Shown here piece by piece: positions 1 to 64,000 of a DNA stretch of 64,000 nucleotides. How positions within the stretch are numbered: the first letter of the stretch is position 1; each line of letters starts with the position of its first letter. The stretch spans positions 62,001-126,000 of the forward strand of contig NZ_AUGX01000008.1 of the NCBI RefSeq assembly GCF_000422885.1. The letters run 5' to 3'. The notes below the pieces were generated by a model. That model searched no databases, was not told where the DNA came from, and saw nothing but the letters and a program-made list of their open reading frames with translations. The position numbers were made by a program, and so were the translations under genes. The DNA comes from Ottowia thiooxydans DSM 14619. GTDB lineage: Bacteria > Pseudomonadota > Gammaproteobacteria > Burkholderiales > Burkholderiaceae_C.

Positions 1-260
1 AGCCCGTACAAAGCCTTCTGGCCACTTGTAGAGTCTCCGTAGACGTATCCCACATAAGCCTGCTGAATGGCGTCGTAAGCGAGTCCTGCATCCTGAAGTG
101 CAGCGCGGGCGGCGGCTTCGCCCATGCGGTGATAGGGCTCGCTGTTCCCGGGCTTGGCAAATGGGATCATGCCGACACCGGCCACGCAGACCTTGCCAGC
201 AGTTGTGCTCTGGCCTTGAAGATCTGCCGCAAGGGGCTCGTTGGAAAAGACTTCAGTCAT
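1..260 (-). CDS. SCP-x type thiolase, N-terminal part (cut by window edge)
   Basis: Only the first 86 residues are present, reading leftward off the window. The translation begins MTEVFSNEPL and continues with the VCVAGVGMIPFAKPG and GEAAARAALQDAGL segments. This resembles the N-terminus of the lipid-transfer-protein/SCP-x thiolase family, which does acyl-CoA thiolysis or related C-C cleavage. The window ends before the region that would carry the nucleophilic Cys, so activity cannot be judged. The ATG (258-260) overlaps the end of the upstream acyl-CoA ligase by 8 bases, which suggests translational coupling as the last visible gene of the minus-strand operon starting at 4521. Confidence 0.8.
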   Translation of the reverse strand, partial: MTEVFSNEPLAADLQGQSTTAGKVCVAGVGMIPFAKPGNSEPYHRMGEAAARAALQDAGLAYDAIQQAYVGYVYGDSTSGQKALYG

Positions 261-1812
261 GTGTGGTTGATCCTGTGGTCAGTCTACGCAATAGCTCCGC
301 GCGTATGTCCCGTTTGAGCACTTTGCCTACCTTGGAGCGAGGAAGGTCTGGCCAGACCTCCACTTGCTTGGGCGATTTAACGCTGCCAATGCGAGCCTTC
401 ACGAAAGCCTGCACTTCATCTGCCTGCAACGTGCGGCCCGCATGCGGCTGAAGTACCGCGACCACGCGCTCTCCCCACTTGTCGTCCGGTAGCCCAATGA
501 CCGCACCGTCCTGGATGTCAGGATGCTGCATCAGGGCCTGCTCCACCTCCACTGAGTAGACGTTGAAGCCCCCCGTGATGATCATGTCTTTGGCGCGATC
601 AACGATGTAGAGAAATCCATCCTCGTCCAGACGCCCTATGTCGCCGGTGTGGTGCCAGCCGTTGCGGCCAGCTTCTGCGGTGGCTTTCTCGTCTTTGTAA
701 TAGCCCATCATGACGAGAGAGCTGCGCACCACGATCTCACCGGTTTCACCGCTGGCAAGCAGCTTGCCGTCTGAATCCATGGTCGCCACCTGAACCAGCG
801 GCCCCGGACGGCCGGCGCTGGCCAGGCGCTCACGAGCAATACTGCCGTCGGCATGAAAGTGTTCCTTGGGCGCCATCATGGAGATCATCATGGGTGCCTC
901 CGTCTGACCAAAAAGCTGGGCCATGACCGGGCCTATTTTGGTCAAGGCTTCCTCAAGACGCGCCGCCGAGATGGGGGCTGCCCCGTACCAGAAGCACTGC
1001 AGTGAATCCAGGCGCGTCTTGGCCAGGTCTGCATGCGCCAGCAGCGTGTAGATCAGGGTGGGCGGCAGGAAAGTGTGCGTAATGCGGTGCCGCTCTATCA
1101 GTTGCAGGAAATCGTTCAGATCGGGCTTGGGCATGACGACGATGCGTCCGCCCAGAGCCATGATTGGAAAGCAAAGCACGCCCGCCGCGTGTGTGAGCGG
1201 TGCCAGTGCAAGATAGCTGGGGCGCCCTTCGAAGGGGTAGCCCATCAGCGTGAGAGCCGACATGGTCTCCAGGTTGCCTCCCCCCAGCATGACGCCCTTG
1301 GGTTGACCAGTGGTGCCGCCCGTGCCGGCAATCATCGCCAGATCGTCCACCGGCGCCACTTCAAATGGCGCGTCGCTCACGCCTTCGAGCCACCGCGCTA
1401 GCGATGGTGCGTAAGGCAGTTCCTGATCCAGGCATACCCATTGGCGCAACTTGGGGAGCTCGTTGCGCATCTGCTCCACCATTGGTGCGTAGGCACTATG
1501 GAAGATCAGGCAGGCGCAATCGAAGGCATCGAGTACATACCGGTTTTCCGACACTTCATTGCGTGGGTTGACAGGGCACCACACGCCCGCTGCGCGCGAG
1601 ATGCCGAAAACACATGCGAACGCAGTGGCGTCATTGCTCGAGAGCACGGCCACCTTGTCACCCGGCTTGATGCCCTTCTGATGCAGGGCGCGTCCTACGC
1701 GGTGGCTAATGCCTTGTACCTCGCTGTAGCTCAGTTCAGTCTCGCCCATGGTCAGGCAAGGGCGTGCTCCGCCGAGCTGCGCCCCCTTGTCGAGGTAATC
1801 AACCAGCCGCAT
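253..1812 (-). CDS. AMP-forming acyl-CoA synthetase (FadD-like)
   Basis: This 519-residue ANL-superfamily ligase activates a carboxylic acid to its CoA thioester through an acyl-adenylate. The phosphate-binding loop GTGGTTGQPKG is at about residues 163-173. LFGQTEAPM (A5 region), HHTGDIGRLDEDGFLYIVDR (A7/A8 hinge) and a C-terminal SKVGKVLKRDIR carrying the adenylation lysine follow in the expected order. Length is normal. It lies between a saccharopine-dehydrogenase-like gene (10-base gap) and the thiolase (8-base overlap), so it probably supplies the CoA ester for that thiolase. The acid is unknown; medium-chain, branched or aromatic acids are all possible. Confidence 0.9.
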   Translation of the reverse strand: MRLVDYLDKGAQLGGARPCLTMGETELSYSEVQGISHRVGRALHQKGIKPGDKVAVLSSNDATAFACVFGISRAAGVWCPVNPRNEVSENRYVLDAFDCACLIFHSAYAPMVEQMRNELPKLRQWVCLDQELPYAPSLARWLEGVSDAPFEVAPVDDLAMIAGTGGTTGQPKGVMLGGGNLETMSALTLMGYPFEGRPSYLALAPLTHAAGVLCFPIMALGGRIVVMPKPDLNDFLQLIERHRITHTFLPPTLIYTLLAHADLAKTRLDSLQCFWYGAAPISAARLEEALTKIGPVMAQLFGQTEAPMMISMMAPKEHFHADGSIARERLASAGRPGPLVQVATMDSDGKLLASGETGEIVVRSSLVMMGYYKDEKATAEAGRNGWHHTGDIGRLDEDGFLYIVDRAKDMIITGGFNVYSVEVEQALMQHPDIQDGAVIGLPDDKWGERVVAVLQPHAGRTLQADEVQAFVKARIGSVKSPKQVEVWPDLPRSKVGKVLKRDIRAELLRRLTTGSTTHD

Positions 1813-1822
1813 GACGTTCGCC

Positions 1823-2953
1823 TCAGGTTTGTACGGTCAAAAGGGGCGGTTGCACCAGCCCGAAGCTGCGCAGCGTGCCCAACAACTCGTGGTGGCCGAA
1901 TGCCTGGCAACCGGATGCAAAGCCGACTCGCTTAGGGGATTGCTGCAGCAACCACGAGGCAGCGAATGCGTTCAGCAAGCCAGTTTGCTTGTAGTTGCAA
2001 TTTCCATAGATCACGCAGTGCGCTCGGCCCAGCGGCCCTGACGCATGCACCGAGTCGACTGATTTGTTGATGCGGGGATTTTCACGTGGCGGCATGGTGT
2101 TCATCACGCCAGCAGCCGTCTGGGCCAGTGCGGCGTACCTTTCTTCGGCGCCCATGTTCTTGGTGGCTTCCAGTGCGGCTTCCACAATCTTGGGCACTCC
2201 CAGCATCAGCGGCTTGTTGAATACGCCACCTAGCACTTTGACATTGGCCACGCGCGGATCACGCTTGAACCATACAGGGTGCGAAGTGCCACCCCACGGA
2301 AGTGCCAACGCCATTTCGTGCTGGCCGGGAATGGCCAGGTTGTACAGGCCGGCATCGGGCTGCCATTCCTTGTACTGGTTCTGTTCCAGGAAGAACGCCT
2401 TGGAGGTCGCGGCATTCACCAAGATGGTCTGGGTGGAGGCAATGGTGGGGCTACCACCCCAGAAAACCGCAATATCCAGCGTATCTAGGCCGGGAGTCTC
2501 CAGGCACAGCTGCGCCGCGATTTCGCCCGTGGTGTACATCTGCGCCAATCCGGGCGAGAGCAGCAGGCCCGCGCTGGCAAACTGGGAGCCGTATTGTTCA
2601 TCGCAGGTGATCAACCAGTCTTGCTCGCCGGTCGTATCCGTGTAGTGGCAGCCAGTCGCCAGGCACGCTTGTACGACCTCAGGCCCGAATTTGGCAAAAG
2701 GGCCCACGGTGTTGATGACCACAGAAGCGCCTTGGAACAGCTCGGTCAATGCTTCTAGCGTGTGGGCTACTTCCACCATGTCGTAGTCGGCCGTTTCAAT
2801 TCCGGGCACATTGGCCTTCATTGCCGCTTCGATTTTTTCCTTGCTGCGGCCGGCCACGATGAAGGGGATGCCATATTCGCGCAGGTATTCGCATACCAGG
2901 CGGCCGGTATAGCCGCTGGCGCCATAGACGACGACAGGCTTTTTCTTGGTCAT
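1823..2953 (-). CDS. saccharopine dehydrogenase-like NAD(P)-binding oxidoreductase
   Basis: The 376-residue protein opens with a Rossmann nucleotide-binding motif, VVYGASGYTGR (residues 8-18). It continues with the INTVGPFAKFGPEVVQAC and GCHYTDTTGEQDW blocks typical of the saccharopine dehydrogenase/trans-acting enoyl reductase family. True saccharopine dehydrogenases work in lysine metabolism. Family members in catabolic or lipid operons are usually reductases of unsaturated acyl substrates or are uncharacterised. It sits between two SDR genes and an acyl-CoA ligase in a minus-strand operon, so a role in reducing or oxidising an intermediate of that pathway is inferred. The exact reaction is not visible. 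Confidence 0.75.
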   Translation of the reverse strand: MTKKKPVVVYGASGYTGRLVCEYLREYGIPFIVAGRSKEKIEAAMKANVPGIETADYDMVEVAHTLEALTELFQGASVVINTVGPFAKFGPEVVQACLATGCHYTDTTGEQDWLITCDEQYGSQFASAGLLLSPGLAQMYTTGEIAAQLCLETPGLDTLDIAVFWGGSPTIASTQTILVNAATSKAFFLEQNQYKEWQPDAGLYNLAIPGQHEMALALPWGGTSHPVWFKRDPRVANVKVLGGVFNKPLMLGVPKIVEAALEATKNMGAEERYAALAQTAAGVMNTMPPRENPRINKSVDSVHASGPLGRAHCVIYGNCNYKQTGLLNAFAASWLLQQSPKRVGFASGCQAFGHHELLGTLRSFGLVQPPLLTVQT

Positions 2954-2992
2954 GAGATGTCTCCGGGTTGTGTGGGTAATGTGGGTGGGAGT

Positions 2993-3763
2993 TCAAAGGA
3001 GCGAAGAGCTCACACCGCCATCGAGGACGAAGCCACTTCCATTGGAGAAGCTGGCGCGTCCGCTAGCGAGAAATACCGCCAGTTGCGCGACTTCCTGCGC
3101 TGTCCCGTAACGCCCTTGGCGCTGCGCGATCACGGCATTGAAATCAGGAATGTTCAGTTGCTGTTCAAACTCCGCGCGATGCGAGGTCACCAGTTCCGTC
3201 TCTATGAAGGCCGGCAAAATGGCGTTGACCTGCACCTTGTGCGCGCGCAGCTCGATCGCTGCCGTCTGCGTTAGCGACATCACGCCAGCCTTGGCAGCGG
3301 CATAGCTTCCAATGAGCGCGCAGGCTGCCTTGGCCGTCACCGAGGCGATCGGGATGATGTGCCCACCACCTGCAGCGATGATGGCCGGGGCGGCGTATCG
3401 GATGCAGAGGAACACACCGTCCAGGTTGACCGAAGTCACTTCGCGCCACTGCTCGTAGCTGGTGGCGACAAGTGGCGCCACATGGGCCACGCCCGCATTG
3501 GGCACCATGATGTCAAGCCGGCCGTAGTGGCTGACGGCAGTGTTGACCAATGCTTCGACCTGTTCCGGCACCCGAACATCGCAACCTGCGGCGATGGCAC
3601 CGGGAAGCGATGCCGCCACTTGGCGAGCGCCGGCGGCGTCGATATCGGAGACCACTACCTTGGCTCCTTCCGCTGCATATGCACGGGCGATGGCTTCACC
3701 CAAGCCACGTGCTGCGCCGGTAACTATGGCGATTTTGTCTTGGAGGAGAGGTGCGCTGCTCAT
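2993..3763 (-). CDS. short-chain dehydrogenase/reductase (SDR)
   Basis: A classical SDR of 256 residues with all signature elements: TGAARGLG (15-22), an acidic residue after beta-2 (VVVSDID, about 37-42) suggesting NAD(H), PNAG (88-91), and Ser141, Tyr154 and Lys158 (SYAAAK) as the catalytic set. It probably interconverts a secondary alcohol and a ketone, for example a hydroxyacyl and ketoacyl intermediate. Its ATG overlaps the stop of the upstream SDR gene as ATGA (3760-3763), so the two are translationally coupled and may form a functional pair. The substrate is unknown. Confidence 0.88.
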   Translation of the reverse strand: MSSAPLLQDKIAIVTGAARGLGEAIARAYAAEGAKVVVSDIDAAGARQVAASLPGAIAAGCDVRVPEQVEALVNTAVSHYGRLDIMVPNAGVAHVAPLVATSYEQWREVTSVNLDGVFLCIRYAAPAIIAAGGGHIIPIASVTAKAACALIGSYAAAKAGVMSLTQTAAIELRAHKVQVNAILPAFIETELVTSHRAEFEQQLNIPDFNAVIAQRQGRYGTAQEVAQLAVFLASGRASFSNGSGFVLDGGVSSSLL

Positions 3764-4521
3764 AGCAATCCAGCGGAGAGTCCGCCGTCCAGGATGTAGT
3801 GGGAGCCGGTGGTCCAGCTGGCGGCGTCAGATGCCAGGAAAGCGGTCATTTCAGCAACCTCACGAGGCGTGCCCAGGCGCGTTTGCTTGGCAGCCACCAA
3901 GGCGTCAAAAGGCACGCCGATGATGGATTCCACAATAGGGACCAGGCGGTCAACCATGGCAGTGCCCACAAACCCCGGGCACACCGCATTGACCCGAATG
4001 CCAGTGGGTCTCAGCTCGGCCGCAGCCGTGCGCGTGAGCTGGATAACTGCTCCCTTGGAGGCAGCGTAAGTGCCGAACAGCGGTACGCCGTTGGTGCCTG
4101 CGAGCGAGGAAATGTTGACGATGGAGCCACGCCCTGATGCCACCAGCGGGCCCAGCGAGTGCTTCATTCCCAGGAACACGCCCTTGACATTGATGTTCAT
4201 CAGGCGGTCGTACTCTTCGTCGCTGTTGTCAAAGAGCGGTTTGACAATTTCTATGCCCGCGTTGTTGATCAACGTGTCCATCCCGCCAAAGGCCGAGACT
4301 GTGGCCTGAACGGCGGCAGCGACCTCGGCGGAGTCCGTGACATTGCAACGGATCGCCCGGGCTTGGGGGCCGAGCGCCTTGGCCGTCCGAACAGCGCCTT
4401 CGGCGTCGATGTCCGCAATCATTACCTGTGCGCCCCGCTCAATGAAGAGTTCGGCGATAGCCTTGCCCAGGCCCTGCGCCGCTCCTGTGATGAGGGCCTT
4501 GCGACCCTGCAGCTCGATCAT
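3760..4521 (-). CDS. short-chain dehydrogenase/reductase (SDR), first gene of operon
   Basis: A 253-residue classical SDR. I place the start at the ATG at 4519-4521 (MIELQGRKALITGA) because a good ribosome-binding site (GGAGA) lies just upstream and the conserved fold begins there; an upstream in-frame ATG at 4608 would add 29 unrelated residues. Motifs are TGAAQGLG (12-19), an acidic ADIDAEG segment (36-42), NNAG (86-89), Ser138, Tyr152 and Lys156 (YAASK). It leads the minus-strand operon that runs to the left edge. Being directly coupled to a second SDR suggests two successive or stereo-complementary redox steps on one pathway. Confidence 0.88.
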   Translation of the reverse strand: MIELQGRKALITGAAQGLGKAIAELFIERGAQVMIADIDAEGAVRTAKALGPQARAIRCNVTDSAEVAAAVQATVSAFGGMDTLINNAGIEIVKPLFDNSDEEYDRLMNINVKGVFLGMKHSLGPLVASGRGSIVNISSLAGTNGVPLFGTYAASKGAVIQLTRTAAAELRPTGIRVNAVCPGFVGTAMVDRLVPIVESIIGVPFDALVAAKQTRLGTPREVAEMTAFLASDAASWTTGSHYILDGGLSAGLL

Positions 4522-4629
4522 GCCTTTGTCTCCTTGTTCTAAAATCACCCAAGGCTCAGAGGCCCAAGGGGTGACTGCATTCGAACAGTGTTGAGGCTTG
4601 GCAGGCACCTATCTAAAGGTTGGTTTTTA

Positions 4630-4646
4630 TTGCTGCATTGCAGCAA
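4630..4646. promoter_or_regulatory. 17-bp palindrome upstream of the SDR operon
   Basis: The arms TTGCTGCA and TGCAGCAA are perfectly complementary around a single central T. The site lies about 108 bases upstream of the operon's ATG (4521) and is bordered by A/T runs on both sides. That position fits a regulator operator. A terminator for transcription coming from the right is less likely, because no long T run follows on the minus strand. Confidence 0.4.
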
Positions 4647-4770
4647 AAAAAATGGCTTTGACGTTCCGAATGGCTCTCCAGCAAGTTGGGTTGCGGCTTC
4701 AGCAATAGCCAAAAAAATCCAACTCCATGTTAAAGTACCAGGCGGACCTCGTCGCTCCCTTTGCTCGGAA

Positions 4771-4908
4771 CTGTTAAAAATTGAAGCAGCTATCCAGCAG
4801 CTTGCCCTCAATCTGAAGCAAATCTGGCTTACGCACGCACAGATTGACTATGCCGGTGGTACCGCTGAATTGGCGAAGCGGTACGGCCTTCCCATCACAG
4901 GGGCGTAC
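4771..4908 (+). pseudogene. decayed fragment of an MBL-fold hydrolase gene
   Basis: This stretch aligns without gaps to 7309-7446 inside the intact MBL-fold gene at 7204, at about 85-90% identity by eye over roughly 135 bases. It corresponds to intact residues ~36-81 only. The reading frame is kept but closes at a TAG (4909-4911). The metal-binding motif, THAHIDHAGG in the intact gene, reads THAQIDYAGG here, so two of the metal-binding histidines are lost. Sequence on either side does not match the intact gene. It is a partial duplication or relic and cannot encode an active enzyme. Confidence 0.8.
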
Positions 4909-4911
4909 TAG

Positions 4912-5438
4912 GTCTTCGGCATGCTTGGTTATAAGAGCCAACCGATGATTCAGCAGCTCTAGGGCGGCGGTGACATATGACCGTCGGCACTTTCTCGGTG
5001 GACGCAGGCCCGCTGGATTGGCGTCTTCACACTCCCAGATGGCGCACACCGATCAGGAAATTGCACAGTGCCCACTGGTGGCCGGCCGGGTTTCTCGAAC
5101 AGTCACAGTTGATGTACAGACGCTGCCGTGCCTGAACATGGCAGGTAGCGCGTCTATGCGCTTTTGGAGCGGAAGTGCAGCGGAAACTTGGGCGAATTCA
5201 CGGGTCTTCTTCTGATATCTCGCGGATGCGGCGTCTCAGAGCCGCCTTGTCTTAGACCTGGAACCAGGAGGTCGGGGTGTTGACTTCGGCGATTGGCAGG
5301 CCGGGCGAGCCAGAACCGCTCTGGGTTATGGACGTAGACGAACAGGCGACAAAAAAAGTGACGAAAACAGGCGATCACGCGAGCGATAGAAAACGAAGTT
5401 CGGCATCGATGTGATTCTCGCCACAATCGAACCGCTTG
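4912..5438. other. gene-poor stretch, no gene recognised
   Basis: No reading frame here has a convincing start, ribosome-binding site or recognisable family. Short open frames on both strands have irregular composition. With the adjoining MBL fragment it probably represents decayed sequence. Confidence 0.5.
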
Positions 5439-5780
5439 TCAGCGATAGCTCTTGAGCAGGATGTGTGTCACGCCTGCATTCCGATGACCGCAAGACGCAC
5501 ACGAAGCGGTCCGACTCTCACCTGCAGAAATCGGAGCGCAACCGTCGCGGGTCCGCCCGTCGTTGAAAACAGCAGTCCAGCAAATCCGCGCCTCGCGATT
5601 GCCGTTATTTTGGACGATCGTGTAGCCAGACTTTCCATCCGGATACGAACAGGCACTGAACCGAACCGGATATGCGTTGTGTGTCCAAGAATCACAGCTG
5701 TCAGCCATCGCAGAACCACCTAGCAACAGGCTGGCGGCAACAAGTGCATGCCTGATAAGGGTCTTGGATTTCGTTGTCAT
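5439..5780 (-). CDS. small secreted cysteine-rich protein of unknown function
   Basis: A 113-residue product with a clear Sec signal peptide: basic MTTKSKTLIRH, a hydrophobic core (VAASLLLGG), and likely cleavage after SAMA at about residue 26. The mature part is about 87 residues and has six cysteines (29, 44, 67, 81, 94, 97), enough for three disulfides in the periplasm or outside the cell. A strong ribosome-binding site (AAAGGAG) sits just before the ATG at 5778-5780, which supports a real gene. I recognise no domain. An 18-bp palindrome lies about 73 bases upstream of the start. Neighbours are decayed or orphan sequence, giving no functional clue. Confidence 0.65.
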   Translation of the reverse strand: MTTKSKTLIRHALVAASLLLGGSAMADSCDSWTHNAYPVRFSACSYPDGKSGYTIVQNNGNREARICWTAVFNDGRTRDGCAPISAGESRTASCASCGHRNAGVTHILLKSYR

Positions 5781-6350
5781 TTTTTCTCCTTTATGAAGAG
5801 GCGATGCATTCGCTCAAAATTAGAATTAGACAGAAAAAGCAAGGCCTTGACCATCACCTGAACAGGTGATTTACACGAGAACAGGTGGCCGGGCGTTCAG
5901 TGCTAGATGGCTTCAATGGCACTGTGTCCACCTGCGCGAGCTCGATTCTTGGTTGAGCGCGACCAGCTTTAATAACACGGTTTTCCTGAAAAATCTCCAA
6001 GCCATATCGAGCTTCATCGCTTTACTATTTATTCAGCCGGTCAGCATTCTGCGCACTGAGGTGCTCCCAGCTACATGCAGCAAGATAGAAGCAAGGCGTT
6101 TGTGCTCCCCTGTGCCGCCGTAGAGGTTGGCAGCGCCGTCCCGCGGGCATCATCCAGCCTGAACTCGACGTTTCCATAACGATGTGCGGCGGGGTATTAA
6201 TCTCGCCTGGTGCAATCAGAACAATGCTGTCCTTCTGCGCTGCAGTGTGCAATACTGAACCAGAACCGATTGCGGGCGAGAATCTTCGCTAAACCGGCCT
6301 ACCGGTGTATTCCAGCGTGAGCGAATCGATTCAAATGAACACATCAAAAT
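5781..6350. other. long intergenic region between two divergent orphan genes
   Basis: About 570 bases with no supported gene. The part next to 5780 is A/T-rich and holds the palindrome at 5853-5870. The rest shows no recognisable coding or RNA feature. Confidence 0.5.
5853..5870. promoter_or_regulatory. 18-bp palindrome, candidate operator
   Basis: ATCACCTG and CAGGTGAT are perfect inverted arms separated by AA. The half-site core CAGGTG recurs about 12 bases further right (5882-5887). The location between two divergent small genes, nearer the minus-strand one, suits a transcription-factor site. Confidence 0.4.
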
Positions 6351-6716
6351 ATGCCAAAATTTTTTGCCGCCGTCATTCTGACCCTGATTTTTTCGACTGC
6401 ACACGCTGCCATGGTGCAGTTGACGTGTCGCGATAAATATGAAAAAGAGGATCCTATAGTCCTCAAGATCGACACCACTGCCGTGGAGATGGAGGTCGAC
6501 GGCAGATCGGTTTCAACCACGGAGGTCGGAAACAAGTTCATCGGCAAAAGAAGTTTCGCTATGGCAGATTTGGGTCTTGACTTCAAAAAAACTTACTCGG
6601 TTGACCGCGTCACCATGGAGATGCGGGTTGAAACTACCCAGGTACGGCGCGCTGCGTCGGCCACGAAGACGTTTGAATATGATTACGTGTGCAGGAGATC
6701 GGCAGCTCAGTTCTGA
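6351..6716 (+). CDS. small secreted protein of unknown function
   Basis: A 121-residue protein with a short signal peptide (MPKFFAAVILTLIFSTAHA, likely cut after AHA at about residue 19). The mature domain is about 100 residues, rich in charged residues and beta-prone, with two cysteines (26 and 114) that could form one disulfide. An in-frame stop (6336-6338) lies just before the ATG, which limits the start choice. No clear Shine-Dalgarno sequence is visible. The family is not recognised. It is probably periplasmic. Confidence 0.6.
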   Translation: MPKFFAAVILTLIFSTAHAAMVQLTCRDKYEKEDPIVLKIDTTAVEMEVDGRSVSTTEVGNKFIGKRSFAMADLGLDFKKTYSVDRVTMEMRVETTQVRRAASATKTFEYDYVCRRSAAQF

Positions 6717-7203
6717 TACTGTGCACTTCGGCGTTCAAGTCTTGCCAGACACGGAGTCTGGATTTACGTGATGTTGGTTTTACTGGCTGATGGGAGTGCC
6801 AACATTTCTGGACGACACGGTCTAAGTAGTTTCAGGTAGGCATCCGCCGGTGATTATCGAGCTTGGCGGGTTACCGTTTCATTGTCATCTCTGACCGTTC
6901 TGCCGGACGGGGTTTGCACGTGCAGCATGCGAAGAGGATTGGCGCTGATGATGCGATGAGCCCCTTTGGCTTTATTCAGGAAATGCTGCAGTAGGTAGAT
7001 GTAGCAGCCTTGAAGTTTGCAAGGGTAGGCCACCCCGAATCTCTACTGTGCATGTAATTCGGCTTTGAGAAAAAAGTCGGTGAGCTACAGACATCGGCCT
7101 TGATCTATCTGATCTTTCGAATGCCCGCCATTGAAGCGGCTAGACTGGGTGTGATCTTGGATAGATCGTGACACGTTCTGATAACTTCGACTGATGCAGA
7201 GTG
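6717..7203. other. intergenic region, no gene recognised
   Basis: About 490 bases between the orphan secreted protein and the MBL-fold gene. No open frame with family resemblance is present. The last ~60 bases must carry the leader of the MBL gene, but I see no strong promoter. Confidence 0.5.
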
Positions 7204-7842
7204 ATGCTGAAATACCTCACTGTTCCCGTTACCCCTTTTGCGCAAAATTGCTCCATTGCTTGGTGCGATAAGACATTGCAGGCCGCTGTGATTGACCCAG
7301 GTGGTGATCTGGAAAAAATTGAGACTGCTATCCAGCAGCTTGGCCTCAATCTGGAGCAGATCTGGCTTACGCACGCGCACATTGACCATGCCGGCGGTAC
7401 TGCTGAATTGGCGAAGCGGCATAGCCTTCCGATCACAGGGCCGCATCCGGGCGACCAATTCTGGATCGATGGCCTGGCCCAGCAGTCGCAGATGTTTGGA
7501 TTTCCCCAGGCAGAAGCCTTCACGCCAACGCGCTGGCTTAAGGATGGCGACACCGTGCAGGTGGGGGAATGCGTGCTGGACGTTCGCCACACACCCGGTC
7601 ATACGCCAGGGCATGTCGTCTTTCACTCACCGCAGGCCAAGCGTGCTTTTGTGGGTGATGTGTTGTTCGCGGGCGGGATTGGCCGCACCGACTTTCCCGG
7701 GGGCAGTCATCCGGAGTTGATCTCCAGCATTACCGAGCGGCTCTGGCCAATGGGGGACGACACCGTGTTCATTCCCGGCCATGGACTCGAGAGCACTTTC
7801 GGCCGGGAGCGGCGTACTAATCCGTTTGTGGGCGGGACCTGA
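7204..7842 (+). CDS. MBL-fold hydrolase, glyoxalase II-like
   Basis: A 212-residue metallo-beta-lactamase-fold protein of the short glyoxalase-II/YcbL type. Metal ligands are all present: H57-A-H59-I-D61-H62, His133 in PGHTPGH, Asp152 in GDVLF and His193 in PGHG. Family members hydrolyse S-lactoylglutathione or related thioesters, or act in sulfur metabolism; the substrate is not decided by sequence. An in-frame GTG immediately precedes the ATG at 7204 and could be used instead. A fragment of a close copy lies at 4771-4908. A hairpin (7842-7866) directly follows the stop and separates it from convergent dadA. Confidence 0.88.
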   Translation: MLKYLTVPVTPFAQNCSIAWCDKTLQAAVIDPGGDLEKIETAIQQLGLNLEQIWLTHAHIDHAGGTAELAKRHSLPITGPHPGDQFWIDGLAQQSQMFGFPQAEAFTPTRWLKDGDTVQVGECVLDVRHTPGHTPGHVVFHSPQAKRAFVGDVLFAGGIGRTDFPGGSHPELISSITERLWPMGDDTVFIPGHGLESTFGRERRTNPFVGGT

Positions 7843-7866
7843 GGAACCGGTTTAAAACCGGTTCCT
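7842..7866. terminator. bidirectional hairpin between convergent genes
   Basis: The 12-base arms AGGAACCGGTTT and AAACCGGTTCCT are perfectly complementary around one central A. The element starts at the stop codon of the MBL gene and ends 18 bases before the dadA stop, the expected place for a shared terminator. There is no long T run, so its efficiency is uncertain. Confidence 0.6.
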
Positions 7867-7884
7867 GAGCACGCTCCTACGGGC

Positions 7885-9186
7885 TCAGGCGGGAGACGCG
7901 CGATGCAAATCTGCAGATGGGCTGAAGCTGTTTTTAGCGTAGCGGCCGAGCGTCAAACCGTCGATCGAGATGTCGGTGGAGCGTCCCATTGCCAAGTCCG
8001 CGACCAGCTTGCCTGACCCCGCTGCCATAGTCCAGCCCAAGGTGCCGTGGCCGGTGTTGAGCAGCAGGTTGTCATAGCGGGTGGGGCCCACGATGGGGGT
8101 GCTGTCTGGCGTCATGGGGCGCAGACCGGTCCAGAACTCAGCCTTGGGGATATCACCACCAGTGAACAGGTTGCCCAGAACCATCTCCAATGTGGCCCGC
8201 CGGCGTGGATTCAGACGGAGGTCGAATCCGGCCAGTTCGGCCATACCGCCTACACGGATGCGCTGGTCAAAGCGTGTAATGGCCACTTTGTAGGTCTCGT
8301 CCATCACCGTGGACCTGGGCGCCCGTGATGCATCCACCAGCGGCACGGTGAGCGAATAGCCCTTGACGGGGTAGACAGGCAGATCCAAGCCCAATGGCTG
8401 CAACAGTTCGCGCGAATAGCAGCCAAGCGCCAGTATGTAGCGATCCGCTTCGAGGACTTCGCCGCCTTCCAACTGGACGCCAGTCACGCGGTCGCCGCTG
8501 GTTTTCAAGCTGGCAATGCGGGTGTCAAAGCGAAAACGGACGCCCTTGGCTTTTGCCAGTTCGGCCAGTTGTGTAGTGAAACGCTGGCAATCGCCTGTTT
8601 CATCACCCGGCAGATGAAGGCCGCCCACCAGACCTGCCGCGTGAGCGAGTGCGGGCTCGATCTCGGGTAGCGCGTCTCTGTCGGTCATCAGCCGGTACGG
8701 AACTCCACAGGCATCCAGGACCTGCGTGTCGCGCCGCGCCGATTCCATTTGAGCGGCGGTACGGAAGACTTGCAGTGTGCCCAGGGTGCGTTGCTCATAT
8801 TCGATGCCGGTCTCAAGGCGCAACTGGCGCAGGCGATCCCGGCTGTATTCAGCCAGGCGTGTCATCCGCTCCTTGTTCACGCCGTAACGCTCGGCCGTGC
8901 AGTTACGCAGCATGGCGGCCATCCAGCGCCATTGGAAAAGCGAACCGTCTGGCTGCCAAGCCAGAGGCGCATGGCGCTGCATCAGCCATTTGATTGCTTT
9001 GAGAGGGATGCCGGGAGCCGCCCAGGGCGTTGAATAGCCGGGTGAAACCTGGCCCGCGTTGGCAAAGCTGGTTTCCAGCGCCACGCCTGGTTGGCGCTCC
9101 AGCACGGTTACTTCCGCGCCGGCCTGCGCCAGGTGGTAAGCCGTGCTGACTCCGATCACTCCGCCGCCAAGAACAATTGCTTTCAT
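7885..9186 (-). CDS. dadA: D-amino acid dehydrogenase, small (FAD) subunit
   Basis: The 433-residue flavoprotein matches DadA in length and layout. The N-terminal FAD-binding motif reads [19 protein letters not shown] (residues 4-22), and the C-terminal block has [16 protein letters not shown] and [16 protein letters not shown]. It deaminates D-amino acids (chiefly D-alanine) to 2-oxo acids at the inner face of the cytoplasmic membrane, passing electrons to the respiratory chain. The ATG at 9184-9186 has GAGGAG six bases upstream; a second ATG six bases earlier overlaps that site. It is divergent from an Lrp-family gene, the usual arrangement for regulation by its own amino-acid-sensing activator. 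Confidence 0.93.
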
Positions 9187-9285
9187 CGACATCTCCTCGA
9201 ATGAAGGGAAGTCTAAGAAAGAGTGCCCAGAAAAAATCACTGATCTTGTTGATGATTTGTGGGTTTAGGATGAGAATTCACCAGG

Positions 9286-9308
9286 ATTTATAAATTTCAC
9301 AGTGAAAT
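9286..9308. promoter_or_regulatory. A/T-rich palindromes overlapping the lrp-type start codon
   Basis: ATTTATAAAT (9286-9295) is a perfect palindrome. The arms ATTTCAC and GTGAAAT around a central A (9294-9308) form a second one that runs into the ATG at 9307. Lrp-family proteins bind A/T-rich palindromes, so this is a candidate autoregulatory site. A second candidate for dadA control is the ATCA/TGAT-containing stretch near 9237-9257. Confidence 0.4.
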
Positions 9309-9786
9309 GCACTTTATCGACCGAATTGACAGAAAAATCCTCCACGAAATGCAACGGGAGGGCCGCATCTCCATGACCGAACTCGCTGAACGAGTGGGGT
9401 TGTCCACCTCGCCATGCACTGAGCGTGTGCGGCGCATGGAGCGCGAAGGCGTGATCAAGGGCTATCACGCGCGGGTGGATCCTGAAGCCCTGGGAAGAGG
9501 TTTGCTGGTGTTTGTGGAGCTGACGCTCTCATCCAAGTCCGCAGAGGTTTTCGAGCAGGTGCGGCGGGAGCTCCTGCACGAACCGCGTGTGCTGGAATGC
9601 CACCTCGTATCAGGCACGTTCGATTACCTGATCAAGGCCAGGCTCTCTGCCATGCGCGAATACCGGGATCTTCTGGGGCAAATCCTGCGCAAGGTGCCCG
9701 TGCCGGCACAAAGCAATAGCTACGTAGTGATGGAAGAAATCAAGGAGGGCCTGCTGATGCCCGTCGAACCCGTCGTGACACCGTGA
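9307..9786 (+). CDS. Lrp/AsnC-family transcriptional regulator (dadA neighbour)
   Basis: A 159-residue regulator. The N-terminal winged HTH spans about residues 4-60 (IDRIDRKILHEMQREG, MTELAERVGLSTSPCTERVRRME) and is followed by an AsnC/RAM ligand-binding domain (LVFVELTLSSKSAEVFE to SYVVMEEIKEG). Family members form octamers and respond to amino acids. The divergent dadA strongly suggests it is the D-/L-alanine-responsive activator (DadR/BkdR-like). The ATG at 9307 keeps the canonical IDRIDRKIL start, but no good Shine-Dalgarno precedes it and a palindrome overlaps the codon, so translation may be weak or leaderless. Confidence 0.9.
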   Translation: MHFIDRIDRKILHEMQREGRISMTELAERVGLSTSPCTERVRRMEREGVIKGYHARVDPEALGRGLLVFVELTLSSKSAEVFEQVRRELLHEPRVLECHLVSGTFDYLIKARLSAMREYRDLLGQILRKVPVPAQSNSYVVMEEIKEGLLMPVEPVVTP

Positions 9787-9856
9787 ATAATAGAGCGGAT
9801 GAATAGAGAACTTTCCCTTCACGCTCCTTGCGATCCAACTGCTGCGGGAGTAGCCC

Positions 9857-11236
9857 TTGTCTGAGGAGGCGCTAGGCGCCGCCGTGCCTGCGCGCAAGCC
9901 CTCCTGGCTTGAAAGCCTGAAGATCTATTTGCAGCCGGCCAGCCTGCGCATGCTGGCGCTGGGCTTTTCTGCCGGTTTGCCCTTGATGTTGGTTCTCGGA
10001 ACGCTGTCGTTTCGGTTGCGCGAGGCTGGCATCGACCGCAGCACCATTGGTCACCTGAGCTGGGTGGGCCTTGCGTACGGCTTTAAATGGGTTTGGGCAC
10101 CGCTGGTGGATAGGGTGCCGTTGCCGGGTCTTACGGCCTGGATGGGTCGTCGGCGAAGTTGGCTGCTGCTGGCTCAGTGCGGCGTGGCAGCGGGCTTGGT
10201 GGGGGTGGCTCTGGCAGACCCCAGTGTTTCGCTCATGACGGTGGTGTGGTGTTCACTGGCAGTCGCGTTTGCCTCAGCCACGCAAGATATTGCGCTGGAC
10301 GCCTATCGTATTGAATCAGCCCCTGCGGATCAGCAGCCAGCTCTGGCCGCCAGCTACCAGACAGGTTACCGGTTAGCCATGATCTGGGCGGGTGCCGGCG
10401 TGCTGTGGCTTGCTGCGCGGGCAGAAGGCGGTGCTGGTGGTTACGACAATGCGGCGTGGCAGGTCGCCTACCTGATCATGGCGGCGTCCATGGTGATCGG
10501 CGTGCTCACCGTGCTGTTCTCACCTGAGCCGGTGAACGTTCCGTTGAAAGCGGCGCGCAGTGCGCAGGAGTGGGTTCGCACGGCCCTCGTCGATCCTTTT
10601 GCGGATTTCTTTCGTCGCTACAAGTGGCAAGCGGCGCTTATCCTTGCCCTGATCGCTGTTTATCGCATCAGCGATGTGGTGATGGGCATCATGGCCAATC
10701 CTTTCTATGTGGACATGGGCTACACCAAGGATGAGGTGGCGGCCGTGACCAAGATTTATGGCGTCATCATGACGCTGGTGGGGGCCTTCGTAGGCGGCAG
10801 CCTGGCACTGCGCTTTGGTGTCATGCGCATCTTGATGCTCGGCGCTGTGCTCAGCGCGGGCAGTAATCTGCTGTTCGCATGGCTTGCGGGGTACGGCCAC
10901 AGTGTTCCCGCACTGATCGCCGTGATCTCCATGGACAACCTTGCGTCCGGCATTGCTTCAGCGGCCTTCGTAGGTTATTTGTCCAGCCTCACCAACATCA
11001 GCTATTCGGCCACGCAATATGCGCTCTTTTCTTCGTTGATGCTGATGTTGCCGAAGTTCGTGGCTGGCTTTTCAGGGGACTACGTCAATGCCTTTGGATA
11101 CAGTACGTTTTTTACGAGTACTGCGTTGCTAGGCTTGCCGGTTCTCGTGCTCGTGGCTCTGGCCATACGGGCTCAGCGACGCAACCCTGATCCCGGCAGC
11201 AAGCCGGACAACCAAAGCATCGCCCCGCTGACATAG
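9857..11236 (+). CDS. ampG: AmpG-like muropeptide permease (MFS)
   Basis: A 459-residue major-facilitator protein with about 12 membrane segments. The LQPASLRMLALGFSAGLPLML opening, FKWVWAPLVDRVP, QDIALDAYRIE and the later YVDMGYTKDEVA loop are AmpG hallmarks. AmpG brings anhydro-muropeptides from the periplasm to the cytoplasm for cell-wall recycling and can influence beta-lactamase induction. No ATG is available near the conserved start; I chose the TTG at 9857, which has GGGAG seven bases upstream. The next in-frame ATG (9949) would remove conserved residues. No amp regulatory genes lie nearby. Confidence 0.85.
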   Translation: MSEEALGAAVPARKPSWLESLKIYLQPASLRMLALGFSAGLPLMLVLGTLSFRLREAGIDRSTIGHLSWVGLAYGFKWVWAPLVDRVPLPGLTAWMGRRRSWLLLAQCGVAAGLVGVALADPSVSLMTVVWCSLAVAFASATQDIALDAYRIESAPADQQPALAASYQTGYRLAMIWAGAGVLWLAARAEGGAGGYDNAAWQVAYLIMAASMVIGVLTVLFSPEPVNVPLKAARSAQEWVRTALVDPFADFFRRYKWQAALILALIAVYRISDVVMGIMANPFYVDMGYTKDEVAAVTKIYGVIMTLVGAFVGGSLALRFGVMRILMLGAVLSAGSNLLFAWLAGYGHSVPALIAVISMDNLASGIASAAFVGYLSSLTNISYSATQYALFSSLMLMLPKFVAGFSGDYVNAFGYSTFFTSTALLGLPVLVLVALAIRAQRRNPDPGSKPDNQSIAPLT

Positions 11237-11341
11237 GGAATCCAGCTGCATCGAAAGGGTGCGGATTTACCTATCTTTACGTCACCGACAAGAGTCACTC
11301 GTTCAATGCCGGCAATATGGCCTTGAAGGATTAAGGAACGC

Positions 11342-12049
11342 ATGAGTACACACCACCTGTTGATGATTGAGGACGACACCCGCCTGGCGGGCATGGTGAG
11401 CGAGTATTTGTCTCAGTCTGGCTTTTCTGTGACGCACATGGTGGATGGCGAGTCTGGCCTCGCCTCGCTACGGGACAAGCCCGCAGATCTGGTCATTCTC
11501 GATCTGATGTTGCCGGACATTGATGGCCTGGAGGTTTGCCGCCGAATTCGAGCGCTCTCCGGCGATATGGCGCGCGTTCCGGTGTTGATGCTCACCGCCA
11601 AGGGCGATCCCATGGACCGCATCATTGGCCTGGAGTTGGGTGCTGATGACTATCTGCCCAAGCCTTTTGAGCCGCGGGAACTGCTTGCCCGCATTCGGGC
11701 GGTGCTGCGCCGCCATCAGACAGGCTCCGTCCCGGAACACAAGCTGATGCGCTTTGGCATCCTGGAAATTGACCGCGATGCTCGCGTCGTGACAGTGGGG
11801 GGGCAGGCCGCCGATTTGACCAGCTATCAATTCGATTTGCTGGTGGCGCTCGCGGAACGCGCTGGTCGCGTTTTGACGCGCGATCAAATCATGGAAGCGG
11901 TGCGCGGGCGCGAGCTGGAAGCATTTGACCGATCCATTGACGTGCATATGGGCCGCATACGTGCAGCCATTGAGCAGGATGTGAAAAATCCCAAACGCAT
12001 CTTGACCGTGCGAGGGGTGGGCTATGTGTTTGCCAAGCAGCAAGCCTGA
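11342..12049 (+). CDS. OmpR-family response regulator
   Basis: 235 residues. The receiver domain has the acidic pair EDD (10-12), phospho-acceptor Asp54 (VILDLMLPD), Thr/Ala in MLTAKGD and Lys107 (LPKPFEPREL). The C-terminal winged-helix domain carries LTSYQFDLLVALAERAGRVL and the ending RILTVRGVGYVFAKQ. It binds DNA once phosphorylated, most likely by the histidine kinase 93 bases downstream. The closest named relatives by pattern are RstA/CpxR/OmpR-type regulators; the signal is not deducible. It lies downstream of ampG with a ~105-base gap, so it may have its own promoter. Confidence 0.92.
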   Translation: MSTHHLLMIEDDTRLAGMVSEYLSQSGFSVTHMVDGESGLASLRDKPADLVILDLMLPDIDGLEVCRRIRALSGDMARVPVLMLTAKGDPMDRIIGLELGADDYLPKPFEPRELLARIRAVLRRHQTGSVPEHKLMRFGILEIDRDARVVTVGGQAADLTSYQFDLLVALAERAGRVLTRDQIMEAVRGRELEAFDRSIDVHMGRIRAAIEQDVKNPKRILTVRGVGYVFAKQQA

Positions 12050-12142
12050 CCTTTCCTTTCGGTATGGAGCCACGCGCAAGCCTGCTGAAATAGACACAAC
12101 GCGACACCAGATGGATAGTCAACACGTTCTGAGCACCGTTCC

Positions 12143-13417
12143 ATGAGTTGGACTTCTCCCATCGCCCGCAAACTCTACCTGCGCATATGGCTGGCCGTAG
12201 TGGGTAGCGTGGCGGTCTTGAGCCTATTGGTGGGCTGGGCCTGGCATGCTGCCGAACAGGAGCGCGAGCGAGACCGTCAGCCCCCGGCTCCCCGTGAAGT
12301 GTACGTACGCAATGCCGCTGGAGAGTTGATTGGAAGAGCTGATGTGCCACCCCGGCGAGGACCGCCAGGCCAGGGCTTGGATTTTTCAGTGACCTTAAAC
12401 GACGGCCAGCAACTGAACCTGCATCTCGGGCCACGCCCTTGGGGCGCAGGCGGACCGGGCGGTAAACGACGAGAAGACCCGCCTTTGGCGTGGCTGCGTC
12501 CCCCCTACGGTTTCATGTGGACGCTGGCGCTCGCCGGATTAGTGGTGATGCTGGGCGTGTTCCCGGTGGCTCGGAGACTGACTCAGCGTCTGGAATCGCT
12601 ACAGCGTGGTGTGCAACGCTGGGGGGAGGGCGATCTGTCCGTGCGATTGCCCACTGGCGGTCAAGACGAGGTGGCGGATTTATCACGCCATTTCAATGCC
12701 GCAGCCACACGCATCGAAGGATTGATGGATTCCCAGTCGGCGCTACTGCAATCGCAGAAATCCCTGTTGGCCAACGCATCGCATGAGCTGCGCTCGCCAT
12801 TGGCGCGTATTCGTATGGCGATCGAGTTGATGGGGCCTCAGACCCCGCCGGCGGCAAGGGCAGAGATCTCGCGCAACATCATCGAGCTGGATCAATTGAT
12901 CGATGAAATTCTGCTGGCTAGCCGGCTCGATGCGAATCAGGCAGACATGGGCACGGTGGAGCCCATTGACCTCATCGGCCTGTTGGCCGAGGAGTGTGCC
13001 CGCGTGGATGCCACGATGGATCTGGCACCCGATACGCCGGAGGTCACCGTGCCCGGTGTCGCCAAGTTGCTCCGCCGCGCGGTGCGCAATTTGCTAGAAA
13101 ACGCCTGCCGCCACGGCAATCGTGTGGGCGGTTCGGGTGAAGTCAGTGCGGAGTTGAGCCTGGAGGGCGGGCAAGCCGTATTGCGTGTGAATGACCGGGG
13201 TCCAGGTGTACCGCCTGCGCAGCGTGAGCGGATTTTTGATCCCTTTTATCGTCTGCCCGGTGCCAGCGAGCGCGACGGCGGTGTGGGTCTGGGGCTTTCG
13301 CTGGTCCGCTCCATTGCGCTGCGCCATGGTGGCTCGGTGGCATGCGCTGACCGCGAGGGCGGCGGAGCATGCTTTGAGTTGCGGCTGCCGGCTTCAAAAG
13401 AAGGCTTTTCTGCATAA
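12143..13417 (+). CDS. membrane histidine kinase partnered with the OmpR-type regulator
   Basis: 424 residues. There are two transmembrane segments (about 12-34 and 124-143), and between them a short proline/arginine-rich periplasmic part. Then come a HAMP linker (about 144-196), the H-box ASHELRSPLARIR with His214, an N-box (LLENACRHGN), and G-boxes (NDRGPGVPP, GVGLGLSLVRSI). It should autophosphorylate His214 and pass the phosphate to Asp54 of the upstream regulator. The small sensor domain (~90 residues) resembles RstB/CpxA-type kinases that monitor envelope state or ions. No Shine-Dalgarno stands out before the ATG. Confidence 0.92.
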   Translation: MSWTSPIARKLYLRIWLAVVGSVAVLSLLVGWAWHAAEQERERDRQPPAPREVYVRNAAGELIGRADVPPRRGPPGQGLDFSVTLNDGQQLNLHLGPRPWGAGGPGGKRREDPPLAWLRPPYGFMWTLALAGLVVMLGVFPVARRLTQRLESLQRGVQRWGEGDLSVRLPTGGQDEVADLSRHFNAAATRIEGLMDSQSALLQSQKSLLANASHELRSPLARIRMAIELMGPQTPPAARAEISRNIIELDQLIDEILLASRLDANQADMGTVEPIDLIGLLAEECARVDATMDLAPDTPEVTVPGVAKLLRRAVRNLLENACRHGNRVGGSGEVSAELSLEGGQAVLRVNDRGPGVPPAQRERIFDPFYRLPGASERDGGVGLGLSLVRSIALRHGGSVACADREGGGACFELRLPASKEGFSA

Positions 13418-13418
13418 A

Positions 13419-13444
13419 CGGGTGGCCTTCCTTTCACTCACCCG
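13419..13444 (+). terminator. hairpin after the two-component operon
   Basis: CGGGTG and CACCCG are separated by 14 bases and followed by CTTTTCTC, starting two bases after the kinase stop. The stem is short (6 bp) but the T-rich tail and position fit a terminator before the convergent glycosyltransferase gene. Confidence 0.45.
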
Positions 13445-13564
13445 CTTTTCTCACACGCCCTGTTAGTGGCTCAGCGCTTAAAGATCGAGCGATCCTCTGA
13501 TGCCGAATGGTGTTCAAGTAACCGTTCGGGCTTTTATCGCGGAAACAAGTTGGTGTGTACTTAC

Positions 13565-14662
13565 TCAGCGATTCTGAAGAAACAGGTCCAGGTACTGCTG
13601 GCGCATGCGCCGGCGATCGAACACTGCGTGTACATGAGATCGGCCAGCCTCAGCCACGCGAGAGGCGGTTTCGGGGTCGCCAAGCAGGCGCGTGAGTGTT
13701 TGCGCCAACGCTTGCGCATCTTCGTGTGGCACCAAAAACCCGGTTTCGCCGTGGGTCAGGACCTCCTGAACACCCTCCACGTCGGTACCGATTCCGCAGC
13801 AGCCAGAGGCCATGCCTTCAATCAGCCCCAATCCCAGACCTTCGTAATGGGTGGACAGGACGCAGAGCTTCACGCGGCCGAGCAATTCAGGAAGATTGCT
13901 CACATGGCCCATGAAACGCACCTGTTGATCCACACCTAACTTGCGGGCCAGGGCTTCAGCGCGCTGACGCCAACTGGATTTTCCTTCGCCCGCCAGATAG
14001 ACGGTGGGGCGCAGCCCCTGCTCTGCCATGAGGGCCGCGGCGCGAATAAGCGTGAAATGGTCTTTTTGGCCTGCGAATCGTGCGGGCATGACGATGGCGT
14101 CTTCGCGCTCGTTCCAGGGTCGCCCTTGTGTCCAGCGTGAGAGCTCGATGCCGTTCAGGACCACGGTGCAGCGGTCGGCGGGGTGGCCGAGACGAACCAA
14201 GGCATCGCGCACTGCTTGAGAGACGCCGATGATCCGCTCCGTGCGCTGGGCCAGCCACAGAGATTTTCTGAGACGCCAGAACCCATAGCGTTCCCGGACG
14301 TTGTGTTCGACGTGGATCAACCGGGGAACGCCTGCAGCCAGTCCTGCGTAGCGGCCCCAAAGGTGTTCGCTGAAACCGTGCGCCACCAGTACATCGGGTT
14401 TCCATTCGCGACAGATGCGCTTCAAGGCCATGATGGTGACGGTATGAGACCAACGAGGCACCACCTCCACTTGCAGGCCTTGCGCGCGCAAGGCCTGCAC
14501 ACGAGGTGTGGGATCAACAGAGGCACGGCGCCTGAGTACGAGCAGGGTTTCCTGGCCCGGCTGTTGCCCACACAAATCGATCGCTACCTGCGTGGCCCCC
14601 GAAAACCCACCGGAGACAAAGTGCAGCACGCGTAACGGGCGGGTGTCTTGTGAAGTCGCCAT
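13565..14662 (-). CDS. GT4-family glycosyltransferase
   Basis: A 365-residue GT-B glycosyltransferase. The N-terminal domain starts LRVLHFVSGGFSGATQVAIDL, the acceptor side has HVEHNVRERYG, and the C-terminal donor domain carries GEGKSSWRQRAEALA and the E-x7-E motif in HYEGLGLGLIEGMASG. It probably transfers a sugar from a nucleotide donor to a growing LPS core or O-antigen at the inner face of the membrane. An O-antigen ligase-family gene lies 64 bases upstream in the same direction, which supports a role in surface polysaccharide. The specific sugar is unknown. Confidence 0.88.
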   Translation of the reverse strand: MATSQDTRPLRVLHFVSGGFSGATQVAIDLCGQQPGQETLLVLRRRASVDPTPRVQALRAQGLQVEVVPRWSHTVTIMALKRICREWKPDVLVAHGFSEHLWGRYAGLAAGVPRLIHVEHNVRERYGFWRLRKSLWLAQRTERIIGVSQAVRDALVRLGHPADRCTVVLNGIELSRWTQGRPWNEREDAIVMPARFAGQKDHFTLIRAAALMAEQGLRPTVYLAGEGKSSWRQRAEALARKLGVDQQVRFMGHVSNLPELLGRVKLCVLSTHYEGLGLGLIEGMASGCCGIGTDVEGVQEVLTHGETGFLVPHEDAQALAQTLTRLLGDPETASRVAEAGRSHVHAVFDRRRMRQQYLDLFLQNR

Positions 14663-14726
14663 GGCAAGTCCTTGAATGTCTTATCTCCCCCGAGAGGCTG
14701 AAACCCTGGGCCGGGGGTGGGAGGTG

Positions 14727-16061
14727 TCACGGTTTGGCGGCCGGACGCTGCAAGCAGGCTAGCCACAACGTCACCGGAAGCAGGTACATCATGTTGCCGT
14801 TATTGTGGGCAAACATCACCTGCGTGAGGCCGAAACCGAGAAAACCGAGCACCGTCATCAAGCCACACGCTGCATTGGCGCGACGCTCATCGGCATCAGG
14901 GCTCCCCGGTGCTCCCAGGTTTTGCGCATCTTCCGGTTGGCGACGCAGGCCTCGCACGAAAATCACTGCGGGCACGGCGAAGAAAAGCGCCAACCCGGCA
15001 ACGCCGAGTAACCCGCGCTTGGCGAACATATCAAGCCACTCGTTGTGCGCATGGTTGAATTCCAGCGCCGCCTCTGGCATTTCGCCTCGCTCTACTGCTT
15101 CGCGTTGCAGCGCTTCGTAACCGACCTGGCCGGCGCCTACCCAGGGGTTTGATTGGCCTACATCCAACGCCAGTTTCCAGAACGAGCGGCGCAGCCCGAC
15201 CGAGGTGTTTTCCGCTTGCTGTTCATGCGCCTGCCATTCATCGATAGCGATGCTGACTCTCTGCTGCACCGGGGGCAAAGCTAGCAGAGCCAAGCATGCC
15301 GCCAACGTCAGGGCAGCCGCGCGCAAGGCATGCGACAAGGATTTTCCGGCAGACGGTGGTGGCGCTTTCAACCAGAAAATCAGCAACATGAGTGCAGGAA
15401 GCGTCAGCCAACCGCCTCTGCTTCCAGAGGTCACGCTGGCCACCATGCCCAGCAGCACCGCGAGCCAGCCGATGGCTTTCTGCCAGCGAACGGGGGCACG
15501 TAGTGCACGCACGCCGCTCCAGGCGGCCAGAAGCAAGGCCAAATTGCCGAACTGAATGGCGTTGGTATATCCGGCGGCCCGGTCCCATCCCAGGAAGCCG
15601 AGCTGCCATATGGCCGTCAGTCCAGCGCCACAGGCGCCTATCCAGCAGCCCCAATTCAAGGCCTTTTCAGAGGGGCGCCCCACCAGCAGCGCAGGCAGGG
15701 TAAGAAACACCAACAAATACTTGATGCTGCGATCAACCCCCAGCGAATGCGTGATGAGCTTGCCATCTACGACGATGTGCAAGCTCCAGAGCATGCCCAT
15801 AAGGACGATCACCAGGGCCCAGGCCCGCATATCCCTGGGCCACGCGACGTGGCCACGGAGCACCGCAGGCCAGCGATACAGGCCGAGCAAGAGCAACAGA
15901 GCAGCTCCCCAGGAATAACCCGAGGGGATGGATAGCGAAAGTGCCAGCAGCAGAAAAACCGCGGCATCCAGGGCCTTCAGCTCCAGGGGCGCGCTTTTAA
16001 ATGACAATTCAGCGGAAGGCGGTAGAGAGCTCGAGCGGTCGGAGACGGATGCCGTGCTCAA
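14727..16061 (-). CDS. O-antigen ligase family (WaaL-like) membrane protein
   Basis: About 444 residues with about 10-12 hydrophobic segments. Characteristic elements are TSGSRGGWLTLPALML and the large periplasmic loop ending in NPWVGAGQ and FNHAHNEWLDMFAKRG, where the conserved histidine of WaaL/Wzy_C proteins lies. The family joins polymerised O-antigen to lipid A-core, or polymerises related glycans, at the periplasmic face. I place the start at the TTG at 16059-16061, which overlaps the upstream zf-CHCC stop as TTGA. An ATG at 16121 would overlap that gene by 64 bases and add 20 atypical residues. Confidence 0.82.
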   Translation of the reverse strand: MSTASVSDRSSSLPPSAELSFKSAPLELKALDAAVFLLLALSLSIPSGYSWGAALLLLLGLYRWPAVLRGHVAWPRDMRAWALVIVLMGMLWSLHIVVDGKLITHSLGVDRSIKYLLVFLTLPALLVGRPSEKALNWGCWIGACGAGLTAIWQLGFLGWDRAAGYTNAIQFGNLALLLAAWSGVRALRAPVRWQKAIGWLAVLLGMVASVTSGSRGGWLTLPALMLLIFWLKAPPPSAGKSLSHALRAAALTLAACLALLALPPVQQRVSIAIDEWQAHEQQAENTSVGLRRSFWKLALDVGQSNPWVGAGQVGYEALQREAVERGEMPEAALEFNHAHNEWLDMFAKRGLLGVAGLALFFAVPAVIFVRGLRRQPEDAQNLGAPGSPDADERRANAACGLMTVLGFLGFGLTQVMFAHNNGNMMYLLPVTLWLACLQRPAAKP

Positions 16062-16264
16062 TGGGCCGCGTGGAAAGAAGAGGGGTCTTTCAACCGGTAG
16101 ACCGTGCCGCAATAAGGGCACTTGGCCTCACCGGAATGCGCGACATCCAGGTAAACACGCGGGTGCGTGTTCCACAGCTGCATGTCCGCTTTGGGGTTGG
16201 GACAGAAAGCGCCGCCCTCAGGCGTGATGTCCTGGGCGTTTAGCTCGATGATGTTCTGGCTCAT
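16058..16264 (-). CDS. zf-CHCC zinc-finger protein (NDUFS6-like)
   Basis: A 68-residue protein with a CHCC-type zinc site: Cys21 (GAFCPNP), a histidine (His43, or His34) and Cys49-P-Y-Cys52 (AKCPYCGTVYRL). HPRVYLDV is a signature of the family. Homologues include the mitochondrial complex I assembly subunit NDUFS6; the bacterial function is not settled. The start ATG at 16262-16264 gives the usual MSQNIIEL beginning. It lies 13 bases after ilvE and overlaps the O-antigen ligase start, so ilvE, this gene, the ligase and perhaps the glycosyltransferase form one transcript. Confidence 0.88.
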   Translation of the reverse strand: MSQNIIELNAQDITPEGGAFCPNPKADMQLWNTHPRVYLDVAHSGEAKCPYCGTVYRLKDPSSFHAAH

Positions 16265-16277
16265 GCGCTTGCTCCGT

Positions 16278-17216
16278 TTAGACTTTGCTGAGCCACTTGC
16301 CATACTTGGCATTGCGGCCGTTCACGATGTCGAAGAACGCGCTTTGGATCTTCTCAGTGAGCGGGCCACGCGAGCCGGTGCCGATTTCTATGCGGTCCAG
16401 TTCTCGAATAGGGGTGACTTCGGCTGCAGTGCCAGTGAAGAAGCATTCATCCGCGATATAAATTTCGTCGCGGGTAATGCGTTTTTGTATCAACTTGACA
16501 CCCAGGTCTTCACAAATGTGAAGCACGGTGTTGCGGGTAATCCCATTCAGCGCGCCGGCGGACAGATCGGGTGTGTAGACCACGCTATCCTTGATCACGA
16601 ATACGTTCTCCCCCGCGCCTTCGCTCACGAAGCCACTCGCATCGAGCAGCAGGGCTTCATCGTAGCCATCATCCAGGGCTTCCATGTTGGCAAGGATGGA
16701 GTTGCTGTAGTTGCTGACGGCCTTCGCCTGCGTCATGGTGATGTTGACGTGATGGCGCGTGTAGCTGCTGGTTTTGACGCGGATACCGCGTTTCATACCG
16801 TCTTCACCCAGGTAGGCGCCCCATGGCCAAGCCGCCACCATCAAGTGGACAGTGTTGCCGCGTGGGTTGACACCCAGTTTTTCCGAACCCAGCCACACCA
16901 ACGGCCGTATGTAGCAGCTTTCCAGCTTGTTCTCGCGCACCACGGTTTTTTGCGCTTCGTTGATCTGCTCTTTGGTAAAGGGGATCTTCATGCGCAGGAT
17001 CTTGGCGCTGTTGAACAGGCGGTCGGTGTGCTCTTCCAAGCGGAAAATCGCCGTGCCGTTCACCGTGTTGTAGGCGCGGACGCCTTCGAACGCGCCGCAT
17101 CCATAGTGCAACGTGTGGGACAGCACGTGGATCTTGGCATCGCGCCAATCGATCAACTGGCCGTCCATCCAGATTTTGCCGTCGCGATCGTCCAGGTTGA
17201 GGGCAGGGGCGCTCAT
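16278..17216 (-). CDS. ilvE: branched-chain amino acid aminotransferase
   Basis: A 312-residue fold-type IV PLP enzyme. It makes or degrades Leu, Ile and Val by transamination between the branched-chain 2-oxo acids and glutamate. Visible motifs are HYGCGAFEGVRAY (37-49), RPLVWLGSEKLGVNP, the PLP lysine Lys165 in MTQAKAVSNYSNS, and FFTGTAAEVTPIRELD near the C-terminus. Length and spacing fit IlvE closely. It is the first gene of a minus-strand group leading into the LPS genes. About 180 bases upstream lies the end of a palindromic repeat element that separates it from a membrane protein gene. Confidence 0.95.
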   Translation of the reverse strand: MSAPALNLDDRDGKIWMDGQLIDWRDAKIHVLSHTLHYGCGAFEGVRAYNTVNGTAIFRLEEHTDRLFNSAKILRMKIPFTKEQINEAQKTVVRENKLESCYIRPLVWLGSEKLGVNPRGNTVHLMVAAWPWGAYLGEDGMKRGIRVKTSSYTRHHVNITMTQAKAVSNYSNSILANMEALDDGYDEALLLDASGFVSEGAGENVFVIKDSVVYTPDLSAGALNGITRNTVLHICEDLGVKLIQKRITRDEIYIADECFFTGTAAEVTPIRELDRIEIGTGSRGPLTEKIQSAFFDIVNGRNAKYGKWLSKV

Positions 17217-17394
17217 GGGGTATTCCTCAGCTCAAAATTGTTGGAGTGGCGGCATGGCCACCTTGTCCCGCGGATTTTAAGGCAAGGCCGAGTAAGGCCG
17301 AACGATGCGGCGCGCCCGGGATCGATGCGGGGAGGGGTCAGGGCCAGCTAGCCAAGGGATGCCGAGCCCAAAGGGTCTGGGCTGAGCCGTAGGC
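17217..17394. other. upstream region of ilvE
   Basis: About 180 bases without a gene between the ilvE start and the repeat element. It should hold the ilvE promoter on the minus strand. I see no clear attenuator or riboswitch. Confidence 0.4.
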
Positions 17395-17561
17395 TAGGAG
17401 GCTGTCGGACTTGGAAATCGCCGGCGGCAAATGGGCCGCAGCGGTCCATTTTCCACGGTCTTTTTGACCCATAGCTAGGCTATGGGCCTGCAAATCCCGT
17501 GAAAACTGTCCTCGCTGGGGCCCATTTTCGCTATCGGCGCTCCAAGTCCGACAGCCTCCTA
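17395..17561. repeat. 167-bp palindromic repeat element with 21-bp terminal inverted repeats
   Basis: The ends (17395-17415 and 17541-17561) are perfect 21-bp inverted repeats containing GGAGGCTGTCGGACTT. Inside, ATGGGCCGCAGCG pairs with an ATGGGCCCCAGCG copy on the other strand, and a smaller hairpin (CCCATAGC TAG GCTATGGG) lies near the centre. The whole unit can fold into one long imperfect hairpin. It encodes nothing. It ends four bases before the stop of the minus-strand gene at 17566, so it may also act as a terminator. It has the form of a MITE or large REP-like element. Confidence 0.75.
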
Positions 17562-17565
17562 GAAC

Positions 17566-18003
17566 TTATTCCGGTTTGCCTGATGCTTCGCCAGACTCTA
17601 CGTTTTCCGCAGCTTGCGTGGGCCGCTCCAGCCGCCACCGGGCAAGGCGTCCGCCCTCAAATTCGCAAATGACCTGAGAGTCGCCGGGATCGCGCCAAAG
17701 GTAGACCTCAGGCTCGACGCCCTCGGCCGACAAGCGTTCGCCGAGCGAGCGAGTCATGCCGATCACATGCAGCAAGGGCAGTTTGGGCCTGAGTTTGACG
17801 TTGAACATCACGGCGCTGCCCACGTACCCAATGGGCTGATCCGCGGCGCGCTTCATGATGGTGATCAGGCGTGTGTAGTTCAACAAAAACCACAGAACCA
17901 GAGCGCTACCGACCAGGGCGATACCCGCCCAGCCACCGGCTCGCCAAGCACCGGCGCCGAGGGCAATAGCTGCTAAAAGAGTAAGAATGCGTTGCCAAGT
18001 CAT
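17566..18003 (-). CDS. conserved small membrane protein of unknown function
   Basis: 145 residues. Two hydrophobic segments at about 5-22 and 24-44 (RILTLLAAIALGAGAW and WAGIALVGSALVLWFLLNY) anchor a cytoplasmic domain with IGYVGSAVMFNVKLRPKLPLLHVIGMTRSLG and an EFEGGRLARWRLERP ending. I recognise it as a conserved uncharacterised protein seen in related Burkholderiales, but know no function. It directly precedes the repeat element and lies downstream of proX on the same strand (82-base gap). Linkage to betaine uptake is not implied by sequence. Confidence 0.7.
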   Translation of the reverse strand: MTWQRILTLLAAIALGAGAWRAGGWAGIALVGSALVLWFLLNYTRLITIMKRAADQPIGYVGSAVMFNVKLRPKLPLLHVIGMTRSLGERLSAEGVEPEVYLWRDPGDSQVICEFEGGRLARWRLERPTQAAENVESGEASGKPE

Positions 18004-18085
18004 GGGGTGATTGTCGCGTTTCTTTTGAAGTGCTCCAAGAACGGATGTTCCGGCAGCGCAAGTAAGGTCTTGACTGGGGGTTAGT

Positions 18086-19129
18086 TCAACGGTTTGCGGC
18101 GGCCCGCGCTTGCGCCAGCCAGTCGTCGAACAGCGATTGATGGGCCTTGATCCACCCTTCAGTGTGGCGTTCGAGATCGGCGCTGGAATTCTGGCCGTCG
18201 TTCATGGCGTTGTTTTGCGCCGTGACGTCTGCCACGGGCAGCCTCATGAGGGAAAAGAGTTTGGCGGCGTCAGGGTGAGCTTCGATGAAGGCTCGGCTGG
18301 CCAGGATGCGCTGGTTGTTGATGACCGAGCCGTAATTTCGTCCGTTGGGCAGCGTGGTGTCCTGCCCGGCTTGCTCGCCAGGCAAAGCTGAAAACGGCAC
18401 TTGCAGCCACACCACATCTTTTCCTGGCACCAACACATTGCTGACCCAATAGGGTGTCCAGGTGTAGTAGAGAACAGGCTGGCCGGATTTATAGCGCGCA
18501 ATGACATCCGCCATCAGCGCCGAATAGCTGCCCTGCTGGTGTTGTACGGTATCGCGCAGCTTGTAGGCCGAGAGGTGCGTCTCGATCATGGTCTCGCAGC
18601 CCCAGCCTGGCGGGCATCCGGTGAGGTTGGCGCGACCATCGCCGTCGGTGTCGAACAGTTTGGCGATGGCCCGGTCGGCCAACTGGGACATGTTCGTGAT
18701 CTTGTGTTCGTCGGCGGTTTTCTTGTCGACCAGATAACCTTGAATGTTGTCCGCCACATAGGTGTTGTCACGCCATAGCTTGGCGTCTCCGCCGGAATTC
18801 TTGTAGAAATCGTTGTGCATGGGATCCCAGTGGTCTGCCATGAAGGTGGCGTCGCCATTGGCAATGGCCAGGTGGGCGGTGGGGTATTCGACTTCACGAA
18901 TGGGCTGCACTTCATAACCGAGCTTTTCCAACGCTTTCATGACCAGCAAGGTCTGGAAAGTTTCCTCGGCGATAGAGCTTTTAAGCGGCTGCACGCGCAC
19001 GCCTTTGCCAGGCAGTTGGAGATCGGTTGCAGCGAAAGCCGCAGGAGCCCATGTCAGCAGACTGGCCGAAACCAGGGCCACACCAGCGCGGCGCAGGAAG
19101 GAGAAGGGGCTGGAGAGAGCAAGGGTCAC
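18086..19129 (-). CDS. proX: glycine betaine/proline ABC transporter, substrate-binding protein
   Basis: A 347-residue periplasmic binding protein (OpuAC family). It has a signal peptide (hydrophobic VALVSASLLTWAPAAFAA, cleavage near residue 33) and conserved ADHWDPMHNDFY and YYTWTPYWVSNVLVPGKDVVWL segments that supply the tryptophan cage for quaternary amines. A pair of cysteines in TGCPPGWGCE matches ProX-type proteins. It delivers betaine or proline betaine to ProVW for osmoprotection. It is the last gene of a minus-strand proVWX operon, 24 bases after proW. Confidence 0.93.
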   Translation of the reverse strand: MTLALSSPFSFLRRAGVALVSASLLTWAPAAFAATDLQLPGKGVRVQPLKSSIAEETFQTLLVMKALEKLGYEVQPIREVEYPTAHLAIANGDATFMADHWDPMHNDFYKNSGGDAKLWRDNTYVADNIQGYLVDKKTADEHKITNMSQLADRAIAKLFDTDGDGRANLTGCPPGWGCETMIETHLSAYKLRDTVQHQQGSYSALMADVIARYKSGQPVLYYTWTPYWVSNVLVPGKDVVWLQVPFSALPGEQAGQDTTLPNGRNYGSVINNQRILASRAFIEAHPDAAKLFSLMRLPVADVTAQNNAMNDGQNSSADLERHTEGWIKAHQSLFDDWLAQARAAANR

Positions 19130-19153
19130 CTGGAGTTCCTCAAATTGTTTGGA

Positions 19154-20416
19154 CTAAGCAGAATGCGCAGTAGCCGTGCCGGATAAGCCGGTAGGTACGC
19201 TAGGGGCGGCAGGTGCAGCGGGTCGACTGGCAAGGCGGCGCAGCAAGCCGATCGGTCCGCGTTGATGCCACGGCTGTCCGTGGCGGCGAGGCTGGCTGAG
19301 GGCTTGAGTCAGCCGGTCCAGCACGATCGCCAGGAGCACGATCCCCAGACCACCCACCGTGGCCAAGCCCATATCGAGCCGGCCAATGCCACGCAATACC
19401 ATCAGGCCCAGCCCGCCTACCGCGATCATCGAGGCGATCACCACCATCGACAGACTCAGCATCAAAGACTGGTTGATGCCGGCCATGATGGAGGGCATGG
19501 CCAGAGGAATCTGCACGCGGGCGAGGAGCTGCCAGGGCGACGCGCCATAGGCCTGCGCCGCTTCCACCAGATCAGGCCGCACCTGTCTAATTCCCAGGTT
19601 GGTGAGGCGAACCAGCGGCGCAAGCGCAAAGATGATGGTGACGATCACGCCCGGCACGTTGCCTATGCCAAACAACATGACCACGGGTACCAGGTACACG
19701 AAGGCCGGCGTGGTCTGCATGGCATCCAGCAGGGGGCGCATCAGGCGGTTAGCGCGTTCGGAGCTGGCCAACCATATTCCCAGGGGCAATCCAATCAGCA
19801 CGCAGAAGAAAAGCGCGGTCAGTACAAGGGACAGTGTGACCATGGCCTCAGACCAGATACCCAGAAGGCCGATGACTGTGAGCGAAATCAACGCCCCAAC
19901 GGCCATGCGGGCACCTGCCAACTGCCAGGCCAACAGCGAAAGAAGGCCGATCATCACCAGGGTGGGCGGATACTGCAGCGCGGCCTCAACTCCTCCCAGC
20001 AGCGCATCGACTGGTTGGCGCAACGCCTGGAAAGCCGGTCGGAAGTGGTCAACGAACCAGTGCAAGCCTTGGTTGATCCAGTCTTGCACAGGCAGTGCGC
20101 CATCGAGCCAATCGGCTATGGAAGCTGTGGTGTCTGCTCCTTGCTGAGCGGCGGCGTGGCTTGCAGCGGTCAGGCTGTCGCCCCCAAACCCGCTCATCTG
20201 CCCTGTCAGGTCCTGCGTGACCGCTTGTGGGCCGTTTAACCACTCGGGAGAAGCGTTGGCAGGAGCGGCTTGATAGGGATCTTGGAATGCGTCGGGCGAG
20301 GCACTCATTTCGGGTGGGCTGGCGCTGGCCTGAGGGCCTTGCAACCAGTGAGGGCCCGCTTCAGCGGGTGCCGCCTGATAAGGATCCACAAAGGTGGTGT
20401 TGTCAGATGTGTTCAT
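19154..20416 (-). CDS. proW: glycine betaine/proline ABC transporter permease
   Basis: A 420-residue inner-membrane permease. The body closely follows Pro[40 protein letters not shown], the [27 protein letters not shown] region in two parts, and the EAA loop with [26 protein letters not shown] (seen as consecutive blocks). The N-terminus is long (about 100 residues before the first membrane helix) and contains two copies of a 20-residue unit, DPYQAAPA...WLxGPQA, at 11-30 and 46-65. Such an extension is known in enteric ProW but this duplication is distinctive. It sits 16 bases downstream of proV. Confidence 0.93.
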
Positions 20417-20432
20417 ACGGTGCTTTCTGTGC

Positions 20433-21698
20433 TCAGGCAGCCGCAGCTGAAGCCCCAGCTGACGGTGCGGTTGTGGCTTGCGGCAGTGGGTTGCCTTCTG
20501 TGTCGGTATTTGGATCCAGGAAGGTCAGCAACCGGTTCTTGCTGATGGTGCCGACGAAACTGCCGTCGGCACCCACTACGGGCAGTGGTGCTGGCTGAGA
20601 CACCATGTGGCCGTACAAATCCACAATGGGTGTGTCGGCGGCAATGGGTTGCACCGCGTCGACGAAGGCGTTCTTCAGACCCAGGGGGCCTTCGTGTTCT
20701 TGCAGCGCGGTGCGCAGTGAATCGGCGGATACCGCGCCGAGGTAGCGGTGCTTGGTGTCTACGACGTAAGCCCACTCGCGGTCATGATCCTGCAGGCGCT
20801 TCAGGGCGGGCCGGCAACCGCGTGTGGGGCTCTCTGAAATCTCTACTTGCGTCTTGCGGGCAATATCTCCGGCCTTGAATACGGCGGCGGCATCCACGCC
20901 GCGCACGAACTGGCGCACGTAGTCGTTGGCCGGGCGGCGCAGGATGTCTTCCGGGGTGCCCACTTGCACCACCTGTCCGTCCTTCATGATGGCGATGTGA
21001 TCGCCAATGCGCATGGCCTCGTCCAGATCGTGCGAGATGAAGACGATGGTGCGGCGCTTGTCTTGCTGAAGCCGAAGTAACTCGCCTTGCATCTCGAAGC
21101 GGATGATGGGATCGAGCGCAGAGAAGGCTTCGTCCATCAGCAAGATGGATGGGTCAGCCGCCAGCGCCCGAGCCAAACCCACGCGCTGTTGCATGCCGCC
21201 GGATAACTCGTCTGGGTAGCTGCCTGCCCACACCGCCAGTCCCACCTGATCCAGTGCCGCACGGGCGGCGGTCTCTCGCTCTGTACGCGGCACGCCCGCC
21301 AGCTCCAAGCCGAAGGCAGTGTTCTCCAATACGGTGAGATGCGGCAGCAGCGCGAACGACTGAAACACCATGCTGATGTGCCGACGGCGGAAATCGCGCA
21401 GCTGCTTGTCGGTGTACTGTGCGATGTCTTCCCCATCCACCACGATACGGCCGGCGGTAGGCTCAATCAGGCGGTTGAACATGCGAACCAGGGTCGATTT
21501 CCCGGAGCCGGACAAACCCATGATGACGAAAATTTCACCTGCCTCTATGGTGAAGCTGGCGTCGAACACGCCTATCGATTGACCGGTCTGCTGAACGATC
21601 TCCTGTTTGCTCAATCCCTGGCTTGCCAATGTCAAGGCGCGCTCAGGCGTATCGCCAAAGACCTTGAACAGGTGCTCGATCTGGATTTGCTTGGCCAC
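20433..21698 (-). CDS. proV: glycine betaine/proline ABC transporter ATP-binding protein
   Basis: 421 residues. The ATPase domain has Walker [10 protein letters not shown], the Q-loop [10 protein letters not shown], signature [10 protein letters not shown], Walker [14 protein letters not shown] and the switch FISHDLDEA. Two C-terminal CBS domains follow, which in this family sense ionic strength, and then a short Ala-rich tail. I place the start at GTG 21696-21698 because GGAGGAAA lies just upstream and [16 protein letters not shown] aligns with the family; the longer frame begins 25 residues earlier without homology. It heads proVWX, so its 5' region should be osmotically regulated. Confidence 0.93.
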
Positions 21699-22176
21699 GA
21701 TGATTTCCTCCGGTGTTAGGACAACCGAGGAGGCTGGAGCTGCGAGCCGAAACGACGCCAACGACGCCGACAACGACAGGCGAGCGCAAAGCCGAGCCTG
21801 GTTGTGGGTTGTGGAGAGTTCGCTGGCCTGTGCCCTCGAGACGAGGGAGCCAGTGCTGTGGGAAGTGGTGCACCGCCCGTGGCACAGCGGTCATGGGCGG
21901 CCTGAAGACCGCAAGTGCAGACCACTGCGAACAAACTTGGCGAACCGAAATGGTGTCGCCAAGTATCGAAAAGAAAGCATTATATCAAAATTAATATGAA
22001 GACTTTGAAAAATGCCTTTCACGGGAATGAAGGGCGGACTAATGCTCTTTAGGAAGTCCTACGTTTGTGATCGCTTTCCGTCCCTTCACAGCGGTGCACG
22101 TGTGAGTGGTTTGCATTTCCCCATGATTTCTGCCATTCATTAATCGCATACCTCATCTCGCAAGCGGAAGGGCAGG
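21699..22176. promoter_or_regulatory. divergent intergenic region, proV / DUF35 operon
   Basis: About 480 bases without a supported gene. The proV-proximal half is GC-rich. From about 21965 the sequence turns A/T-rich (AAAGCATTATATCAAAATTAATATG), a likely promoter zone. A clear inverted repeat lies at 21935-21964. Both the osmoprotectant operon and the divergent catabolic operon must be controlled from here. Confidence 0.45.
21935..21964. promoter_or_regulatory. inverted repeat upstream of proV
   Basis: The 9-base arms ACTTGGCGA and TCGCCAAGT are perfect and separated by 12 bases. They sit about 240 bases from the proV start and about 210 from the DUF35 start, next to the A/T-rich stretch. 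This could be an operator for either side, or a leader hairpin. Confidence 0.35.
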
Positions 22177-22635
22177 ATGCCTCGTGTGGACAAGACACTT
22201 GAGCGTGAAAAATCAACGCGCCATTTCCAGGCGGCCACCATGTCTCTCTCCTCCCCTGTGTCCGAGTCGCCCCTGGCGATTTACCACCGCCATTTGCGAG
22301 CCGGACAACTCGCCTACCAGTTCAGCCCATCGGCGGGCCGAGCGGTCTTTTTCCCGAGGCTTGTCTGCCCCTATAGCGGCAGCAGCGAATTGGAATGGCG
22401 AGTGAGCGAAGGCCGGGGAACGGTGCATGCCACCACGGTCGTGTACCCCCGCGAAGGCCATCCGTACAACGTGGCCCTGATCGATCTTGACGAGGGGTTT
22501 CGGATGATGTCGCGGGTAGAGGGCTTGGCGCCACTGGAGGTGCGCATAGGCCAGCGCGTGCAGGTGCGCGTGGTGGAGCAAGCCGGCGAAGAAGCGCCGC
22601 TGCCCGTGTTTGACCTGGCAGGAGATGCGTCATGA
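22177..22635 (+). CDS. DUF35 OB-fold protein with degenerate zinc ribbon
   Basis: 152 residues from the ATG at 22177; an internal ATG at 22240 (131 residues, MSLSSPVSES) is an equally possible start. The DUF35/OB-fold pattern is visible in FFPRLVCPYSGSSELEW, GRGTVHATTVVYP and RIGQRVQVRVV. DUF35 proteins normally bind zinc through two CxxC pairs and act as obligate partners of thiolase-like enzymes. Here the first pair is replaced (FSPSAG) and the second has only one Cys, the sole cysteine in the protein, so no zinc ribbon is expected. Its stop overlaps the next start (ATGA), consistent with complex formation with the thiolase-like product. Confidence 0.85.
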   Translation: MPRVDKTLEREKSTRHFQAATMSLSSPVSESPLAIYHRHLRAGQLAYQFSPSAGRAVFFPRLVCPYSGSSELEWRVSEGRGTVHATTVVYPREGHPYNVALIDLDEGFRMMSRVEGLAPLEVRIGQRVQVRVVEQAGEEAPLPVFDLAGDAS

Positions 22636-23777
22636 AGCGCGGCAGCTGTGCCATCGTCGGGGTGGCCGAATCCGATCTGGGCGAAGTAGCCCAGGGAATG
22701 TCCCCGCTGGACCTGATGGCCCAGGGGATTCATCGAGCATTGGATGACTGTGGGTTGAATCTGCGCGATGTCGACGGGCTGTTCGGCGCTGCGACCCAAA
22801 GCCGGATGGTGACCCTGGCTTTGCGCGAATACCTGGGCATCGATCCGCGCCATGGTGATTCGACCTATCTGGGCGGCTCGTCATTCATGACGCACGTGGC
22901 TCATGCTCAAGCGGCCATTGAGGCGGGGCTTTGTGAGGTGGCGGTGGTGACCTATGGCAGTACGCAGCGCACGGAAGGCCGCACCGCAACCCGGGGGCGT
23001 GACATCAATCCCTATGAAACGCCATTTCGCCCCTTTCTGCCGTCCACTGCTTATGCGCTGGCGGCATCCCGCCACATGCATGAATTCGGCACCACCCGAG
23101 AGCAGCTTGCGGAGATCGCGGTGGCAGCGCGCAAGTGGGCTCAGCTCAACCCTGCGGCGTGGGAGAAGAAGGATCTGACGATCGAGCAGGTGCTGAGTTC
23201 GCGCATGGTCAGCTACCCGCTGACCGTACGGGACTGCTGCCTGGTGACCGACGGCGGGGGCGCTCTGGTGATGACTTCGGCCGAGCGTGCGCGTGATCTG
23301 CGCAAGCAACCGGCTTATGTGCTGGGGTGCGGCGAATCGGCGAGCCACACATCCATCTCCAACATGGCAGACCTTACTCGTACGGCAGCGCGGGATTCTG
23401 GCGCGCGCGCATACGCCATGGCCGGGCTGGGGCCGAAAGATATCGACGTGCGAGAGGTCTATGACGCCTTCACGCTGACCACCTTGCTGTTTCTGGAGGA
23501 TCTGGGCTTTTGTCCTAAAGGCGAGGGCGGGGCGTTTGTCTCGGACGGCAAGCTTCGTCCGGGTGGCGCGCTTCCTACCAATACCAATGGGGGCGGGCTC
23601 TCTTACTGTCACCCTGGCATGTACGGCTTGTTCCTGCTGATAGAGGCGGTGCGGCAGGTGCGAGGCGAATGTGGCCAGCGTCAGGTGGCAGATTGCAATG
23701 TGGCTCTGGCCCATGGCAATGGCGGCGTCCTGTCGAGCCAGAGCACGGTGATCCTCGGAAACGCGAGCACTGTTTAA
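22632..23777 (+). CDS. thiolase-like protein of the SCP-x/Ltp family lacking the nucleophilic Cys
   Basis: A 381-residue thiolase-fold protein. The position of the usual nucleophile reads YLGGSSFMTHV (79-89), with Ser instead of Cys. The later family blocks are intact: VREVYDAFTLTTLL (Tyr277), the NTNGGGLSYCHPGMYG region (His327, Tyr331) and ALAHGNGG near the end. Loss of the Cys while keeping the Tyr and His blocks is the pattern of the Ltp2-type aldolases, which cleave a CoA ester by retro-aldol reaction together with a DUF35 partner. Such a partner is encoded immediately upstream with ATGA overlap. Thiolase activity is therefore doubtful; aldolase activity is an inference. Confidence 0.85.
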   Translation: MKRGSCAIVGVAESDLGEVAQGMSPLDLMAQGIHRALDDCGLNLRDVDGLFGAATQSRMVTLALREYLGIDPRHGDSTYLGGSSFMTHVAHAQAAIEAGLCEVAVVTYGSTQRTEGRTATRGRDINPYETPFRPFLPSTAYALAASRHMHEFGTTREQLAEIAVAARKWAQLNPAAWEKKDLTIEQVLSSRMVSYPLTVRDCCLVTDGGGALVMTSAERARDLRKQPAYVLGCGESASHTSISNMADLTRTAARDSGARAYAMAGLGPKDIDVREVYDAFTLTTLLFLEDLGFCPKGEGGAFVSDGKLRPGGALPTNTNGGGLSYCHPGMYGLFLLIEAVRQVRGECGQRQVADCNVALAHGNGGVLSSQSTVILGNASTV

Positions 23778-23839
23778 GCGCGAAGTGCGCGCTTGGCCAG
23801 GGTTTATTCATTGAGAGCATCTGAGAGATACGAATCGAC

Positions 23840-24988
23840 GTGACTTACCTCGACGCACAAGACGAGACACAGATCCTCCTGCGGGATTCGGCTCAGGACT
23901 TCCTGAGTCAGGAACATCACCTGGAGCGGTTGCAGGCGATTTATCAAGGAAAGACGGTTCTCGACCGCGCGTTGTGGACCGGCATGGCTGAGCAGGGCTG
24001 GCTGGCGCTGCGCCTGCCTGAAGCCATGGGCGGCAGTTCCCTGGAGCCTGTGCACGCCGCCATCGTTGCCGAGCAGTTCGGCCGCCATGCGGTGCCGGAG
24101 CCGCTGCTGGCCTGCGCTGTCATGCCTGCGGTGATGGCATCAAGATTTCCCGGCTTCCTCGGCTGGCAGCTGGTAACGCAGGGATTGATTGACGGATCTC
24201 ATGTGGCCACACTGGCTTGGCAGGAAGATGCCCGTAGCCTGGACCCGGTGCCAGCCACCACGATGGTTGAACGCCAAACCAACGGGACCTACCGCCTGCG
24301 TGGCCGAAAGCTTGGCGTAGCGTGTGGCTCATTCGCAGACAGCCTCCTGGTCGCGGCACTACTGGAGGGTGAGGTAACCCTGTGGCTCGTTGCAAGAGGC
24401 ATGGACGGTGTCAGTCTGGATGAATCACTCGCCAGCGATGGTGCTAGCGTTGCGGTGGTCTCTTTTGAAGATGTGGAGTTGACCGCCGAAGCTTTGTTGG
24501 CAAAAGGGCCAACGGTCATCGAAGCCTTATCAGCTGCTATCGAAGAAGCTCAGCTTCTGGCCGCCTGGCAACTAGTAGGCCTGGCCTCCAGTGCGCTGGA
24601 GATCACGCTCGAATACCAACGCACGAGGGTGCAGTTCGGCCACCGCATTGGCAGCTTCCAATCAATGCAGCATTTGAGTGTGGACGTCAGGCTGCAACAG
24701 GCTTTGGCTCGCGCCGCTTGCCAGAGTGCGCTGCAACGCCACGCGGAAGCTGCGGGGAGCGCGCAGGCGCAGGCTGCGATTGCAGCGGCAAAAGCCCGCG
24801 CCTCGGATGCAGCCTTGCTGGCTGGCCGCTTTGGTGTACAGGCGCATGGCGCCATAGGGTTTGCGGCGGAAGCGGCTATTGGTTGTTATTTGAAAGCGGC
24901 ATTGCGGTGGGCGGCGTTCCTTGGCAATGGTAGCCACCACCGCCGGCAATATGCTCTGCAGGCCGGGCTGCACGGAGCAAGCCTATGA
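23840..24988 (+). CDS. acyl-CoA dehydrogenase subunit (FAD-arginine type half)
   Basis: 382 residues from a GTG start (23840). The C-terminal half carries the FAD-contacting RVQFGHRIGSFQSMQHLSVD (about 265-284) and HGAIGFAAEAAIGCYLK. The middle domain lacks the normal SEPxAGSD motif (QEDARSLDP instead). That is the signature of one subunit of a heteromeric alpha2-beta2 acyl-CoA dehydrogenase, in which two related chains share one FAD site. The next gene, overlapping by four bases, has the complementary set. Together they would introduce an alpha,beta double bond into an acyl-CoA. GC-rich, no anomalies. Confidence 0.88.
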   Translation: MTYLDAQDETQILLRDSAQDFLSQEHHLERLQAIYQGKTVLDRALWTGMAEQGWLALRLPEAMGGSSLEPVHAAIVAEQFGRHAVPEPLLACAVMPAVMASRFPGFLGWQLVTQGLIDGSHVATLAWQEDARSLDPVPATTMVERQTNGTYRLRGRKLGVACGSFADSLLVAALLEGEVTLWLVARGMDGVSLDESLASDGASVAVVSFEDVELTAEALLAKGPTVIEALSAAIEEAQLLAAWQLVGLASSALEITLEYQRTRVQFGHRIGSFQSMQHLSVDVRLQQALARAACQSALQRHAEAAGSAQAQAAIAAAKARASDAALLAGRFGVQAHGAIGFAAEAAIGCYLKAALRWAAFLGNGSHHRRQYALQAGLHGASL

Positions 24989-26142
24989 CGCGCATTGATC
25001 GCAACCAGCTCAATGACGATGAGTTTCGGCTTCAGCTTCGCGCCTGGATAGAGGTCAACTACCTGTCACCCCTGCGCGACCCCATGCGCCGCCTGACTGG
25101 CGATGAGGCCCGGCAGTGGCTGAAGGCGCAACACAGGGACGGCTGGCGGGCGCCTGCGCTGCCTGCAGAGCATGGCGGCATGGGTTTGTCGCTGCGAAAG
25201 CAACTCATCTACCAGCAAGAGCTTGAGCGTTTTCGTGTGGCACGGCCTATGGATATGGGGTTACGCTTGCTGGCACCCGTGTTGCTGCGCTACGGCACAA
25301 CCGAGCAAAAAGCCATCCATCTGCCACGCATTTTGTCAGCCCAGGACGTATGGTGCCAAGGCTATTCGGAACCCAATGCCGGCTCTGACCTGGCCAATTT
25401 GCGCACCGCGGCGCAAGACCGGGGCGATCACTTCGTTGTCAATGGCCAGAAAACCTGGACCACGATGGCCAGTGATTCCAACATGATCTTCATGCTGGTG
25501 CGCACCTGCGTGGAGGAAAAAAAGCAGCAAGGCATTACTTTCCTGCTGGTGGATATGGCGACGCCAGGGATTCGCGTCCGGCCCATTCGCACTTTGGCAG
25601 GCGAAGAACATTTCTGCGAAGTTTTCTTTGACGATGTGGCTGTGCCGCGTGCCAACCTGGTGGGGCAGGTGGGTGATGGCTGGGCGGTGGGCAAAGCGCT
25701 ACTTGGCTTCGAGCGGTTCAGCCACGGCTCGCCGGAGCTTTTGCGTCACGCGCTGTTGGTGCTTCAACGCACCGGGGCGGCGCTGGGCTTGCGTGACGAC
25801 GAGCGCTACCGGGACACGCTGGAGCGCCATGCCTGTGACGTGTCGGATGCCTCAGCCTTGTACGAGCAAGTCTGCGAGACTGCTCTTGCCGGTGGTGACG
25901 CTGATGACGATTTCTCGATGCTCAAGCTCTTTAACGCTGAGGCCACTCAGCGTATCGCCGAGGCCGTACAGGAGCTGGCGGGGCAACATGGCGGTCTGAT
26001 CGGCGCGGCGCCGCACCTTGGTCTGCCAGACGATCTCGAATGGCTCTACATGATTACCCGTCCGCTGACCATCTTTGGAGGCACGGCCCAGGTCCAGCGC
26101 AACCTGCTTGCTGCGCGGGCGCTCAAGCTGCCTAAAACCTGA
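24985..26142 (+). CDS. acyl-CoA dehydrogenase subunit (substrate/FAD-loop type half)
   Basis: 385 residues. The middle domain has GYSEPNAGSDLANLRT (about 126-141) and NGQKTWTTMA, and the C-terminus ends IFGGTAQVQRNLLAARAL. The RxxFGxxI FAD-arginine motif of the ordinary homotetrameric enzyme is missing (GLRDDERYRDTLERH occupies its place). At the position of the MCAD-type catalytic Glu (YEGT) it has Gly (FGGT). These gaps are filled by the upstream subunit, so the pair probably works as a heterotetramer like the steroid side-chain dehydrogenases ChsE1/ChsE2. Start ATG overlaps the upstream stop (ATGA). Confidence 0.88.
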   Translation: MTRIDRNQLNDDEFRLQLRAWIEVNYLSPLRDPMRRLTGDEARQWLKAQHRDGWRAPALPAEHGGMGLSLRKQLIYQQELERFRVARPMDMGLRLLAPVLLRYGTTEQKAIHLPRILSAQDVWCQGYSEPNAGSDLANLRTAAQDRGDHFVVNGQKTWTTMASDSNMIFMLVRTCVEEKKQQGITFLLVDMATPGIRVRPIRTLAGEEHFCEVFFDDVAVPRANLVGQVGDGWAVGKALLGFERFSHGSPELLRHALLVLQRTGAALGLRDDERYRDTLERHACDVSDASALYEQVCETALAGGDADDDFSMLKLFNAEATQRIAEAVQELAGQHGGLIGAAPHLGLPDDLEWLYMITRPLTIFGGTAQVQRNLLAARALKLPKT

Positions 26143-26173
26143 AGCCTGCACCAGCGCTTCTTCCAATGCATCC

Positions 26174-28303
26174 ATGACTTCAAATATGTCCAGTTCATCT
26201 TCATCGCCAGCCCGTCAACCTCATGCGTTGGATCCACTGTTCCACCCTCGCTCTGTGGCGGTGGTGGGGGCATCGTCCGATCCCCGGAAAATCGGCGGAC
26301 GGCCTATCGCCTACATGCTGCGCAGCGGCTTCGCTGGCGAGCTGTTTCCTATCAACCCCGCTCAGACGGAGGTGCAAGGTGTGAAAGCCTACCCTTCGCT
26401 TCGCGCGATTGGCAAGCCGGTCGATCTCGTCATCGTGGCAGTCGGTGGGGCTCATGTGTCCGCGGTGGTGGAGGATGCGATTGAACAGCGGGCGAGCACT
26501 ATTGTGGTGTTCAGTTCGGGGTTCGCGGAGATGGGAGATGAAGGCCGCCAGTTGCAAGAGAGCATCGCGGCCCGGTGCGCCCAGGCCGGTGTGCACTTGC
26601 TGGGGCCCAACTGCATTGGCGTATTCAATTCGCACCAAGCCATGTACGCCACCTTCATCACTGCGCTGGAGCACGAACAGTTCGAACCCGGGCACGTGGG
26701 CATCGTCAGTCAGAGTGGCGCCATAGGTTCATATCTGTATGGCCTGGCTGGGGACCGGGGAGTGCGCGTCAGCCATTTCGTCGCCACCGGCAATGAGGCT
26801 GGTCTGGATGTGGCCGACTGCATAGACTGGATGGCCAGTGACCCGCAGACCCACGCCGTAATGGTTTACTTGGAGGGCTGTCGGGATGGTGAGCGTCTGT
26901 ACCGTGCGCTTGAGCAAGCACGGTTGCGCAGAAAGCCTGTGATTTTGATGAAGGTCGGCCGAACCGAACAGGGTGCGGCTGCTGCCGCCTCACACACAGG
27001 CTCGCTGGCCGGCAGCGACGTGGTCTATGAATCCGTACTGCGGGAAACCAATGCCTGGCGGGCCAATTCGCTCGAAGAGATGGTGGACTTGGCCTACGCC
27101 TGCTCCGTGGGCCCTATGCCGCGCGGCAATCGCCTGGGCGTCGTCACGTCCTCGGGTGGTGTGGGTGTGATCGCCACGGACGAAGCCACCCGGACTGGTC
27201 TTGTGTTGCCTACCTTGCCGCAAGAAACACAGGCGGCGATTTTGGAGATAGTTCCGTTCGCCAGCGGCGTCAATCCAGTGGACACGACGGCGCAGACCAT
27301 GGGGGATCGCACTCTTTTGACGCGCATCCTGGAGCTCGTGTTTGCCCATCCTGAGTTCGACAGTCTGCTGGTTTTTACGGCCAATATGGGGCGCAGCGAG
27401 GCTGAGTTCGGAAAGATCCGCGACGAGCTGTTCACGCTGCGCCGCGCCTATCCGGATCGCTTGGTGGCCCTGAGTATGCGCGCCAAACCTGAAATTGCAG
27501 CCGAGATTCAGCGCGAGGGCATTCTGGTGTTCTCCGATCCGGCGCGGGCCGCTGTCACTATTGCCGCAGTGGCGCAAATCGCGGCGGGTTTTGATCGCCC
27601 GCCCGCCAGGGTTGAAAAATCGGAGGCTCTTCAGATCGTGCCGCTGCCGGCGGGAACGCTAGACGAAGCGGCGGCCCGCGCGCTTCTCGCACAGCACGGA
27701 ATTCCGTTTGCGCCGCTCGAACTCGCCGCGACCGCGCAGGAGGCCGTAGGGGCGGCAGAGGCGATGGGCTATCCGGTTGTCATGAAGGTGGTGTCGCCCG
27801 ATATCGCTCATAAGAGCGACGTAGGAGGCGTGGCACTTGGCCTCGGTGATGCCGAAGCTGTGCGCACCGCCTGGACCGTCATGATGGAATCAGTGGGGCG
27901 AGCGTGCCCAAGTGCCCAAATAGACGGGGTGATGGTTTCTCCCATGATCACCGGAGGTGTTGAGACCGTGATGGGCGTTACGCACGATCCAGTGTTCGGA
28001 CCGATGGTGATGTTTGGTCTAGGCGGTGTCTTTGTGGAAGTTTTCAAGGATGTCACGTTCCGGCGCGCGCCTGTGAGCTTGGCTACGGCACACGAAATGA
28101 TTCACGGTATTCGAGGGCTCCCACTGCTGACGGGCGCGCGAGGCAAGCCCCCAGTCGACCTGGAGACTGTAGCCAGCGCATTGGTGGCCTTATCGAATTT
28201 CGCGGCTGCGCATGCCGGTGAGTTGGACAGTGTGGAGATCAACCCATTCATCGCGCGGCCTTCGGGTGGCTGCGCTGTGGATGCCCTGATTGTGAAGCGC
28301 TGA
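26174..28303 (+). CDS. ADP-forming acyl-CoA synthetase (acetate-CoA ligase family), copy 1
   Basis: About 709 residues in a fused alpha-beta arrangement. A CoA-binding Rossmann domain comes first (FHPRSVAVVGASSDPRKIGG), then a succinyl-CoA-ligase-like domain with the phospho-His motif ASHTGSLAGSD, then an ATP-grasp domain with VVSPDIAHKSDVGGV and GVTHDPVFGPMVMFGLGG. It makes an acyl-CoA from acid, CoA and ATP, releasing ADP and phosphate. The start at 26174 (MTSNMSS) avoids a long overlap with the upstream dehydrogenase; a second ATG 12 bases on is possible. The operon context suggests it activates the acid made by the aldehyde dehydrogenase two genes downstream. Confidence 0.9.
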   Translation: MTSNMSSSSSSPARQPHALDPLFHPRSVAVVGASSDPRKIGGRPIAYMLRSGFAGELFPINPAQTEVQGVKAYPSLRAIGKPVDLVIVAVGGAHVSAVVEDAIEQRASTIVVFSSGFAEMGDEGRQLQESIAARCAQAGVHLLGPNCIGVFNSHQAMYATFITALEHEQFEPGHVGIVSQSGAIGSYLYGLAGDRGVRVSHFVATGNEAGLDVADCIDWMASDPQTHAVMVYLEGCRDGERLYRALEQARLRRKPVILMKVGRTEQGAAAAASHTGSLAGSDVVYESVLRETNAWRANSLEEMVDLAYACSVGPMPRGNRLGVVTSSGGVGVIATDEATRTGLVLPTLPQETQAAILEIVPFASGVNPVDTTAQTMGDRTLLTRILELVFAHPEFDSLLVFTANMGRSEAEFGKIRDELFTLRRAYPDRLVALSMRAKPEIAAEIQREGILVFSDPARAAVTIAAVAQIAAGFDRPPARVEKSEALQIVPLPAGTLDEAAARALLAQHGIPFAPLELAATAQEAVGAAEAMGYPVVMKVVSPDIAHKSDVGGVALGLGDAEAVRTAWTVMMESVGRACPSAQIDGVMVSPMITGGVETVMGVTHDPVFGPMVMFGLGGVFVEVFKDVTFRRAPVSLATAHEMIHGIRGLPLLTGARGKPPVDLETVASALVALSNFAAAHAGELDSVEINPFIARPSGGCAVDALIVKR

Positions 28304-28372
28304 CAGACGCCCGGGCGGGCACCAGATCCATTCGGATACCAAGCCGATCAGACATTCAACTTAGGAGACGTC

Positions 28373-29500
28373 ATGGCACTAATCAACTACCTGAATCGGG
28401 TGCATCTTGCGCCTGGAGCACTTAAGCAACTGCCGAATGAACTTGCGACCTTGAAGATCACGCGTCCAATGGTGGTGACGGACCCCGGCCTGGCGGGCTC
28501 AGAGGTTTTGCAGCGATTATTGGCCCAATGCCCCGCCCATACCGTGGTATTTGCTGATACACCACAAAACCCTACAGAGGACGCTGTAGAGGCCGCGGTG
28601 CGGCAGTATCTTGCAAGCGGCTGCGATGGCTTGGTGGCCTTTGGCGGCGGTTCTCCCATGGACCTGGCCAAAGCGACCGCAGTGTTGGCCACTCATGAGG
28701 GGCCGCTGTCGCAATACACCGTGGTGGAGGGCGGCGAGGCACGTATCTTGCCGACGGCATCCCCCATCATCGCGGTACCCACTACAGCCGGTACTGGCAG
28801 CGAGGTAGGCCGCTCAGCCATGATCAGCATGCGCAGTGGCGGCAAGCGTAGTGTGCGCAGTTTTCATTTGGTGCCGCGCGTGGCCATCTGCGATGCAGAG
28901 CTCACGCTTGGTTTGCCAGCTCGGCTGACCGCGGCCACTGGAATGGACGCCTTGACCCACTGCTTTGAAACTTATCTTTCGCCGGTGGATAACCCGGTTG
29001 CGGAGGCTATCGCGCTACATGGTGCGCAACTGGCATACAGCAACATTGAGGCAGTCACCTTGGGGGATACCACTAATATCGAAGCGCGTCACAACATGAT
29101 GACTGCCGCTTTGATGGGAGGGCTTGCTTTCCAGAAGGGCCTGGGTGCCGTGCATGCACTGGCACACCAATTAGGGGCTCTCAAGGAGCCGCTGTTGCAC
29201 CACGGCACGCTCAACGCGGTACTTCTGCCGGCCGTATTGCGCTACAACCGTGAATACATTGCTTCCCGGTCCCAGGCACTGGCTCGGGCTCTTGGTTTGC
29301 CTGAAGGTCAAGACTTGGCAGAGGCGGTCGAGCAACTCAATGTGCGCCTGGGGCTTCCGCTTCGTTTGAGTGAAATGGGCGTGCCGGCCGATTGCCTTGC
29401 CGCGATGGCTGAGGCCGCGCCGGGCGATCCGTCAACCCGTACCAATCCGAGACCCGTAGATGTCGCAGGTTACCGCAGCATCCTCGAAGATGCGTTTTAA
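28373..29500 (+). CDS. iron-containing (group III) alcohol dehydrogenase
   Basis: A 375-residue Fe-ADH. The NAD-binding loop GGGSPMDLAKA is at about 91-101, and PTTAGTGSEVG at 136-146. Probable metal ligands are Asp192 and His196 (GMDALTHCFE), His261 (GAVHALAH) and His277 (LLHHG). It would oxidise a primary alcohol to an aldehyde or hydroxy acid to oxo acid with NAD. A good ribosome-binding site (TAGGAGAC) precedes the ATG. It is followed 18 bases later by an aldehyde dehydrogenase, so the pair likely turns an alcohol into an acid for the ligase upstream. Confidence 0.9.
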   Translation: MALINYLNRVHLAPGALKQLPNELATLKITRPMVVTDPGLAGSEVLQRLLAQCPAHTVVFADTPQNPTEDAVEAAVRQYLASGCDGLVAFGGGSPMDLAKATAVLATHEGPLSQYTVVEGGEARILPTASPIIAVPTTAGTGSEVGRSAMISMRSGGKRSVRSFHLVPRVAICDAELTLGLPARLTAATGMDALTHCFETYLSPVDNPVAEAIALHGAQLAYSNIEAVTLGDTTNIEARHNMMTAALMGGLAFQKGLGAVHALAHQLGALKEPLLHHGTLNAVLLPAVLRYNREYIASRSQALARALGLPEGQDLAEAVEQLNVRLGLPLRLSEMGVPADCLAAMAEAAPGDPSTRTNPRPVDVAGYRSILEDAF

Positions 29501-29518
29501 AAGAAGAGGACTTTAGCG

Positions 29519-30955
29519 ATGCTTTATCCGCAACTCCGTCAGCTCATCGCCGGTGAGTGGAGAGAAGGCCGTGGCGATGATGTGCGTGCTGTCGTTAACC
29601 CTGCAACAGAGGAGCAACTGGGGGAATTTCGCCACGCCAGCGATGACGACGTGGATCGAGCGGTGGCTGGCGCTGAGCAAGCCTTTGCGGTATGGCGGGC
29701 GCGCTCACCCGAACAGCGACAAATTGATTTGCACCGCGTAGCGGCACTAATTCGAGAGCGCGTAGATCGAATCTCGCACCTTCTGTCTTCTGAAGGCGGA
29801 AAGCCGCTGCACGATGCGAGGCGTGAAGTGCTGCGCTCGGCCACCATCATTGAATGGGATGCGGCCGAAGGGCGGCGGCTCTATGGTCGGGTGATCCCGG
29901 CCGAGCCTGGAATGCACCTCGAAGCGATGCGTGAGCCAGCGGGGGTCGTTGCCGCCTTGATTGCTTGGAACTTTCCAGTGGGGTTCATGGCACGCAAGGT
30001 AGGCGGGGCACTGGCCGCCGGCTGTGCGGTGGTGCTCAAATCCACCGAGGAAACGCCGGGAACTTGTGTGGCCTATTTGGAGTGTTTTGTCGACGCAGGC
30101 TTGCCTCCCGGTTTGGTCAGCCTTCTGATCGGAGATCCAACGCGCATCGCGCCCCGGTTAATTTCGGCCTCCGCCGTGCGGGTAGTCAGCTTTACTGGGT
30201 CCACCGGGGTGGGTAAAACCTTAGGACAACTGTGTGCGGAGCACATCAAGCGGTCAGTTTTGGAGCTGGGTGGTCATGCACCCGTGCTCGTCTGTGAGGA
30301 TGCGGATATTGAGAAGGCAGTAAAGGCCTTGATTGGTGCCAAGTTTCTGAACAACGCCGGGCAAGTTTGTGTTGCTCCAACCCGCATGTTTGTGGCTCGT
30401 CCACGCTATGCAGAATTTTGCGAAGCACTCGCGCAAGCTGCGCGCGGTTTGCGTGTAGGCCCCTCGAATGAGGATGGCGTGCAAATGGGGCCATTGATCC
30501 ACGAGCGTCGACGCACGGCTATTGAGTCCCTCGTTCAAGACGCGCTGTCGTGTGGTGCCAAATTGTTGGCGGGTGGCACAAGGATAGGAACGCGCGGCTT
30601 CTTCTACGCGCCAACTGTGCTCGGGGACGTTCCCCCGCAAGCGCGAGCGATGAACGAGGAGCCGTTTGGTCCATTGGCATTGATAGCGCCGTTTGACACT
30701 CTGGAGGAAGGGCTGCAGCGCGCCAATTCGTTGGGCTACGGACTGGCCGCCTATGCCTTTACCGAATCGGCGCGGTCTGCGCGGCTTATCGCGGAGCGTA
30801 TAGAGGCTGGCATGCTTTCTATCAATCATTGCACTGCGGCGCCGCCTGGAGCTCCCTTTGGCGGTGTCAAGGATAGTGGGCATGGCCGTGAAGGCGGGCC
30901 TGAAGGCTTGTTGGAGTTCACAAGCACGAAGTTTGTTTCCCACAAAATTTACTGA
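29519..30955 (+). CDS. NAD(P)-dependent aldehyde dehydrogenase, last gene of operon
   Basis: 478 residues of the ALDH superfamily. AWNFPVGFMARKVGGALAAG (149-168), the FTGSTGVG cofactor loop, general-base Glu249 (LELGGHAP) and nucleophile Cys284 (NNAGQVCVAPTR) are all present, as is NEEPFGPLA. The set resembles succinate-semialdehyde or medium-chain aldehyde dehydrogenases. It oxidises an aldehyde to the acid and most likely works right after the Fe-ADH. A strong intrinsic terminator lies about 40 bases after the stop, marking the end of the operon that begins at 22177. Confidence 0.92.
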   Translation: MLYPQLRQLIAGEWREGRGDDVRAVVNPATEEQLGEFRHASDDDVDRAVAGAEQAFAVWRARSPEQRQIDLHRVAALIRERVDRISHLLSSEGGKPLHDARREVLRSATIIEWDAAEGRRLYGRVIPAEPGMHLEAMREPAGVVAALIAWNFPVGFMARKVGGALAAGCAVVLKSTEETPGTCVAYLECFVDAGLPPGLVSLLIGDPTRIAPRLISASAVRVVSFTGSTGVGKTLGQLCAEHIKRSVLELGGHAPVLVCEDADIEKAVKALIGAKFLNNAGQVCVAPTRMFVARPRYAEFCEALAQAARGLRVGPSNEDGVQMGPLIHERRRTAIESLVQDALSCGAKLLAGGTRIGTRGFFYAPTVLGDVPPQARAMNEEPFGPLALIAPFDTLEEGLQRANSLGYGLAAYAFTESARSARLIAERIEAGMLSINHCTAAPPGAPFGGVKDSGHGREGGPEGLLEFTSTKFVSHKIY

Positions 30956-30991
30956 GACACGGCCGCTCATCACCGATTCTCGTAGTTTTCG

Positions 30992-31030
30992 AAATGCCCT
31001 CGCGAGCTCTTGCTCCGAGGGCATTTTTTT
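30992..31030 (+). terminator. strong intrinsic terminator
   Basis: A perfect 11-bp stem (AAATGCCCTCG with CGAGGGCATTT) closes a 13-base loop and runs into seven T residues. It ends the 22177-30955 operon on the plus strand and isolates the Bug-led operon that follows. Confidence 0.9.
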
Positions 31031-31211
31031 GGCGTGCAGTTAGTGAATGGAGCCGGGGCAGCGATGCGTGAAGAAATGACAAAAGGTAATACCAGGGGGC
31101 TCATTTGGAAGATGTCGCTCCGAGGGCGATCCCTATCATTCATTGCACGCCCACAGGTGAGCACCACGCTCATCAGCCGAATGGGGCATCTTAAAAAATC
31201 AGGAGACAACA
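31031..31211. promoter_or_regulatory. leader of the second catabolic operon
   Basis: About 180 bases between the terminator and the Bug gene at 31212, whose ATG has AGGAGA upstream. The promoter of the 31212-40312 operon must lie here. I cannot pick out a convincing -35/-10 pair or operator. Confidence 0.4.
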
Positions 31212-32198
31212 ATGCAAATGGGACACCGAGCCGGCTGGCTTATCAAGACGCTCGCGATCGCGGGATCGATCTTTGCTCAGTCCGCGATGGCGCAATCGAA
31301 CTATCCATCGCGTCCAATCCAGGTCATCGTTCCCTACGCCGCGGGCGGTACCACCGACCTGGCGGGTCGCATTGTGGCCAAGGCACTGGGTGAACAGTTG
31401 AATCAAACCGTGGTGGTCGAAAACAAGGTGGGTGCAGCAGGTTCGGTGGGGGTAGCACAGGCCGTGCGTTCGGCGCCGGACGGCTACACCATGGCGGTGT
31501 CAGGAGTGTCTTCGACGATGCTGCACCAGCTGCTGGGACGCAAGCTTCCTTATGACCCGCAGACCGACCTTAACTCTGTCGCCTATATGGGCTCCTCTGG
31601 CATGGTCGTTATCACGCGCAAGGATTCGAACTTCAAGAGCCTGCGCCAACTGATTGAGCATGCGAAGACCAATCCTGGCGTAGTGACCTTTGGTTCTGCG
31701 GGTAACGCGTCGCCAGGACACCTGGCCACGGAATACATCGCCAGCATGGCGAAAATCAAGATGACCCACGTGCCTTACGCGGGAGACTCCGCTTTGATGG
31801 GCGATCTGATGTCAGGCCGCATCGACATCGCGACGGTCGGTATCGCCAGCGTGTTCTCGCACATGAATGCGGGCTCCATCTCGGCGTTGGGGTTGACCTC
31901 CCGCGAGCGTCTTGCATCCTTTCCCAACGTGCCAACAGTGGCTGAGGCAGGCCTGAATGGCTACGAGGCAGACATCTGGAATCTGTTAGTGCTGCCCAAA
32001 GGTACGCCTGCGCAGATCGACGCCAAACTCAACGCTACGGTTAATCAGTTGATGGCCGATAAAGGCGTGCGTGAGGCGCTGCTCAACATTGGCTTCACAG
32101 CGCGTCCCATGAGCCTTGCCGAGATCCGGGATTTCATCAATGTCGAGCGGGTGAAGTGGGGCGCGATCATCCGGGACGCCAAGATCAAGATCGACTAA
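31212..32198 (+). CDS. Bug/TctC-family periplasmic solute-binding protein, copy 1
   Basis: 328 residues. There is a signal peptide with likely cleavage after SAMA (residue 27), then the family opening YPSRPIQVIVPYAAGGTTD and VVVENKVGAAGSVG. Bug proteins have two alpha/beta lobes and bind carboxylates (dicarboxylates, aromatic acids, amino acids) without charged side-chain contacts. Some feed tripartite tricarboxylate (TTT) transporters, while many are orphans used as sensors. No TctA/TctB membrane genes occur in the window. As the first gene of this operon it probably captures the pathway substrate. Confidence 0.92.
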   Translation: MQMGHRAGWLIKTLAIAGSIFAQSAMAQSNYPSRPIQVIVPYAAGGTTDLAGRIVAKALGEQLNQTVVVENKVGAAGSVGVAQAVRSAPDGYTMAVSGVSSTMLHQLLGRKLPYDPQTDLNSVAYMGSSGMVVITRKDSNFKSLRQLIEHAKTNPGVVTFGSAGNASPGHLATEYIASMAKIKMTHVPYAGDSALMGDLMSGRIDIATVGIASVFSHMNAGSISALGLTSRERLASFPNVPTVAEAGLNGYEADIWNLLVLPKGTPAQIDAKLNATVNQLMADKGVREALLNIGFTARPMSLAEIRDFINVERVKWGAIIRDAKIKID

Positions 32199-32250
32199 AT
32201 CGCGTTCGGCGGGCCGCTTGAGGCCCACCGCTCCACACACGAGAAACATC

Positions 32251-33648
32251 ATGTCCAAGATCATTCCAGTTCGCAATCCACGTACGGGTCAGTATGACTA
32301 CGAGCTCAAGACGACCGACGTCCATTCTTTACCCGCAATTGCCGCCGAGTTAAGGAGCCACCACGCCGACTGGGTGGCCTTAGGGCTGGAGGGCCGCCTC
32401 AAGGTGCTTAACGCCTGGCGTGTAGAGGTCGAGAAGGCGCGTGGCGCCATCCTCGATGCGGTCGTGGCGGACACAGGCCGGCTCATCGAGTCAGAAAAGG
32501 AGATGCAACGCCTGCCGGCCAGCATCGATCGGTTGGCGATCATGGCTCGCGAGGTGTTTGCCGAGAGGACGCTTTCCTTGCGTTCAATGAAGGGCGTGGA
32601 GGTGCACGGTGGTCTCAGCCCTTTCCCTTTGGTAGGCGTGATCAGCCCGTGGAACTTCCCATTGTCGAGTTCTCTGCTGGACACCATTCCAGCGCTGGTC
32701 GCAGGTTGCACCGCGATCGTCAAACCTAGTGAGATTACGCCGCGCTTTGTGGAGCCTCTGCTCGAAACTCTCCGCAAGGTGCCAGAGATGTACGCGGTGC
32801 TTCGCTACGTGAACGGCGACAAGGAAATCGGCGAAGCTCTGATCGGCCAGGTTGATGCGATCTGTTTCACTGGCAGCGCAGCCACGGGCCAGAAAGTGGC
32901 TGAAGCCGCTGGCCGGGCCTTCATACCGGCCTTCCTGGAGTTGGGTGGCAAGGATCCAGTCATTGTCACGGCCAGCGCCGACATCGACAAGGCGGCGGCA
33001 GGCATTTTGAGCGGCTCAGTTGCGAACGCTGGTCAAGTGTGTGTATCGCTCGAACGGATCTATGTAGACCGAAAAATCGCGGAATCGTTTGTTGAGAAGC
33101 TGGTTGAAAAATCGCAACAACTCAAGCTGGCCTATCCCACGTTGAAGGATGGAACCATAGGCCCCATCATTCTCGAACGACAGGCGCATGCCATTAATCA
33201 GCATTTGAATGACGCAGTGGCCAAGGGCGCACGCATTCGGTGCGGTGGTTTGGTCGAACAACGGGATGGCGGCTGGTGGGCGTCGCCTACTGTCGTCACC
33301 GATGTAGATCACGACATGATGCTCATGACGGATGAGACGTTCGGGCCGATCATGCCTGTCATGGTCTACGACACCATCGAAGACGCTGTGCAATTGGCCA
33401 ACGACAGTACCTATGGGTTGAGCGGCGCCGTGTTCTCAGGATCTTCTGAGGAGGGGCTGGGTATAGCCAGGCGGATGGAGGTGGGTGCGGTGAGCATCAA
33501 CAGCAGCGGTCTAGGGACTGCGGCCATTGGCGAGGGTGATTTTCACGAAAAGAACGCCTTCAAGCAATCCGGACTGGCTGGCTCGCGGCTGGGCTATGAC
33601 TCGATCACGCGATTCATGCGTAAGAAGGCTTACCTCATTCAGAACTGA
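32251..33648 (+). CDS. aldehyde dehydrogenase (coniferyl-aldehyde-dehydrogenase-like)
   Basis: 465 residues from the ATG at 32251 (MSKIIPVRNPRTGQ). ISPWNFPLSSSLLD (131-144), CFTGSAATGQKVAEAAG, Glu230 (FLELGGKDP) and Cys264 (ANAGQVCVSLER) are intact, with TDETFGPIMPV nearer the end. By pattern it falls near plant/bacterial coniferyl aldehyde and related acyl aldehyde dehydrogenases rather than the ALDH at 29519. It converts an aldehyde to the acid in the pathway served by the ligase at 36477. The substrate is unknown. Confidence 0.9.
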   Translation: MSKIIPVRNPRTGQYDYELKTTDVHSLPAIAAELRSHHADWVALGLEGRLKVLNAWRVEVEKARGAILDAVVADTGRLIESEKEMQRLPASIDRLAIMAREVFAERTLSLRSMKGVEVHGGLSPFPLVGVISPWNFPLSSSLLDTIPALVAGCTAIVKPSEITPRFVEPLLETLRKVPEMYAVLRYVNGDKEIGEALIGQVDAICFTGSAATGQKVAEAAGRAFIPAFLELGGKDPVIVTASADIDKAAAGILSGSVANAGQVCVSLERIYVDRKIAESFVEKLVEKSQQLKLAYPTLKDGTIGPIILERQAHAINQHLNDAVAKGARIRCGGLVEQRDGGWWASPTVVTDVDHDMMLMTDETFGPIMPVMVYDTIEDAVQLANDSTYGLSGAVFSGSSEEGLGIARRMEVGAVSINSSGLGTAAIGEGDFHEKNAFKQSGLAGSRLGYDSITRFMRKKAYLIQN

Positions 33649-33696
33649 TAGCAACGGCGCACGCTTGGTAGCTGCGTCGTTCATGGAGAACACAAG

Positions 33697-34458
33697 ATGC
33701 TCGATTTTTCAGACAAGATAGTTTTTATAACCGGAGCCAGCGGCGGACTGGGTGGACAGATGGCTCGAGATTTCGCCCGTGCGGGCGCGAGCTTGGTGGT
33801 TCACAACTACGGCTTAGCTGACGCGACTCAGCAGCTATGCGCGGACCTGTCGGCGTTAGGCACACCGCATTTACTCGTAGAAGGCGATCTGACCGACCAG
33901 GCTGTGGTGCAGGCTATGGTCAAGCAAATCGACGAAACCTTTGGTCGCCTGGATGTGTTGGTGAACAACGCCGGAGCTTCGCCTGACAAGATGCCATTCC
34001 CCGAGACGCCGGCGGCCATATGGGACAAGATCGTGGCCATCAACTTGCGTTCTGTTTTCCTGGTGACGCAGTCCTGCCTGCCGCTGTTGGAGCGATCCAA
34101 GCGTGGCCGCATCATCAACATCAGTTCCACAGCTGCGCGCAATGGTGGTGCACCCGGCGGAGCGGCGTACGCGACTGCCAAGGGCGCTGTCTCGACGCTG
34201 ACCAAGGCTTTCGCCAAAGACTTCTGTGCCAAAGGCATTCTTGTCAACGCTGTGGCGCCTGGCCTGATTGACACGCCGTTCTATGGCGATGTCAACGTGG
34301 CGGACAAATATGCCGAGCGATTGAAGACCATTCCGCTGCGGCGGGTTGGCGCGCCTGGCGATATCGCGGGCCCTGTCCTGTTTCTCGCATCGCCATTAGC
34401 TGACTACATCACTGGTGAAGTGCTTGAGGTTAGTGGCGGCCTCTCGCTGATGGCTTGA
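33697..34458 (+). CDS. short-chain dehydrogenase/reductase (SDR)
   Basis: A 253-residue classical SDR: TGASGGLGGQ (12-21), NNAG (90-93), Ser143, Tyr158, Lys162 (YATAK). VVHNYG after beta-2 lacks an acidic residue, which may favour NADP(H). FabG-like length and ending. It lies 48 bases after the aldehyde dehydrogenase and 31 before a Bug gene in the same direction, so it acts in the same pathway on an alcohol or ketone intermediate. Confidence 0.88.
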   Translation: MLDFSDKIVFITGASGGLGGQMARDFARAGASLVVHNYGLADATQQLCADLSALGTPHLLVEGDLTDQAVVQAMVKQIDETFGRLDVLVNNAGASPDKMPFPETPAAIWDKIVAINLRSVFLVTQSCLPLLERSKRGRIINISSTAARNGGAPGGAAYATAKGAVSTLTKAFAKDFCAKGILVNAVAPGLIDTPFYGDVNVADKYAERLKTIPLRRVGAPGDIAGPVLFLASPLADYITGEVLEVSGGLSLMA

Positions 34459-34489
34459 AGACTATTTCAATTATTCAAAGGAGCATTCC

Positions 34490-35479
34490 ATGACGCATTC
34501 CCGTTCTTCGGTCGCGCGCCGCGCCGTCCTGGCCTTGTTTGCCACGGCTTCTCTGGCAGCCCCGTTGGCCTCGTTCGCCTCGGACTTCCCCAATCGCCCC
34601 ATTCGCATGATCGTGCCGTTCCCGCCCGGTGGTGCCACGGATCTGGTGTCGCGCCGCATGGCACTGGCGATGGAGAAGGATCTGGGCCAGACCGTCATCG
34701 TCGATAACCGTGGTGGAGCTGGCGGCATCATTGGTGCGGAGGCGGTGGCCAAGGCCGAGCCGGACGGCTACACCATCCTGTCAACGACAGCAGGGGTGCA
34801 TGTGGTCAACCCCGCGATCTACCCAAAACTGCCTTACGATCCGCTCAAAAGCTTTGAGCCGATCTCCCAATCTGTGGTCGCTCCTCTGGCCCTGGTGGTC
34901 TTGAGCAAGTCTCCATTCAAGACAGCTCAGGAGCTCATTGATTTCGCGAAAAAGAACCCGGACAAGCTCTCCTACGGAAGTGCCGGCAGTGGCTCCTCAT
35001 TGCATCAGAACGGCGAAATGTTCAAAGATGCGGCAGGCGTGAATATTCTGCACGTGCCTTACAAAGGTGCAGGTCCTGCAGTGACCGATTTCCGTGGTGG
35101 CCGAGTGGACATGATGTTCTCGTACGTGGGCTCGGTCATGCCCAGTGTGAAGACTGGCGAATACCGGTTACTGGCCATCGGCAGCCCCAAGCGCCTTCCC
35201 TTGATTGCCGACACACCCACTGTCGGAGAAATTCTGGGTCAACCGGGTTTTGACGCCGACACCTGGACCGGGTTGACGGCGCCTGCTGGAACGCCGCCGG
35301 CCATCATTGCTCGCTTGAACAAAGCCGTGCATGCAGCCCTGGAAGCCAATAAAGAGTATTTCCAGACCAACGGCTACGTGATCATTGGAGGCACATCGGA
35401 TCAGATGAAGCAACGTATCCAGACTGAACTAAAAACGGTGACACCGCTGCTCACCAAGATCATGGGCCCAGCCCGCTAA
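34490..35479 (+). CDS. Bug/TctC-family periplasmic solute-binding protein, copy 2
   Basis: 329 residues. A twin-arginine-bearing but otherwise Sec-like signal (ARRAVLALFATASLAAPLAS) is likely cleaved near residue 30, followed by FPNRPIRMIVPFPPGGATD, VIVDNRGGAGGIIGAEAV and YKGAGPAVTDFRGGRVDMMF, all family signatures. It is the second binding protein within one operon, so the two copies may bind different compounds or serve uptake and sensing. An AAGGAG ribosome-binding site precedes the ATG. Confidence 0.92.
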   Translation: MTHSRSSVARRAVLALFATASLAAPLASFASDFPNRPIRMIVPFPPGGATDLVSRRMALAMEKDLGQTVIVDNRGGAGGIIGAEAVAKAEPDGYTILSTTAGVHVVNPAIYPKLPYDPLKSFEPISQSVVAPLALVVLSKSPFKTAQELIDFAKKNPDKLSYGSAGSGSSLHQNGEMFKDAAGVNILHVPYKGAGPAVTDFRGGRVDMMFSYVGSVMPSVKTGEYRLLAIGSPKRLPLIADTPTVGEILGQPGFDADTWTGLTAPAGTPPAIIARLNKAVHAALEANKEYFQTNGYVIIGGTSDQMKQRIQTELKTVTPLLTKIMGPAR

Positions 35480-35511
35480 GTCACGCAACCGTAGAAACAC
35501 GCCGCTCAAAA

Positions 35512-36480
35512 ATGGACAAAGCCAAAAAGCCGGGCGCTCGCTTAGCCGAGCAATTGAGATTGCCCGTGATTTGCTCACCGATGTTCATCATCTCCAATCC
35601 TGAGATGGTGATTGAGCAATGCCGTAGTGGGGTGGTTGGCACTTTCCCGGTTCTCAATGCCCGGCCTCAGAAAGAGCTGAGCGTCTGGTTGACGCGCATC
35701 GAAACTGCGCTTGAAAGTGAGCGCGCGGCCGGACGGAAGGTGGCTCCGCACGGGGTCAATCTGGTGATTCGTCCTAACGACCCGCGTTTCGAGGCGGATC
35801 TGGCCACTTGTGTGAGCCACAAGGTGCCGGTGGTCATTACCAGCCTGGGAAATCCGGCGGCGGTGGTGCAGGCAGTTCACGCCTATGGCGGTCTGGTGCT
35901 GCACGACGTGACTTCAGCGCGGCATGCTCGCCGCGCCCTGGAGGCTGGGGTCGATGGCTTGATCCTGGTGTGCGCCGGGGCCGGTGGCCATGCTGGAGCG
36001 CTGAGTCCGTTCGCGCTGCTGCGAGAAGTGCGTGCCTTCTACGATGGCCTGATTGTGTTGGCAGGTGCCATCACCGATGGCCGCTCGGTATTGGCGGCGC
36101 AGGTGATGGGGGCCGATCTTGCCTACATGGGCACTCGGTTCATCGCCACACGGGAGTCCGGTGCTGTACCGGAGTACAAGGCCATGCTGGTGGAAGCCAG
36201 TGCGACCGACATCATTTATACGCCCCATTTTTCTGGGATTCCGGCGAACTATCTAAAAGCCAGCCTGGTGGCTGCAGGGCTGGACCCTGATAACTTGCCG
36301 CAAGTGAACGCGGCCGAAGTGCGTGCCCGCGGTGACCGCCAGACACGTTGGAAGCACATCTGGGGTGCGGGACAGGGCGTGGGCAACATTCAGGATCTGC
36401 CTGGTACGGCGGAATTGGTCGATAGGTTGACGACGGAATACGAGTTGGCGCGCGAAGAGTCACGGAAACGGTTCGCATGA
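35512..36480 (+). CDS. nitronate monooxygenase-family flavoprotein (FMN)
   Basis: A 322-residue TIM-barrel flavoprotein of the NMO/2-nitropropane dioxygenase family. LPVICSPMFIISNPEMV opens the barrel, and the FMN phosphate and active-site segment CAGAGGHAGALSPF is at about 155-168, then LAGAITDGRSV and ADLAYMGTRFIAT. The family includes nitronate oxidisers, NAD(P)H:quinone reductases and enoyl reductases, and the name alone should not be taken as nitro-compound metabolism. The stop overlaps the start of an acyl-CoA ligase (ATGA at 36477), so a redox step close to acyl-CoA activation is likely. Confidence 0.85.
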   Translation: MDKAKKPGARLAEQLRLPVICSPMFIISNPEMVIEQCRSGVVGTFPVLNARPQKELSVWLTRIETALESERAAGRKVAPHGVNLVIRPNDPRFEADLATCVSHKVPVVITSLGNPAAVVQAVHAYGGLVLHDVTSARHARRALEAGVDGLILVCAGAGGHAGALSPFALLREVRAFYDGLIVLAGAITDGRSVLAAQVMGADLAYMGTRFIATRESGAVPEYKAMLVEASATDIIYTPHFSGIPANYLKASLVAAGLDPDNLPQVNAAEVRARGDRQTRWKHIWGAGQGVGNIQDLPGTAELVDRLTTEYELAREESRKRFA

Positions 36481-38657
36481 TGGATATGGCAATTCAATCA
36501 ACCCCCGCTTTGAGCACACTGGAGCCGTTGTTCTCTCCTCGCAGTGTGGCGGTGGTGGGCGCCTCCCAGGATACCAAGCGAATTCGCGGCAGGCTGCTGC
36601 GGCAACTGTTGGACGGGGGCTTTGCTGGACCGGTGTATCCGGTCAACCCGAGCAGCGAGCTTATCCAAAGCCTGAAGGCTTATCCCAGCGTAGATGCCCT
36701 ACCCGAGGCCGTGGATCTGGCCCTGATCGCGGTGGCGGCTGACCAGATCATGGAAGTTCTGGCGCAGTGCGCAAGGCGAGGCATCCGGGCTGCGGCCATC
36801 TTCACTGCGGGGGCCAATGGTTTGCCGGTAGGGCAACGTTTGCAGGATCACGTGGCCGCTTTTGCTCGTCAGAGCGGCATGCGTATTCTTGGCCCCAATG
36901 CAGAAGGTTTCATTGATACGGAAGGCGGTCTCCTGGCCACCTTCAGCCCCACGCTGATTCATGTGCCACCGCTGCCGCCGGGGGCGCTTCCACGGCGTGG
37001 GCGTGTGAGCATCGTTTCCCAATCTGGCGCCATGGCGTTTGCGCTCTACAGCCGAGCCATGAGGGAGCATGTTCCGATTCGTCATCTGGTATCTACCGGG
37101 AACGAGTCAGATGTAGAGCTGCTGGAAGTGGTGGAGCATCTCGTCGCACAGGGCAGCTCGCGCGTGATCTTGCTCTTCGTGGAGGGCTTTCGCGATCCAC
37201 ATCGCTTCGCTGAGGTAGCCGCCAGGGCCGCTGACGCAGGTGTGGCGCTGGTGGTGGCCAAGATTGGGCGCTCCAGTGCGGGCCAGCGTGCGGCGGTGTC
37301 GCACACCGCGCATCTGACCGGCGCTGATACGGCGTATGACGCTGCGTTCGAACGCTACGGCGTGATCCGCGTGGATACGCCAGATGAGATGCTGGCCATA
37401 GCTGCGGCCATCAGCGCCGGAGCCTATCCTAAGGGCAAGCGTGTCGCCATTGTCACCACCTCCGGTGGTGCTGGTGGGTGGGCTGCGGATATTTGCGAAC
37501 AGGCGGGGCTTGAGGTGCCTGAGTTCGCACCGGAGTTCAAGAGGCGCCTTGGAGAGATCGTGCCGGACTACGGCTCTGCAGAGAACCCGGTGGATGTGAC
37601 GGCTCGTGTGGTGGAAGACGGCGGCCGCACTTTGCTCGGCATTCTCGATCTGCTTGATACGGCGCCTGGTATTGATATGGGTCTCGTCATCATGTCGCTG
37701 GTGGCATCCGAGCGCATCACGGGCATAGAGACAGAATTGGCTGCCCTGCACACCAAGCTTGCGCGGCCCCTTGTCTTTCACTCGCCCGGGGTGGCAGGGG
37801 CTGAGGCGCTGACGGCCTTGGCGCGCGTGGGAGGCTTGCAGCTGGGCCTGCCCGAGTTCGCCCGCGCCATGTACAGGCTGGATGAGTACCGGCTTTTCCG
37901 CGAGCGTTGGCAGCAGAAGCGAAAGAGCCTGTTAGAGCCACTCGTCATCCCTTCGAACGCGCCCTCACTTCCTGCAGGTGTGTTGGACGCCAAGGTGACA
38001 CGCGCGCTTCTTGATGCATGGAAGGTGCCGCAGCCAGGCGAGCAAATCGTGCCCGGTGTGGAGGAGGCGGTGGACGCCGCTGAAGGGATCGGCTGGCCCG
38101 TAGCCATCAAGATCGTCTCGCCAGATATTGCCCATAAGACCGAAGCTGGTGGTGTGGAGCTGGGATTACAGAACGAGCAGGAAGTGCGCGCCGCCTCCGA
38201 GCGAATTTTGGAGCGCGTGCGTAGTCGCCTGCCTGATGCTCGCATTGAAGGTCTGCAGGTTCAGCAGATGATGCCACCTGGCCGTGAAATGGTGGTGGGT
38301 GTGGTGCGTGATCCTGATTTTGGCCCCATGGTGATGCTTGGTTTGGGTGGGATCTACATAGAGGTCTTGCGCGACGCCGTCTTCGCCCTCGCCCCGCTGA
38401 CCTTGGACGATGCCCAGGGCATGATCGGTCGCCTGAAGGGGCGGGCTATTCTTGATGGCGTGCGCGGCGAGCCGCCGGCAGATATTGGTGCGCTGGCCGA
38501 ACTGCTGGTGTCAGTGTCTCGGTTGGCGGCAGCCCATGCGGATGACATTGCAGAGATTGATCTAAACCCTGTGCTTTTGTACCCGGTAGGCCGTGGTGCG
38601 GTAGCCGTAGATGCACTCGTGGTGGCCGGCGCGCCGGCTACCCGAGAATCTCACTGA
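36477..38657 (+). CDS. ADP-forming acyl-CoA synthetase (acetate-CoA ligase family), copy 2
   Basis: 726 residues with the three expected domains: CoA-binding (FSPRSVAVVGASQDTKRIRG), ligase core with the phospho-His motif VSHTAHLTGAD, and ATP-grasp with IVSPDIAHKTEAGGV and GVVRDPDFGPMVMLGLGG. It makes acyl-CoA with release of ADP. The core motif differs from copy 1 (HTAHLTG against HTGSLAG), suggesting old divergence and a different acid. It is translationally coupled to the upstream flavoprotein and followed 21 bases later by a crotonase. Confidence 0.9.
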   Translation: MMDMAIQSTPALSTLEPLFSPRSVAVVGASQDTKRIRGRLLRQLLDGGFAGPVYPVNPSSELIQSLKAYPSVDALPEAVDLALIAVAADQIMEVLAQCARRGIRAAAIFTAGANGLPVGQRLQDHVAAFARQSGMRILGPNAEGFIDTEGGLLATFSPTLIHVPPLPPGALPRRGRVSIVSQSGAMAFALYSRAMREHVPIRHLVSTGNESDVELLEVVEHLVAQGSSRVILLFVEGFRDPHRFAEVAARAADAGVALVVAKIGRSSAGQRAAVSHTAHLTGADTAYDAAFERYGVIRVDTPDEMLAIAAAISAGAYPKGKRVAIVTTSGGAGGWAADICEQAGLEVPEFAPEFKRRLGEIVPDYGSAENPVDVTARVVEDGGRTLLGILDLLDTAPGIDMGLVIMSLVASERITGIETELAALHTKLARPLVFHSPGVAGAEALTALARVGGLQLGLPEFARAMYRLDEYRLFRERWQQKRKSLLEPLVIPSNAPSLPAGVLDAKVTRALLDAWKVPQPGEQIVPGVEEAVDAAEGIGWPVAIKIVSPDIAHKTEAGGVELGLQNEQEVRAASERILERVRSRLPDARIEGLQVQQMMPPGREMVVGVVRDPDFGPMVMLGLGGIYIEVLRDAVFALAPLTLDDAQGMIGRLKGRAILDGVRGEPPADIGALAELLVSVSRLAAAHADDIAEIDLNPVLLYPVGRGAVAVDALVVAGAPATRESH

Positions 38658-38678
38658 ACTCCAACTTAGGCGATTCCC

Positions 38679-39455
38679 ATGGCAGAGATTGAATACCAGC
38701 GCGATGGCGCCATTGCACGCATCGTTATCAACCGTCCCGAGCGCAAGAATGCACTGGCCAATGACATGCGCACGCGACTGACCGAAGCCTTCCATGAGGC
38801 CAATGCAGACGATGAGGTGCGCGCGGTCATCCTGACTGGCACAGGAGACACTTTCTGCGCCGGAGCGGATGTCTCCCGGATGGCACCACGCGATGTCAAG
38901 GGCGCACGAAACAACCTTCAGCAGAACGCGCACGCGCTGATTCGAGCGCTCTACCATATTGAAAAACCAGTGATTTCAGCCGTGCGCGGCTCCACGGTGG
39001 GCATTGGCCTAAGCATGATGCTGGCCTGCGATATGGCAGTGGTTTCGGAGACTGCGCGCTTTTCCTGCATTTTTGCTCGCCGAGGCTTGGCGCCAGATTC
39101 GGGCGCGGTGTTCTTTCTCTCGCGCCTGATCGGCTTGGCTCGGGCTCGCGAGATGGTGTTCACCACGGATTTCTTCTCCGCGCAGGAGGCCCTTGCCCTG
39201 GGGGTGGTCAACCGCGTCGTAGCCGACGCGGATCTGGAAGCCGAAGCCCAGGCGCTCGCCGAACGGATGGCGGCTCAGCCCACCTACGCGTTAGCCATGG
39301 CCAAGAAGATGTTCCAGTTCTCGCTGTCACCTCCGTTTGACCATTTCCTGGAATACGAAGCCTTGATGCAACCCCAGATTCACCAGACTCTGGACTATCG
39401 AGAAGGGATTGCTTCGTTCAAGGAAAAGCGCCCGCCACGTTTCGTCGGCCGCTGA
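38679..39455 (+). CDS. enoyl-CoA hydratase/isomerase family protein
   Basis: A 258-residue crotonase. The oxyanion-hole segments are FCAGADVSRM (about 63-72) and VRGSTVGIGLSM. At the active-site loop it reads GLAPDSGAVFFLSRLIG, with Asp at the place of the second catalytic Glu and no Glu at the first. This single-acid arrangement fits an isomerase (PaaG/ECI-like) better than a classical hydratase. It follows the ADP-forming ligase and precedes a secreted hydrolase in the same operon. Confidence 0.88.
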   Translation: MAEIEYQRDGAIARIVINRPERKNALANDMRTRLTEAFHEANADDEVRAVILTGTGDTFCAGADVSRMAPRDVKGARNNLQQNAHALIRALYHIEKPVISAVRGSTVGIGLSMMLACDMAVVSETARFSCIFARRGLAPDSGAVFFLSRLIGLARAREMVFTTDFFSAQEALALGVVNRVVADADLEAEAQALAERMAAQPTYALAMAKKMFQFSLSPPFDHFLEYEALMQPQIHQTLDYREGIASFKEKRPPRFVGR

Positions 39456-39505
39456 CATTCATCCCGCCCGAGAACCCGATTTTGAGAAAGAGGAGACAAG
39501 CAGAG

Positions 39506-40312
39506 ATGCAAAACAGCAAACGCAATTTTCTAGCCACGACCGCTTTAGGTGCACTGGCTCCCCTGGCCGCGACTTCGGCTTCAGCGCAAACAGCCAAGGA
39601 CAAGGCGCCACGCACTTTTGTCCTGGTGCACGGGGCCTGGCACGGCGCATGGTGCTGGGCACGCGTGGCAGACCGCTTGCGTCAGCAAGGGCATAAGGTC
39701 TATGCCATCACGCTGACGGGTCTGGCCGATCGCTCCCACTTGATGAGTGATGCCATCACGCTTGACACGCACATCACGGACATCGTCAACCTGTTCAAAT
39801 GGGAAGATATTGACCAAGCCGTTCTGGTGGCGCACTCCTATGGCGGATGGCCGGTCTCGGGCGCGCTCGAACAGATCCATGACAAGGTTGCCTCGGTGAT
39901 TTACCTGGACTCCTTTGTGCCGGAGAACGGCCAATCAGGAGCCGATCTGGTCTCTCCTGGCCTGCGCAAGCTGCTTGATGATGCAATGGCCCAAGGCCAG
40001 GTCTCCCGCAATCCTCCCAAGGCCGAGGTCTTTGTCTTTGATCGCCCAGAAGATGCCGCCTGGGTCACTTCGAAGATGACGGCGCAGCCTAACCGCGTGG
40101 CGCTGCAGAAAATCCGCCTGACCGGAGGCCGAGAGAAGGTGGCACGCAAGGCCTACATTCGCACGACGCGCTATAAGAACGAGCGCTTTGATGGCTACGT
40201 GAAAAATCTTGGGCAGACACCCGGTTGGCGAGTTCATGAGCTCGATGCCGGTCACGATGCCATGGTGGATAAACCTGAAGAAGTGACCCGGCTTTTCCTG
40301 GAGTTTGCCTAG
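39506..40312 (+). CDS. exported alpha/beta hydrolase
   Basis: 268 residues from the ATG at 39506. The signal peptide has a hydrophobic core (FLATTALGALAPLAATSASA, cleavage near 27), so the enzyme is periplasmic or secreted. FVLVHGAWHGAWCW forms the oxyanion region, nucleophile Ser111 lies in VAHSYGG, and Asp (VIYLDSFVP) and His (LDAGHDAM) complete the triad. It resembles hydroxynitrile lyase/methyl-esterase-type hydrolases. As the last gene of the operon it may release a carboxylate from an ester outside the cytoplasm for capture by the Bug proteins; that link is inferred. Confidence 0.85.
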   Translation: MQNSKRNFLATTALGALAPLAATSASAQTAKDKAPRTFVLVHGAWHGAWCWARVADRLRQQGHKVYAITLTGLADRSHLMSDAITLDTHITDIVNLFKWEDIDQAVLVAHSYGGWPVSGALEQIHDKVASVIYLDSFVPENGQSGADLVSPGLRKLLDDAMAQGQVSRNPPKAEVFVFDRPEDAAWVTSKMTAQPNRVALQKIRLTGGREKVARKAYIRTTRYKNERFDGYVKNLGQTPGWRVHELDAGHDAMVDKPEEVTRLFLEFA

Positions 40313-40320
40313 GAGCCTGA

Positions 40321-40349
40321 GAGGCAGAATTCGTAAGAGCTTCTGCCTC
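40321..40349 (+). terminator. hairpin after the second catabolic operon
   Basis: GAGGCAGAA and TTCTGCCTC form a perfect 9-bp stem with an 11-base loop, eight bases past the hydrolase stop. No T run follows. It probably ends the plus-strand operon. Confidence 0.55.
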
Positions 40350-40408
40350 GCCACGACTCCGGCGTTCTTAAGTGGTCATTCCATTGTTCATGTTCTAAGC
40401 ATTGGAGA

Positions 40409-40430
40409 GGCCGAGCTTCCTCGCTCGGCC
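40409..40430 (-). terminator. hairpin after the minus-strand Bug gene
   Basis: GGCCGAGC and GCTCGGCC pair perfectly around a six-base loop, eight bases beyond the stop of the Bug gene at 40438 when read on the minus strand. It lies back to back with the plus-strand hairpin at 40321. Confidence 0.55.
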
Positions 40431-40437
40431 GATAGGC

Positions 40438-41424
40438 TCAGCCTTCCAAAGTTGCGCCTGAGCGGCGCACGATTTCGCGCCAACGGTCATACTGATCCTG
40501 AGAGAATTTATCGAGCGCAGCACCGCGCAGGCTCATCAGTTCACCGCCAAACCTGTCGATCAGCTTGCGCATCTCTGGTGATGCAATGGCTTTTTCCACC
40601 GCGTCGGCCATTGCCGACACAATTGGCGCCGGCGTGCCGGAGGGCATGTAGAGGATTGTCCAGGTCTTGGCAGCCGGCAAGGGAAATCCGTCCTCGACAA
40701 TGGAGGGCACGTCAGGCAAAGAGGCCAGCCTTGTTGAGCCCATGAAGCTGAGTGCCCGCACACGACCGCCTAGTACCTGTTGCAGCAAGGTGATCGGGTA
40801 GTCGAAAGCTGCATCGATGTGACCACCAACAAGATCGTTGATGGTTGGGCCGACGCCCTTGTATGGCACGTGGGTGAGCTGAATGCCGGCGCTTTGCTGG
40901 AACATCTCGCCCACCAGATGGCCTCCACTGCCGACGCCTGCTGAGCCATATCGGATAGCGCCAGGATTGGCTTTTGCGAACGCAACAAATTCCTTAAGAT
41001 TCTTGTAAGGACGCGAGGGGTGCACCCCTAACAGCGGGATGCTGTCAAAAAGTCCGTGCACCGGAGCGAAATCCCGAATCGCTTGGTAGCGCAATTCCTT
41101 GTAGAGGGCTGCATTGGCTCCGTGTGTGGCTTGCGTGCCGATCACCATGGTGTAGCCGTCGGCTGGTTGGTGGGCTGCGTATCCTACGCCGATTGAACCA
41201 CCGGCGCCGCTGCGATTCTCGATGACGATGGTTTGACCGAGTATTTTCGAAACCAGCGGGGCCAGGGTGCGTGCCTGTACATCCGTCACGCCGCCAGGAG
41301 GATAAGGCACGATGAAAGTGATGGGCCGCTGACGAGGCCAGTTGTCTGTGGCGGAAAAGACTGGCCACGGTGCTGCTGCACTGCTGACTATGCCAGCCAA
41401 GACGGTACGACGAGGAATGTTCAT
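40438..41424 (-). CDS. Bug/TctC-family periplasmic solute-binding protein, copy 3
   Basis: 328 residues. The N-terminus MNIPRRTVLAGIVSSAAAPW has a twin-arginine motif (RRTVLAG), so Tat export is possible; cleavage would be near residue 25. RPITFIVPYPPGGVTDVQ, VIENRSGAGGSIGVGYAA and YKGVGPTINDLVGGHIDAAF are family blocks. It is a single-gene unit, convergent with the preceding operon and divergent from a LysR gene, which may regulate it. Confidence 0.92.
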   Translation of the reverse strand: MNIPRRTVLAGIVSSAAAPWPVFSATDNWPRQRPITFIVPYPPGGVTDVQARTLAPLVSKILGQTIVIENRSGAGGSIGVGYAAHQPADGYTMVIGTQATHGANAALYKELRYQAIRDFAPVHGLFDSIPLLGVHPSRPYKNLKEFVAFAKANPGAIRYGSAGVGSGGHLVGEMFQQSAGIQLTHVPYKGVGPTINDLVGGHIDAAFDYPITLLQQVLGGRVRALSFMGSTRLASLPDVPSIVEDGFPLPAAKTWTILYMPSGTPAPIVSAMADAVEKAIASPEMRKLIDRFGGELMSLRGAALDKFSQDQYDRWREIVRRSGATLEG

Positions 41425-42082
41425 GTGTATCTCCGGGTTGATGTGATGAGCAATAGCGGAGCCAGCAAACCTGAGCCAGCATTCGACTCAGACTTTGTTA
41501 GCTATTCGTGGTGCCAGAGTGGCTGACGCTTGGTGACTACTGCTTGCTTGTGTTGTTGGGATAGGCCTTGCAGTTAGGAGGCTATCCACGCGGGCTGTGG
41601 GCGTGAGCCCCCAGTTGCCAAACCTGGTAGAAGATTTCGGCGATTGGCACTAATGATGGTCTCCACTTTTTTTAACTTCGCGTTGAATGCTTGCGCGATA
41701 TGGGAGGCATTGTTCGACAGTCTTCCGTTGGCGAGAACTTCCGCTTTCGCTTTGAGAAATGACCTGCGCGAATGCCTGGGAATACATGCCGTGTTGGTCT
41801 CCGCGTTCAAACGATGGCAGGGGTGCTTTCTCTTCGCTTGCGTGAAGGCTTGGAAGTTGACGCTGATCTTTCGGGTCAAGACCGAGCGCTTCACGCATCA
41901 CCGGGAAGACCGTAGATGAGAGCCGAATTTCAACCGCGGAAGATCAGCTGCGATGCAGACCGCTTTGAAGCCCGTCTCTCTGGAGCCAAGTGCATTACCC
42001 ATACAAACATGCCCAGCGCGCTGTGTGCTGCACAATCTCCGCTCTGCGAACCCGAACAACTTCAGCGAAGGTGGCCTGCAGC
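41425..42082. other. long intergenic region, Bug copy 3 / LysR
   Basis: About 660 bases with no gene I can support. Open frames of up to ~100 codons occur on both strands over 41574-41919 but lack ribosome-binding sites and recognisable families. Composition from 41640 to 41890 is less GC-rich than the neighbours, hinting at a relic. The promoters of both flanking genes should be near the ends. Confidence 0.5.
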
Positions 42083-43012
42083 ATGTTCACGATCACGACA
42101 TCCAGCAACCTGAGCAGGTGGAAAGCCTTCGCGGTAGTAGCCCATCACGGCTCGATCGCCCGTGCCGCTGAAGTCCTGGAATTGGACTCCTCTATCGTCA
42201 GTCGGCAGATCAATTCCCTGGAGACGGATTGCGGGATGCGTCTGTTCATGCGACATGGCCGAGGCATGAACCTGACGGAGTCAGGAGCGGCCGTTCTTGA
42301 AGAGGTCAAGAAGCTGTTATCTCATGCCGAGGTATTTGAGAAATTTCTTCAAGACCAGCTCGACGATCCGGCCGGAAGGATCTCTATTGGCGCACTGGAG
42401 TCGATGGCACCCATGGTCATCCGAAGTGTCTTGCCAGCGCTGAGATCTCAGTTTCCTCGCGTGGCTTTCACGCTACTTGAAGGGCCGAGCGCTCAGATGG
42501 AGGATTGGCTTCACAAGGGCAAGATCGACCTGGGAATTCTCTACCGTTACGGCCATACGCTGAGACCTGAGGAGACGCCCCTCGCCCGGCTTGACACCTA
42601 TCTGATTGGCGCGCCTGGCGACCCTGTCACCCGGGAGCCGGAAATAGAGGTCAGTGCATTGAGGGGTATTCGGCTCGTGTTACCCATCAAGCCCAACGGC
42701 CTGATAGACGTGATCAATCAGTTGGAATTCGAGCAACTGGTTTCCATCACCGAGAGAATTCATACCAACTCGCTAGCTGCTATGAAAGCGCTTGTGGTCG
42801 AACAGGGCTTTCATACGCTTTTACCCATACACGCGATCCGGGCTGAACTAAAACGGGGCGAACTCCAGGGGGCTTTGGTCAAAGAAGAACGTCTTAAGCG
42901 GGTGGTGACCTTGAGCCCCTCTAAAAGCAAAGGGTCCGGGCGCATCCTGCGAGTGGCCACCGCCGCGATTCATAAACTGGCTGCGGAGATGGCGGAGCTT
43001 CCCACGCGCTAG
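42083..43012 (+). CDS. LysR-family transcriptional regulator
   Basis: 309 residues from the ATG at 42083. The winged HTH is clear (LSRWKAFAVVAHHGSIARAAEVLELDSSIVSRQINSLE across residues ~9-46, given here as the helix-turn-helix core GSIARAAEVL and SSIVSRQINSLE), followed by the substrate-binding domain (GRISIGALESMAPMVI onward). An upstream in-frame ATG (41990) would add 31 residues without family resemblance. It lies between two Bug genes on the opposite strand and likely controls one or both in response to an acid. Confidence 0.87.
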   Translation: MFTITTSSNLSRWKAFAVVAHHGSIARAAEVLELDSSIVSRQINSLETDCGMRLFMRHGRGMNLTESGAAVLEEVKKLLSHAEVFEKFLQDQLDDPAGRISIGALESMAPMVIRSVLPALRSQFPRVAFTLLEGPSAQMEDWLHKGKIDLGILYRYGHTLRPEETPLARLDTYLIGAPGDPVTREPEIEVSALRGIRLVLPIKPNGLIDVINQLEFEQLVSITERIHTNSLAAMKALVVEQGFHTLLPIHAIRAELKRGELQGALVKEERLKRVVTLSPSKSKGSGRILRVATAAIHKLAAEMAELPTR

Positions 43013-43022
43013 TCCGGCACAC

Positions 43023-43985
43023 TCATTCAAGCTTGATCTGGAGGGTGTTGATCAATTCCTTGTTCGCCCCGAATTCGCTGCTGACCAGCTTGCTTAGATC
43101 ATTGGATGTGCCCCCCAGAACAATGCTTCCGGCGTCGGTCAGACGCTTGACAATCTCGGGCTCCTTCAGGACTGCGTTGATTTCACGGTTCAGTGTGGCT
43201 GCAATCTCGGGTTTGACTCCAGCCGGCGCGAATACTGCGAACCAGTTGCCAGCTTCGTAGCCAGGAACACCCAACTCTTGAATAGTGGGAACATCAGGCA
43301 TCTGAGAGGCGCGTTGAAGACCTGTGGTGGCAAGTGGAATGACGCGTTTGGTTGCGATGGAGGCCGCGCCCGTGGGTATGGCTTCGAATAGCAGATCAAT
43401 GTGTCCGCCACTCAAGTCCCTGAGGGCGTCGGCAGCTCCTTTATATGGAACGTGCCGCAATTGAATTTCGGATTTGATGGCAAACGATGCGGTCGCCACA
43501 TGAGCGCTGGAACCAACCCCAGGGGATCCATACATCAGCGTATTGGGTTCCCGCTTGGCTTTGGAGATCAAAGCTTTGAGATCAGTGATCTGCGCGCCCG
43601 CGCGAGTGAGCACCACGTAGTTGAGCTTGACCAGCGGGGCAATGGGGGTGAAGTCCTGCAAGGGGTTGTAGCCCACCTTTGTAAGGTGCGGATTGATCAC
43701 GAAGGAGGCGCCACTGCCGATGATCAAGGTATACCCATCAGCCGGGCTCTGGGATACTGCGCGAGTCGCGGGTGTACCGCCGCCGCCTGGACGGTTCTCT
43801 ATCACTACCGGTTGACCAAGGCGCTTTTGAAGTGACTCTCCCACCACGCGTGCAATCAGATCACTTGTGCCTCCGGCAGAGAAGCCTACTACCAGCTTGA
43901 TGGGGCGAGTGGGGTAGTCCGGCGAGTTCGCCCAGGTCAGCGACGCGGTAACGCCCAGTGCGAAGGCGGTCAGTGTTCTTTTCAT
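43023..43985 (-). CDS. Bug/TctC-family periplasmic solute-binding protein, copy 4
   Basis: 320 residues from the ATG at 43983-43985. A short signal peptide (MKRTLTAFALGVTASLTWA) is cut near residue 19. DYPTRPIKLVVGFSAGGTSD, VVIENRPGGGGTPAT and YKGAADALRDLSGGHIDLLF mark the family. Convergent with the LysR gene (10-base gap) and divergent from an enolase-superfamily gene; the ~180-base gap to that gene probably holds both promoters. Confidence 0.92.
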   Translation of the reverse strand: MKRTLTAFALGVTASLTWANSPDYPTRPIKLVVGFSAGGTSDLIARVVGESLQKRLGQPVVIENRPGGGGTPATRAVSQSPADGYTLIIGSGASFVINPHLTKVGYNPLQDFTPIAPLVKLNYVVLTRAGAQITDLKALISKAKREPNTLMYGSPGVGSSAHVATASFAIKSEIQLRHVPYKGAADALRDLSGGHIDLLFEAIPTGAASIATKRVIPLATTGLQRASQMPDVPTIQELGVPGYEAGNWFAVFAPAGVKPEIAATLNREINAVLKEPEIVKRLTDAGSIVLGGTSNDLSKLVSSEFGANKELINTLQIKLE

Positions 43986-44168
43986 TGCATGTCTCCGAAG
44001 ATTGAACGCACCAGAGCGTTGGTGAGATTGGTGCACTCTATGGGGCATTCAGGCTGATCGCAACTGCACAAGATGCAATGCAGAAGTGCGCGATTCGAGT
44101 GCCTTAATCGCCGTAAAGCCGTGAGGGCGAACCTAGAATAATTTCGTTACCCACAACGGAAATTTGCG
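43986..44168. promoter_or_regulatory. divergent promoter region, Bug copy 4 / enolase-superfamily gene
   Basis: About 180 bases between divergent starts. An imperfect dyad, CTGCA (44064-44068) with TGCAG (44079-44083), has the spacing of a LysR-type site (about 15 bases between outer bases of the arms). A/T-rich AATAATTT just before 44150 could be the -10 area of the plus-strand gene. Confidence 0.35.
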
Positions 44169-45257
44169 ATGCTCATCACCGGAGTCAAGATATGGCCGTG
44201 TGTCCAATCCTTGAAAGATCAGGAGTGGAAATTCTCGCGTTCCAAGATCAGCCAGATATTTGGAAATATCCTGGAATTGACGGATGACGAGGGAAATTCT
44301 GGCTTCGGATACTTGCACGCCATTCCCGCGATCTCCACCGTTCATGGCGCTGCATTGGCCGCGCTTGAATGGATGGTGCCACTGCTCCAGGAGCGGCCAA
44401 TTGAAAGCCTCGCCGAAACCCTGGTCGAGATCGACAAAGCGATCGCGGGCAACACCACTGCCAAGGTGGCGATTGATATGGCGCTGCACGATCTGATGTC
44501 ACGACGCCACCAGGTCAGCCTGACAACTTTGCTGGGAGGCGTGCACCGCAAGCGCATCAAGCAGGCGCGTCTGCTGGCACTCAAGTCCCCGGCGGATATG
44601 GCCACGAACGCGGCGCGCGTCGTGCAGGAAGGGTTTGGCACCATCAAGCTGAAGTTCTCTGGCGATGAGGCTCAGGATATTGAACGAATCCGTGAAGTTC
44701 GCAGCGCGGTAGGAAGTGCCGTGGTGATCACTGTGGATCCTAATCAAGCCTACACAAGTAAAGGCTTTATCCGCGCGTTCTCGCGAATGGATAAGTACGA
44801 TATTGCGCTTGTAGAACAGCCGGTTCCTGCAGCTGATTGGAGCGGCCTCGCATTGATTACCCGTGCACTGCCGGTCGATATCGAGGCGGACGAGAGCGCG
44901 CAGACGGTAGAAGATGTCTTCAAGCTGGTAAGTGAGCGGGCAGTTGATGTGGTGAACATCAAGCTCACGAAAATCGGTGGGTTCAGGAATTTCATGCGGG
45001 CTGCGCAGATTTGCGAAGCGGGCGGTATTGATTGCCGGGTGGGTGCGATGTTCGGCCCTTCGCTGGTGCAAGCTGCTGGCGTTCACGCAGCGTGTTTACT
45101 GCGTTCTGATCGTCATGCCTCAGAGCTTTCTGAACACCTGCATCTGGATAACGACCCCTTCCAGGCCTTGAATGTCGAGAATGGCTACATTGAGCTGCCT
45201 GCCGGACATGGCATCGGAATGGGACTGCAAACCACTCAACCTGTGGAAACCGCATGA
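44169..45257 (+). CDS. mandelate racemase/muconate lactonizing enzyme-family protein
   Basis: A 362-residue enolase-superfamily enzyme. The KxK motif is Lys160/Lys162 (GTIKLKFSGD). Metal ligands are Asp190 (VDPNQAY), Glu216 (VEQPVP) and Asp241 (EADES), and Lys265/Lys268 (NIKLTKIGG) lies on the opposite face. This pattern belongs to the MLE subgroup (cycloisomerases, o-succinylbenzoate synthase, dipeptide epimerase). It abstracts a proton alpha to a carboxylate. The stop overlaps the next start by four bases, so it acts with the adjoining alpha/beta-hydrolase-fold protein, as lactonising enzymes often do with lactone hydrolases. Confidence 0.88.
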   Translation: MLITGVKIWPCVQSLKDQEWKFSRSKISQIFGNILELTDDEGNSGFGYLHAIPAISTVHGAALAALEWMVPLLQERPIESLAETLVEIDKAIAGNTTAKVAIDMALHDLMSRRHQVSLTTLLGGVHRKRIKQARLLALKSPADMATNAARVVQEGFGTIKLKFSGDEAQDIERIREVRSAVGSAVVITVDPNQAYTSKGFIRAFSRMDKYDIALVEQPVPAADWSGLALITRALPVDIEADESAQTVEDVFKLVSERAVDVVNIKLTKIGGFRNFMRAAQICEAGGIDCRVGAMFGPSLVQAAGVHAACLLRSDRHASELSEHLHLDNDPFQALNVENGYIELPAGHGIGMGLQTTQPVETA

Positions 45258-46183
45258 AGGCCTTCGACCCCTACGACACTCAGGACCTGGGCATCGCGGG
45301 TCTTGACCCTGGCCAGATGCTGGAAGTCCAGCACCGCAACCCCTTCTATGCCATCGCCTGGCCTGAACCCTTCGATCCACCTGAACAAGTGGCAGTCAAA
45401 GAGGGGATGGCAGATCTCCGTGACACCCGGCTTTGGTATTGGGACACCGGCGGCGAGGGCGAAGTCATCATTCTTATGCATGCAGCTACGCAAAGCTGCG
45501 AATCGTGGGCGTTTCAGCAACCTGTGTTCTCCAAGGCGGGCTACCGGGTGATTGCCTACTCACGGCGCGGCTACAGAAACTCGGACCTTGGAGACAAAGC
45601 CAACCCCGGCTGCGGTGCGCAAGATCTCAAAAATCTCATGGGATTTCTAGGTGTGAAGCGAGCCCACTTGGTGGGTGTGGCCCATGGGTCGTATTTCGCC
45701 CTTGACTTTGCGATTTCGTTTCCAGATCAGGTCCTGAGCCTTTGTCTGTCTTCCTCCATGCTGGGCATTACAGACTCTGACTATCGGGAGCTCTATGGCC
45801 TGTATCTGCCGAAGTATTTTGCGCAACTACCGCATGACTTTCAGGAGCTGGGGCCATCGTATAGGGCAGGATGTCCGGCGGGGGTGGCCTTCTGGAATGA
45901 GATCACTGAGAGAGCCAGGCCAGGTGGGCGAGTCATGCCCACGTTTCTTAGCAAGATGTCATGGGGCGAAGCGCGCGCTTTGCGAATGCCGGTTCTTTTG
46001 ATGACGGGTGATGCAGATCTGTACACCCCGCCCGCGGTGCTGCGTGTTCAGTCGGCCTGCATGCCTCAGGCAGAGTGCAAATTCATCAGTGAATCGGGGC
46101 ATTCTCCCAACTGGGAGCGGCCAGATGTCTTCAATGACTACGTCCTTGGTTTCATTGCCAAACACCAGTCCGCAAAAAGCTGA
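45254..46183 (+). CDS. alpha/beta-hydrolase-fold protein with nucleophile Ser replaced by Ala
   Basis: A 309-residue protein with the hydrolase fold (VIILMHAATQSCESWAFQQP, RVIAYSRRGYRNSD). Where the GxSxG nucleophile elbow should be it reads GVAHGS, with Ala143 (codon GCC, 45680-45682) in the nucleophile position. The acid (MTGDADLYTP) and His (ISESGHSPNW) of the triad remain. The first ~50 residues form an extra N-terminal segment. It is translationally coupled (ATGA) to the MLE-family gene. A normal esterase or lactonase mechanism is unlikely unless Ser146 stands in. Confidence 0.85.
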   Translation: MKAFDPYDTQDLGIAGLDPGQMLEVQHRNPFYAIAWPEPFDPPEQVAVKEGMADLRDTRLWYWDTGGEGEVIILMHAATQSCESWAFQQPVFSKAGYRVIAYSRRGYRNSDLGDKANPGCGAQDLKNLMGFLGVKRAHLVGVAHGSYFALDFAISFPDQVLSLCLSSSMLGITDSDYRELYGLYLPKYFAQLPHDFQELGPSYRAGCPAGVAFWNEITERARPGGRVMPTFLSKMSWGEARALRMPVLLMTGDADLYTPPAVLRVQSACMPQAECKFISESGHSPNWERPDVFNDYVLGFIAKHQSAKS

Positions 46184-46205
46184 ACCTGTTTGCTGCCCCT
46201 TTCTG

Positions 46206-46238
46206 GCCCTTTCCCAGTCGCTGTGGCTGGGGAAGGGC
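46206..46238. terminator. bidirectional hairpin between convergent genes
   Basis: GCCCTTTCCCAG pairs with CTGGGGAAGGGC (12 bp, one mismatch) around a nine-base loop, 22 bases after the plus-strand stop and about 65 before the minus-strand stop at 46304. Confidence 0.7.
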
Positions 46239-46303
46239 TGTGTGCATTAAGAGAGCCCCACTCGAGAAGGGCTTCATCATCCAATCAACAAAACCTATGG
46301 TGC

Positions 46304-47161
46304 TTATCCCACCAGCGCCCGGCCGTTGTCCAGCACCTTCTTACCGCGTTCGCGGACGAAGGCCTGGAAGCTGATCACATCGCCATCGCGCCAGAACTCG
46401 AAGCTCAAAGTCTCTCCAGGGAATACCGCAGAAGAGAATCGAACATCGAACGCGCGTAGGCGTTCTGGGGCGTAATTGAGCAGCTTGGATATGACCAGAC
46501 GTGCGCCTATGCCGTAGGTGCATAGCCCATGCAGAATGGGGCGCGGAAAGCCAGCGCGTGTGGCCGCTTCCGGGTCTACGTGCAGAGGGTTGCGGTCCAC
46601 GTTGAGCCGGTATAGCAGCGCGGCATCAAGGCGGGTGGCTGTGTCAACCACCAGGTCCGGCGCGCGTTCGGGAAGAGCGTGAGGCGTGAAGGTGGGCCCG
46701 AACGAATCCCCGAACCCGCCATCCGCACGGCAAAAGGAGGTTTGGACGATGGTCGCCAGTGCCTCGCCCGTGTCCGCGTTGGAGATGACACGTTCGACAT
46801 GGACCAAGGCGCCTTTGTCGGCGCCTTTGTCCTCAGCGCCTATCACCCGGGAATTGGCTACGAGATGACCGGCTGCAGGCAGGGGAGCGTGGAAGGTGAG
46901 CCGTTGCTCGCCATGAACCACCTTGCTGCGCGTGATGCCGGTGCGGGGGTCGACGGTCCATGCTCCCAGATGGCACAGCACTGCGGCCATGGTTGGTACC
47001 GCCTTGAGGTCTCGCTCATAGAAGAACGGCAGCTCCCGCACGTCCAACGGGTCGGCCCCAAAGCCTACGCTCATGGCGTAGAGCAGTGTTTCGCGGTCGG
47101 TATAGGTTTGATGCCGTGGCTCGAAAGTCCACTCTCTCAGGGCGCTGGCGTTCAAAGGCAT
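46304..47161 (-). CDS. MaoC-like (R)-enoyl-CoA hydratase, double hot-dog
   Basis: A 285-residue double hot-dog protein of the 2-enoyl-CoA hydratase 2 type found in peroxisomal MFE-2. The C-terminal hot-dog carries the hydratase-2 motif as YRLNVDRNPLHVDPEAA, with Asp189, Asn191 and His194 retained; the usual Ser-Gly before the Asp is Asn-Val. HGLCTYGIGAR follows as in the family. It adds water to a trans-2-enoyl-CoA to give the (R)-3-hydroxyacyl-CoA. It is 17 bases downstream of an SDR of the matching dehydrogenase type, so the pair reproduces two MFE-2 activities on separate chains. Confidence 0.88.
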   Translation of the reverse strand: MPLNASALREWTFEPRHQTYTDRETLLYAMSVGFGADPLDVRELPFFYERDLKAVPTMAAVLCHLGAWTVDPRTGITRSKVVHGEQRLTFHAPLPAAGHLVANSRVIGAEDKGADKGALVHVERVISNADTGEALATIVQTSFCRADGGFGDSFGPTFTPHALPERAPDLVVDTATRLDAALLYRLNVDRNPLHVDPEAATRAGFPRPILHGLCTYGIGARLVISKLLNYAPERLRAFDVRFSSAVFPGETLSFEFWRDGDVISFQAFVRERGKKVLDNGRALVG

Positions 47162-47178
47162 GGTGATTCTTCCGGTGC

Positions 47179-48108
47179 TTAAATCGCTTCCCAGCCCAAT
47201 ACGTTCTTGGTGCGTTCGGCAGGAGTGAAACTGCTTTGGAAGGCGGGCACCAGCATTTCGGCGAGCGTGCCGGGTGTCCAGCCTTCGCTGCGGTGCAGGG
47301 TGCGGACCGGGCGGGGCTGGTTGTAGAGGTAGACCTCATTGCCACGGGCGCCAAAAATCTGGCCGGTGACGTCCTTGGCAGCGTCTGAACACAGAAAGAC
47401 GGCCAGTGGAGCGATCTGTTCTGGGCGCGTGGTCTGGCGGCGCTTTTCGAGGTAGCGCTCCTGCTCTTCAGGTGACAGCCCAGGCACGCTCTCGATCATC
47501 CGGCTGAAGGCGTGTGGTGCGATGCAATTGGAGCGGACGCCAAAGCGAGCCATGTCCATGGAGATGGAGCGCGAAAGCCCTACGATGCCCATTTTGGCCG
47601 CAGCGTAATTGGCTTGGCCCACTGAGCCGATCAAGCCTGCGGTAGAGGTCATGTGGACGAGTGCTCCGCTGTTTTGCTCGCGGAAATGGCCTGCAGCCGC
47701 ACGAGCCATATTGAAAGCCCCGAACAGGTGCACACGCATCACGGTTTCAAAGTCTGATGGCTCCATCTTGTGGAATATGGAATCACGCAAGATGCCTGCG
47801 CTGTGTACGACGGCATCAATCCGCCCGAAGGTGGAAACCGCACGTTCGACAATACCGCTGGCAGACTCCCACTCCGCCACACTGCCGCCATCCGCGATCG
47901 CCTGGCCGCCAGCGGCCTTGATTTCTGCCACCACTTCGTCGGCAGGCGAGGTGCCGCTGCTCTCGCCATTGAGAGAAACGCCCAGGTCGTTCACGATCAC
48001 GCGAGCCCCTTGCCGCGCGGCCTCAAGGGCGACTCCTTTGCCAACGCCGCCGCCGGCGCCGGTCACGATCACGACTTTGTCCTTGAGCAATTGTGTGGGG
48101 GTGGTCAT
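47179..48108 (-). CDS. (R)-3-hydroxyacyl-CoA dehydrogenase-type SDR (HSD17B4-like)
   Basis: A 309-residue SDR whose pattern matches the dehydrogenase domain of MFE-2: VVIVTGAGGGVGKGVAL (13-29), VNDLG after beta-2, the long insert with GTSPADEVVAEIKAAGG, HSAGILRDSIFHKM, Ser155, Tyr168 and Lys172 (YAAAK). The C-terminal ~60 residues extend beyond an ordinary SDR. It oxidises the (R)-3-hydroxyacyl-CoA made by the downstream MaoC protein. It is divergent from a LysR gene (158-base gap) that probably controls the pair. Confidence 0.88.
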   Translation of the reverse strand: MTTPTQLLKDKVVIVTGAGGGVGKGVALEAARQGARVIVNDLGVSLNGESSGTSPADEVVAEIKAAGGQAIADGGSVAEWESASGIVERAVSTFGRIDAVVHSAGILRDSIFHKMEPSDFETVMRVHLFGAFNMARAAAGHFREQNSGALVHMTSTAGLIGSVGQANYAAAKMGIVGLSRSISMDMARFGVRSNCIAPHAFSRMIESVPGLSPEEQERYLEKRRQTTRPEQIAPLAVFLCSDAAKDVTGQIFGARGNEVYLYNQPRPVRTLHRSEGWTPGTLAEMLVPAFQSSFTPAERTKNVLGWEAI

Positions 48109-48266
48109 GGCAGTTGCCTCCTATATATGCAGTCAGTGTCCTGTTGGACGGGATAGCCTTGGATTCTGCGGGTATGCACGGGGGGCAAGCCTTGCTTTTT
48201 CAACCGTCTGACATAATAAAAACTCATGTTAGGTTTCGTCCGGCATCCACCCTTAACGAATTGCTC
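48109..48266. promoter_or_regulatory. divergent promoter region, SDR-MaoC pair / LysR gene
   Basis: 158 bases between divergent starts, with an A/T-rich core (GACATAATAAAAACTCATG, about 48208-48226) suitable for promoters. LysR autoregulation from this region is expected by arrangement; I cannot define the T-N11-A box with confidence. Confidence 0.35.
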
Positions 48267-49184
48267 ATGAGCCGACGCATCCCGCCTCTAAACCCTTTGC
48301 GTGTCTTCGAAGTCGCTGCCAGAACACAGAATCTGACCTTGGCAGCGGAGGAATTGCACGTCACGCAATCTGCCGCCAGCCGGCAGATCGTGGTTTTGGA
48401 GAATTACCTTGGGATACAGCTGTTTCGGCGCGAGCGCCATGGCGTGTCGCTCACGCGTGCGGGTGCCCGCTACGCGGCGCAGGTCCTGCCGGCCTTTGAG
48501 ATGATTGCTGAAGCTACCAAGGCTTTGACCAAAGGAACCAGCCAAGGGCCGCTGCGGGTGCGTACTTACACCACCTTCGCGGCCAAGTGGCTGATCCCAA
48601 GGCTCGGGGAGTTCCGTGCGCTGCATCCCAGCATCGAGGTGCGTATCTCCAACGATGTTCCGGACGTAGATTTTGACCGAGACCCCGTGGATGTAGCCAT
48701 TCAGTTCGGCAATGGGCAGTGGAAGGGCGTGCAGACCGACCTGATGTTTCACGATGAAATTGAGCCTGTATGTTCACCACGTTTTCTGGCACTCCATGCT
48801 CCGGAGGCCAAATACCCGCATTCCTTGCTGCGCCAGCGATTGCTGGTGTCTCGCTACCGGCGAAACGATTGGGATGAATGGCTGCGCGCGAGCGAGCTGG
48901 CAGAGGAAGCGGCCCAGGCTGAACGCATGGATTTCGGCAGTACGCTTTTGTGCTGGCAAGCTGCAGCGGACGGACTGGGTACGGCTATTGGGCAAACGGA
49001 GCTGTTGTCCGGCGAGTTCGCGTCAGGCCATTTGCTACGTCCATTTTCCAAGCCCTTGCTGAGTTCACGTGCGTACTACCTTGTTCGGCCGCAGGCACAA
49101 AGGGAAACCCACAAGGTGGGCGTGTTCAGGGACTGGCTTTTGTCAGTATGCGAGCCGGTACAGACGCGCCAGCAAACACAGTAA
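48267..49184 (+). CDS. LysR-family regulator, GcvA-like subgroup
   Basis: 305 residues from the ATG at 48267 (MSRRIPPLNPLRVFEVAAR). The opening PPLNPLRVFEVAARTQNLTLAAEEL in two parts, VTQSAASRQI as recognition helix, and LGIQLFRRERHGVSLT are GcvA-type features. The effector domain includes LRVRTYTTFAAKWLIPRL and VRISNDVPDVDFDRDPVDVAI. Frames extend upstream to 48093 but into the SDR gene. It most likely regulates the divergent SDR-MaoC operon. Confidence 0.9.
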   Translation: MSRRIPPLNPLRVFEVAARTQNLTLAAEELHVTQSAASRQIVVLENYLGIQLFRRERHGVSLTRAGARYAAQVLPAFEMIAEATKALTKGTSQGPLRVRTYTTFAAKWLIPRLGEFRALHPSIEVRISNDVPDVDFDRDPVDVAIQFGNGQWKGVQTDLMFHDEIEPVCSPRFLALHAPEAKYPHSLLRQRLLVSRYRRNDWDEWLRASELAEEAAQAERMDFGSTLLCWQAAADGLGTAIGQTELLSGEFASGHLLRPFSKPLLSSRAYYLVRPQAQRETHKVGVFRDWLLSVCEPVQTRQQTQ

Positions 49185-49223
49185 AACGCGTTCAGACCTT
49201 TGCAGTGCGCGTATCCATGGAAG

Positions 49224-50066
49224 TTAGCTGAACCAGTTGTCCAGCCACTTGTTCACCGCTTCTGCTTGCTCAAACTGAACCCAGTGCCCCGCATCGCGCA
49301 CATAGTGGGCCTCGCGGTTTAGGCGGCCCTGCACCAGCGCTACGGCAGCTTCTTCTGGCACCGCAGTCACATCGTGCTCGCCCCAGAGGGCTAGCACGGG
49401 CATGCTGAGAGACTTCATCGCCTCGATCAACACAGGTTTGCGCGACCAGTTCTTGCTCCGCGTGCGCGTGTGCTTGGCTGAAGTCTCGTGCACTTCCAGT
49501 GCGAGCGCATCAATGCTCACCGGATCGTGCAGCATGAACGCGGCCAGGTTGTGACGAAGCGCGGCGTGTCGCTCTGTGTCTCCCAGGCCGCGCCATTCGA
49601 CCATGTCGACCTGCTGGCGGCGAGTGCCGCCATGTCCGCCCGGTCCCAGCAAGGCCAGCCGCTGCACATGTCCGCGATGGACTGCCAGGCTCCCCGCAAC
49701 CAAGCCACCAAACGAAAAGCCTGCCAGATCCACGGGTGTTTGCTCACCGATCAGGGCATTCAGGCTGTCCGCCAAGGCTTTTACCAGCCGTTCCAGCAGC
49801 ATGGGGTCACGCGGATCGCCCGGCAGCGTATCTGAATCGCCGTAGCCTGGCATATCTGGCACCCACACGGTGTGCCGGGGAGTCAATGCTTCAATATTGC
49901 GGACCCAGTGCCGCCATGATCCATGGCCACCATGCAGCAGCACAAGCGGTGGTCCATTTCCCCAAGCTCGCCAGGCCACATTGCCAGAGGGAAGGTGCAC
50001 GTCTTCACGCCGAGCGGTGGCGGCCATGCGGGTAAGGATGTCTTCGCTTGATTGGGAGATCGTCAT
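49224..50066 (-). CDS. alpha/beta hydrolase
   Basis: 280 residues. Oxyanion segment LVLLHGGHGSWRHW, PDMPGYGDSD, nucleophile elbow AGFSFGG, acid in LWGEHDVTAV and His in RDAGHWVQFEQ give a complete Ser-Asp-His triad. The pattern is like meta-cleavage-product hydrolases and related C-C or ester hydrolases. It lies 133 bases downstream of an ADP-forming ligase gene on the same strand, with a hairpin between, and may be only partly cotranscribed with it. Confidence 0.88.
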   Translation of the reverse strand: MTISQSSEDILTRMAATARREDVHLPSGNVAWRAWGNGPPLVLLHGGHGSWRHWVRNIEALTPRHTVWVPDMPGYGDSDTLPGDPRDPMLLERLVKALADSLNALIGEQTPVDLAGFSFGGLVAGSLAVHRGHVQRLALLGPGGHGGTRRQQVDMVEWRGLGDTERHAALRHNLAAFMLHDPVSIDALALEVHETSAKHTRTRSKNWSRKPVLIEAMKSLSMPVLALWGEHDVTAVPEEAAVALVQGRLNREAHYVRDAGHWVQFEQAEAVNKWLDNWFS

Positions 50067-50153
50067 CTCAGTATTTCATAACTCTTCGCGTCAATCGCAT
50101 CGCGGAGCAGGGCGCTGCGAACGATTTTCTAACTTGCTTTCAAGAGTAGAAAT

Positions 50154-50171
50154 CCGTTCGGGCTCGAACGG
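50154..50171. repeat. 18-bp palindrome (CCGTTCG repeat family)
   Basis: CCGTTCG and CGAACGG flank GGCT. The left half plus GGCT is identical to segments at 13521-13532 and 60034-60044. It lies between two minus-strand genes and could end transcription from the ligase gene or be a copy of a small dispersed repeat. Confidence 0.5.
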
Positions 50172-50199
50172 TGTCTATCGGTCAAGAGGTAACTTGGCA

Positions 50200-52299
50200 T
50201 CACGGACGCGTTAATTTTAAAACCAACGCATCCACAGCCAGCACCCCTTGCCCTTCGGGCATCACCAGCAGGGGATTGACTTCAGCTTCGGAAATGCCTG
50301 TGTCTGGTTGCATCGCCAATTCGGACAACGCAGACACCGCAGCGGCCAGGGCTTCCAGATCACCACGCGGTTTCCCGCGCAGCCCCCGCACGCTTGCAAG
50401 AGAGCGTACCTCGTCCACCATTTCCCGGGCAGTCTCGATGCTGACGGGCGCGAGCCGGATGCTCCGATCTTTGGCCACTTCTGCCCAGATCCCACCGGCC
50501 GCCAACATGACGATCGGACCTGCTTCAGGATCCACGCGGTAGCCCACCAGAACTTCGGCCAACCCTTTGACCATGGGTTGTATCAAGGCTTCATCACAGG
50601 CAATGCCCGGGGCATGTTGCGCGAGATTTTGCTTCAGGGTTAGTAGTGCGGCAGCCAACTCCTCCTGGTTGGAGATGCCCAGAACCACGCCACCCACTTC
50701 GGTCTTGTGCGGGATCTCCGCAGAACATACCTTGGCCACCACGGGAAAGCCAAAGGGCAGCGGTGCGGGCGGTGCGCTCAATCGGATGGTGGCGGCCGGT
50801 GCATGGGGTACACCAAGGGCATCGAGTACGCCGTAGGCTTCGGCCTCGCTGATGGGGCGAGGTGGCGTAGCAGATGCCTTTTGGGTGGCTGCGGGGGTGC
50901 CAAGCGGGCGCCGTGCCGCGATGGCTGCAATGGCATCGGCGCACGTTTCCGGTGAGCGAAAGCAGGGTATTCCGGCGCTGGTCAGCTTGGCCAGGGCGCC
51001 AGGCGCATCAGGTACCAGCATGGCCGCCAGCGGTCGCTTGTGACTGGCATGGTCGAGCAATGGCTGAACGGCAAGATCGGGTTGGAATCGAGCGGACGAT
51101 CCCACCACGCTCACCACGAGGTCGAACTCCGGCGCATCCAGCAAGATATCCAGGGTGGCCTTCATCACGTCATAGCGCGTGCCGGCCAAAGTCAAATCGA
51201 GCACACGGCCAGGATTGGTGGCCACCCCTGCGGCCGCCAAACGCGCCAGCGTGGCAGGCGTTGCGTGCGTGACATCTATTCCACGCACGCCTAGTTGATC
51301 GACCACCATGGCGGAACCACCGCCGGTCGTTGTGACCACACCCACGCGCAGCGGTCTGCGCGGTGTTCCCGGTGGGGGCAGCGGAAACCGGCGCGCGAGA
51401 GGAAGAGTTTCCAGCAAGGTCTCGAACTGATCGACCCGGGCGATCCCTAAGTCTTTCAGGAAAGCATCTGCTACGTCGTCCTCGCCGGCAATGGCGCCGG
51501 TGTGGGTAGCAGCCATCTCAGCTGCCGCTGAAGAGCGCCCCAGCTTATAGGCGATCACCGGTTTTCCGCGTCGTGCGGCCTCGCGCGCAAAGGCCTGGAG
51601 CTTGGCGCCATGGCGCAGGCTTTCGATGAAGAGCAAATAACCGTCGATAGAGGGGTCGTCCAGCGTGGCTTGGCAAATCTCGCCAATGCTTAGGTCCACT
51701 TCGCTTCCTACGGAAACCATACCGGCGAAGCCCACGCCGCGCGCCTTGCCTCGCGAGACCAGGGCGCCCAGCATGCTGCCGCTATGAGAGGCAACGAACA
51801 GCCGGCCAACTGGCACGTCGGGTTCGGCAAAGGCCGCATTGGCGGTCAGCATGAGCCCGGTACTGGCGCGAACAACGCCCAGACTGCTGGGCCCCAACAA
51901 TCGGGTGCGGCTACCAGCGACCAGCGCACGCAAAGCTTCTTCGCGGGCTACCCCTTCGGGGCCGGATTCAGAAAACCCGCTGGCCAGCACCGTGACCAGA
52001 GGCACGCCGAGCATCACGCACTGGCCTACCACCTCCAGCACGGTGTCCGTGGGAGTCATTACAAACACGTGGTCCGGTACTTCCGGCAGCGCTTCCAGGC
52101 TGGGCCAGGCCGGAGCATCCTGCACTAGGGTGCGCTTGGCATTGATGGGGTAGATGCGGCCTTGAAATCCGGCTCTGCGCAGGAATTGCTGAGGCCGGCC
52201 GGCGGTTTTTCCGGGATCATCGGAGGCCCCTACCAGCGCCACGCTGGCAGGACTCAATAACGCAGACATCAGTCGATCGGGAGAAAAGCGGTCATTCAT
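50200..52299 (-). CDS. ADP-forming acyl-CoA synthetase (acetate-CoA ligase family), copy 3
   Basis: 699 residues from the ATG at 52297-52299 (MNDRFSPDRLMSALLSP). CoA-binding domain (LSPASVALVGASDDPGKTAG), phospho-His motif ATHTGAIAGED, and ATP-grasp domain with VCSAEIPHKTEVGGV. Same reaction as copies 1 and 2, but the most divergent of the three in motif wording. The dehydrogenase gene upstream ends 13 bases before it, so acid activation and alpha,beta-dehydrogenation are cotranscribed here. Confidence 0.9.
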   Translation of the reverse strand: MNDRFSPDRLMSALLSPASVALVGASDDPGKTAGRPQQFLRRAGFQGRIYPINAKRTLVQDAPAWPSLEALPEVPDHVFVMTPTDTVLEVVGQCVMLGVPLVTVLASGFSESGPEGVAREEALRALVAGSRTRLLGPSSLGVVRASTGLMLTANAAFAEPDVPVGRLFVASHSGSMLGALVSRGKARGVGFAGMVSVGSEVDLSIGEICQATLDDPSIDGYLLFIESLRHGAKLQAFAREAARRGKPVIAYKLGRSSAAAEMAATHTGAIAGEDDVADAFLKDLGIARVDQFETLLETLPLARRFPLPPPGTPRRPLRVGVVTTTGGGSAMVVDQLGVRGIDVTHATPATLARLAAAGVATNPGRVLDLTLAGTRYDVMKATLDILLDAPEFDLVVSVVGSSARFQPDLAVQPLLDHASHKRPLAAMLVPDAPGALAKLTSAGIPCFRSPETCADAIAAIAARRPLGTPAATQKASATPPRPISEAEAYGVLDALGVPHAPAATIRLSAPPAPLPFGFPVVAKVCSAEIPHKTEVGGVVLGISNQEELAAALLTLKQNLAQHAPGIACDEALIQPMVKGLAEVLVGYRVDPEAGPIVMLAAGGIWAEVAKDRSIRLAPVSIETAREMVDEVRSLASVRGLRGKPRGDLEALAAAVSALSELAMQPDTGISEAEVNPLLVMPEGQGVLAVDALVLKLTRP

Positions 52300-52312
52300 G
52301 CAGGTGTCCACT

Positions 52313-53470
52313 TTACGCGGCCTTGGGCGCGCGCTGCGAGAAGGTGCGCTCGAACACTCCCTCGGCAATCTTGTTCTTCAGCATTTCTATCGATCCGCCC
52401 GCGATCATCCAGCCGCGTGTACGGCGCACGCAGTATTCCACCAGGGACTCCTGGCTAAAGCCCATCCCGCCCATGACCTGCATGGCTTCATTGGAAACTT
52501 CCCAGCCCGCCAGGTTGCATGCCAGCTTGGCCATAGCCGTGCTCTGCGCCGTAGGCAAACCGTGCTCACCTTCCATGGCGGCGCGGTAAAGCATCAGTTG
52601 GGCTTGCTCCAGCTTCATCGACATATCGGCGAATTTCCATTGCAGCCCCTGGAAATCGCACAAGGGGCGCCCGAACTGGGAGCGGATCTTCGCGTGCTCG
52701 CGAGCTTGATTGAAACTGTACCTACCCAGGGCCAATGCGCGTGAGGCATTCCCCAAGCGTTCAATATTGAAGCCTGAGATTTGCTTCTTGAAACCACCGG
52801 CGCCAAGCAGCACGTTGCGCTTGGGAATGCGGCAGTTATCAAAATAAAGTTGCGACCAGCGCTCTCCGTTCATGAACGAAGAAGGTTCGCCCACGATCAG
52901 CCCGGGTGTGCCGCGTTCCACCAATACAGAACCAATTCCGCCCACACCAGGGCCGAAGCGCACGTATACAAGATAGAGCTCGGCATCGCTGCTATGGGTG
53001 GAAAACACCTTGCTACCGTTGATCACGTAGCTGTCGCCATCTTCCTGAGCGTTGGTTTTGAGGTCAGTGGCGGCCGAGCCGGCATCAGGTTCGGACATGC
53101 CCAGCGAGATCAGCTTCTGGCCTGCCAGCAACCCTGGAAGAAAGCGTTCCTTCTGTTCGGGCGTGGCGTATTCCACGAAGGTACGGATGGGGCCAAAGTT
53201 GCCCGCTTGCACGATATCTGCACTTTTTGGGCAGGCGAGCGCGACCTGCTGAATGGCGAGCACTGCGTGCATGAGCGTCCCCCCTTGGCCGCCATCGGCT
53301 TCGGAGAATGCAATGCCTAGCAAGCCCTGTTGGGACAACAGCTTGGCTGTTTCCCAGGGGTAGCTTTCAGAGTGCGCGCGAGCAAGTGCGCCTTCTGCCA
53401 GGTGATCATTCGCAAAGCGCCGGACGGAGTCGGCAAACGCCTGATGCTCTTCGCTGAGCTCGAAATTCAT
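52313..53470 (-). CDS. acyl-CoA dehydrogenase (complete single-chain type)
   Basis: 385 residues with both halves of the FAD and substrate machinery: SLGMSEPDAGSAATDLKT (about 123-140), NGSKVFSTHS, RSQFGRPLCDFQGLQWKFADM and GGMGFSQESLVEYCVRR. The C-terminus reads IAGGSIEMLKN, so the MCAD-type Glu is absent and the base must be elsewhere, as in many FadE-like proteins. Unlike the pair at 23840/24985 it should work as a homomer. It begins a minus-strand unit continuing into ligase copy 3. Confidence 0.9.
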   Translation of the reverse strand: MNFELSEEHQAFADSVRRFANDHLAEGALARAHSESYPWETAKLLSQQGLLGIAFSEADGGQGGTLMHAVLAIQQVALACPKSADIVQAGNFGPIRTFVEYATPEQKERFLPGLLAGQKLISLGMSEPDAGSAATDLKTNAQEDGDSYVINGSKVFSTHSSDAELYLVYVRFGPGVGGIGSVLVERGTPGLIVGEPSSFMNGERWSQLYFDNCRIPKRNVLLGAGGFKKQISGFNIERLGNASRALALGRYSFNQAREHAKIRSQFGRPLCDFQGLQWKFADMSMKLEQAQLMLYRAAMEGEHGLPTAQSTAMAKLACNLAGWEVSNEAMQVMGGMGFSQESLVEYCVRRTRGWMIAGGSIEMLKNKIAEGVFERTFSQRAPKAA

Positions 53471-53809
53471 GGGGCTGTTCCAGATAGGTGAGACTGGCAG
53501 CGATAGTGCATGAGCGAGCCGGGTGTGAGCACTTCAGGATTGGATGTAAGGCATGAGAATTTGTCATTCCAATAATCCCATTTCGGCAAATTTGGGGCGC
53601 TCATGAAAATGTCGTTTCATCATCAACCCCGAGTTGCCTCCTTGGCGCCTGCGCTGGCAGGCGTTCCTATCTTTTTCTGACAACTCCGTTGAACGAGCCC
53701 CAAAAGGTGGTGAACACCTCTCCACGGGAAATTGATAAGAGTACGTTGTTTGTACAAAACGATTCAAGCGGCGGTCTTTTGTATTGTTATGGTCGCTTGG
53801 ATCGTCTAT
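53471..53809. promoter_or_regulatory. intergenic region between the Fe-S gene and the acyl-CoA dehydrogenase
   Basis: About 340 bases without a gene. CGCCTG/CAGGCG (near 53645-53665) is a small hairpin. TTTGTACAAA (53749-53758) is a perfect 10-bp palindrome that resembles GntR/IclR-type half-sites. The A/T-rich run at 53555-53590 is the best candidate promoter for the minus-strand dehydrogenase. Confidence 0.4.
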
Positions 53810-55138
53810 TTACTCCTCCGGTGCGAAACTGCACAAGCCCCCCCGCCATTCCGCCATGGCGAAAATCTCGGGCAGCACCTTGGCCAGTTCATCGGGATCC
53901 ATATCGATGCCGTTGGCCTCTAGCAGGGGCGCTGCCTCGCGCACCATTTCTCGATAGTCGGTACGGCCTCGGAACTGCTCCAATGTGTCGGCATAGGGTT
54001 CCATGCCCAGCGCTCGCACCAGTAAATCCGCATAGTTGAGCACCTGGAAGCCATGCGTGTTGCCGTCTGACGCGAGCTGTCGGTGGCAGGCGTGATAGAG
54101 CGATACCAGTGCATCCACATCACCCTGTTTGCAGCGCGCGATGGTCTGCGCACGCACTTGCTCTTTCAAAGCAGGCGCGCGTTCTGCGCTTGATACGCCA
54201 CACATGTAGCCGGGCTCTTCGATCTCGTCGACGATGGTGAGGCCCGGAATCGCTCGCATCAGGCGCATTACGTTTTGCCCCACATCATGCATGCCGTGGT
54301 GCGTGTGAACGACCACACGCATATTCACGGGTGTAGTAAAAAGTTTGTGCAGCTCATCTTCGCGTTCGATCAGGAACTTGGTGAGGTGGTCGAAATCGAA
54401 GCTGACAGAGCGGTAGTCCTTGATGGTTTCGGTCAGGTGGATGCTGCATGAGGGGCACCAGTTCAACACCTTCTTCGGGTTGAAAGTGCCGAATCGATGC
54501 AGTGTCTGCTCGCTCACTTTGCCACCGCGCTGCAAATCACCTTCCCATTTGCTGTGGATAACGCCACAGCATGAAGCCGGGCCTCCCATCACCTCATAGT
54601 TCACACCCAGTGCTTCGAGCACGCTCATGGCGTTGAATAGCAGCTGCGGTGTGCGTACCGGGTTGCAACCGGTGAAGAACACCACGTCCACGTCTTTGGG
54701 TTTCTTTAGCTTGAGCAGGCGTGCAGCGTCCTCCGGAACCAGTTGCATGGACACGAGAATGCGGATGGCGCGTGCCATTTTCTGGAACATGTGTGGCGTG
54801 GGGTGTGTCTTTGCAGACACCTCTGCATTGGCCAGCATGAGCATTCGGCGTGGATTGATGTCTACAGGGCAGGCGGGAATGCACTCGTCGCAGCCGTTGC
54901 ATTGGTAGGTCCACAGGGCCGAGTCTTCGCGCATCGGTTGGCTGCTGTCTTTCATGAATTCGAGCACCCCGGTGACCACATCCACTGGCCTGGCGGCCGT
55001 CAATGTGGCATCGAACGGCACCACAGGACAGACTTCCACGCATTTACCGCAGCGTGTGCAGTTGGACAACAGGTCCTCCCATGCGTGTGCGTAGAAAGAA
55101 GTCAGGGTTTTGGGTGCGTTGTTCTGTTGGGTTTCCAT
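53810..55138 (-). CDS. (Fe-S)-binding CCG-domain oxidoreductase
   Basis: 442 residues. Two [4Fe-4S] ferredoxin motifs lie near the N-terminus: C27-x2-C30-x2-C33-x3-C37-P and C80-x2-C83-x2-C86-x3-C90-P. A first CCG domain has FFTGCNPVRTP and GGPASCCGVIHSKWEGD. The second CCG domain is degenerate (HTHHGMHDVG, PGYMCGVSSAE, with MCG for CCG). The plan matches heterodisulfide-reductase-D/GlpC-type electron carriers that move electrons between flavoenzymes and quinone. The setting between an IclR gene and an acyl-CoA dehydrogenase suggests it accepts electrons from one of the local dehydrogenases. Confidence 0.85.
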   Translation of the reverse strand: METQQNNAPKTLTSFYAHAWEDLLSNCTRCGKCVEVCPVVPFDATLTAARPVDVVTGVLEFMKDSSQPMREDSALWTYQCNGCDECIPACPVDINPRRMLMLANAEVSAKTHPTPHMFQKMARAIRILVSMQLVPEDAARLLKLKKPKDVDVVFFTGCNPVRTPQLLFNAMSVLEALGVNYEVMGGPASCCGVIHSKWEGDLQRGGKVSEQTLHRFGTFNPKKVLNWCPSCSIHLTETIKDYRSVSFDFDHLTKFLIEREDELHKLFTTPVNMRVVVHTHHGMHDVGQNVMRLMRAIPGLTIVDEIEEPGYMCGVSSAERAPALKEQVRAQTIARCKQGDVDALVSLYHACHRQLASDGNTHGFQVLNYADLLVRALGMEPYADTLEQFRGRTDYREMVREAAPLLEANGIDMDPDELAKVLPEIFAMAEWRGGLCSFAPEE

Positions 55139-55327
55139 GGGGTGCCTCGTTGAGTTTTGCGCCGCCCCCTCGTGCGTGCGTGTTTTATAGGGGCGAGTTC
55201 ATCCGCTGCGCTCGATGTCAACGACTTCGAGCGCGCGGTGGGTTGTTGGAATAAGTAGCGCGGTTGAAGAGTGCCTGCCGAGGGCCAGGCTCCGGCATGT
55301 GCCGGCGTAGTCAGGTGTGAGTGATGT

Positions 55328-56104
55328 TCACAATCGGGATTCGATCGTGTGTACCGCTGTCTCCAGCAACGGAACAATTTCCTTGCCGCGTGGCGCAGTC
55401 ATGCGCTTCACCCCGGATGCGATGCTGAGCGCGGCAAATGCCACGCCGTCGGCAGGATTGCGGATGGGCAGTGCAAATCCGCCCACGTTGTCGATGTAGT
55501 CGCTGGCGGTAAAGGCAAAGCGGTCTTTCGCCGTGCGTTTGACCATTAGCCGGATGCGTTCGGCAGCTAGCAAACCGGTTTCCCGGTAACGCATGCCGTT
55601 GGCCCTCATGATGGCCTCTCGCTCCGATTCAGGCAGCGCACCCAATATGGCTATGCTGCTCAAACCTACGCCCAGCGGTCTCCGTGAGCCGATGTCCACC
55701 GGCATTTCCTCCACAGCGAATTCGCCAGATTGCCTGTCCAGGCATACCGAATCGAGCCCGCTGCGCATCACCAGAAAGACGCATTCTCCAGTCTTCTCGG
55801 CCAACTTGCTCACCGTGCCTGCGCACAGTTCGCGCAGGCCCAGGCGCGGGAATGCCCTGAGTCCCATCTCGTACGCAAAAGGGCCGAGAAAGTAGCGTCG
55901 AACGCCCGTGGCGTGAACAACCAGGCCTTCCTCCGCCAGCGCACCGAGCAATCGGTACGCCGTGGCGCGCGTCAATTCGCAACGTTCGGCCAGCTCACCG
56001 GCGCTGGCGCCGTGCTCACCTGCATGGCTAAGCTCCCGCAGGAGTTGCACTGTGCGTCGAAGGCTCTGTGTTCCAGCTTGAGGGCTTTTTTGCAAGAACG
56101 ACAT
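55328..56104 (-). CDS. IclR-family transcriptional regulator
   Basis: 258 residues from the ATG at 56102-56104, which has GGAG six bases upstream; an ATG 12 bases earlier lacks a good site. N-terminal winged HTH (SLRRTVQLLRELSHAG, ASAGELAERCELTRATAYRLLGALAEEGLV in successive helices), then the IclR effector domain (FLVMRSGLDSVCLDRQSG, RRPLGVGLSSIAIL, and the DYIDNVGGFALPI block). It sits between the Fe-S gene downstream (189-base gap) and a Bug gene upstream on the same strand. The effector is probably an aromatic or small carboxylic acid. Confidence 0.9.
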   Translation of the reverse strand: MSFLQKSPQAGTQSLRRTVQLLRELSHAGEHGASAGELAERCELTRATAYRLLGALAEEGLVVHATGVRRYFLGPFAYEMGLRAFPRLGLRELCAGTVSKLAEKTGECVFLVMRSGLDSVCLDRQSGEFAVEEMPVDIGSRRPLGVGLSSIAILGALPESEREAIMRANGMRYRETGLLAAERIRLMVKRTAKDRFAFTASDYIDNVGGFALPIRNPADGVAFAALSIASGVKRMTAPRGKEIVPLLETAVHTIESRL

Positions 56105-56216
56105 GGGGATCTCCATGAGAGGACGGGGCCGATCGGTGGTACCGGATCGACAGGACTATTGTGACCGGGGTACCAAGAACTTGTTCAAAGAATCTAAACA
56201 GCTTCTTGGTGCGGCA

Positions 56217-57203
56217 TCACGGCTTGGACTTAAGTCCAAGCTTCTGGATCAACGATCCCCACTGCTGAGATTCGCGCTTGAGGCGCTCGGCCGTTTCGGC
56301 GGGGCCTTGCACCGCAACGACGGCTCCAAGTTCACTGAAGCGCTGCTGCATTTCCTTGTCCGTCACGACTTTTTCCACGTTCGAGCGCAATTGCTCGATG
56401 ATGGGCTTGGGCGTAGCAGCGGGCGCGTACAGGCCAAACCAGTTCACCGCCTCATATCCGCTCACACCTGCTTCTGACACGGTGGGCACGTTTGGCAACT
56501 CAGTTACTCGCGTGCGGGATGTCACGGCCAACGCTTTCACGCGGCCCGCTTTGACCATGGGGAGAATGGTGGGCAGCACTTCCAGTGCGATATTCACCTG
56601 ACCGCCCACGAGATCCTGTACCGCCGGGCCGCTGCCTTTGTAGGGCACGTGCACTGGACGACCGCCGGTGCGCGACAACAGCAATTCCATGGCCAGATGG
56701 GGCAGGGTGCCATCACCCGCGGAAGCGTAGGACAACCTGGAGTCTGGCTTGTTCAGCAGCGCGATGAGCTCTTTCAGGTTATTGGCCGGAACGGAAGGGT
56801 TCACCGCCAACACCAGCGGCGATTCCGCGAACTGGATGACTGGTGCGAAGTCTTCAGCCTGCACGCGCGCCTTGTCGAGGGTGTGCGGAACGATGGTGAA
56901 CACGCTGGGCACGGTTGTGAGCAGTGTGTAACCATCGGCGGGCGAGCGAGCCACCTGCTCAGCGCCAATAGCCCCGGCAGCGCCGCCTTTGTTTTCAACG
57001 ATGAAGGACTGACCCATCGAGGTGGAAAGTCCCTGCGCCAGCACGCGGCCCAGAATGTCAACGGGGCCTCCTGGGGAATACCCGACGACGATCTTCACGG
57101 GTTTGTTGGGGTAGGTCTGAGCCGTTGCGAACTGCGCGGAAATCGAGAAAGAAAGCGCCAGGCAGAGCTTGGCGGAAAGCTTGAAAAACGTGGGGCGGAG
57201 CAT
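56217..57203 (-). CDS. Bug/TctC-family periplasmic solute-binding protein, copy 5
   Basis: 328 residues. Signal peptide with hydrophobic CLALSFSISAQFATA (cleavage near 28), then TYPNKPVKIVVGYSPGGPVD, FIVENKGGAAGAIGAEQVA and YKGSGPAVQDLVGGQVNIAL. Divergent from an amidase gene (140-base gap containing a dyad), 112 bases upstream of the IclR gene. It may bind the carboxylate or amide handled by the amidase. Confidence 0.92.
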   Translation of the reverse strand: MLRPTFFKLSAKLCLALSFSISAQFATAQTYPNKPVKIVVGYSPGGPVDILGRVLAQGLSTSMGQSFIVENKGGAAGAIGAEQVARSPADGYTLLTTVPSVFTIVPHTLDKARVQAEDFAPVIQFAESPLVLAVNPSVPANNLKELIALLNKPDSRLSYASAGDGTLPHLAMELLLSRTGGRPVHVPYKGSGPAVQDLVGGQVNIALEVLPTILPMVKAGRVKALAVTSRTRVTELPNVPTVSEAGVSGYEAVNWFGLYAPAATPKPIIEQLRSNVEKVVTDKEMQQRFSELGAVVAVQGPAETAERLKRESQQWGSLIQKLGLKSKP

Positions 57204-57267
57204 TTAGACAGTTCCTGTATTTGAAGGCGAGTGGAGTCTTTCATAAGCACTCGACAACGCAAAGCAG

Positions 57268-57295
57268 CGTCTCAGATTGTCCACATCATGAGACG
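57268..57295. promoter_or_regulatory. inverted repeat between divergent Bug and amidase genes
   Basis: CGTCTCA and TGAGACG are perfect arms with a 14-base spacer; the right arm continues into the palindrome AGACGTCT (57291-57298). It lies 65 bases from the Bug start and 49 from the amidase start, a fitting place for an operator serving both. Confidence 0.4.
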
Positions 57296-57343
57296 TCTGT
57301 TTCGCGTGATAACGTGTGCGCCGTTTTTGATCGGACCCCCTTC

Positions 57344-58699
57344 ATGCACTCCATTTCAGACCTCGTACGCCAGCTTGACGAGCGCACTATCAGCGCGGTT
57401 TCGCTCCTGAAAAATGCGCAGCAACAAGCCATTCAAACCGCTGATTTAAATGCTTTGGCTTATGTGGACTGGGATGCCGCCCATGCCGTGGCCGTGCAGT
57501 GTGATGCGGGCGTGGCCGCAGGAAATACACGTGGTGCGCTAAGGGGCATTCCCATCTCCATCAAGGATTTGTACCCTGTGCGCGGCATGCCCACGCGGGC
57601 CGGAACCCGGGCCGCATTGCCGATCGATGCGATGGATGTCCCCGCCAACGAGGCCGTGCTGGTCACACGTTTGCGTGCTGCGGGAGCGGTCATTTTCGGC
57701 AAGACCAATATGCACGAGATCGCATTGGGATCGACGGGTGAGAATGTCTGGACGGGCGATGTGAAAAACCCGTTTAATCCGTTGCGCCAGGCAGGTGGAT
57801 CGTCCAGCGGATCGGGCGTGGCGGTGGCCACGGGCGTAGGAGTGGCGAGCATTGGCAGCGACACGGGGGGCTCCGTCCGCATTCCGGCCAACTTCAGTGG
57901 GGTGACAGGCTTCAAGCCCACGCATGGTGCGATTCCATTGGAGGGTGCTTTGCACCTTTCCTGGACCTGTGACCACGCAGGCCCTTTGGCGCACAGCGTA
58001 GCCGATTGCGCTCTGTTGTTTGAGGTCATGGCTGGGCGCAGCGTGGAGGTGAAACGCATCGCCAGAGTCCTGCGTTTTGCGGTGCCGGCGAGCTGGTTGC
58101 GTGGCCGTCTTTCGGTAGAAGTGCGCGAGCATTTCGAGCAGACCCTCAAGCATCTGGCCGCGCTGGGTGCCGAGTTGGTAGAGGTTGCCACGCCGCAGTT
58201 GCCCCGAGCGTCGCAGTGCTTCACCGACATCGTGCAGGCAGAGGCCGCGTGGGTGCATCGCGATGCGCTGGAGCAAGGTGGCGGGGGATTCTCTGAGTTG
58301 GTGATGCCACCGCTTCAGCGCGGGCAGACATTGAAAGCCGGCGAGTACATCGATGCGCTGCATACGCGTGCGGCCATCGCTGACGAGCTCGATGCCATCC
58401 TGGCAGGGTGTGATGCCATGCTGTTGCCCACCGCAGCTGTCGTACCTCCACTGCGCGGCCAGACCCAGGTGCAGGTGGAGAGTGGCTCTACGACGGTGCG
58501 TGAAGCGGTGCTGGGCCAGACCTTGCCGTTCTCCCTTGCTGGGGTACCCGCCTTGTCGATACCCACCGGACTTATCGATGGGTTGCCCGTGAGTCTGCAG
58601 GTGGTGGCTGCGCGCGGAACAGACGATGCCCTGCTGCATCAAGGCCAATGGCTGCAGGAGCATGTGGGCAAGCGCCTGACACGTCCTGCAATGCGATGA
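57344..58699 (+). CDS. amidase-signature family hydrolase
   Basis: 451 residues from the ATG at 57344 (MHSISDLVRQLDERTISAVS, a typical amidase opening). The Ser-cisSer-Lys triad is visible: Lys74 (ISIKDLYPV), the cis-Ser in GGSSSGSG (153-155) and nucleophile Ser177 in GSDTGGSVRIPA. FKPTHGAIP follows as expected. It hydrolyses an amide or aryl-acylamide to acid and amine/ammonia in the cytoplasm. A longer frame begins at 57221 but adds 41 residues without homology. Divergent from Bug copy 5, suggesting coupled uptake. Confidence 0.9.
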   Translation: MHSISDLVRQLDERTISAVSLLKNAQQQAIQTADLNALAYVDWDAAHAVAVQCDAGVAAGNTRGALRGIPISIKDLYPVRGMPTRAGTRAALPIDAMDVPANEAVLVTRLRAAGAVIFGKTNMHEIALGSTGENVWTGDVKNPFNPLRQAGGSSSGSGVAVATGVGVASIGSDTGGSVRIPANFSGVTGFKPTHGAIPLEGALHLSWTCDHAGPLAHSVADCALLFEVMAGRSVEVKRIARVLRFAVPASWLRGRLSVEVREHFEQTLKHLAALGAELVEVATPQLPRASQCFTDIVQAEAAWVHRDALEQGGGGFSELVMPPLQRGQTLKAGEYIDALHTRAAIADELDAILAGCDAMLLPTAAVVPPLRGQTQVQVESGSTTVREAVLGQTLPFSLAGVPALSIPTGLIDGLPVSLQVVAARGTDDALLHQGQWLQEHVGKRLTRPAMR

Positions 58700-58897
58700 G
58701 TTAGCGAGCGGAGTGTGGTGTCTCACCATGTGGATGTTTGGCGCAGGGCGTTGACGCAGCAGTGGGCGCTGCGGCCTACTCGCATCGAGATCAGGCAACC
58801 TTGATCACGGTACACCCGAAACGCAGCACCGCATGAATCCAGTTCACTCAACTCGATGCAGCGCTTTGGATCTTGAAATTCGCTCCAGGAGAATCTA
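58700..58897. other. intergenic, amidase / quinone oxidoreductase
   Basis: About 200 bases with no gene or obvious hairpin. A promoter for the oxidoreductase could lie here; CAGGAGAA just precedes its ATG. Confidence 0.35.
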
Positions 58898-59902
58898 ATG
58901 TCCACACCCGCAACCATGCGCCGCATATGCCATGCAGACGGTGGCCCACCCACCGTGATGCAGTTGAAGAATGGGTCCATACCCACGGTAAGGTCCGATG
59001 AGGTGTTGATCCGCGTGCAATACGCAGGTGTGAACCGGCCGGATGTGCTGCAGCGCAGTGGCTCCTACCCACCTCCGCCGGGTGCCGCGCCCGGGCTGGG
59101 CTTGGAGGTTTCAGGGGTGATCGCAGCCGTTGGCGGCGAGGTGAGTCAATGGGCAGTGGGAGATGCCGTATGCGCGTTGACTAATGGCGGGGGCTATGCG
59201 CAGTATGTGGCCGCTCCTGCGGGTCAGGTGATGCCTGTGCCTGAAGGGATGTCGATGGTTGAAGCCGCCGCGCTGCCGGAGAACTACATCACTGTCTGGA
59301 GCAACGTGGTCGAGCGCGGAGGGCTCGAGCGGGGCGAGACTTTCCTGGTCCATGGAGGCTCATCGGGCATAGGGTTGACGGCGATTCAGCTAGCCAAGGC
59401 GCGTGGTGCAAGGGTCTACACCACCGTGGGCAATGCAGAAAAGGCGCGCTCCTGTGAGCTTGCAGGGGCCGAAAAAGCCATCAACTACCGCGAGCAGGAC
59501 TTTGCCAAGGCCGTTGCCGAACTGACGGATGGCCGGGGCGTAGATTTGATTCTTGACATGGTGGGTGGCGATTACATCGCCCGCAACATCGCCAGCCTGG
59601 CGCTAGACGGTCGGCTGGTGCAGATCGCGTTCCTGCAAGGCTCCAAGGTGGATGTTGATTGGCTGTCGCTGATGACACGCAGGCTCACCTACACCGGCTC
59701 TACGTTGCGCCCACGCTCTCAGCAGGACAAGGCGCGCACCGTGCAGGCTTTGCAGCACAGTGTGTGGCCTCTGCTAGCCCAGGGCCAGGCACGTCCTGTC
59801 ATTCACAAGGTGTTTGCGTTGGCAGATGCCAGTGCGGCCCATGAGTTGATGGAGTCGTCCACGCATATCGGAAAGATCATGCTGGAAGTGCCGCAGGACT
59901 GA
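58898..59902 (+). CDS. NAD(P)H:quinone oxidoreductase (zeta-crystallin-like MDR)
   Basis: A 334-residue zinc-free medium-chain dehydrogenase. VQYAGVNRPDVLQRSGSYPPPPG and LGLEVSGVIAAVG mark the N-terminal domain, HGGSSGIGLTAIQLAKARGARVY (in two parts) the NADPH-binding Rossmann fold, and INYREQDFAKAVAELTDGRGVDLILDMVGG (in consecutive blocks) the family core. It reduces quinones or enones. It precedes a VanB-type reductase after a terminator and ~280 bases, so it is a separate unit. Confidence 0.9.
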   Translation: MSTPATMRRICHADGGPPTVMQLKNGSIPTVRSDEVLIRVQYAGVNRPDVLQRSGSYPPPPGAAPGLGLEVSGVIAAVGGEVSQWAVGDAVCALTNGGGYAQYVAAPAGQVMPVPEGMSMVEAAALPENYITVWSNVVERGGLERGETFLVHGGSSGIGLTAIQLAKARGARVYTTVGNAEKARSCELAGAEKAINYREQDFAKAVAELTDGRGVDLILDMVGGDYIARNIASLALDGRLVQIAFLQGSKVDVDWLSLMTRRLTYTGSTLRPRSQQDKARTVQALQHSVWPLLAQGQARPVIHKVFALADASAAHELMESSTHIGKIMLEVPQD

Positions 59903-59905
59903 AAA

Positions 59906-59928
59906 GGCGTGAACGAATCGCTCACGCC
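59906..59928 (+). terminator. hairpin after the quinone oxidoreductase gene
   Basis: GGCGTGA and TCACGCC pair perfectly, and the inner ACGA/TCGC can extend the stem to 11 bp with one mismatch, four bases beyond the stop. A CTTTTG tract follows about ten bases later. Confidence 0.65.
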
Positions 59929-60033
59929 CTCCGGCTTTTGAAGGCCCCTTTGGGCAAGCCGGATTCATTCAAACCTGCTGCGCTTGCACCCCCCACTTCG
60001 GGCTGGTACTGAGTTCCGTTTAAACGATAGATA

Positions 60034-60059
60034 CCGTTCGGGCTGAGCCTGTCGAAGCC
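60034..60059. repeat. copy of a dispersed CCGTTCGGGCT repeat
   Basis: The segment starts CCGTTCGGGCTGAGCC and continues TGTCGAAGCC. Its first 11 bases recur at 13522 and 50154. The TGAGCCTGTCGAAG tail is like a small repeat common in intergenic DNA of many proteobacteria. No coding role. Confidence 0.5.
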
Positions 60060-60184
60060 TCTTGCGGTGCTCGCGCGGTGGCGTGTTCCGAAGACGCGCC
60101 GGCGACATACGCAGACAGTTACCTTCCCTCGCAGATCACCAGTCGCTGTGCATCGCTGCCTGCGACGACCCAGGAGAAACCACC

Positions 60185-61243
60185 ATGACCCCGCATCCGG
60201 TCGCACAAAACCACACCACTGAGTTGCTGATTTCCAGTGATCAACGCTTACCCATCTCCCCAGTCGCACCTCAGTCAGGGCGCCGAACCGCGCTGGTGAA
60301 AGCGGTCAACACCGTCTGCTCGGGTGTGGTCAGCATCGAGCTCTGCCCCGCTGCAGAAGGAGAGCCGTTCCCTGCATTCGAGGCGGGCGCGCATATTGAT
60401 CTGCATTTGCAAGGCGGGATGGTGCGAAGCTACTCCCTGCACAATGCCCCTGGAGAGTCGAACCGCTATGTCATTGGCGTACTCAACGACAGCGCCAGTC
60501 GTGGTGGATCACGCTGGATCCACGAGCATCTGCGTGCGGGTGATCACATTCCCATTTCCTCACCGCGAAATCTCTTTGCGTTGAATGAGCAGCAGCCCGC
60601 ACATTCCGTGTTTGTGGCCGGTGGCATTGGTGTCACACCCATCCTGTCGATGCTGCGCAGGCTGGTGCAGTTGGGGCGAGGTGCCCACGTCATCCTGTGT
60701 GCTCGCAGCCGCGGTGGTGCGCCATTTTTGGATGAGTTGACGCAGCTAACCAACCAAGGCATCACCTTGCACACGCACTTCGATGACGAGGCTGGGGGCC
60801 CGCCATCCCTTCGTTCGCTCCTGATGGAACACCAGCAGCACGATCACTTCTATTGCTGCGGCCCGTCACCCATGCTCACCAACTTTGAGTCCACTTGCGC
60901 AGAGCTGGGCTTTGCCAACGTGCACGTCGAGCGTTTCAAGGCTGATCAGCCAGCCAGTCCCAAAATGGCGCTGACGGGTAGTTGCATCGTGGAACTTCGC
61001 AAGAGTGGAGTGACCATGGAGATACCCAAGAACAAACCTGCGCTGCAGGCGTTTCTGGATGCCGGCGTGGACATCGAGTTCAGCTGCGAAGAGGGCGTGT
61101 GCGGGGCTTGCGAAACCCGCATTCTGGAAGGCGAGGCGGAACACCGGGACAGCGTGCTCAGCGGCGCACAGAAGGCGGCTCAGAAGTCGATGATGGTTTG
61201 CGTTTCACGCTGCCGCTCTGATCGAATGGTGTTGGATTTGTGA
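60185..61243 (+). CDS. PDR/VanB-family oxygenase reductase component
   Basis: 352 residues. The flavin-binding domain has RSYSL (81-85), then an NAD domain with FVAGGIGVTPILSML (143-157) and FYCCGPSPML (222-231). A C-terminal plant-type [2Fe-2S] domain has Cys301-x4-Cys306-x2-Cys309-x29-Cys339. This order is typical of phthalate dioxygenase reductase/VanB, which pass electrons from NADH to a Rieske oxygenase. An N-terminal ~35-residue extension is unusual. The ATG at 60185 has AGGAGAAA upstream. No oxygenase alpha subunit is present in the window, so its partner is elsewhere. Confidence 0.9.
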   Translation: MTPHPVAQNHTTELLISSDQRLPISPVAPQSGRRTALVKAVNTVCSGVVSIELCPAAEGEPFPAFEAGAHIDLHLQGGMVRSYSLHNAPGESNRYVIGVLNDSASRGGSRWIHEHLRAGDHIPISSPRNLFALNEQQPAHSVFVAGGIGVTPILSMLRRLVQLGRGAHVILCARSRGGAPFLDELTQLTNQGITLHTHFDDEAGGPPSLRSLLMEHQQHDHFYCCGPSPMLTNFESTCAELGFANVHVERFKADQPASPKMALTGSCIVELRKSGVTMEIPKNKPALQAFLDAGVDIEFSCEEGVCGACETRILEGEAEHRDSVLSGAQKAAQKSMMVCVSRCRSDRMVLDL

Positions 61244-61267
61244 CTCGCTGATCAGCGGTTCACGCGC

Positions 61268-62053
61268 CTAGTCAGCCAAGTGCATGCGGATTTCTTGTGC
61301 GGCTAACTGAAGGGCTGGTAGCACCCTCTCGCGCAGATCGGAGATTTCCAGGCTGCGCAGAGTGCCGCAGGCATTGATGGAAGCCACCACGTCGCCCGCT
61401 CGATTACGAAGTGGCACGGCCACTGCCCGCAGGCCGAAGGCCAATTCTTCGTCGACTATGGAATATCCGTCCCGGCGGATGTCTGCGAGGATGGCGCGCA
61501 GCTCCTGGGCGTTGGTGACAGATCTTTCGGTCGGGCTGTCGAATTTGATCTGGCTGATGACTTCGTCCAGGCGCGCGGGCGTCAGGGCGGCCAAAAGCAC
61601 TCTTCCCATCGCCGTGATGTGCGCCGGCAGTCGGGTCCCCGTGCTGACCATCACCTGGATGGGTTGATGGGAATTCGCACGGATCGTGTACAGCGCATCG
61701 CAGCCATCCAGTACGGCTGCGGCGGCCGAGACATGGTGCGCGTCGCTGAAGCGTTCCAGCACGGGCTGCGTCAGCTGCCATATGGGTTTCGAAGCGAGAT
61801 AGGAGTAACCCAGATCAAGCACCCGGGGCCCCACAGAAAACCGTTTGCCAGTTTGGTCGACATAACCAAGTTCGACGAGCGTCAGCAGCATACGCCGTGC
61901 AGAAGCCGGTGTGAGCGAAACCTCCTTGGCGACTTCGCTGATGGTCATGGGGGTGTGGCGGCGGCCAAACGCCAACAAGACTTGAAGACCCTTAGCAAGT
62001 GAATTGACCCTGTCCGAGCGCGTCGATTCCACCTCATCACTTTGCTTGCTCAA
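61268..62053 (-). CDS. IclR-family regulator, PcaR/PobR-like subgroup
   Basis: 261 residues. The N-terminal region (RVNSLAKGLQVLLAFGRR, MTISEVAKEVSLTPASARRMLLTLVELGYV in parts) and VGPRVLDLGYSYLAS, followed by VLDGCDALYTIRAN and RLPAHITAMGRVLLAAL, are those of PcaR/PcaU-type activators of protocatechuate and 3-oxoadipate genes. The divergent operon encodes a crotonase and a two-subunit 3-oxoacid CoA-transferase. Two inverted repeats occupy the shared 209-base upstream region. Confidence 0.92.
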   Translation of the reverse strand: MSKQSDEVESTRSDRVNSLAKGLQVLLAFGRRHTPMTISEVAKEVSLTPASARRMLLTLVELGYVDQTGKRFSVGPRVLDLGYSYLASKPIWQLTQPVLERFSDAHHVSAAAAVLDGCDALYTIRANSHQPIQVMVSTGTRLPAHITAMGRVLLAALTPARLDEVISQIKFDSPTERSVTNAQELRAILADIRRDGYSIVDEELAFGLRAVAVPLRNRAGDVVASINACGTLRSLEISDLRERVLPALQLAAQEIRMHLAD

Positions 62054-62099
62054 GTCCCTGCTCTCCTCAGTTATCGCTTCAATTTGATCGATGCCGCGT

Positions 62100-62127
62100 C
62101 CTAGGAGCGCTATCGGAGCCTCCTAGG
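62100..62127. promoter_or_regulatory. inverted repeat near the IclR gene start
   Basis: CCTAGGAG and CTCCTAGG are perfect 8-base arms separated by 12 bases, 47 bases upstream of the IclR start codon. It may be an autoregulatory site distinct from the larger palindrome at 62189. Confidence 0.4.
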
Positions 62128-62188
62128 GCGGTCCGCAATTATGCGCTGGGCGTTGCTTGACAAACCCAGCAAGGGAAATTTATGATTA

Positions 62189-62216
62189 CGCTATGCGCAA
62201 AAGTTTGCGCATAGCG
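62189..62216. promoter_or_regulatory. perfect 13-bp inverted repeat, candidate IclR operator
   Basis: The arms CGCTATGCGCAAA and TTTGCGCATAGCG are fully complementary and separated by AG (28 bp in all). The site lies 46 bases before the GTG of the crotonase gene and 135 from the divergent IclR start. Length, symmetry and position make it the best operator candidate of the window. An alternative is a hairpin in the 5' leader of the plus-strand operon. Confidence 0.75.
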
Positions 62217-62262
62217 CAAGAAATTAAACCGGGTTTGGCCGTATTCGGCTCATGGAGATTCA

Positions 62263-63183
62263 GTGACCGCCTATCAAAACATCGTCGTCGACCGCCGTGC
62301 TTCCATCGTGGTGGTGACCTTCAACCGCCCTGCATCCATGAATGCGCTTTCTCCAGAGATGGAAATGGAGATGTGGGACGCCATCAGCCGCGCCGATGCC
62401 GATCCCGAGATCCGAGCTGTTGTGCTCACAGGTGCAGGCAGCGCGTTTTGCTCTGGCTATGACATTTCCCGTGGCCCCGGCGATGACCGGCCGTCGCTGC
62501 TGGGCGGCAACGATTTGTCCAACGCTGAGTTGCTCAAGGGCTGGATGAACATTGACGGAGGAGGGTTGGAACGGTTGATGCGCATCTGGCACATCTCCAT
62601 TCCCGTCATTACGGCAATCAATGGCTGGGCGATGGGCGCGGGCTTCTGGTATGCCTTGGCATCGGACATCACGCTCGCGTCAGACAAAGCTGTCTTCGCG
62701 CAACCCGAGGTGCGGCATGTCTCCAACACCAGCTTTCTCTTTGCCGCCCTGGCAGGTTGGAAAGCGGCCCACCGGTTCGGGCTGACCGGCGACCATATGG
62801 ATGCGGCCGAGGCCTACCGGTTGGGCATAGTCAACGAGGTCGTGCCACACGATGAGTTGATGGAGCGGGCTTGCGCCCTGGCCGAACGCATCGCACTTGT
62901 ACCCGAGCCTTCAGTTCGCCTGAACAAGGCGGTGACCTGCTCCGGCCTGTTGGCCGCGGGATTGCAGGCGGGGCTGGCTCTGAACGCGCCGCTCTCGGCT
63001 TTGGCGCATGCATCAAACAACGACGAGCGGCTGCATCTGTGGGAAACGATGCGTCTGAAGGGAATGCGCGCCTTCGTGGCGCAGCGGGATGGACCGTTTC
63101 GGCCAGAACCCTTTGGACCGAAGTCTGCTCGCACGAGTCTGGCGTCCGCCGCGGAGAACGGTGCAGGGGACGCAAGCAAATGA
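62263..63183 (+). CDS. enoyl-CoA hydratase/isomerase family protein
   Basis: 306 residues from a GTG start (62263) with GGAG upstream. Crotonase oxyanion-hole segments FCSGYDISRG (62-71) and INGWAMGAGFWYAL are present. QPEV keeps the first acidic residue, but the second catalytic position (RHVSNTSFLF) has none, so hydratase activity is not assured. A ~40-residue C-terminal extension follows the usual fold. The stop overlaps the CoA-transferase start (ATGA). It probably acts on the CoA ester made by that transferase. Confidence 0.88.
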   Translation: MTAYQNIVVDRRASIVVVTFNRPASMNALSPEMEMEMWDAISRADADPEIRAVVLTGAGSAFCSGYDISRGPGDDRPSLLGGNDLSNAELLKGWMNIDGGGLERLMRIWHISIPVITAINGWAMGAGFWYALASDITLASDKAVFAQPEVRHVSNTSFLFAALAGWKAAHRFGLTGDHMDAAEAYRLGIVNEVVPHDELMERACALAERIALVPEPSVRLNKAVTCSGLLAAGLQAGLALNAPLSALAHASNNDERLHLWETMRLKGMRAFVAQRDGPFRPEPFGPKSARTSLASAAENGAGDASK

Positions 63184-63878
63184 TCGACAAGATACGCTCG
63201 GATGTCGAAAAAGCGCTGTCGTGCCTGAAAGATGGGAGCAGCCTCATGATTGGCGGGTTCGGCGAATGCGGACGCCCCAACATGTTGATAGCCGCCGTGC
63301 TCGATATGGGGATTCGTGACCTGGTACTGGTCAGCAACAACTCGGGTACGGGGCGCATCGGACTGGCTGCGCTGCTGCTTAGTGGTCGCGTGCGCAAGAT
63401 GATCTGCTCATACCCTCGCGGCGATCTGGCGAGTGAGCTTGAGCGGATGGTGCGCGCCGGCTCCATCGAACTTGAAGTGATGCCGCAGGGCACGCTGTCC
63501 GAGCGCATGCGCGCTGCGGGGGCCGGTATCCCCGCGTTCTATTGCCCCACTGGATTTGGTACGACCACCGCGCGAGGCAAGGAAACGCGTGAGTTCAATG
63601 GGCTTGGTTGTGTGCTGGAGACCGGGCTCACGGCCGATGTCGCCCTGGTCAAGGCGGGGCGCGCTGATCGCTGGGGCAATCTCACCTATGACAGGCTGGC
63701 GCGAAACTTCTCGCCGCTGATGTGCATGGCGGCTCGCACGGTCATCGCCGAGGTGGATGAGGTGGTTGAGCTCGGGGATATTGACCCCGAACACGTGGTG
63801 ACTCAGGGCATTCTGGTTGATTCGGTGGTTCGCACGCAGCCCGTCGATGCGCGTGTCTGGGAAAGGGCTCTGGCATGA
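63180..63878 (+). CDS. 3-oxoacid CoA-transferase, subunit A
   Basis: A 232-residue family I CoA-transferase alpha subunit: MIGGFGECGRPNMLIAAV (residues 21-38), VSNNSGTGRIGLAALL, PQGTLSERMRAAGAGIPAFY (in two parts) and the CVLETGLTADVALVKAGRAD block. It moves CoA between a donor acyl-CoA (often succinyl-CoA) and a 3-oxo or related acid. The start at 63180 is set by the ATGA overlap with the crotonase. Length and context (PcaR-like regulator) resemble pcaI, but 3-oxoadipate specificity is not proven. Confidence 0.92.
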   Translation: MIDKIRSDVEKALSCLKDGSSLMIGGFGECGRPNMLIAAVLDMGIRDLVLVSNNSGTGRIGLAALLLSGRVRKMICSYPRGDLASELERMVRAGSIELEVMPQGTLSERMRAAGAGIPAFYCPTGFGTTTARGKETREFNGLGCVLETGLTADVALVKAGRADRWGNLTYDRLARNFSPLMCMAARTVIAEVDEVVELGDIDPEHVVTQGILVDSVVRTQPVDARVWERALA

Positions 63879-64000
63879 AGCCGCTGACAAGAGATCAGAT
63901 CACCTGGCGCGCTGCGCAGGATGTTGAAGACGGCATGGCCGTCAATCTGGGTATTGGATTGCCAGAAGGCGTGGCCAACCATATTCGGCCTGGCCATGAA
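63875..64000 (+). CDS. 3-oxoacid CoA-transferase, subunit B, N-terminal part (cut by window edge)
   Basis: The first 42 residues are visible, beginning MKPLTRDQITWRAAQDVEDG and continuing MAVNLGIGLPEGVANHI, the standard start of the beta subunit. The ATG overlaps the subunit A stop (ATGA). The catalytic Glu lies beyond the window. Confidence 0.9.
   Translation, partial: MKPLTRDQITWRAAQDVEDGMAVNLGIGLPEGVANHIRPGHE

Follow-up and report, generated by a model that had tools for sequence, protein, structure and literature searches.

The question raised by this locus is how an acyl-CoA substrate is cleaved by an operon that pairs a DUF35 protein with a thiolase-like protein (THL) lacking the thiolase cysteine. 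The window, i.e., the whole stretch of DNA that was analyzed, comprises 64,000 nucleotides of the Ottowia thiooxydans DSM 14619 genome. A first-pass annotation had read seven genes in it as an operon for retro-aldol side-chain cleavage outside the steroid setting, and profile searches confirmed the presence, order, and coordinates of all seven, as follows.

22240–22635, plus strand: DUF35 (OB-fold) partner protein (Pfam PF01796, OB_ChsH2_C, 60.1 bits)
22632–23777, plus strand: THL, Cys-less thiolase-like protein, putative retro-aldolase (NCBIfam PRK06158, 620 bits, cut-off 421)
23840–24988, plus strand: acyl-CoA dehydrogenase (ACAD), small/PimD-like subunit (nearest NCBIfam model PimD, score far under its cut-off; best PDB match 6wy8_A)
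24985–26142, plus strand: ACAD, large/PimC-like subunit (nearest NCBIfam model PimC, score far under its cut-off; best PDB match 4x28_A)
26174–28303, plus strand: ADP-forming acyl-CoA ligase, 709 aa (Pfam ATP-grasp_5, Succ_CoA_lig, CoA_binding_2)
28373–29500, plus strand: Fe-ADH, 4-hydroxybutyrate-dehydrogenase-like (NCBIfam NF058672, 484.1 bits, under the curated cut-off of 500)
29519–30955, plus strand: ALDH1, semialdehyde-dehydrogenase-like (TIGR01780 SSADH, 409 bits, cut-off 646)
30991–31031, plus strand: intrinsic terminator (fold −29 kcal/mol, z −7.1, T run)
28308–31069, plus strand: segment with Fe-ADH, ALDH1, and the terminator, absent from G004, the nearest relative (blastn, window 28201–31260 against locus L031)

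The DUF35 reading frame starts either at 22177 (an open upstream ATG) or at 22240 (the start as in G004). The matches of the two adjacent ACADs fall on opposite chains of a shared set of solved heteromeric entries, as expected of the complementary subunits proposed earlier; in the PDB sequence comparison the large subunit ranks 4x28_A first, followed by 6wy9_A and 6wy8_B, and the small subunit ranks 6wy8_A first and 4x28_D eighth. We take these entries (4x28, 6wy8, and 6wy9) to be steroid enzymes. PimCD/ChsE-like ACADs with fitness effects are described in a dicarboxylate RB-TnSeq study (PMC12543098), which nowhere contains the word DUF35. The titles listed by a full-text literature search, to which subscription papers were mostly closed, included no paper on this operon. 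The fold and T run at 30991–31031 agree with the strong terminator noted in the first pass; a simple terminator scan alone gave 13 sites against a mean of 12.3 in shuffles, i.e., no excess.

Comparison with relatives divides the seven genes into a conserved core and a variable end. The genes for DUF35, THL, the two ACAD subunits, and the ligase occur in the same order in all six orthologous operons found, whereas Fe-ADH and ALDH1 occur in none of these and in none of 80 related loci (for the 80 loci, absence here refers to flanking sequence of 10 kb or less, in many cases truncated). Because the segment at 28308–31069, terminator included, is missing in the nearest relative, the genes for alcohol and aldehyde oxidation seem to have been inserted locally, and we consider this the probable origin of the segment. 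Fe-ADH has no relative closer than 54% identity among the 79 other genomes searched and 55.7% among plasmids (85 records), and no ALDH1 homologue lies beside Fe-ADH relatives (24 loci, about 1.5 kb of flank). The first-pass annotation had counted both genes as operon members and had seen in them a special tie to alcohol and aldehyde oxidation; neither view agrees with this distribution, and Fe-ADH/ALDH1 was dropped as a substrate-defining feature. Direct support was likewise lacking for the branched or isoprenoid alcohol that had been suggested as substrate.

It had also been remarked that the operon contains no hydratase, which is literally correct, but a search for a MaoC partner found one elsewhere in the window, together with a second candidate and further genes that bear on the pathway.

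46304–47161, minus strand: MaoC hydratase, MFE-2 hydratase-2 type (sequence matches; adjoins the orthologous operon in L071, L072, L073, and L074)
47179–48108, minus strand: SDR, (3R)-hydroxyacyl-CoA dehydrogenase (MFE-2) type (PDB 2et6, 352 bits)
48093–49184, plus strand: LysR regulator, divergent from the SDR–MaoC pair (neighborhood reading)
38679–39455, plus strand: ECH, enoyl-CoA hydratase, alternative hydratase (L070 has a 74% relative close to its orthologous operon)
32218–33648, plus strand: ALDH2 of the following gene group (profile match)

MaoC is the probable pathway hydratase. It carries a hydratase-2 domain and its neighbor an SDR domain, both with the residues that we take to be catalytic; in the SDR, Ser, Tyr, and Lys are present by eye, and the enzyme is apparently intact. 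The pair neighbors the orthologous operon in four of the six loci. The L071 set has type II secretion genes and a single flavin oxidoreductase ORF on one side and a TonB gene on the other, and with such flanks looks self-contained; no racemase was seen in it. The gene group behind the window operon has the order TctC-ALDH-SDR-TctC-NMO-ADP ligase-ECH-hydrolase, and in G004 and Lampropedia (two of the 80 loci) its ALDH2 comes after the core operon as well.

In the reading that we favor, with moderate confidence, five genes form the conserved unit, an acyl-CoA operon that works with MaoC and ends in retro-aldol cleavage by a predicted DUF35–THL complex. The ligase would turn a carboxylic acid into its CoA ester, the two-subunit ACAD would produce the 2-enoyl-CoA, and MaoC would hydrate it to the 3-hydroxyacyl-CoA. 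DUF35–THL would then break the C2–C3 bond, with Tyr277 as base and His327 probably as acid, so that acetyl- or propionyl-CoA is released along with a free aldehyde or ketone. If the product is an aldehyde, it could pass to ALDH2 or, in this strain, to ALDH1. Fe-ADH and ALDH1, as a later insertion, may oxidize some alcohol, perhaps an omega-hydroxy acid, and so feed or drain the pathway without defining it. A dicarboxylate version would have the two enzymes convert an omega-hydroxy acid to a dicarboxylate, which is then activated, dehydrogenated, hydrated, and cleaved by DUF35–THL; adipate, for example, would yield acetyl-CoA and succinate semialdehyde, the latter oxidized to succinate by ALDH1 or ALDH2. 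The nearest models are suggestive, namely 4-hydroxybutyrate dehydrogenase for Fe-ADH, SSADH for ALDH1 (top PDB matches 9zh8, 5x5t, and 5vbf, of which 5x5t is an alpha-ketoglutaric semialdehyde dehydrogenase), and PimC/PimD for the ACADs. However, all of these NCBIfam scores are under the curated cut-offs, the ACADs also match other heteromeric ACADs, and conservation of the core does not extend to Fe-ADH and ALDH1, so we regard this version as very unlikely.

The active site of THL bears most directly on the cleavage step. As the first pass had noted, THL is Cys-less; the alignment places Gly at the position of the thiolase nucleophile, and Tyr277 (Tyr277-Asp-Ala-Phe, a YDxF/Y motif) replaces the thiolase His. 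The thiolase hallmark of a Cys nucleophile with an HD(A/C)F motif (SCP2/BbsB type) is thus absent. Among 61 aligned rows, the nucleophile column holds Cys in all 17 rows of the His type and Gly in all 44 rows of the Tyr type, to which THL belongs. The closest solved matches of THL are 4u4e, 9myr (CtSal), and 6ok1 (TcLtp2). Sal and Ltp2 are described as aldolases in PMC12329534, which gives Sal Cys304 and Ltp2 Tyr344 as the acids; both are absent from THL, with Ala279 and His327 at the respective positions, and this counts against retro-aldol cleavage. The 18 other rows of 50.5–96.3% identity all retain Tyr277 and His327 (17 of them came from genome searches that used no residue pattern, and the remaining one is 4u4e). 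The conservation of the His327 stretch in 81 of 81 sequences is partly circular, as YCHPGMY was the search pattern for those loci, and was not used as evidence. In the AlphaFold model of THL the mean pLDDT is 67.8 and falls below 50 for residues 276–330, the span of Tyr277 and His327.

In a tree from a quick search, which includes CtSal as a fragment and carries a long-branch warning, a branch with support of 100 sets the 17 rows with Cys apart from those without. Sal, Ltp2, and THL all fall on the Cys-less side, and THL lies in its own 37-row branch (support 99), outside both the Sal branch and the Ltp2 branch. THL and its kin are likely a non-steroid retro-aldolase subfamily with an active site of its own. 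THL might instead perform acyl transfer or condensation, or be a non-catalytic partner, rather than cleave the operon substrate; no characterized member of the subfamily stands among the papers listed by the literature search, and the structure 4u4e is labeled only 'Thiolase'. We consider this quite unlikely, given that Tyr277 and His327 are retained in every row above 50% identity and that in 78 of the 80 related loci DUF35 precedes THL by 200 bases at most. The nearest solved chains of the DUF35 protein are 6htj_A, 9myr_B (CtShy DUF35), and 6ok1_B (ChsH2 DUF35); CxxC zinc knuckles are absent from all 80 aligned DUF35 stretches (79 relatives and the window).

The most serious competitor to retro-aldol cleavage is a Cys-less retro-Claisen route, in which ligase, ACAD, MaoC, and SDR would produce a 3-ketoacyl-CoA and DUF35–THL would cleave it without a covalent Cys intermediate, CoA or water attacking directly. 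Peroxisomal MFE-2 and SCPx form a branched-chain beta-oxidation pathway, of which the locus would be a bacterial counterpart for branched acids. The window has relatives of its (R)-hydratase-2 and (3R)-hydroxyacyl-CoA dehydrogenase, although as separate genes and with a Cys-less THL, whereas SCP2 thiolases have Cys. The MFE-2-type SDR near four of six orthologous operons, including the seemingly self-contained L071 set, fits a 3-ketoacyl route better than retro-aldol cleavage. Moreover, related MaoC–SDR pairs flank DUF35–THL in L034, L039, and L207, and a match to the ECH-HACD fusion of L074 lies near THL in eight of 80 loci, L074 itself counted. Nevertheless, the route would have to do without the nucleophile Cys, which BbsB (a true thiolase that shares the fold and has a DUF35 partner) and 7yvy retain together with the His, and we know of no Cys-free thiolysis in this fold. 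In only two of the 80 loci was a Cys thiolase found near THL, and where a second THL-like protein is encoded (L075, L077, and L078), it is Cys-less too. Seven of the 80 loci and the plasmid pA82 carry the set MaoC-MaoC-(TctC)-CaiB-DUF35-THL, which includes neither an ACAD nor a hydroxyacyl dehydrogenase and so favors retro-aldol cleavage. We therefore hold the retro-Claisen route to be unlikely, if well short of negligible.

The operon shares its enzyme kinds with chsE1/E2, DUF35, and ltp2, and could belong to a steroid or bile-acid side-chain pathway that has been displaced or is incomplete. A genome-wide check, in which KshA_C and TIGR03213 (a loose extradiol model) served as ring markers, gave no KshA_C match in the organism's own genome, in line with the earlier description of a setting without steroid-ring genes. 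An extradiol dioxygenase on contig C61 of this genome scores 218 bits to TIGR03213 (cut-off 366), and the ORFs near it (TctC, hydrolase, and GntR, named by eye) did not look steroid-specific. In ten other genomes, that of L069 not among them, KshA_C reached 207 bits in the ortholog-bearing G061, was weak in six (at most 30 bits), and gave no match in three; five of the nine besides G061 pass the low cut-off of 23.3. The markers in G061 and C61 notwithstanding, the place of THL outside the Sal and Ltp2 branches and the lack of KshA_C in its own genome make a steroid pathway extremely unlikely.

The steroid enzymes remain the closest models for the proposed chemistry. The actinobacterial C3 side-chain aldolase Ltp2–ChsH2(DUF35), also present as C. 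testosteroni ORF43/ORF40, shares with THL the Cys-less thiolase fold, a YDxF tyrosine base, a DUF35 partner, grouping with a two-subunit ACAD, and a MaoC hydratase earlier in the pathway. It differs in its acid (Tyr344, for His327 in THL) and motif (YDHF, for YDAF); in the window, DUF35 has a gene of its own and no CxxC, a ligase is part of the operon, and MaoC lies elsewhere. The ChsH1-ChsH2-Ltp2 parts, as given in PMC12502768, are much like the MaoC-MaoC-(TctC)-CaiB-DUF35-THL sets. The bile-acid C5 side-chain aldolase CtSal–Shy likewise uses Tyr (Tyr302) as base, has Gly in place of the thiolase Cys, and is paired with a DUF35 protein, and its aldehyde product is oxidized by an aldehyde dehydrogenase (PMC11321319); unlike the window proteins, Shy is a MaoC-DUF35 fusion with a C3H1 zinc finger, and His327 of THL stands for Sal Gln352. 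The benzoylsuccinyl-CoA thiolase BbsAB (7pxp), among the DUF35 complexes named in PMC12329534, has the same fold but keeps Cys and HDAF. Outside steroids, retro-aldol cleavage is already on record for ibuprofen degradation, where the thiolase-type pair IpfD/IpfE is tied to a retro-aldol step releasing propionyl-CoA, according to PMC9195938; the likeness is drawn from the published description, and IpfD/IpfE act after a ring dioxygenase, of which there is none in the window operon.

Retro-aldol cleavage outside the steroid setting, as first proposed, is thus the better-supported though unproven reading of the DUF35/THL pair, through the Cys-less side of the tree shared with Sal and Ltp2, the Tyr in place of the thiolase His, and the CaiB sets without a hydroxyacyl dehydrogenase; the MFE-2-type SDR speaks for a 3-ketoacyl route. 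More tentatively, and at somewhat less than an even chance, PRK06158-type THL with zinc-less DUF35 may form a third lineage of thiolase-fold retro-aldolases that uses the Tyr277/His327 pair and is devoted to non-steroid acids. It would provide a general aldol shortening of acyl-CoA chains in Proteobacteria that replaces the thiolase step, in CaiB/MaoC and ligase/ACAD/MaoC versions.

THL relatives are widespread (one scan of the genome collection gave 434 stretches that encode them) and occur on plasmids (161 records at E 1e-60 or better), where, among the matches listed, most are labeled 'thiolase' or 'acetyl-CoA acetyltransferase'. The close relatives that were aligned lack the thiolase Cys. 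If they are retro-aldolases, pathways drawn from such labels would end differently, with release of free aldehydes or ketones. The MaoC-MaoC-CaiB-DUF35-THL set is a small system suited to deciding between aldolase and thiolase, and, if the aldolase reading is true, CoA-linked aldolases for making C–C bonds beyond steroids would come within reach.

The operon is real, conserved and catabolic. Gene calls and family matches bear out the seven plus-strand genes proposed in the first-pass annotation, with overlaps between the genes for the DUF35 protein and the Cys-less thiolase-like protein (THL) and between those for the small and large acyl-CoA dehydrogenase subunits (ACADs and ACADl), and with the ADP-forming ligase starting at 26174. 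The strong terminator said to close the operon also stands, as a hairpin with a T run (-29 kcal/mol, z -7.1) that none of 200 shuffles equalled in fold. A sigma-70 scan of window positions 20000-33000 gave no site on the operon strand. The genome itself is a 7.05 Mb draft of 78 contigs (window at C4:62001-126000), and window positions 26174-57203, with five TctC-type solute-binding proteins, three ADP-forming CoA ligases, three alpha/beta hydrolases and two LysR genes, are a dense catabolic island.

Features of the operon and of its candidate partners in the window
22177-30955, plus strand: DUF35, THL, two ACAD subunits, ADP-forming CoA ligase, iron-type alcohol dehydrogenase (Fe-ADH), aldehyde dehydrogenase (ALDH1), in that order
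30991-31027: hairpin, accompanied by a T run, 3' of the aldehyde dehydrogenase gene
38679-39455, plus strand: ECH, second candidate hydratase
46304-47161, minus strand: MaoC of the MFE-2 hydratase-2 type
47179-48108, minus strand: SDR adjoining MaoC; best solved relative 2et6, a (3R)-hydroxyacyl-CoA dehydrogenase (352 bits)

Searching the genome collection with an alignment of four THL sequences yielded 434 encoding stretches, and the 80 best loci were retained. These include six orthologous operons, from two Comamonadaceae MAGs (L069, the closest named relative judged by THL, and L070), Comamonas sp. NTP6 (L071), Acidovorax sp. CCYZU-2555 (L072), Candidimonas nitroreducens (L073) and Lampropedia puyangensis (L074), and all six keep the order DUF35-THL-ACADs-ACADl-ligase. 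The joining of this core to alcohol and aldehyde oxidation is only partly upheld: both oxidation genes are present in the operon, but neither occurs within the flanks of the six orthologs or of the 80 related loci. In a sequence comparison, window positions 28308-31069 have no counterpart in the nearest relative, where homology stops 4 bases past the ligase stop codon and starts again at 31070, 43 bases beyond the hairpin end. Across the 79 other genomes searched, matches to Fe-ADH reach 54% identity at most. Fe-ADH, ALDH1 and the terminator would thus most simply be an insertion in this lineage.

The residues of THL were read from a 61-row alignment, drawn from loci found by whole-genome searches without a residue pattern. 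The 70 ORF hits in these loci were reduced to 58 once duplicates were removed; the window's own ORF copy was set aside, and the protein from the window was added along with three PDB sequences. The thiolase nucleophile column holds Cys in all 17 rows whose other motif reads His-Asp and Gly in all 44 rows where it reads Tyr-Asp. THL belongs to the latter, with Tyr277-Asp-Ala-Phe and the Gly, whereas BbsB (7pxp) and 7yvy still have the Cys, together with HDAF. As described in one report (PMC12329534), the steroid side-chain aldolase CtSal (9MYR) uses Tyr302 as base and Cys304 as acid, and TcLtp2 (6OK1) uses Tyr294 and Tyr344, the latter corresponding to CtSal Gln352. By alignment, THL keeps the base Tyr, with Ala279 where Sal has its acid residue and His327 where Ltp2 has it. 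Tyr and His occupy positions 277 and 327 in all 18 other rows of 50.5-96.3% identity to THL, and His327 is kept in 35/44 of the whole Tyr group. Tyr277, Asp278, Ala279, Phe280 and His327 are present in 81/81 sequences (80 loci and the window), although the His327 count is not independent, as its stretch was a search pattern.

A tree of 71 rows (the 61 plus ten from loci of the collection scan), a quick search with a CtSal fragment and a long-branch warning, separates the 17 Cys rows (branch support 100) from all Tyr rows together with Sal and Ltp2; THL lies in a 37-row branch (99) separate from those of Sal (98) and Ltp2 (96). The genome encodes 21 THL relatives, 14 of the Cys-less Tyr type and seven with Cys, and several of the Cys-less ones adjoin DUF35, ACAD, MaoC or TctC genes. 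One cluster (L042, 4498-8839, on contig C58) has two distinct THL genes of the Cys-less kind, both with an adjacent DUF35 gene.

The first-pass annotation had proposed a search for a MaoC partner, and one was found in the window beside the SDR. Both seem to retain catalytic residues, as read by eye against known motifs. In four of the six loci (L071-L074) the orthologous operon has this pair nearby; the L069 genome has a MaoC at 94% located elsewhere, and the L070 genome has only one at 47%. In L071, TctC, DUF35, THL, both ACAD subunits, ligase, MaoC, SDR and LysR form a set with a flavin-oxidoreductase ORF at its edge. Bounded by type II secretion genes on one side and a TonB gene on the other, this set looks like an almost self-contained pathway. 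The SDR is the strongest argument against an aldolase, and would be unaccounted for if THL is an aldolase in this ligase/ACAD version; it favors the main rival, a Cys-less cleavage of ketoacyl substrates, which we consider improbable. The strongest context argument for the aldolase is instead a set without a dehydrogenase, MaoC-MaoC-(TctC)-CaiB-DUF35-THL, found in seven of the 80 loci (L089, L090, L117, L121, L125, L136 and L147) and on plasmid pA82 (L206), in Achromobacter, Bordetella, Pigmentiphaga, Herbaspirillum and Paraburkholderia records. Neither an ACAD nor a hydroxyacyl dehydrogenase lies inside the set in the seven loci or pA82; ACAD-like or general SDR hits (25.6-28.5%) fall outside it in four (L090, L117, L121 and L147). 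Pfam confirmed CaiB in L089, L121 and L125 as well as MaoC in the first and last of these, and the other assignments rest on 75-100% identity to annotated pA82 genes. The set apparently provides CoA transfer, hydration and cleavage. Provided that it is complete, THL has to act on the hydratase product. With two MaoC, a DUF35 and an aldolase, it resembles ChsH1-ChsH2-Ltp2 as outlined in PMC12502768.

DUF35 lies at most 200 bases upstream of THL in 78/80 loci and at 201 in L148, and was not found in L109, which starts at a contig end. None of the 80 aligned DUF35 stretches (the window's and 79 from relatives) has a CxxC zinc knuckle, in contrast to the C3H1 finger of CtShy reported in PMC12329534. 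Near THL, both ACAD types occur in 14/80 loci, an MFE-2-type MaoC in 18/80, an MFE-2 SDR in 8/80 at ≥50% and 13/80 at ≥35%, a match to an ECH-HACD fusion in 8/80 and a Cys thiolase in 2/80, where absences are lower-grade evidence because many loci are short or cut. SMP-30/gluconolactonase-type genes near DUF35-THL in L099 (11149-13058), L102 (11133-12101), L115 (2694-3581) and L073 (15492-16580) hint at possible lactone substrates in some relatives.

Two markers were used to search the genome for a steroid setting. The KshA C-terminal model (KshA_C) has no match, and a loose extradiol-dioxygenase model has eight, none over the cut-off of 366 bits; the top one, at 218 bits, is a BphC-type protein on contig C61, with neighboring ORFs named by eye. 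In ten other genomes with THL relatives, KshA_C gives 207 bits in one (G061:C108:7804-8409), weak matches (≤30 bits) in six, of which five exceed its low cut-off (23.3), and no match in the other three. The former genome, that of L070, carries the orthologous operon and may also degrade steroids.

Gene content gave no specific pointer to the isoprenoid substrate first suggested. The two ACAD subunits lean as much to PimCD as to 4x28/6wy8. The nearest families, below cut-off in both cases, are 4-hydroxybutyrate dehydrogenase for Fe-ADH and semialdehyde dehydrogenases for ALDH1; they hint at omega-hydroxy or semialdehyde acids as possible substrates, for the inserted module only.

Among the papers listed in our literature searches, none dealt with this operon or the THL subfamily. 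Retro-aldol cleavage outside the steroid setting is already known as such, because ibuprofen degradation includes a retro-aldolase step, with ipfDE named as the thiolase yielding propionyl-CoA in PMC9195938. We therefore do not regard that setting as new. With some reserve, we favor the reading that the operon provides a new form of DUF35-dependent retro-aldol cleavage, one that is not devoted to steroids.
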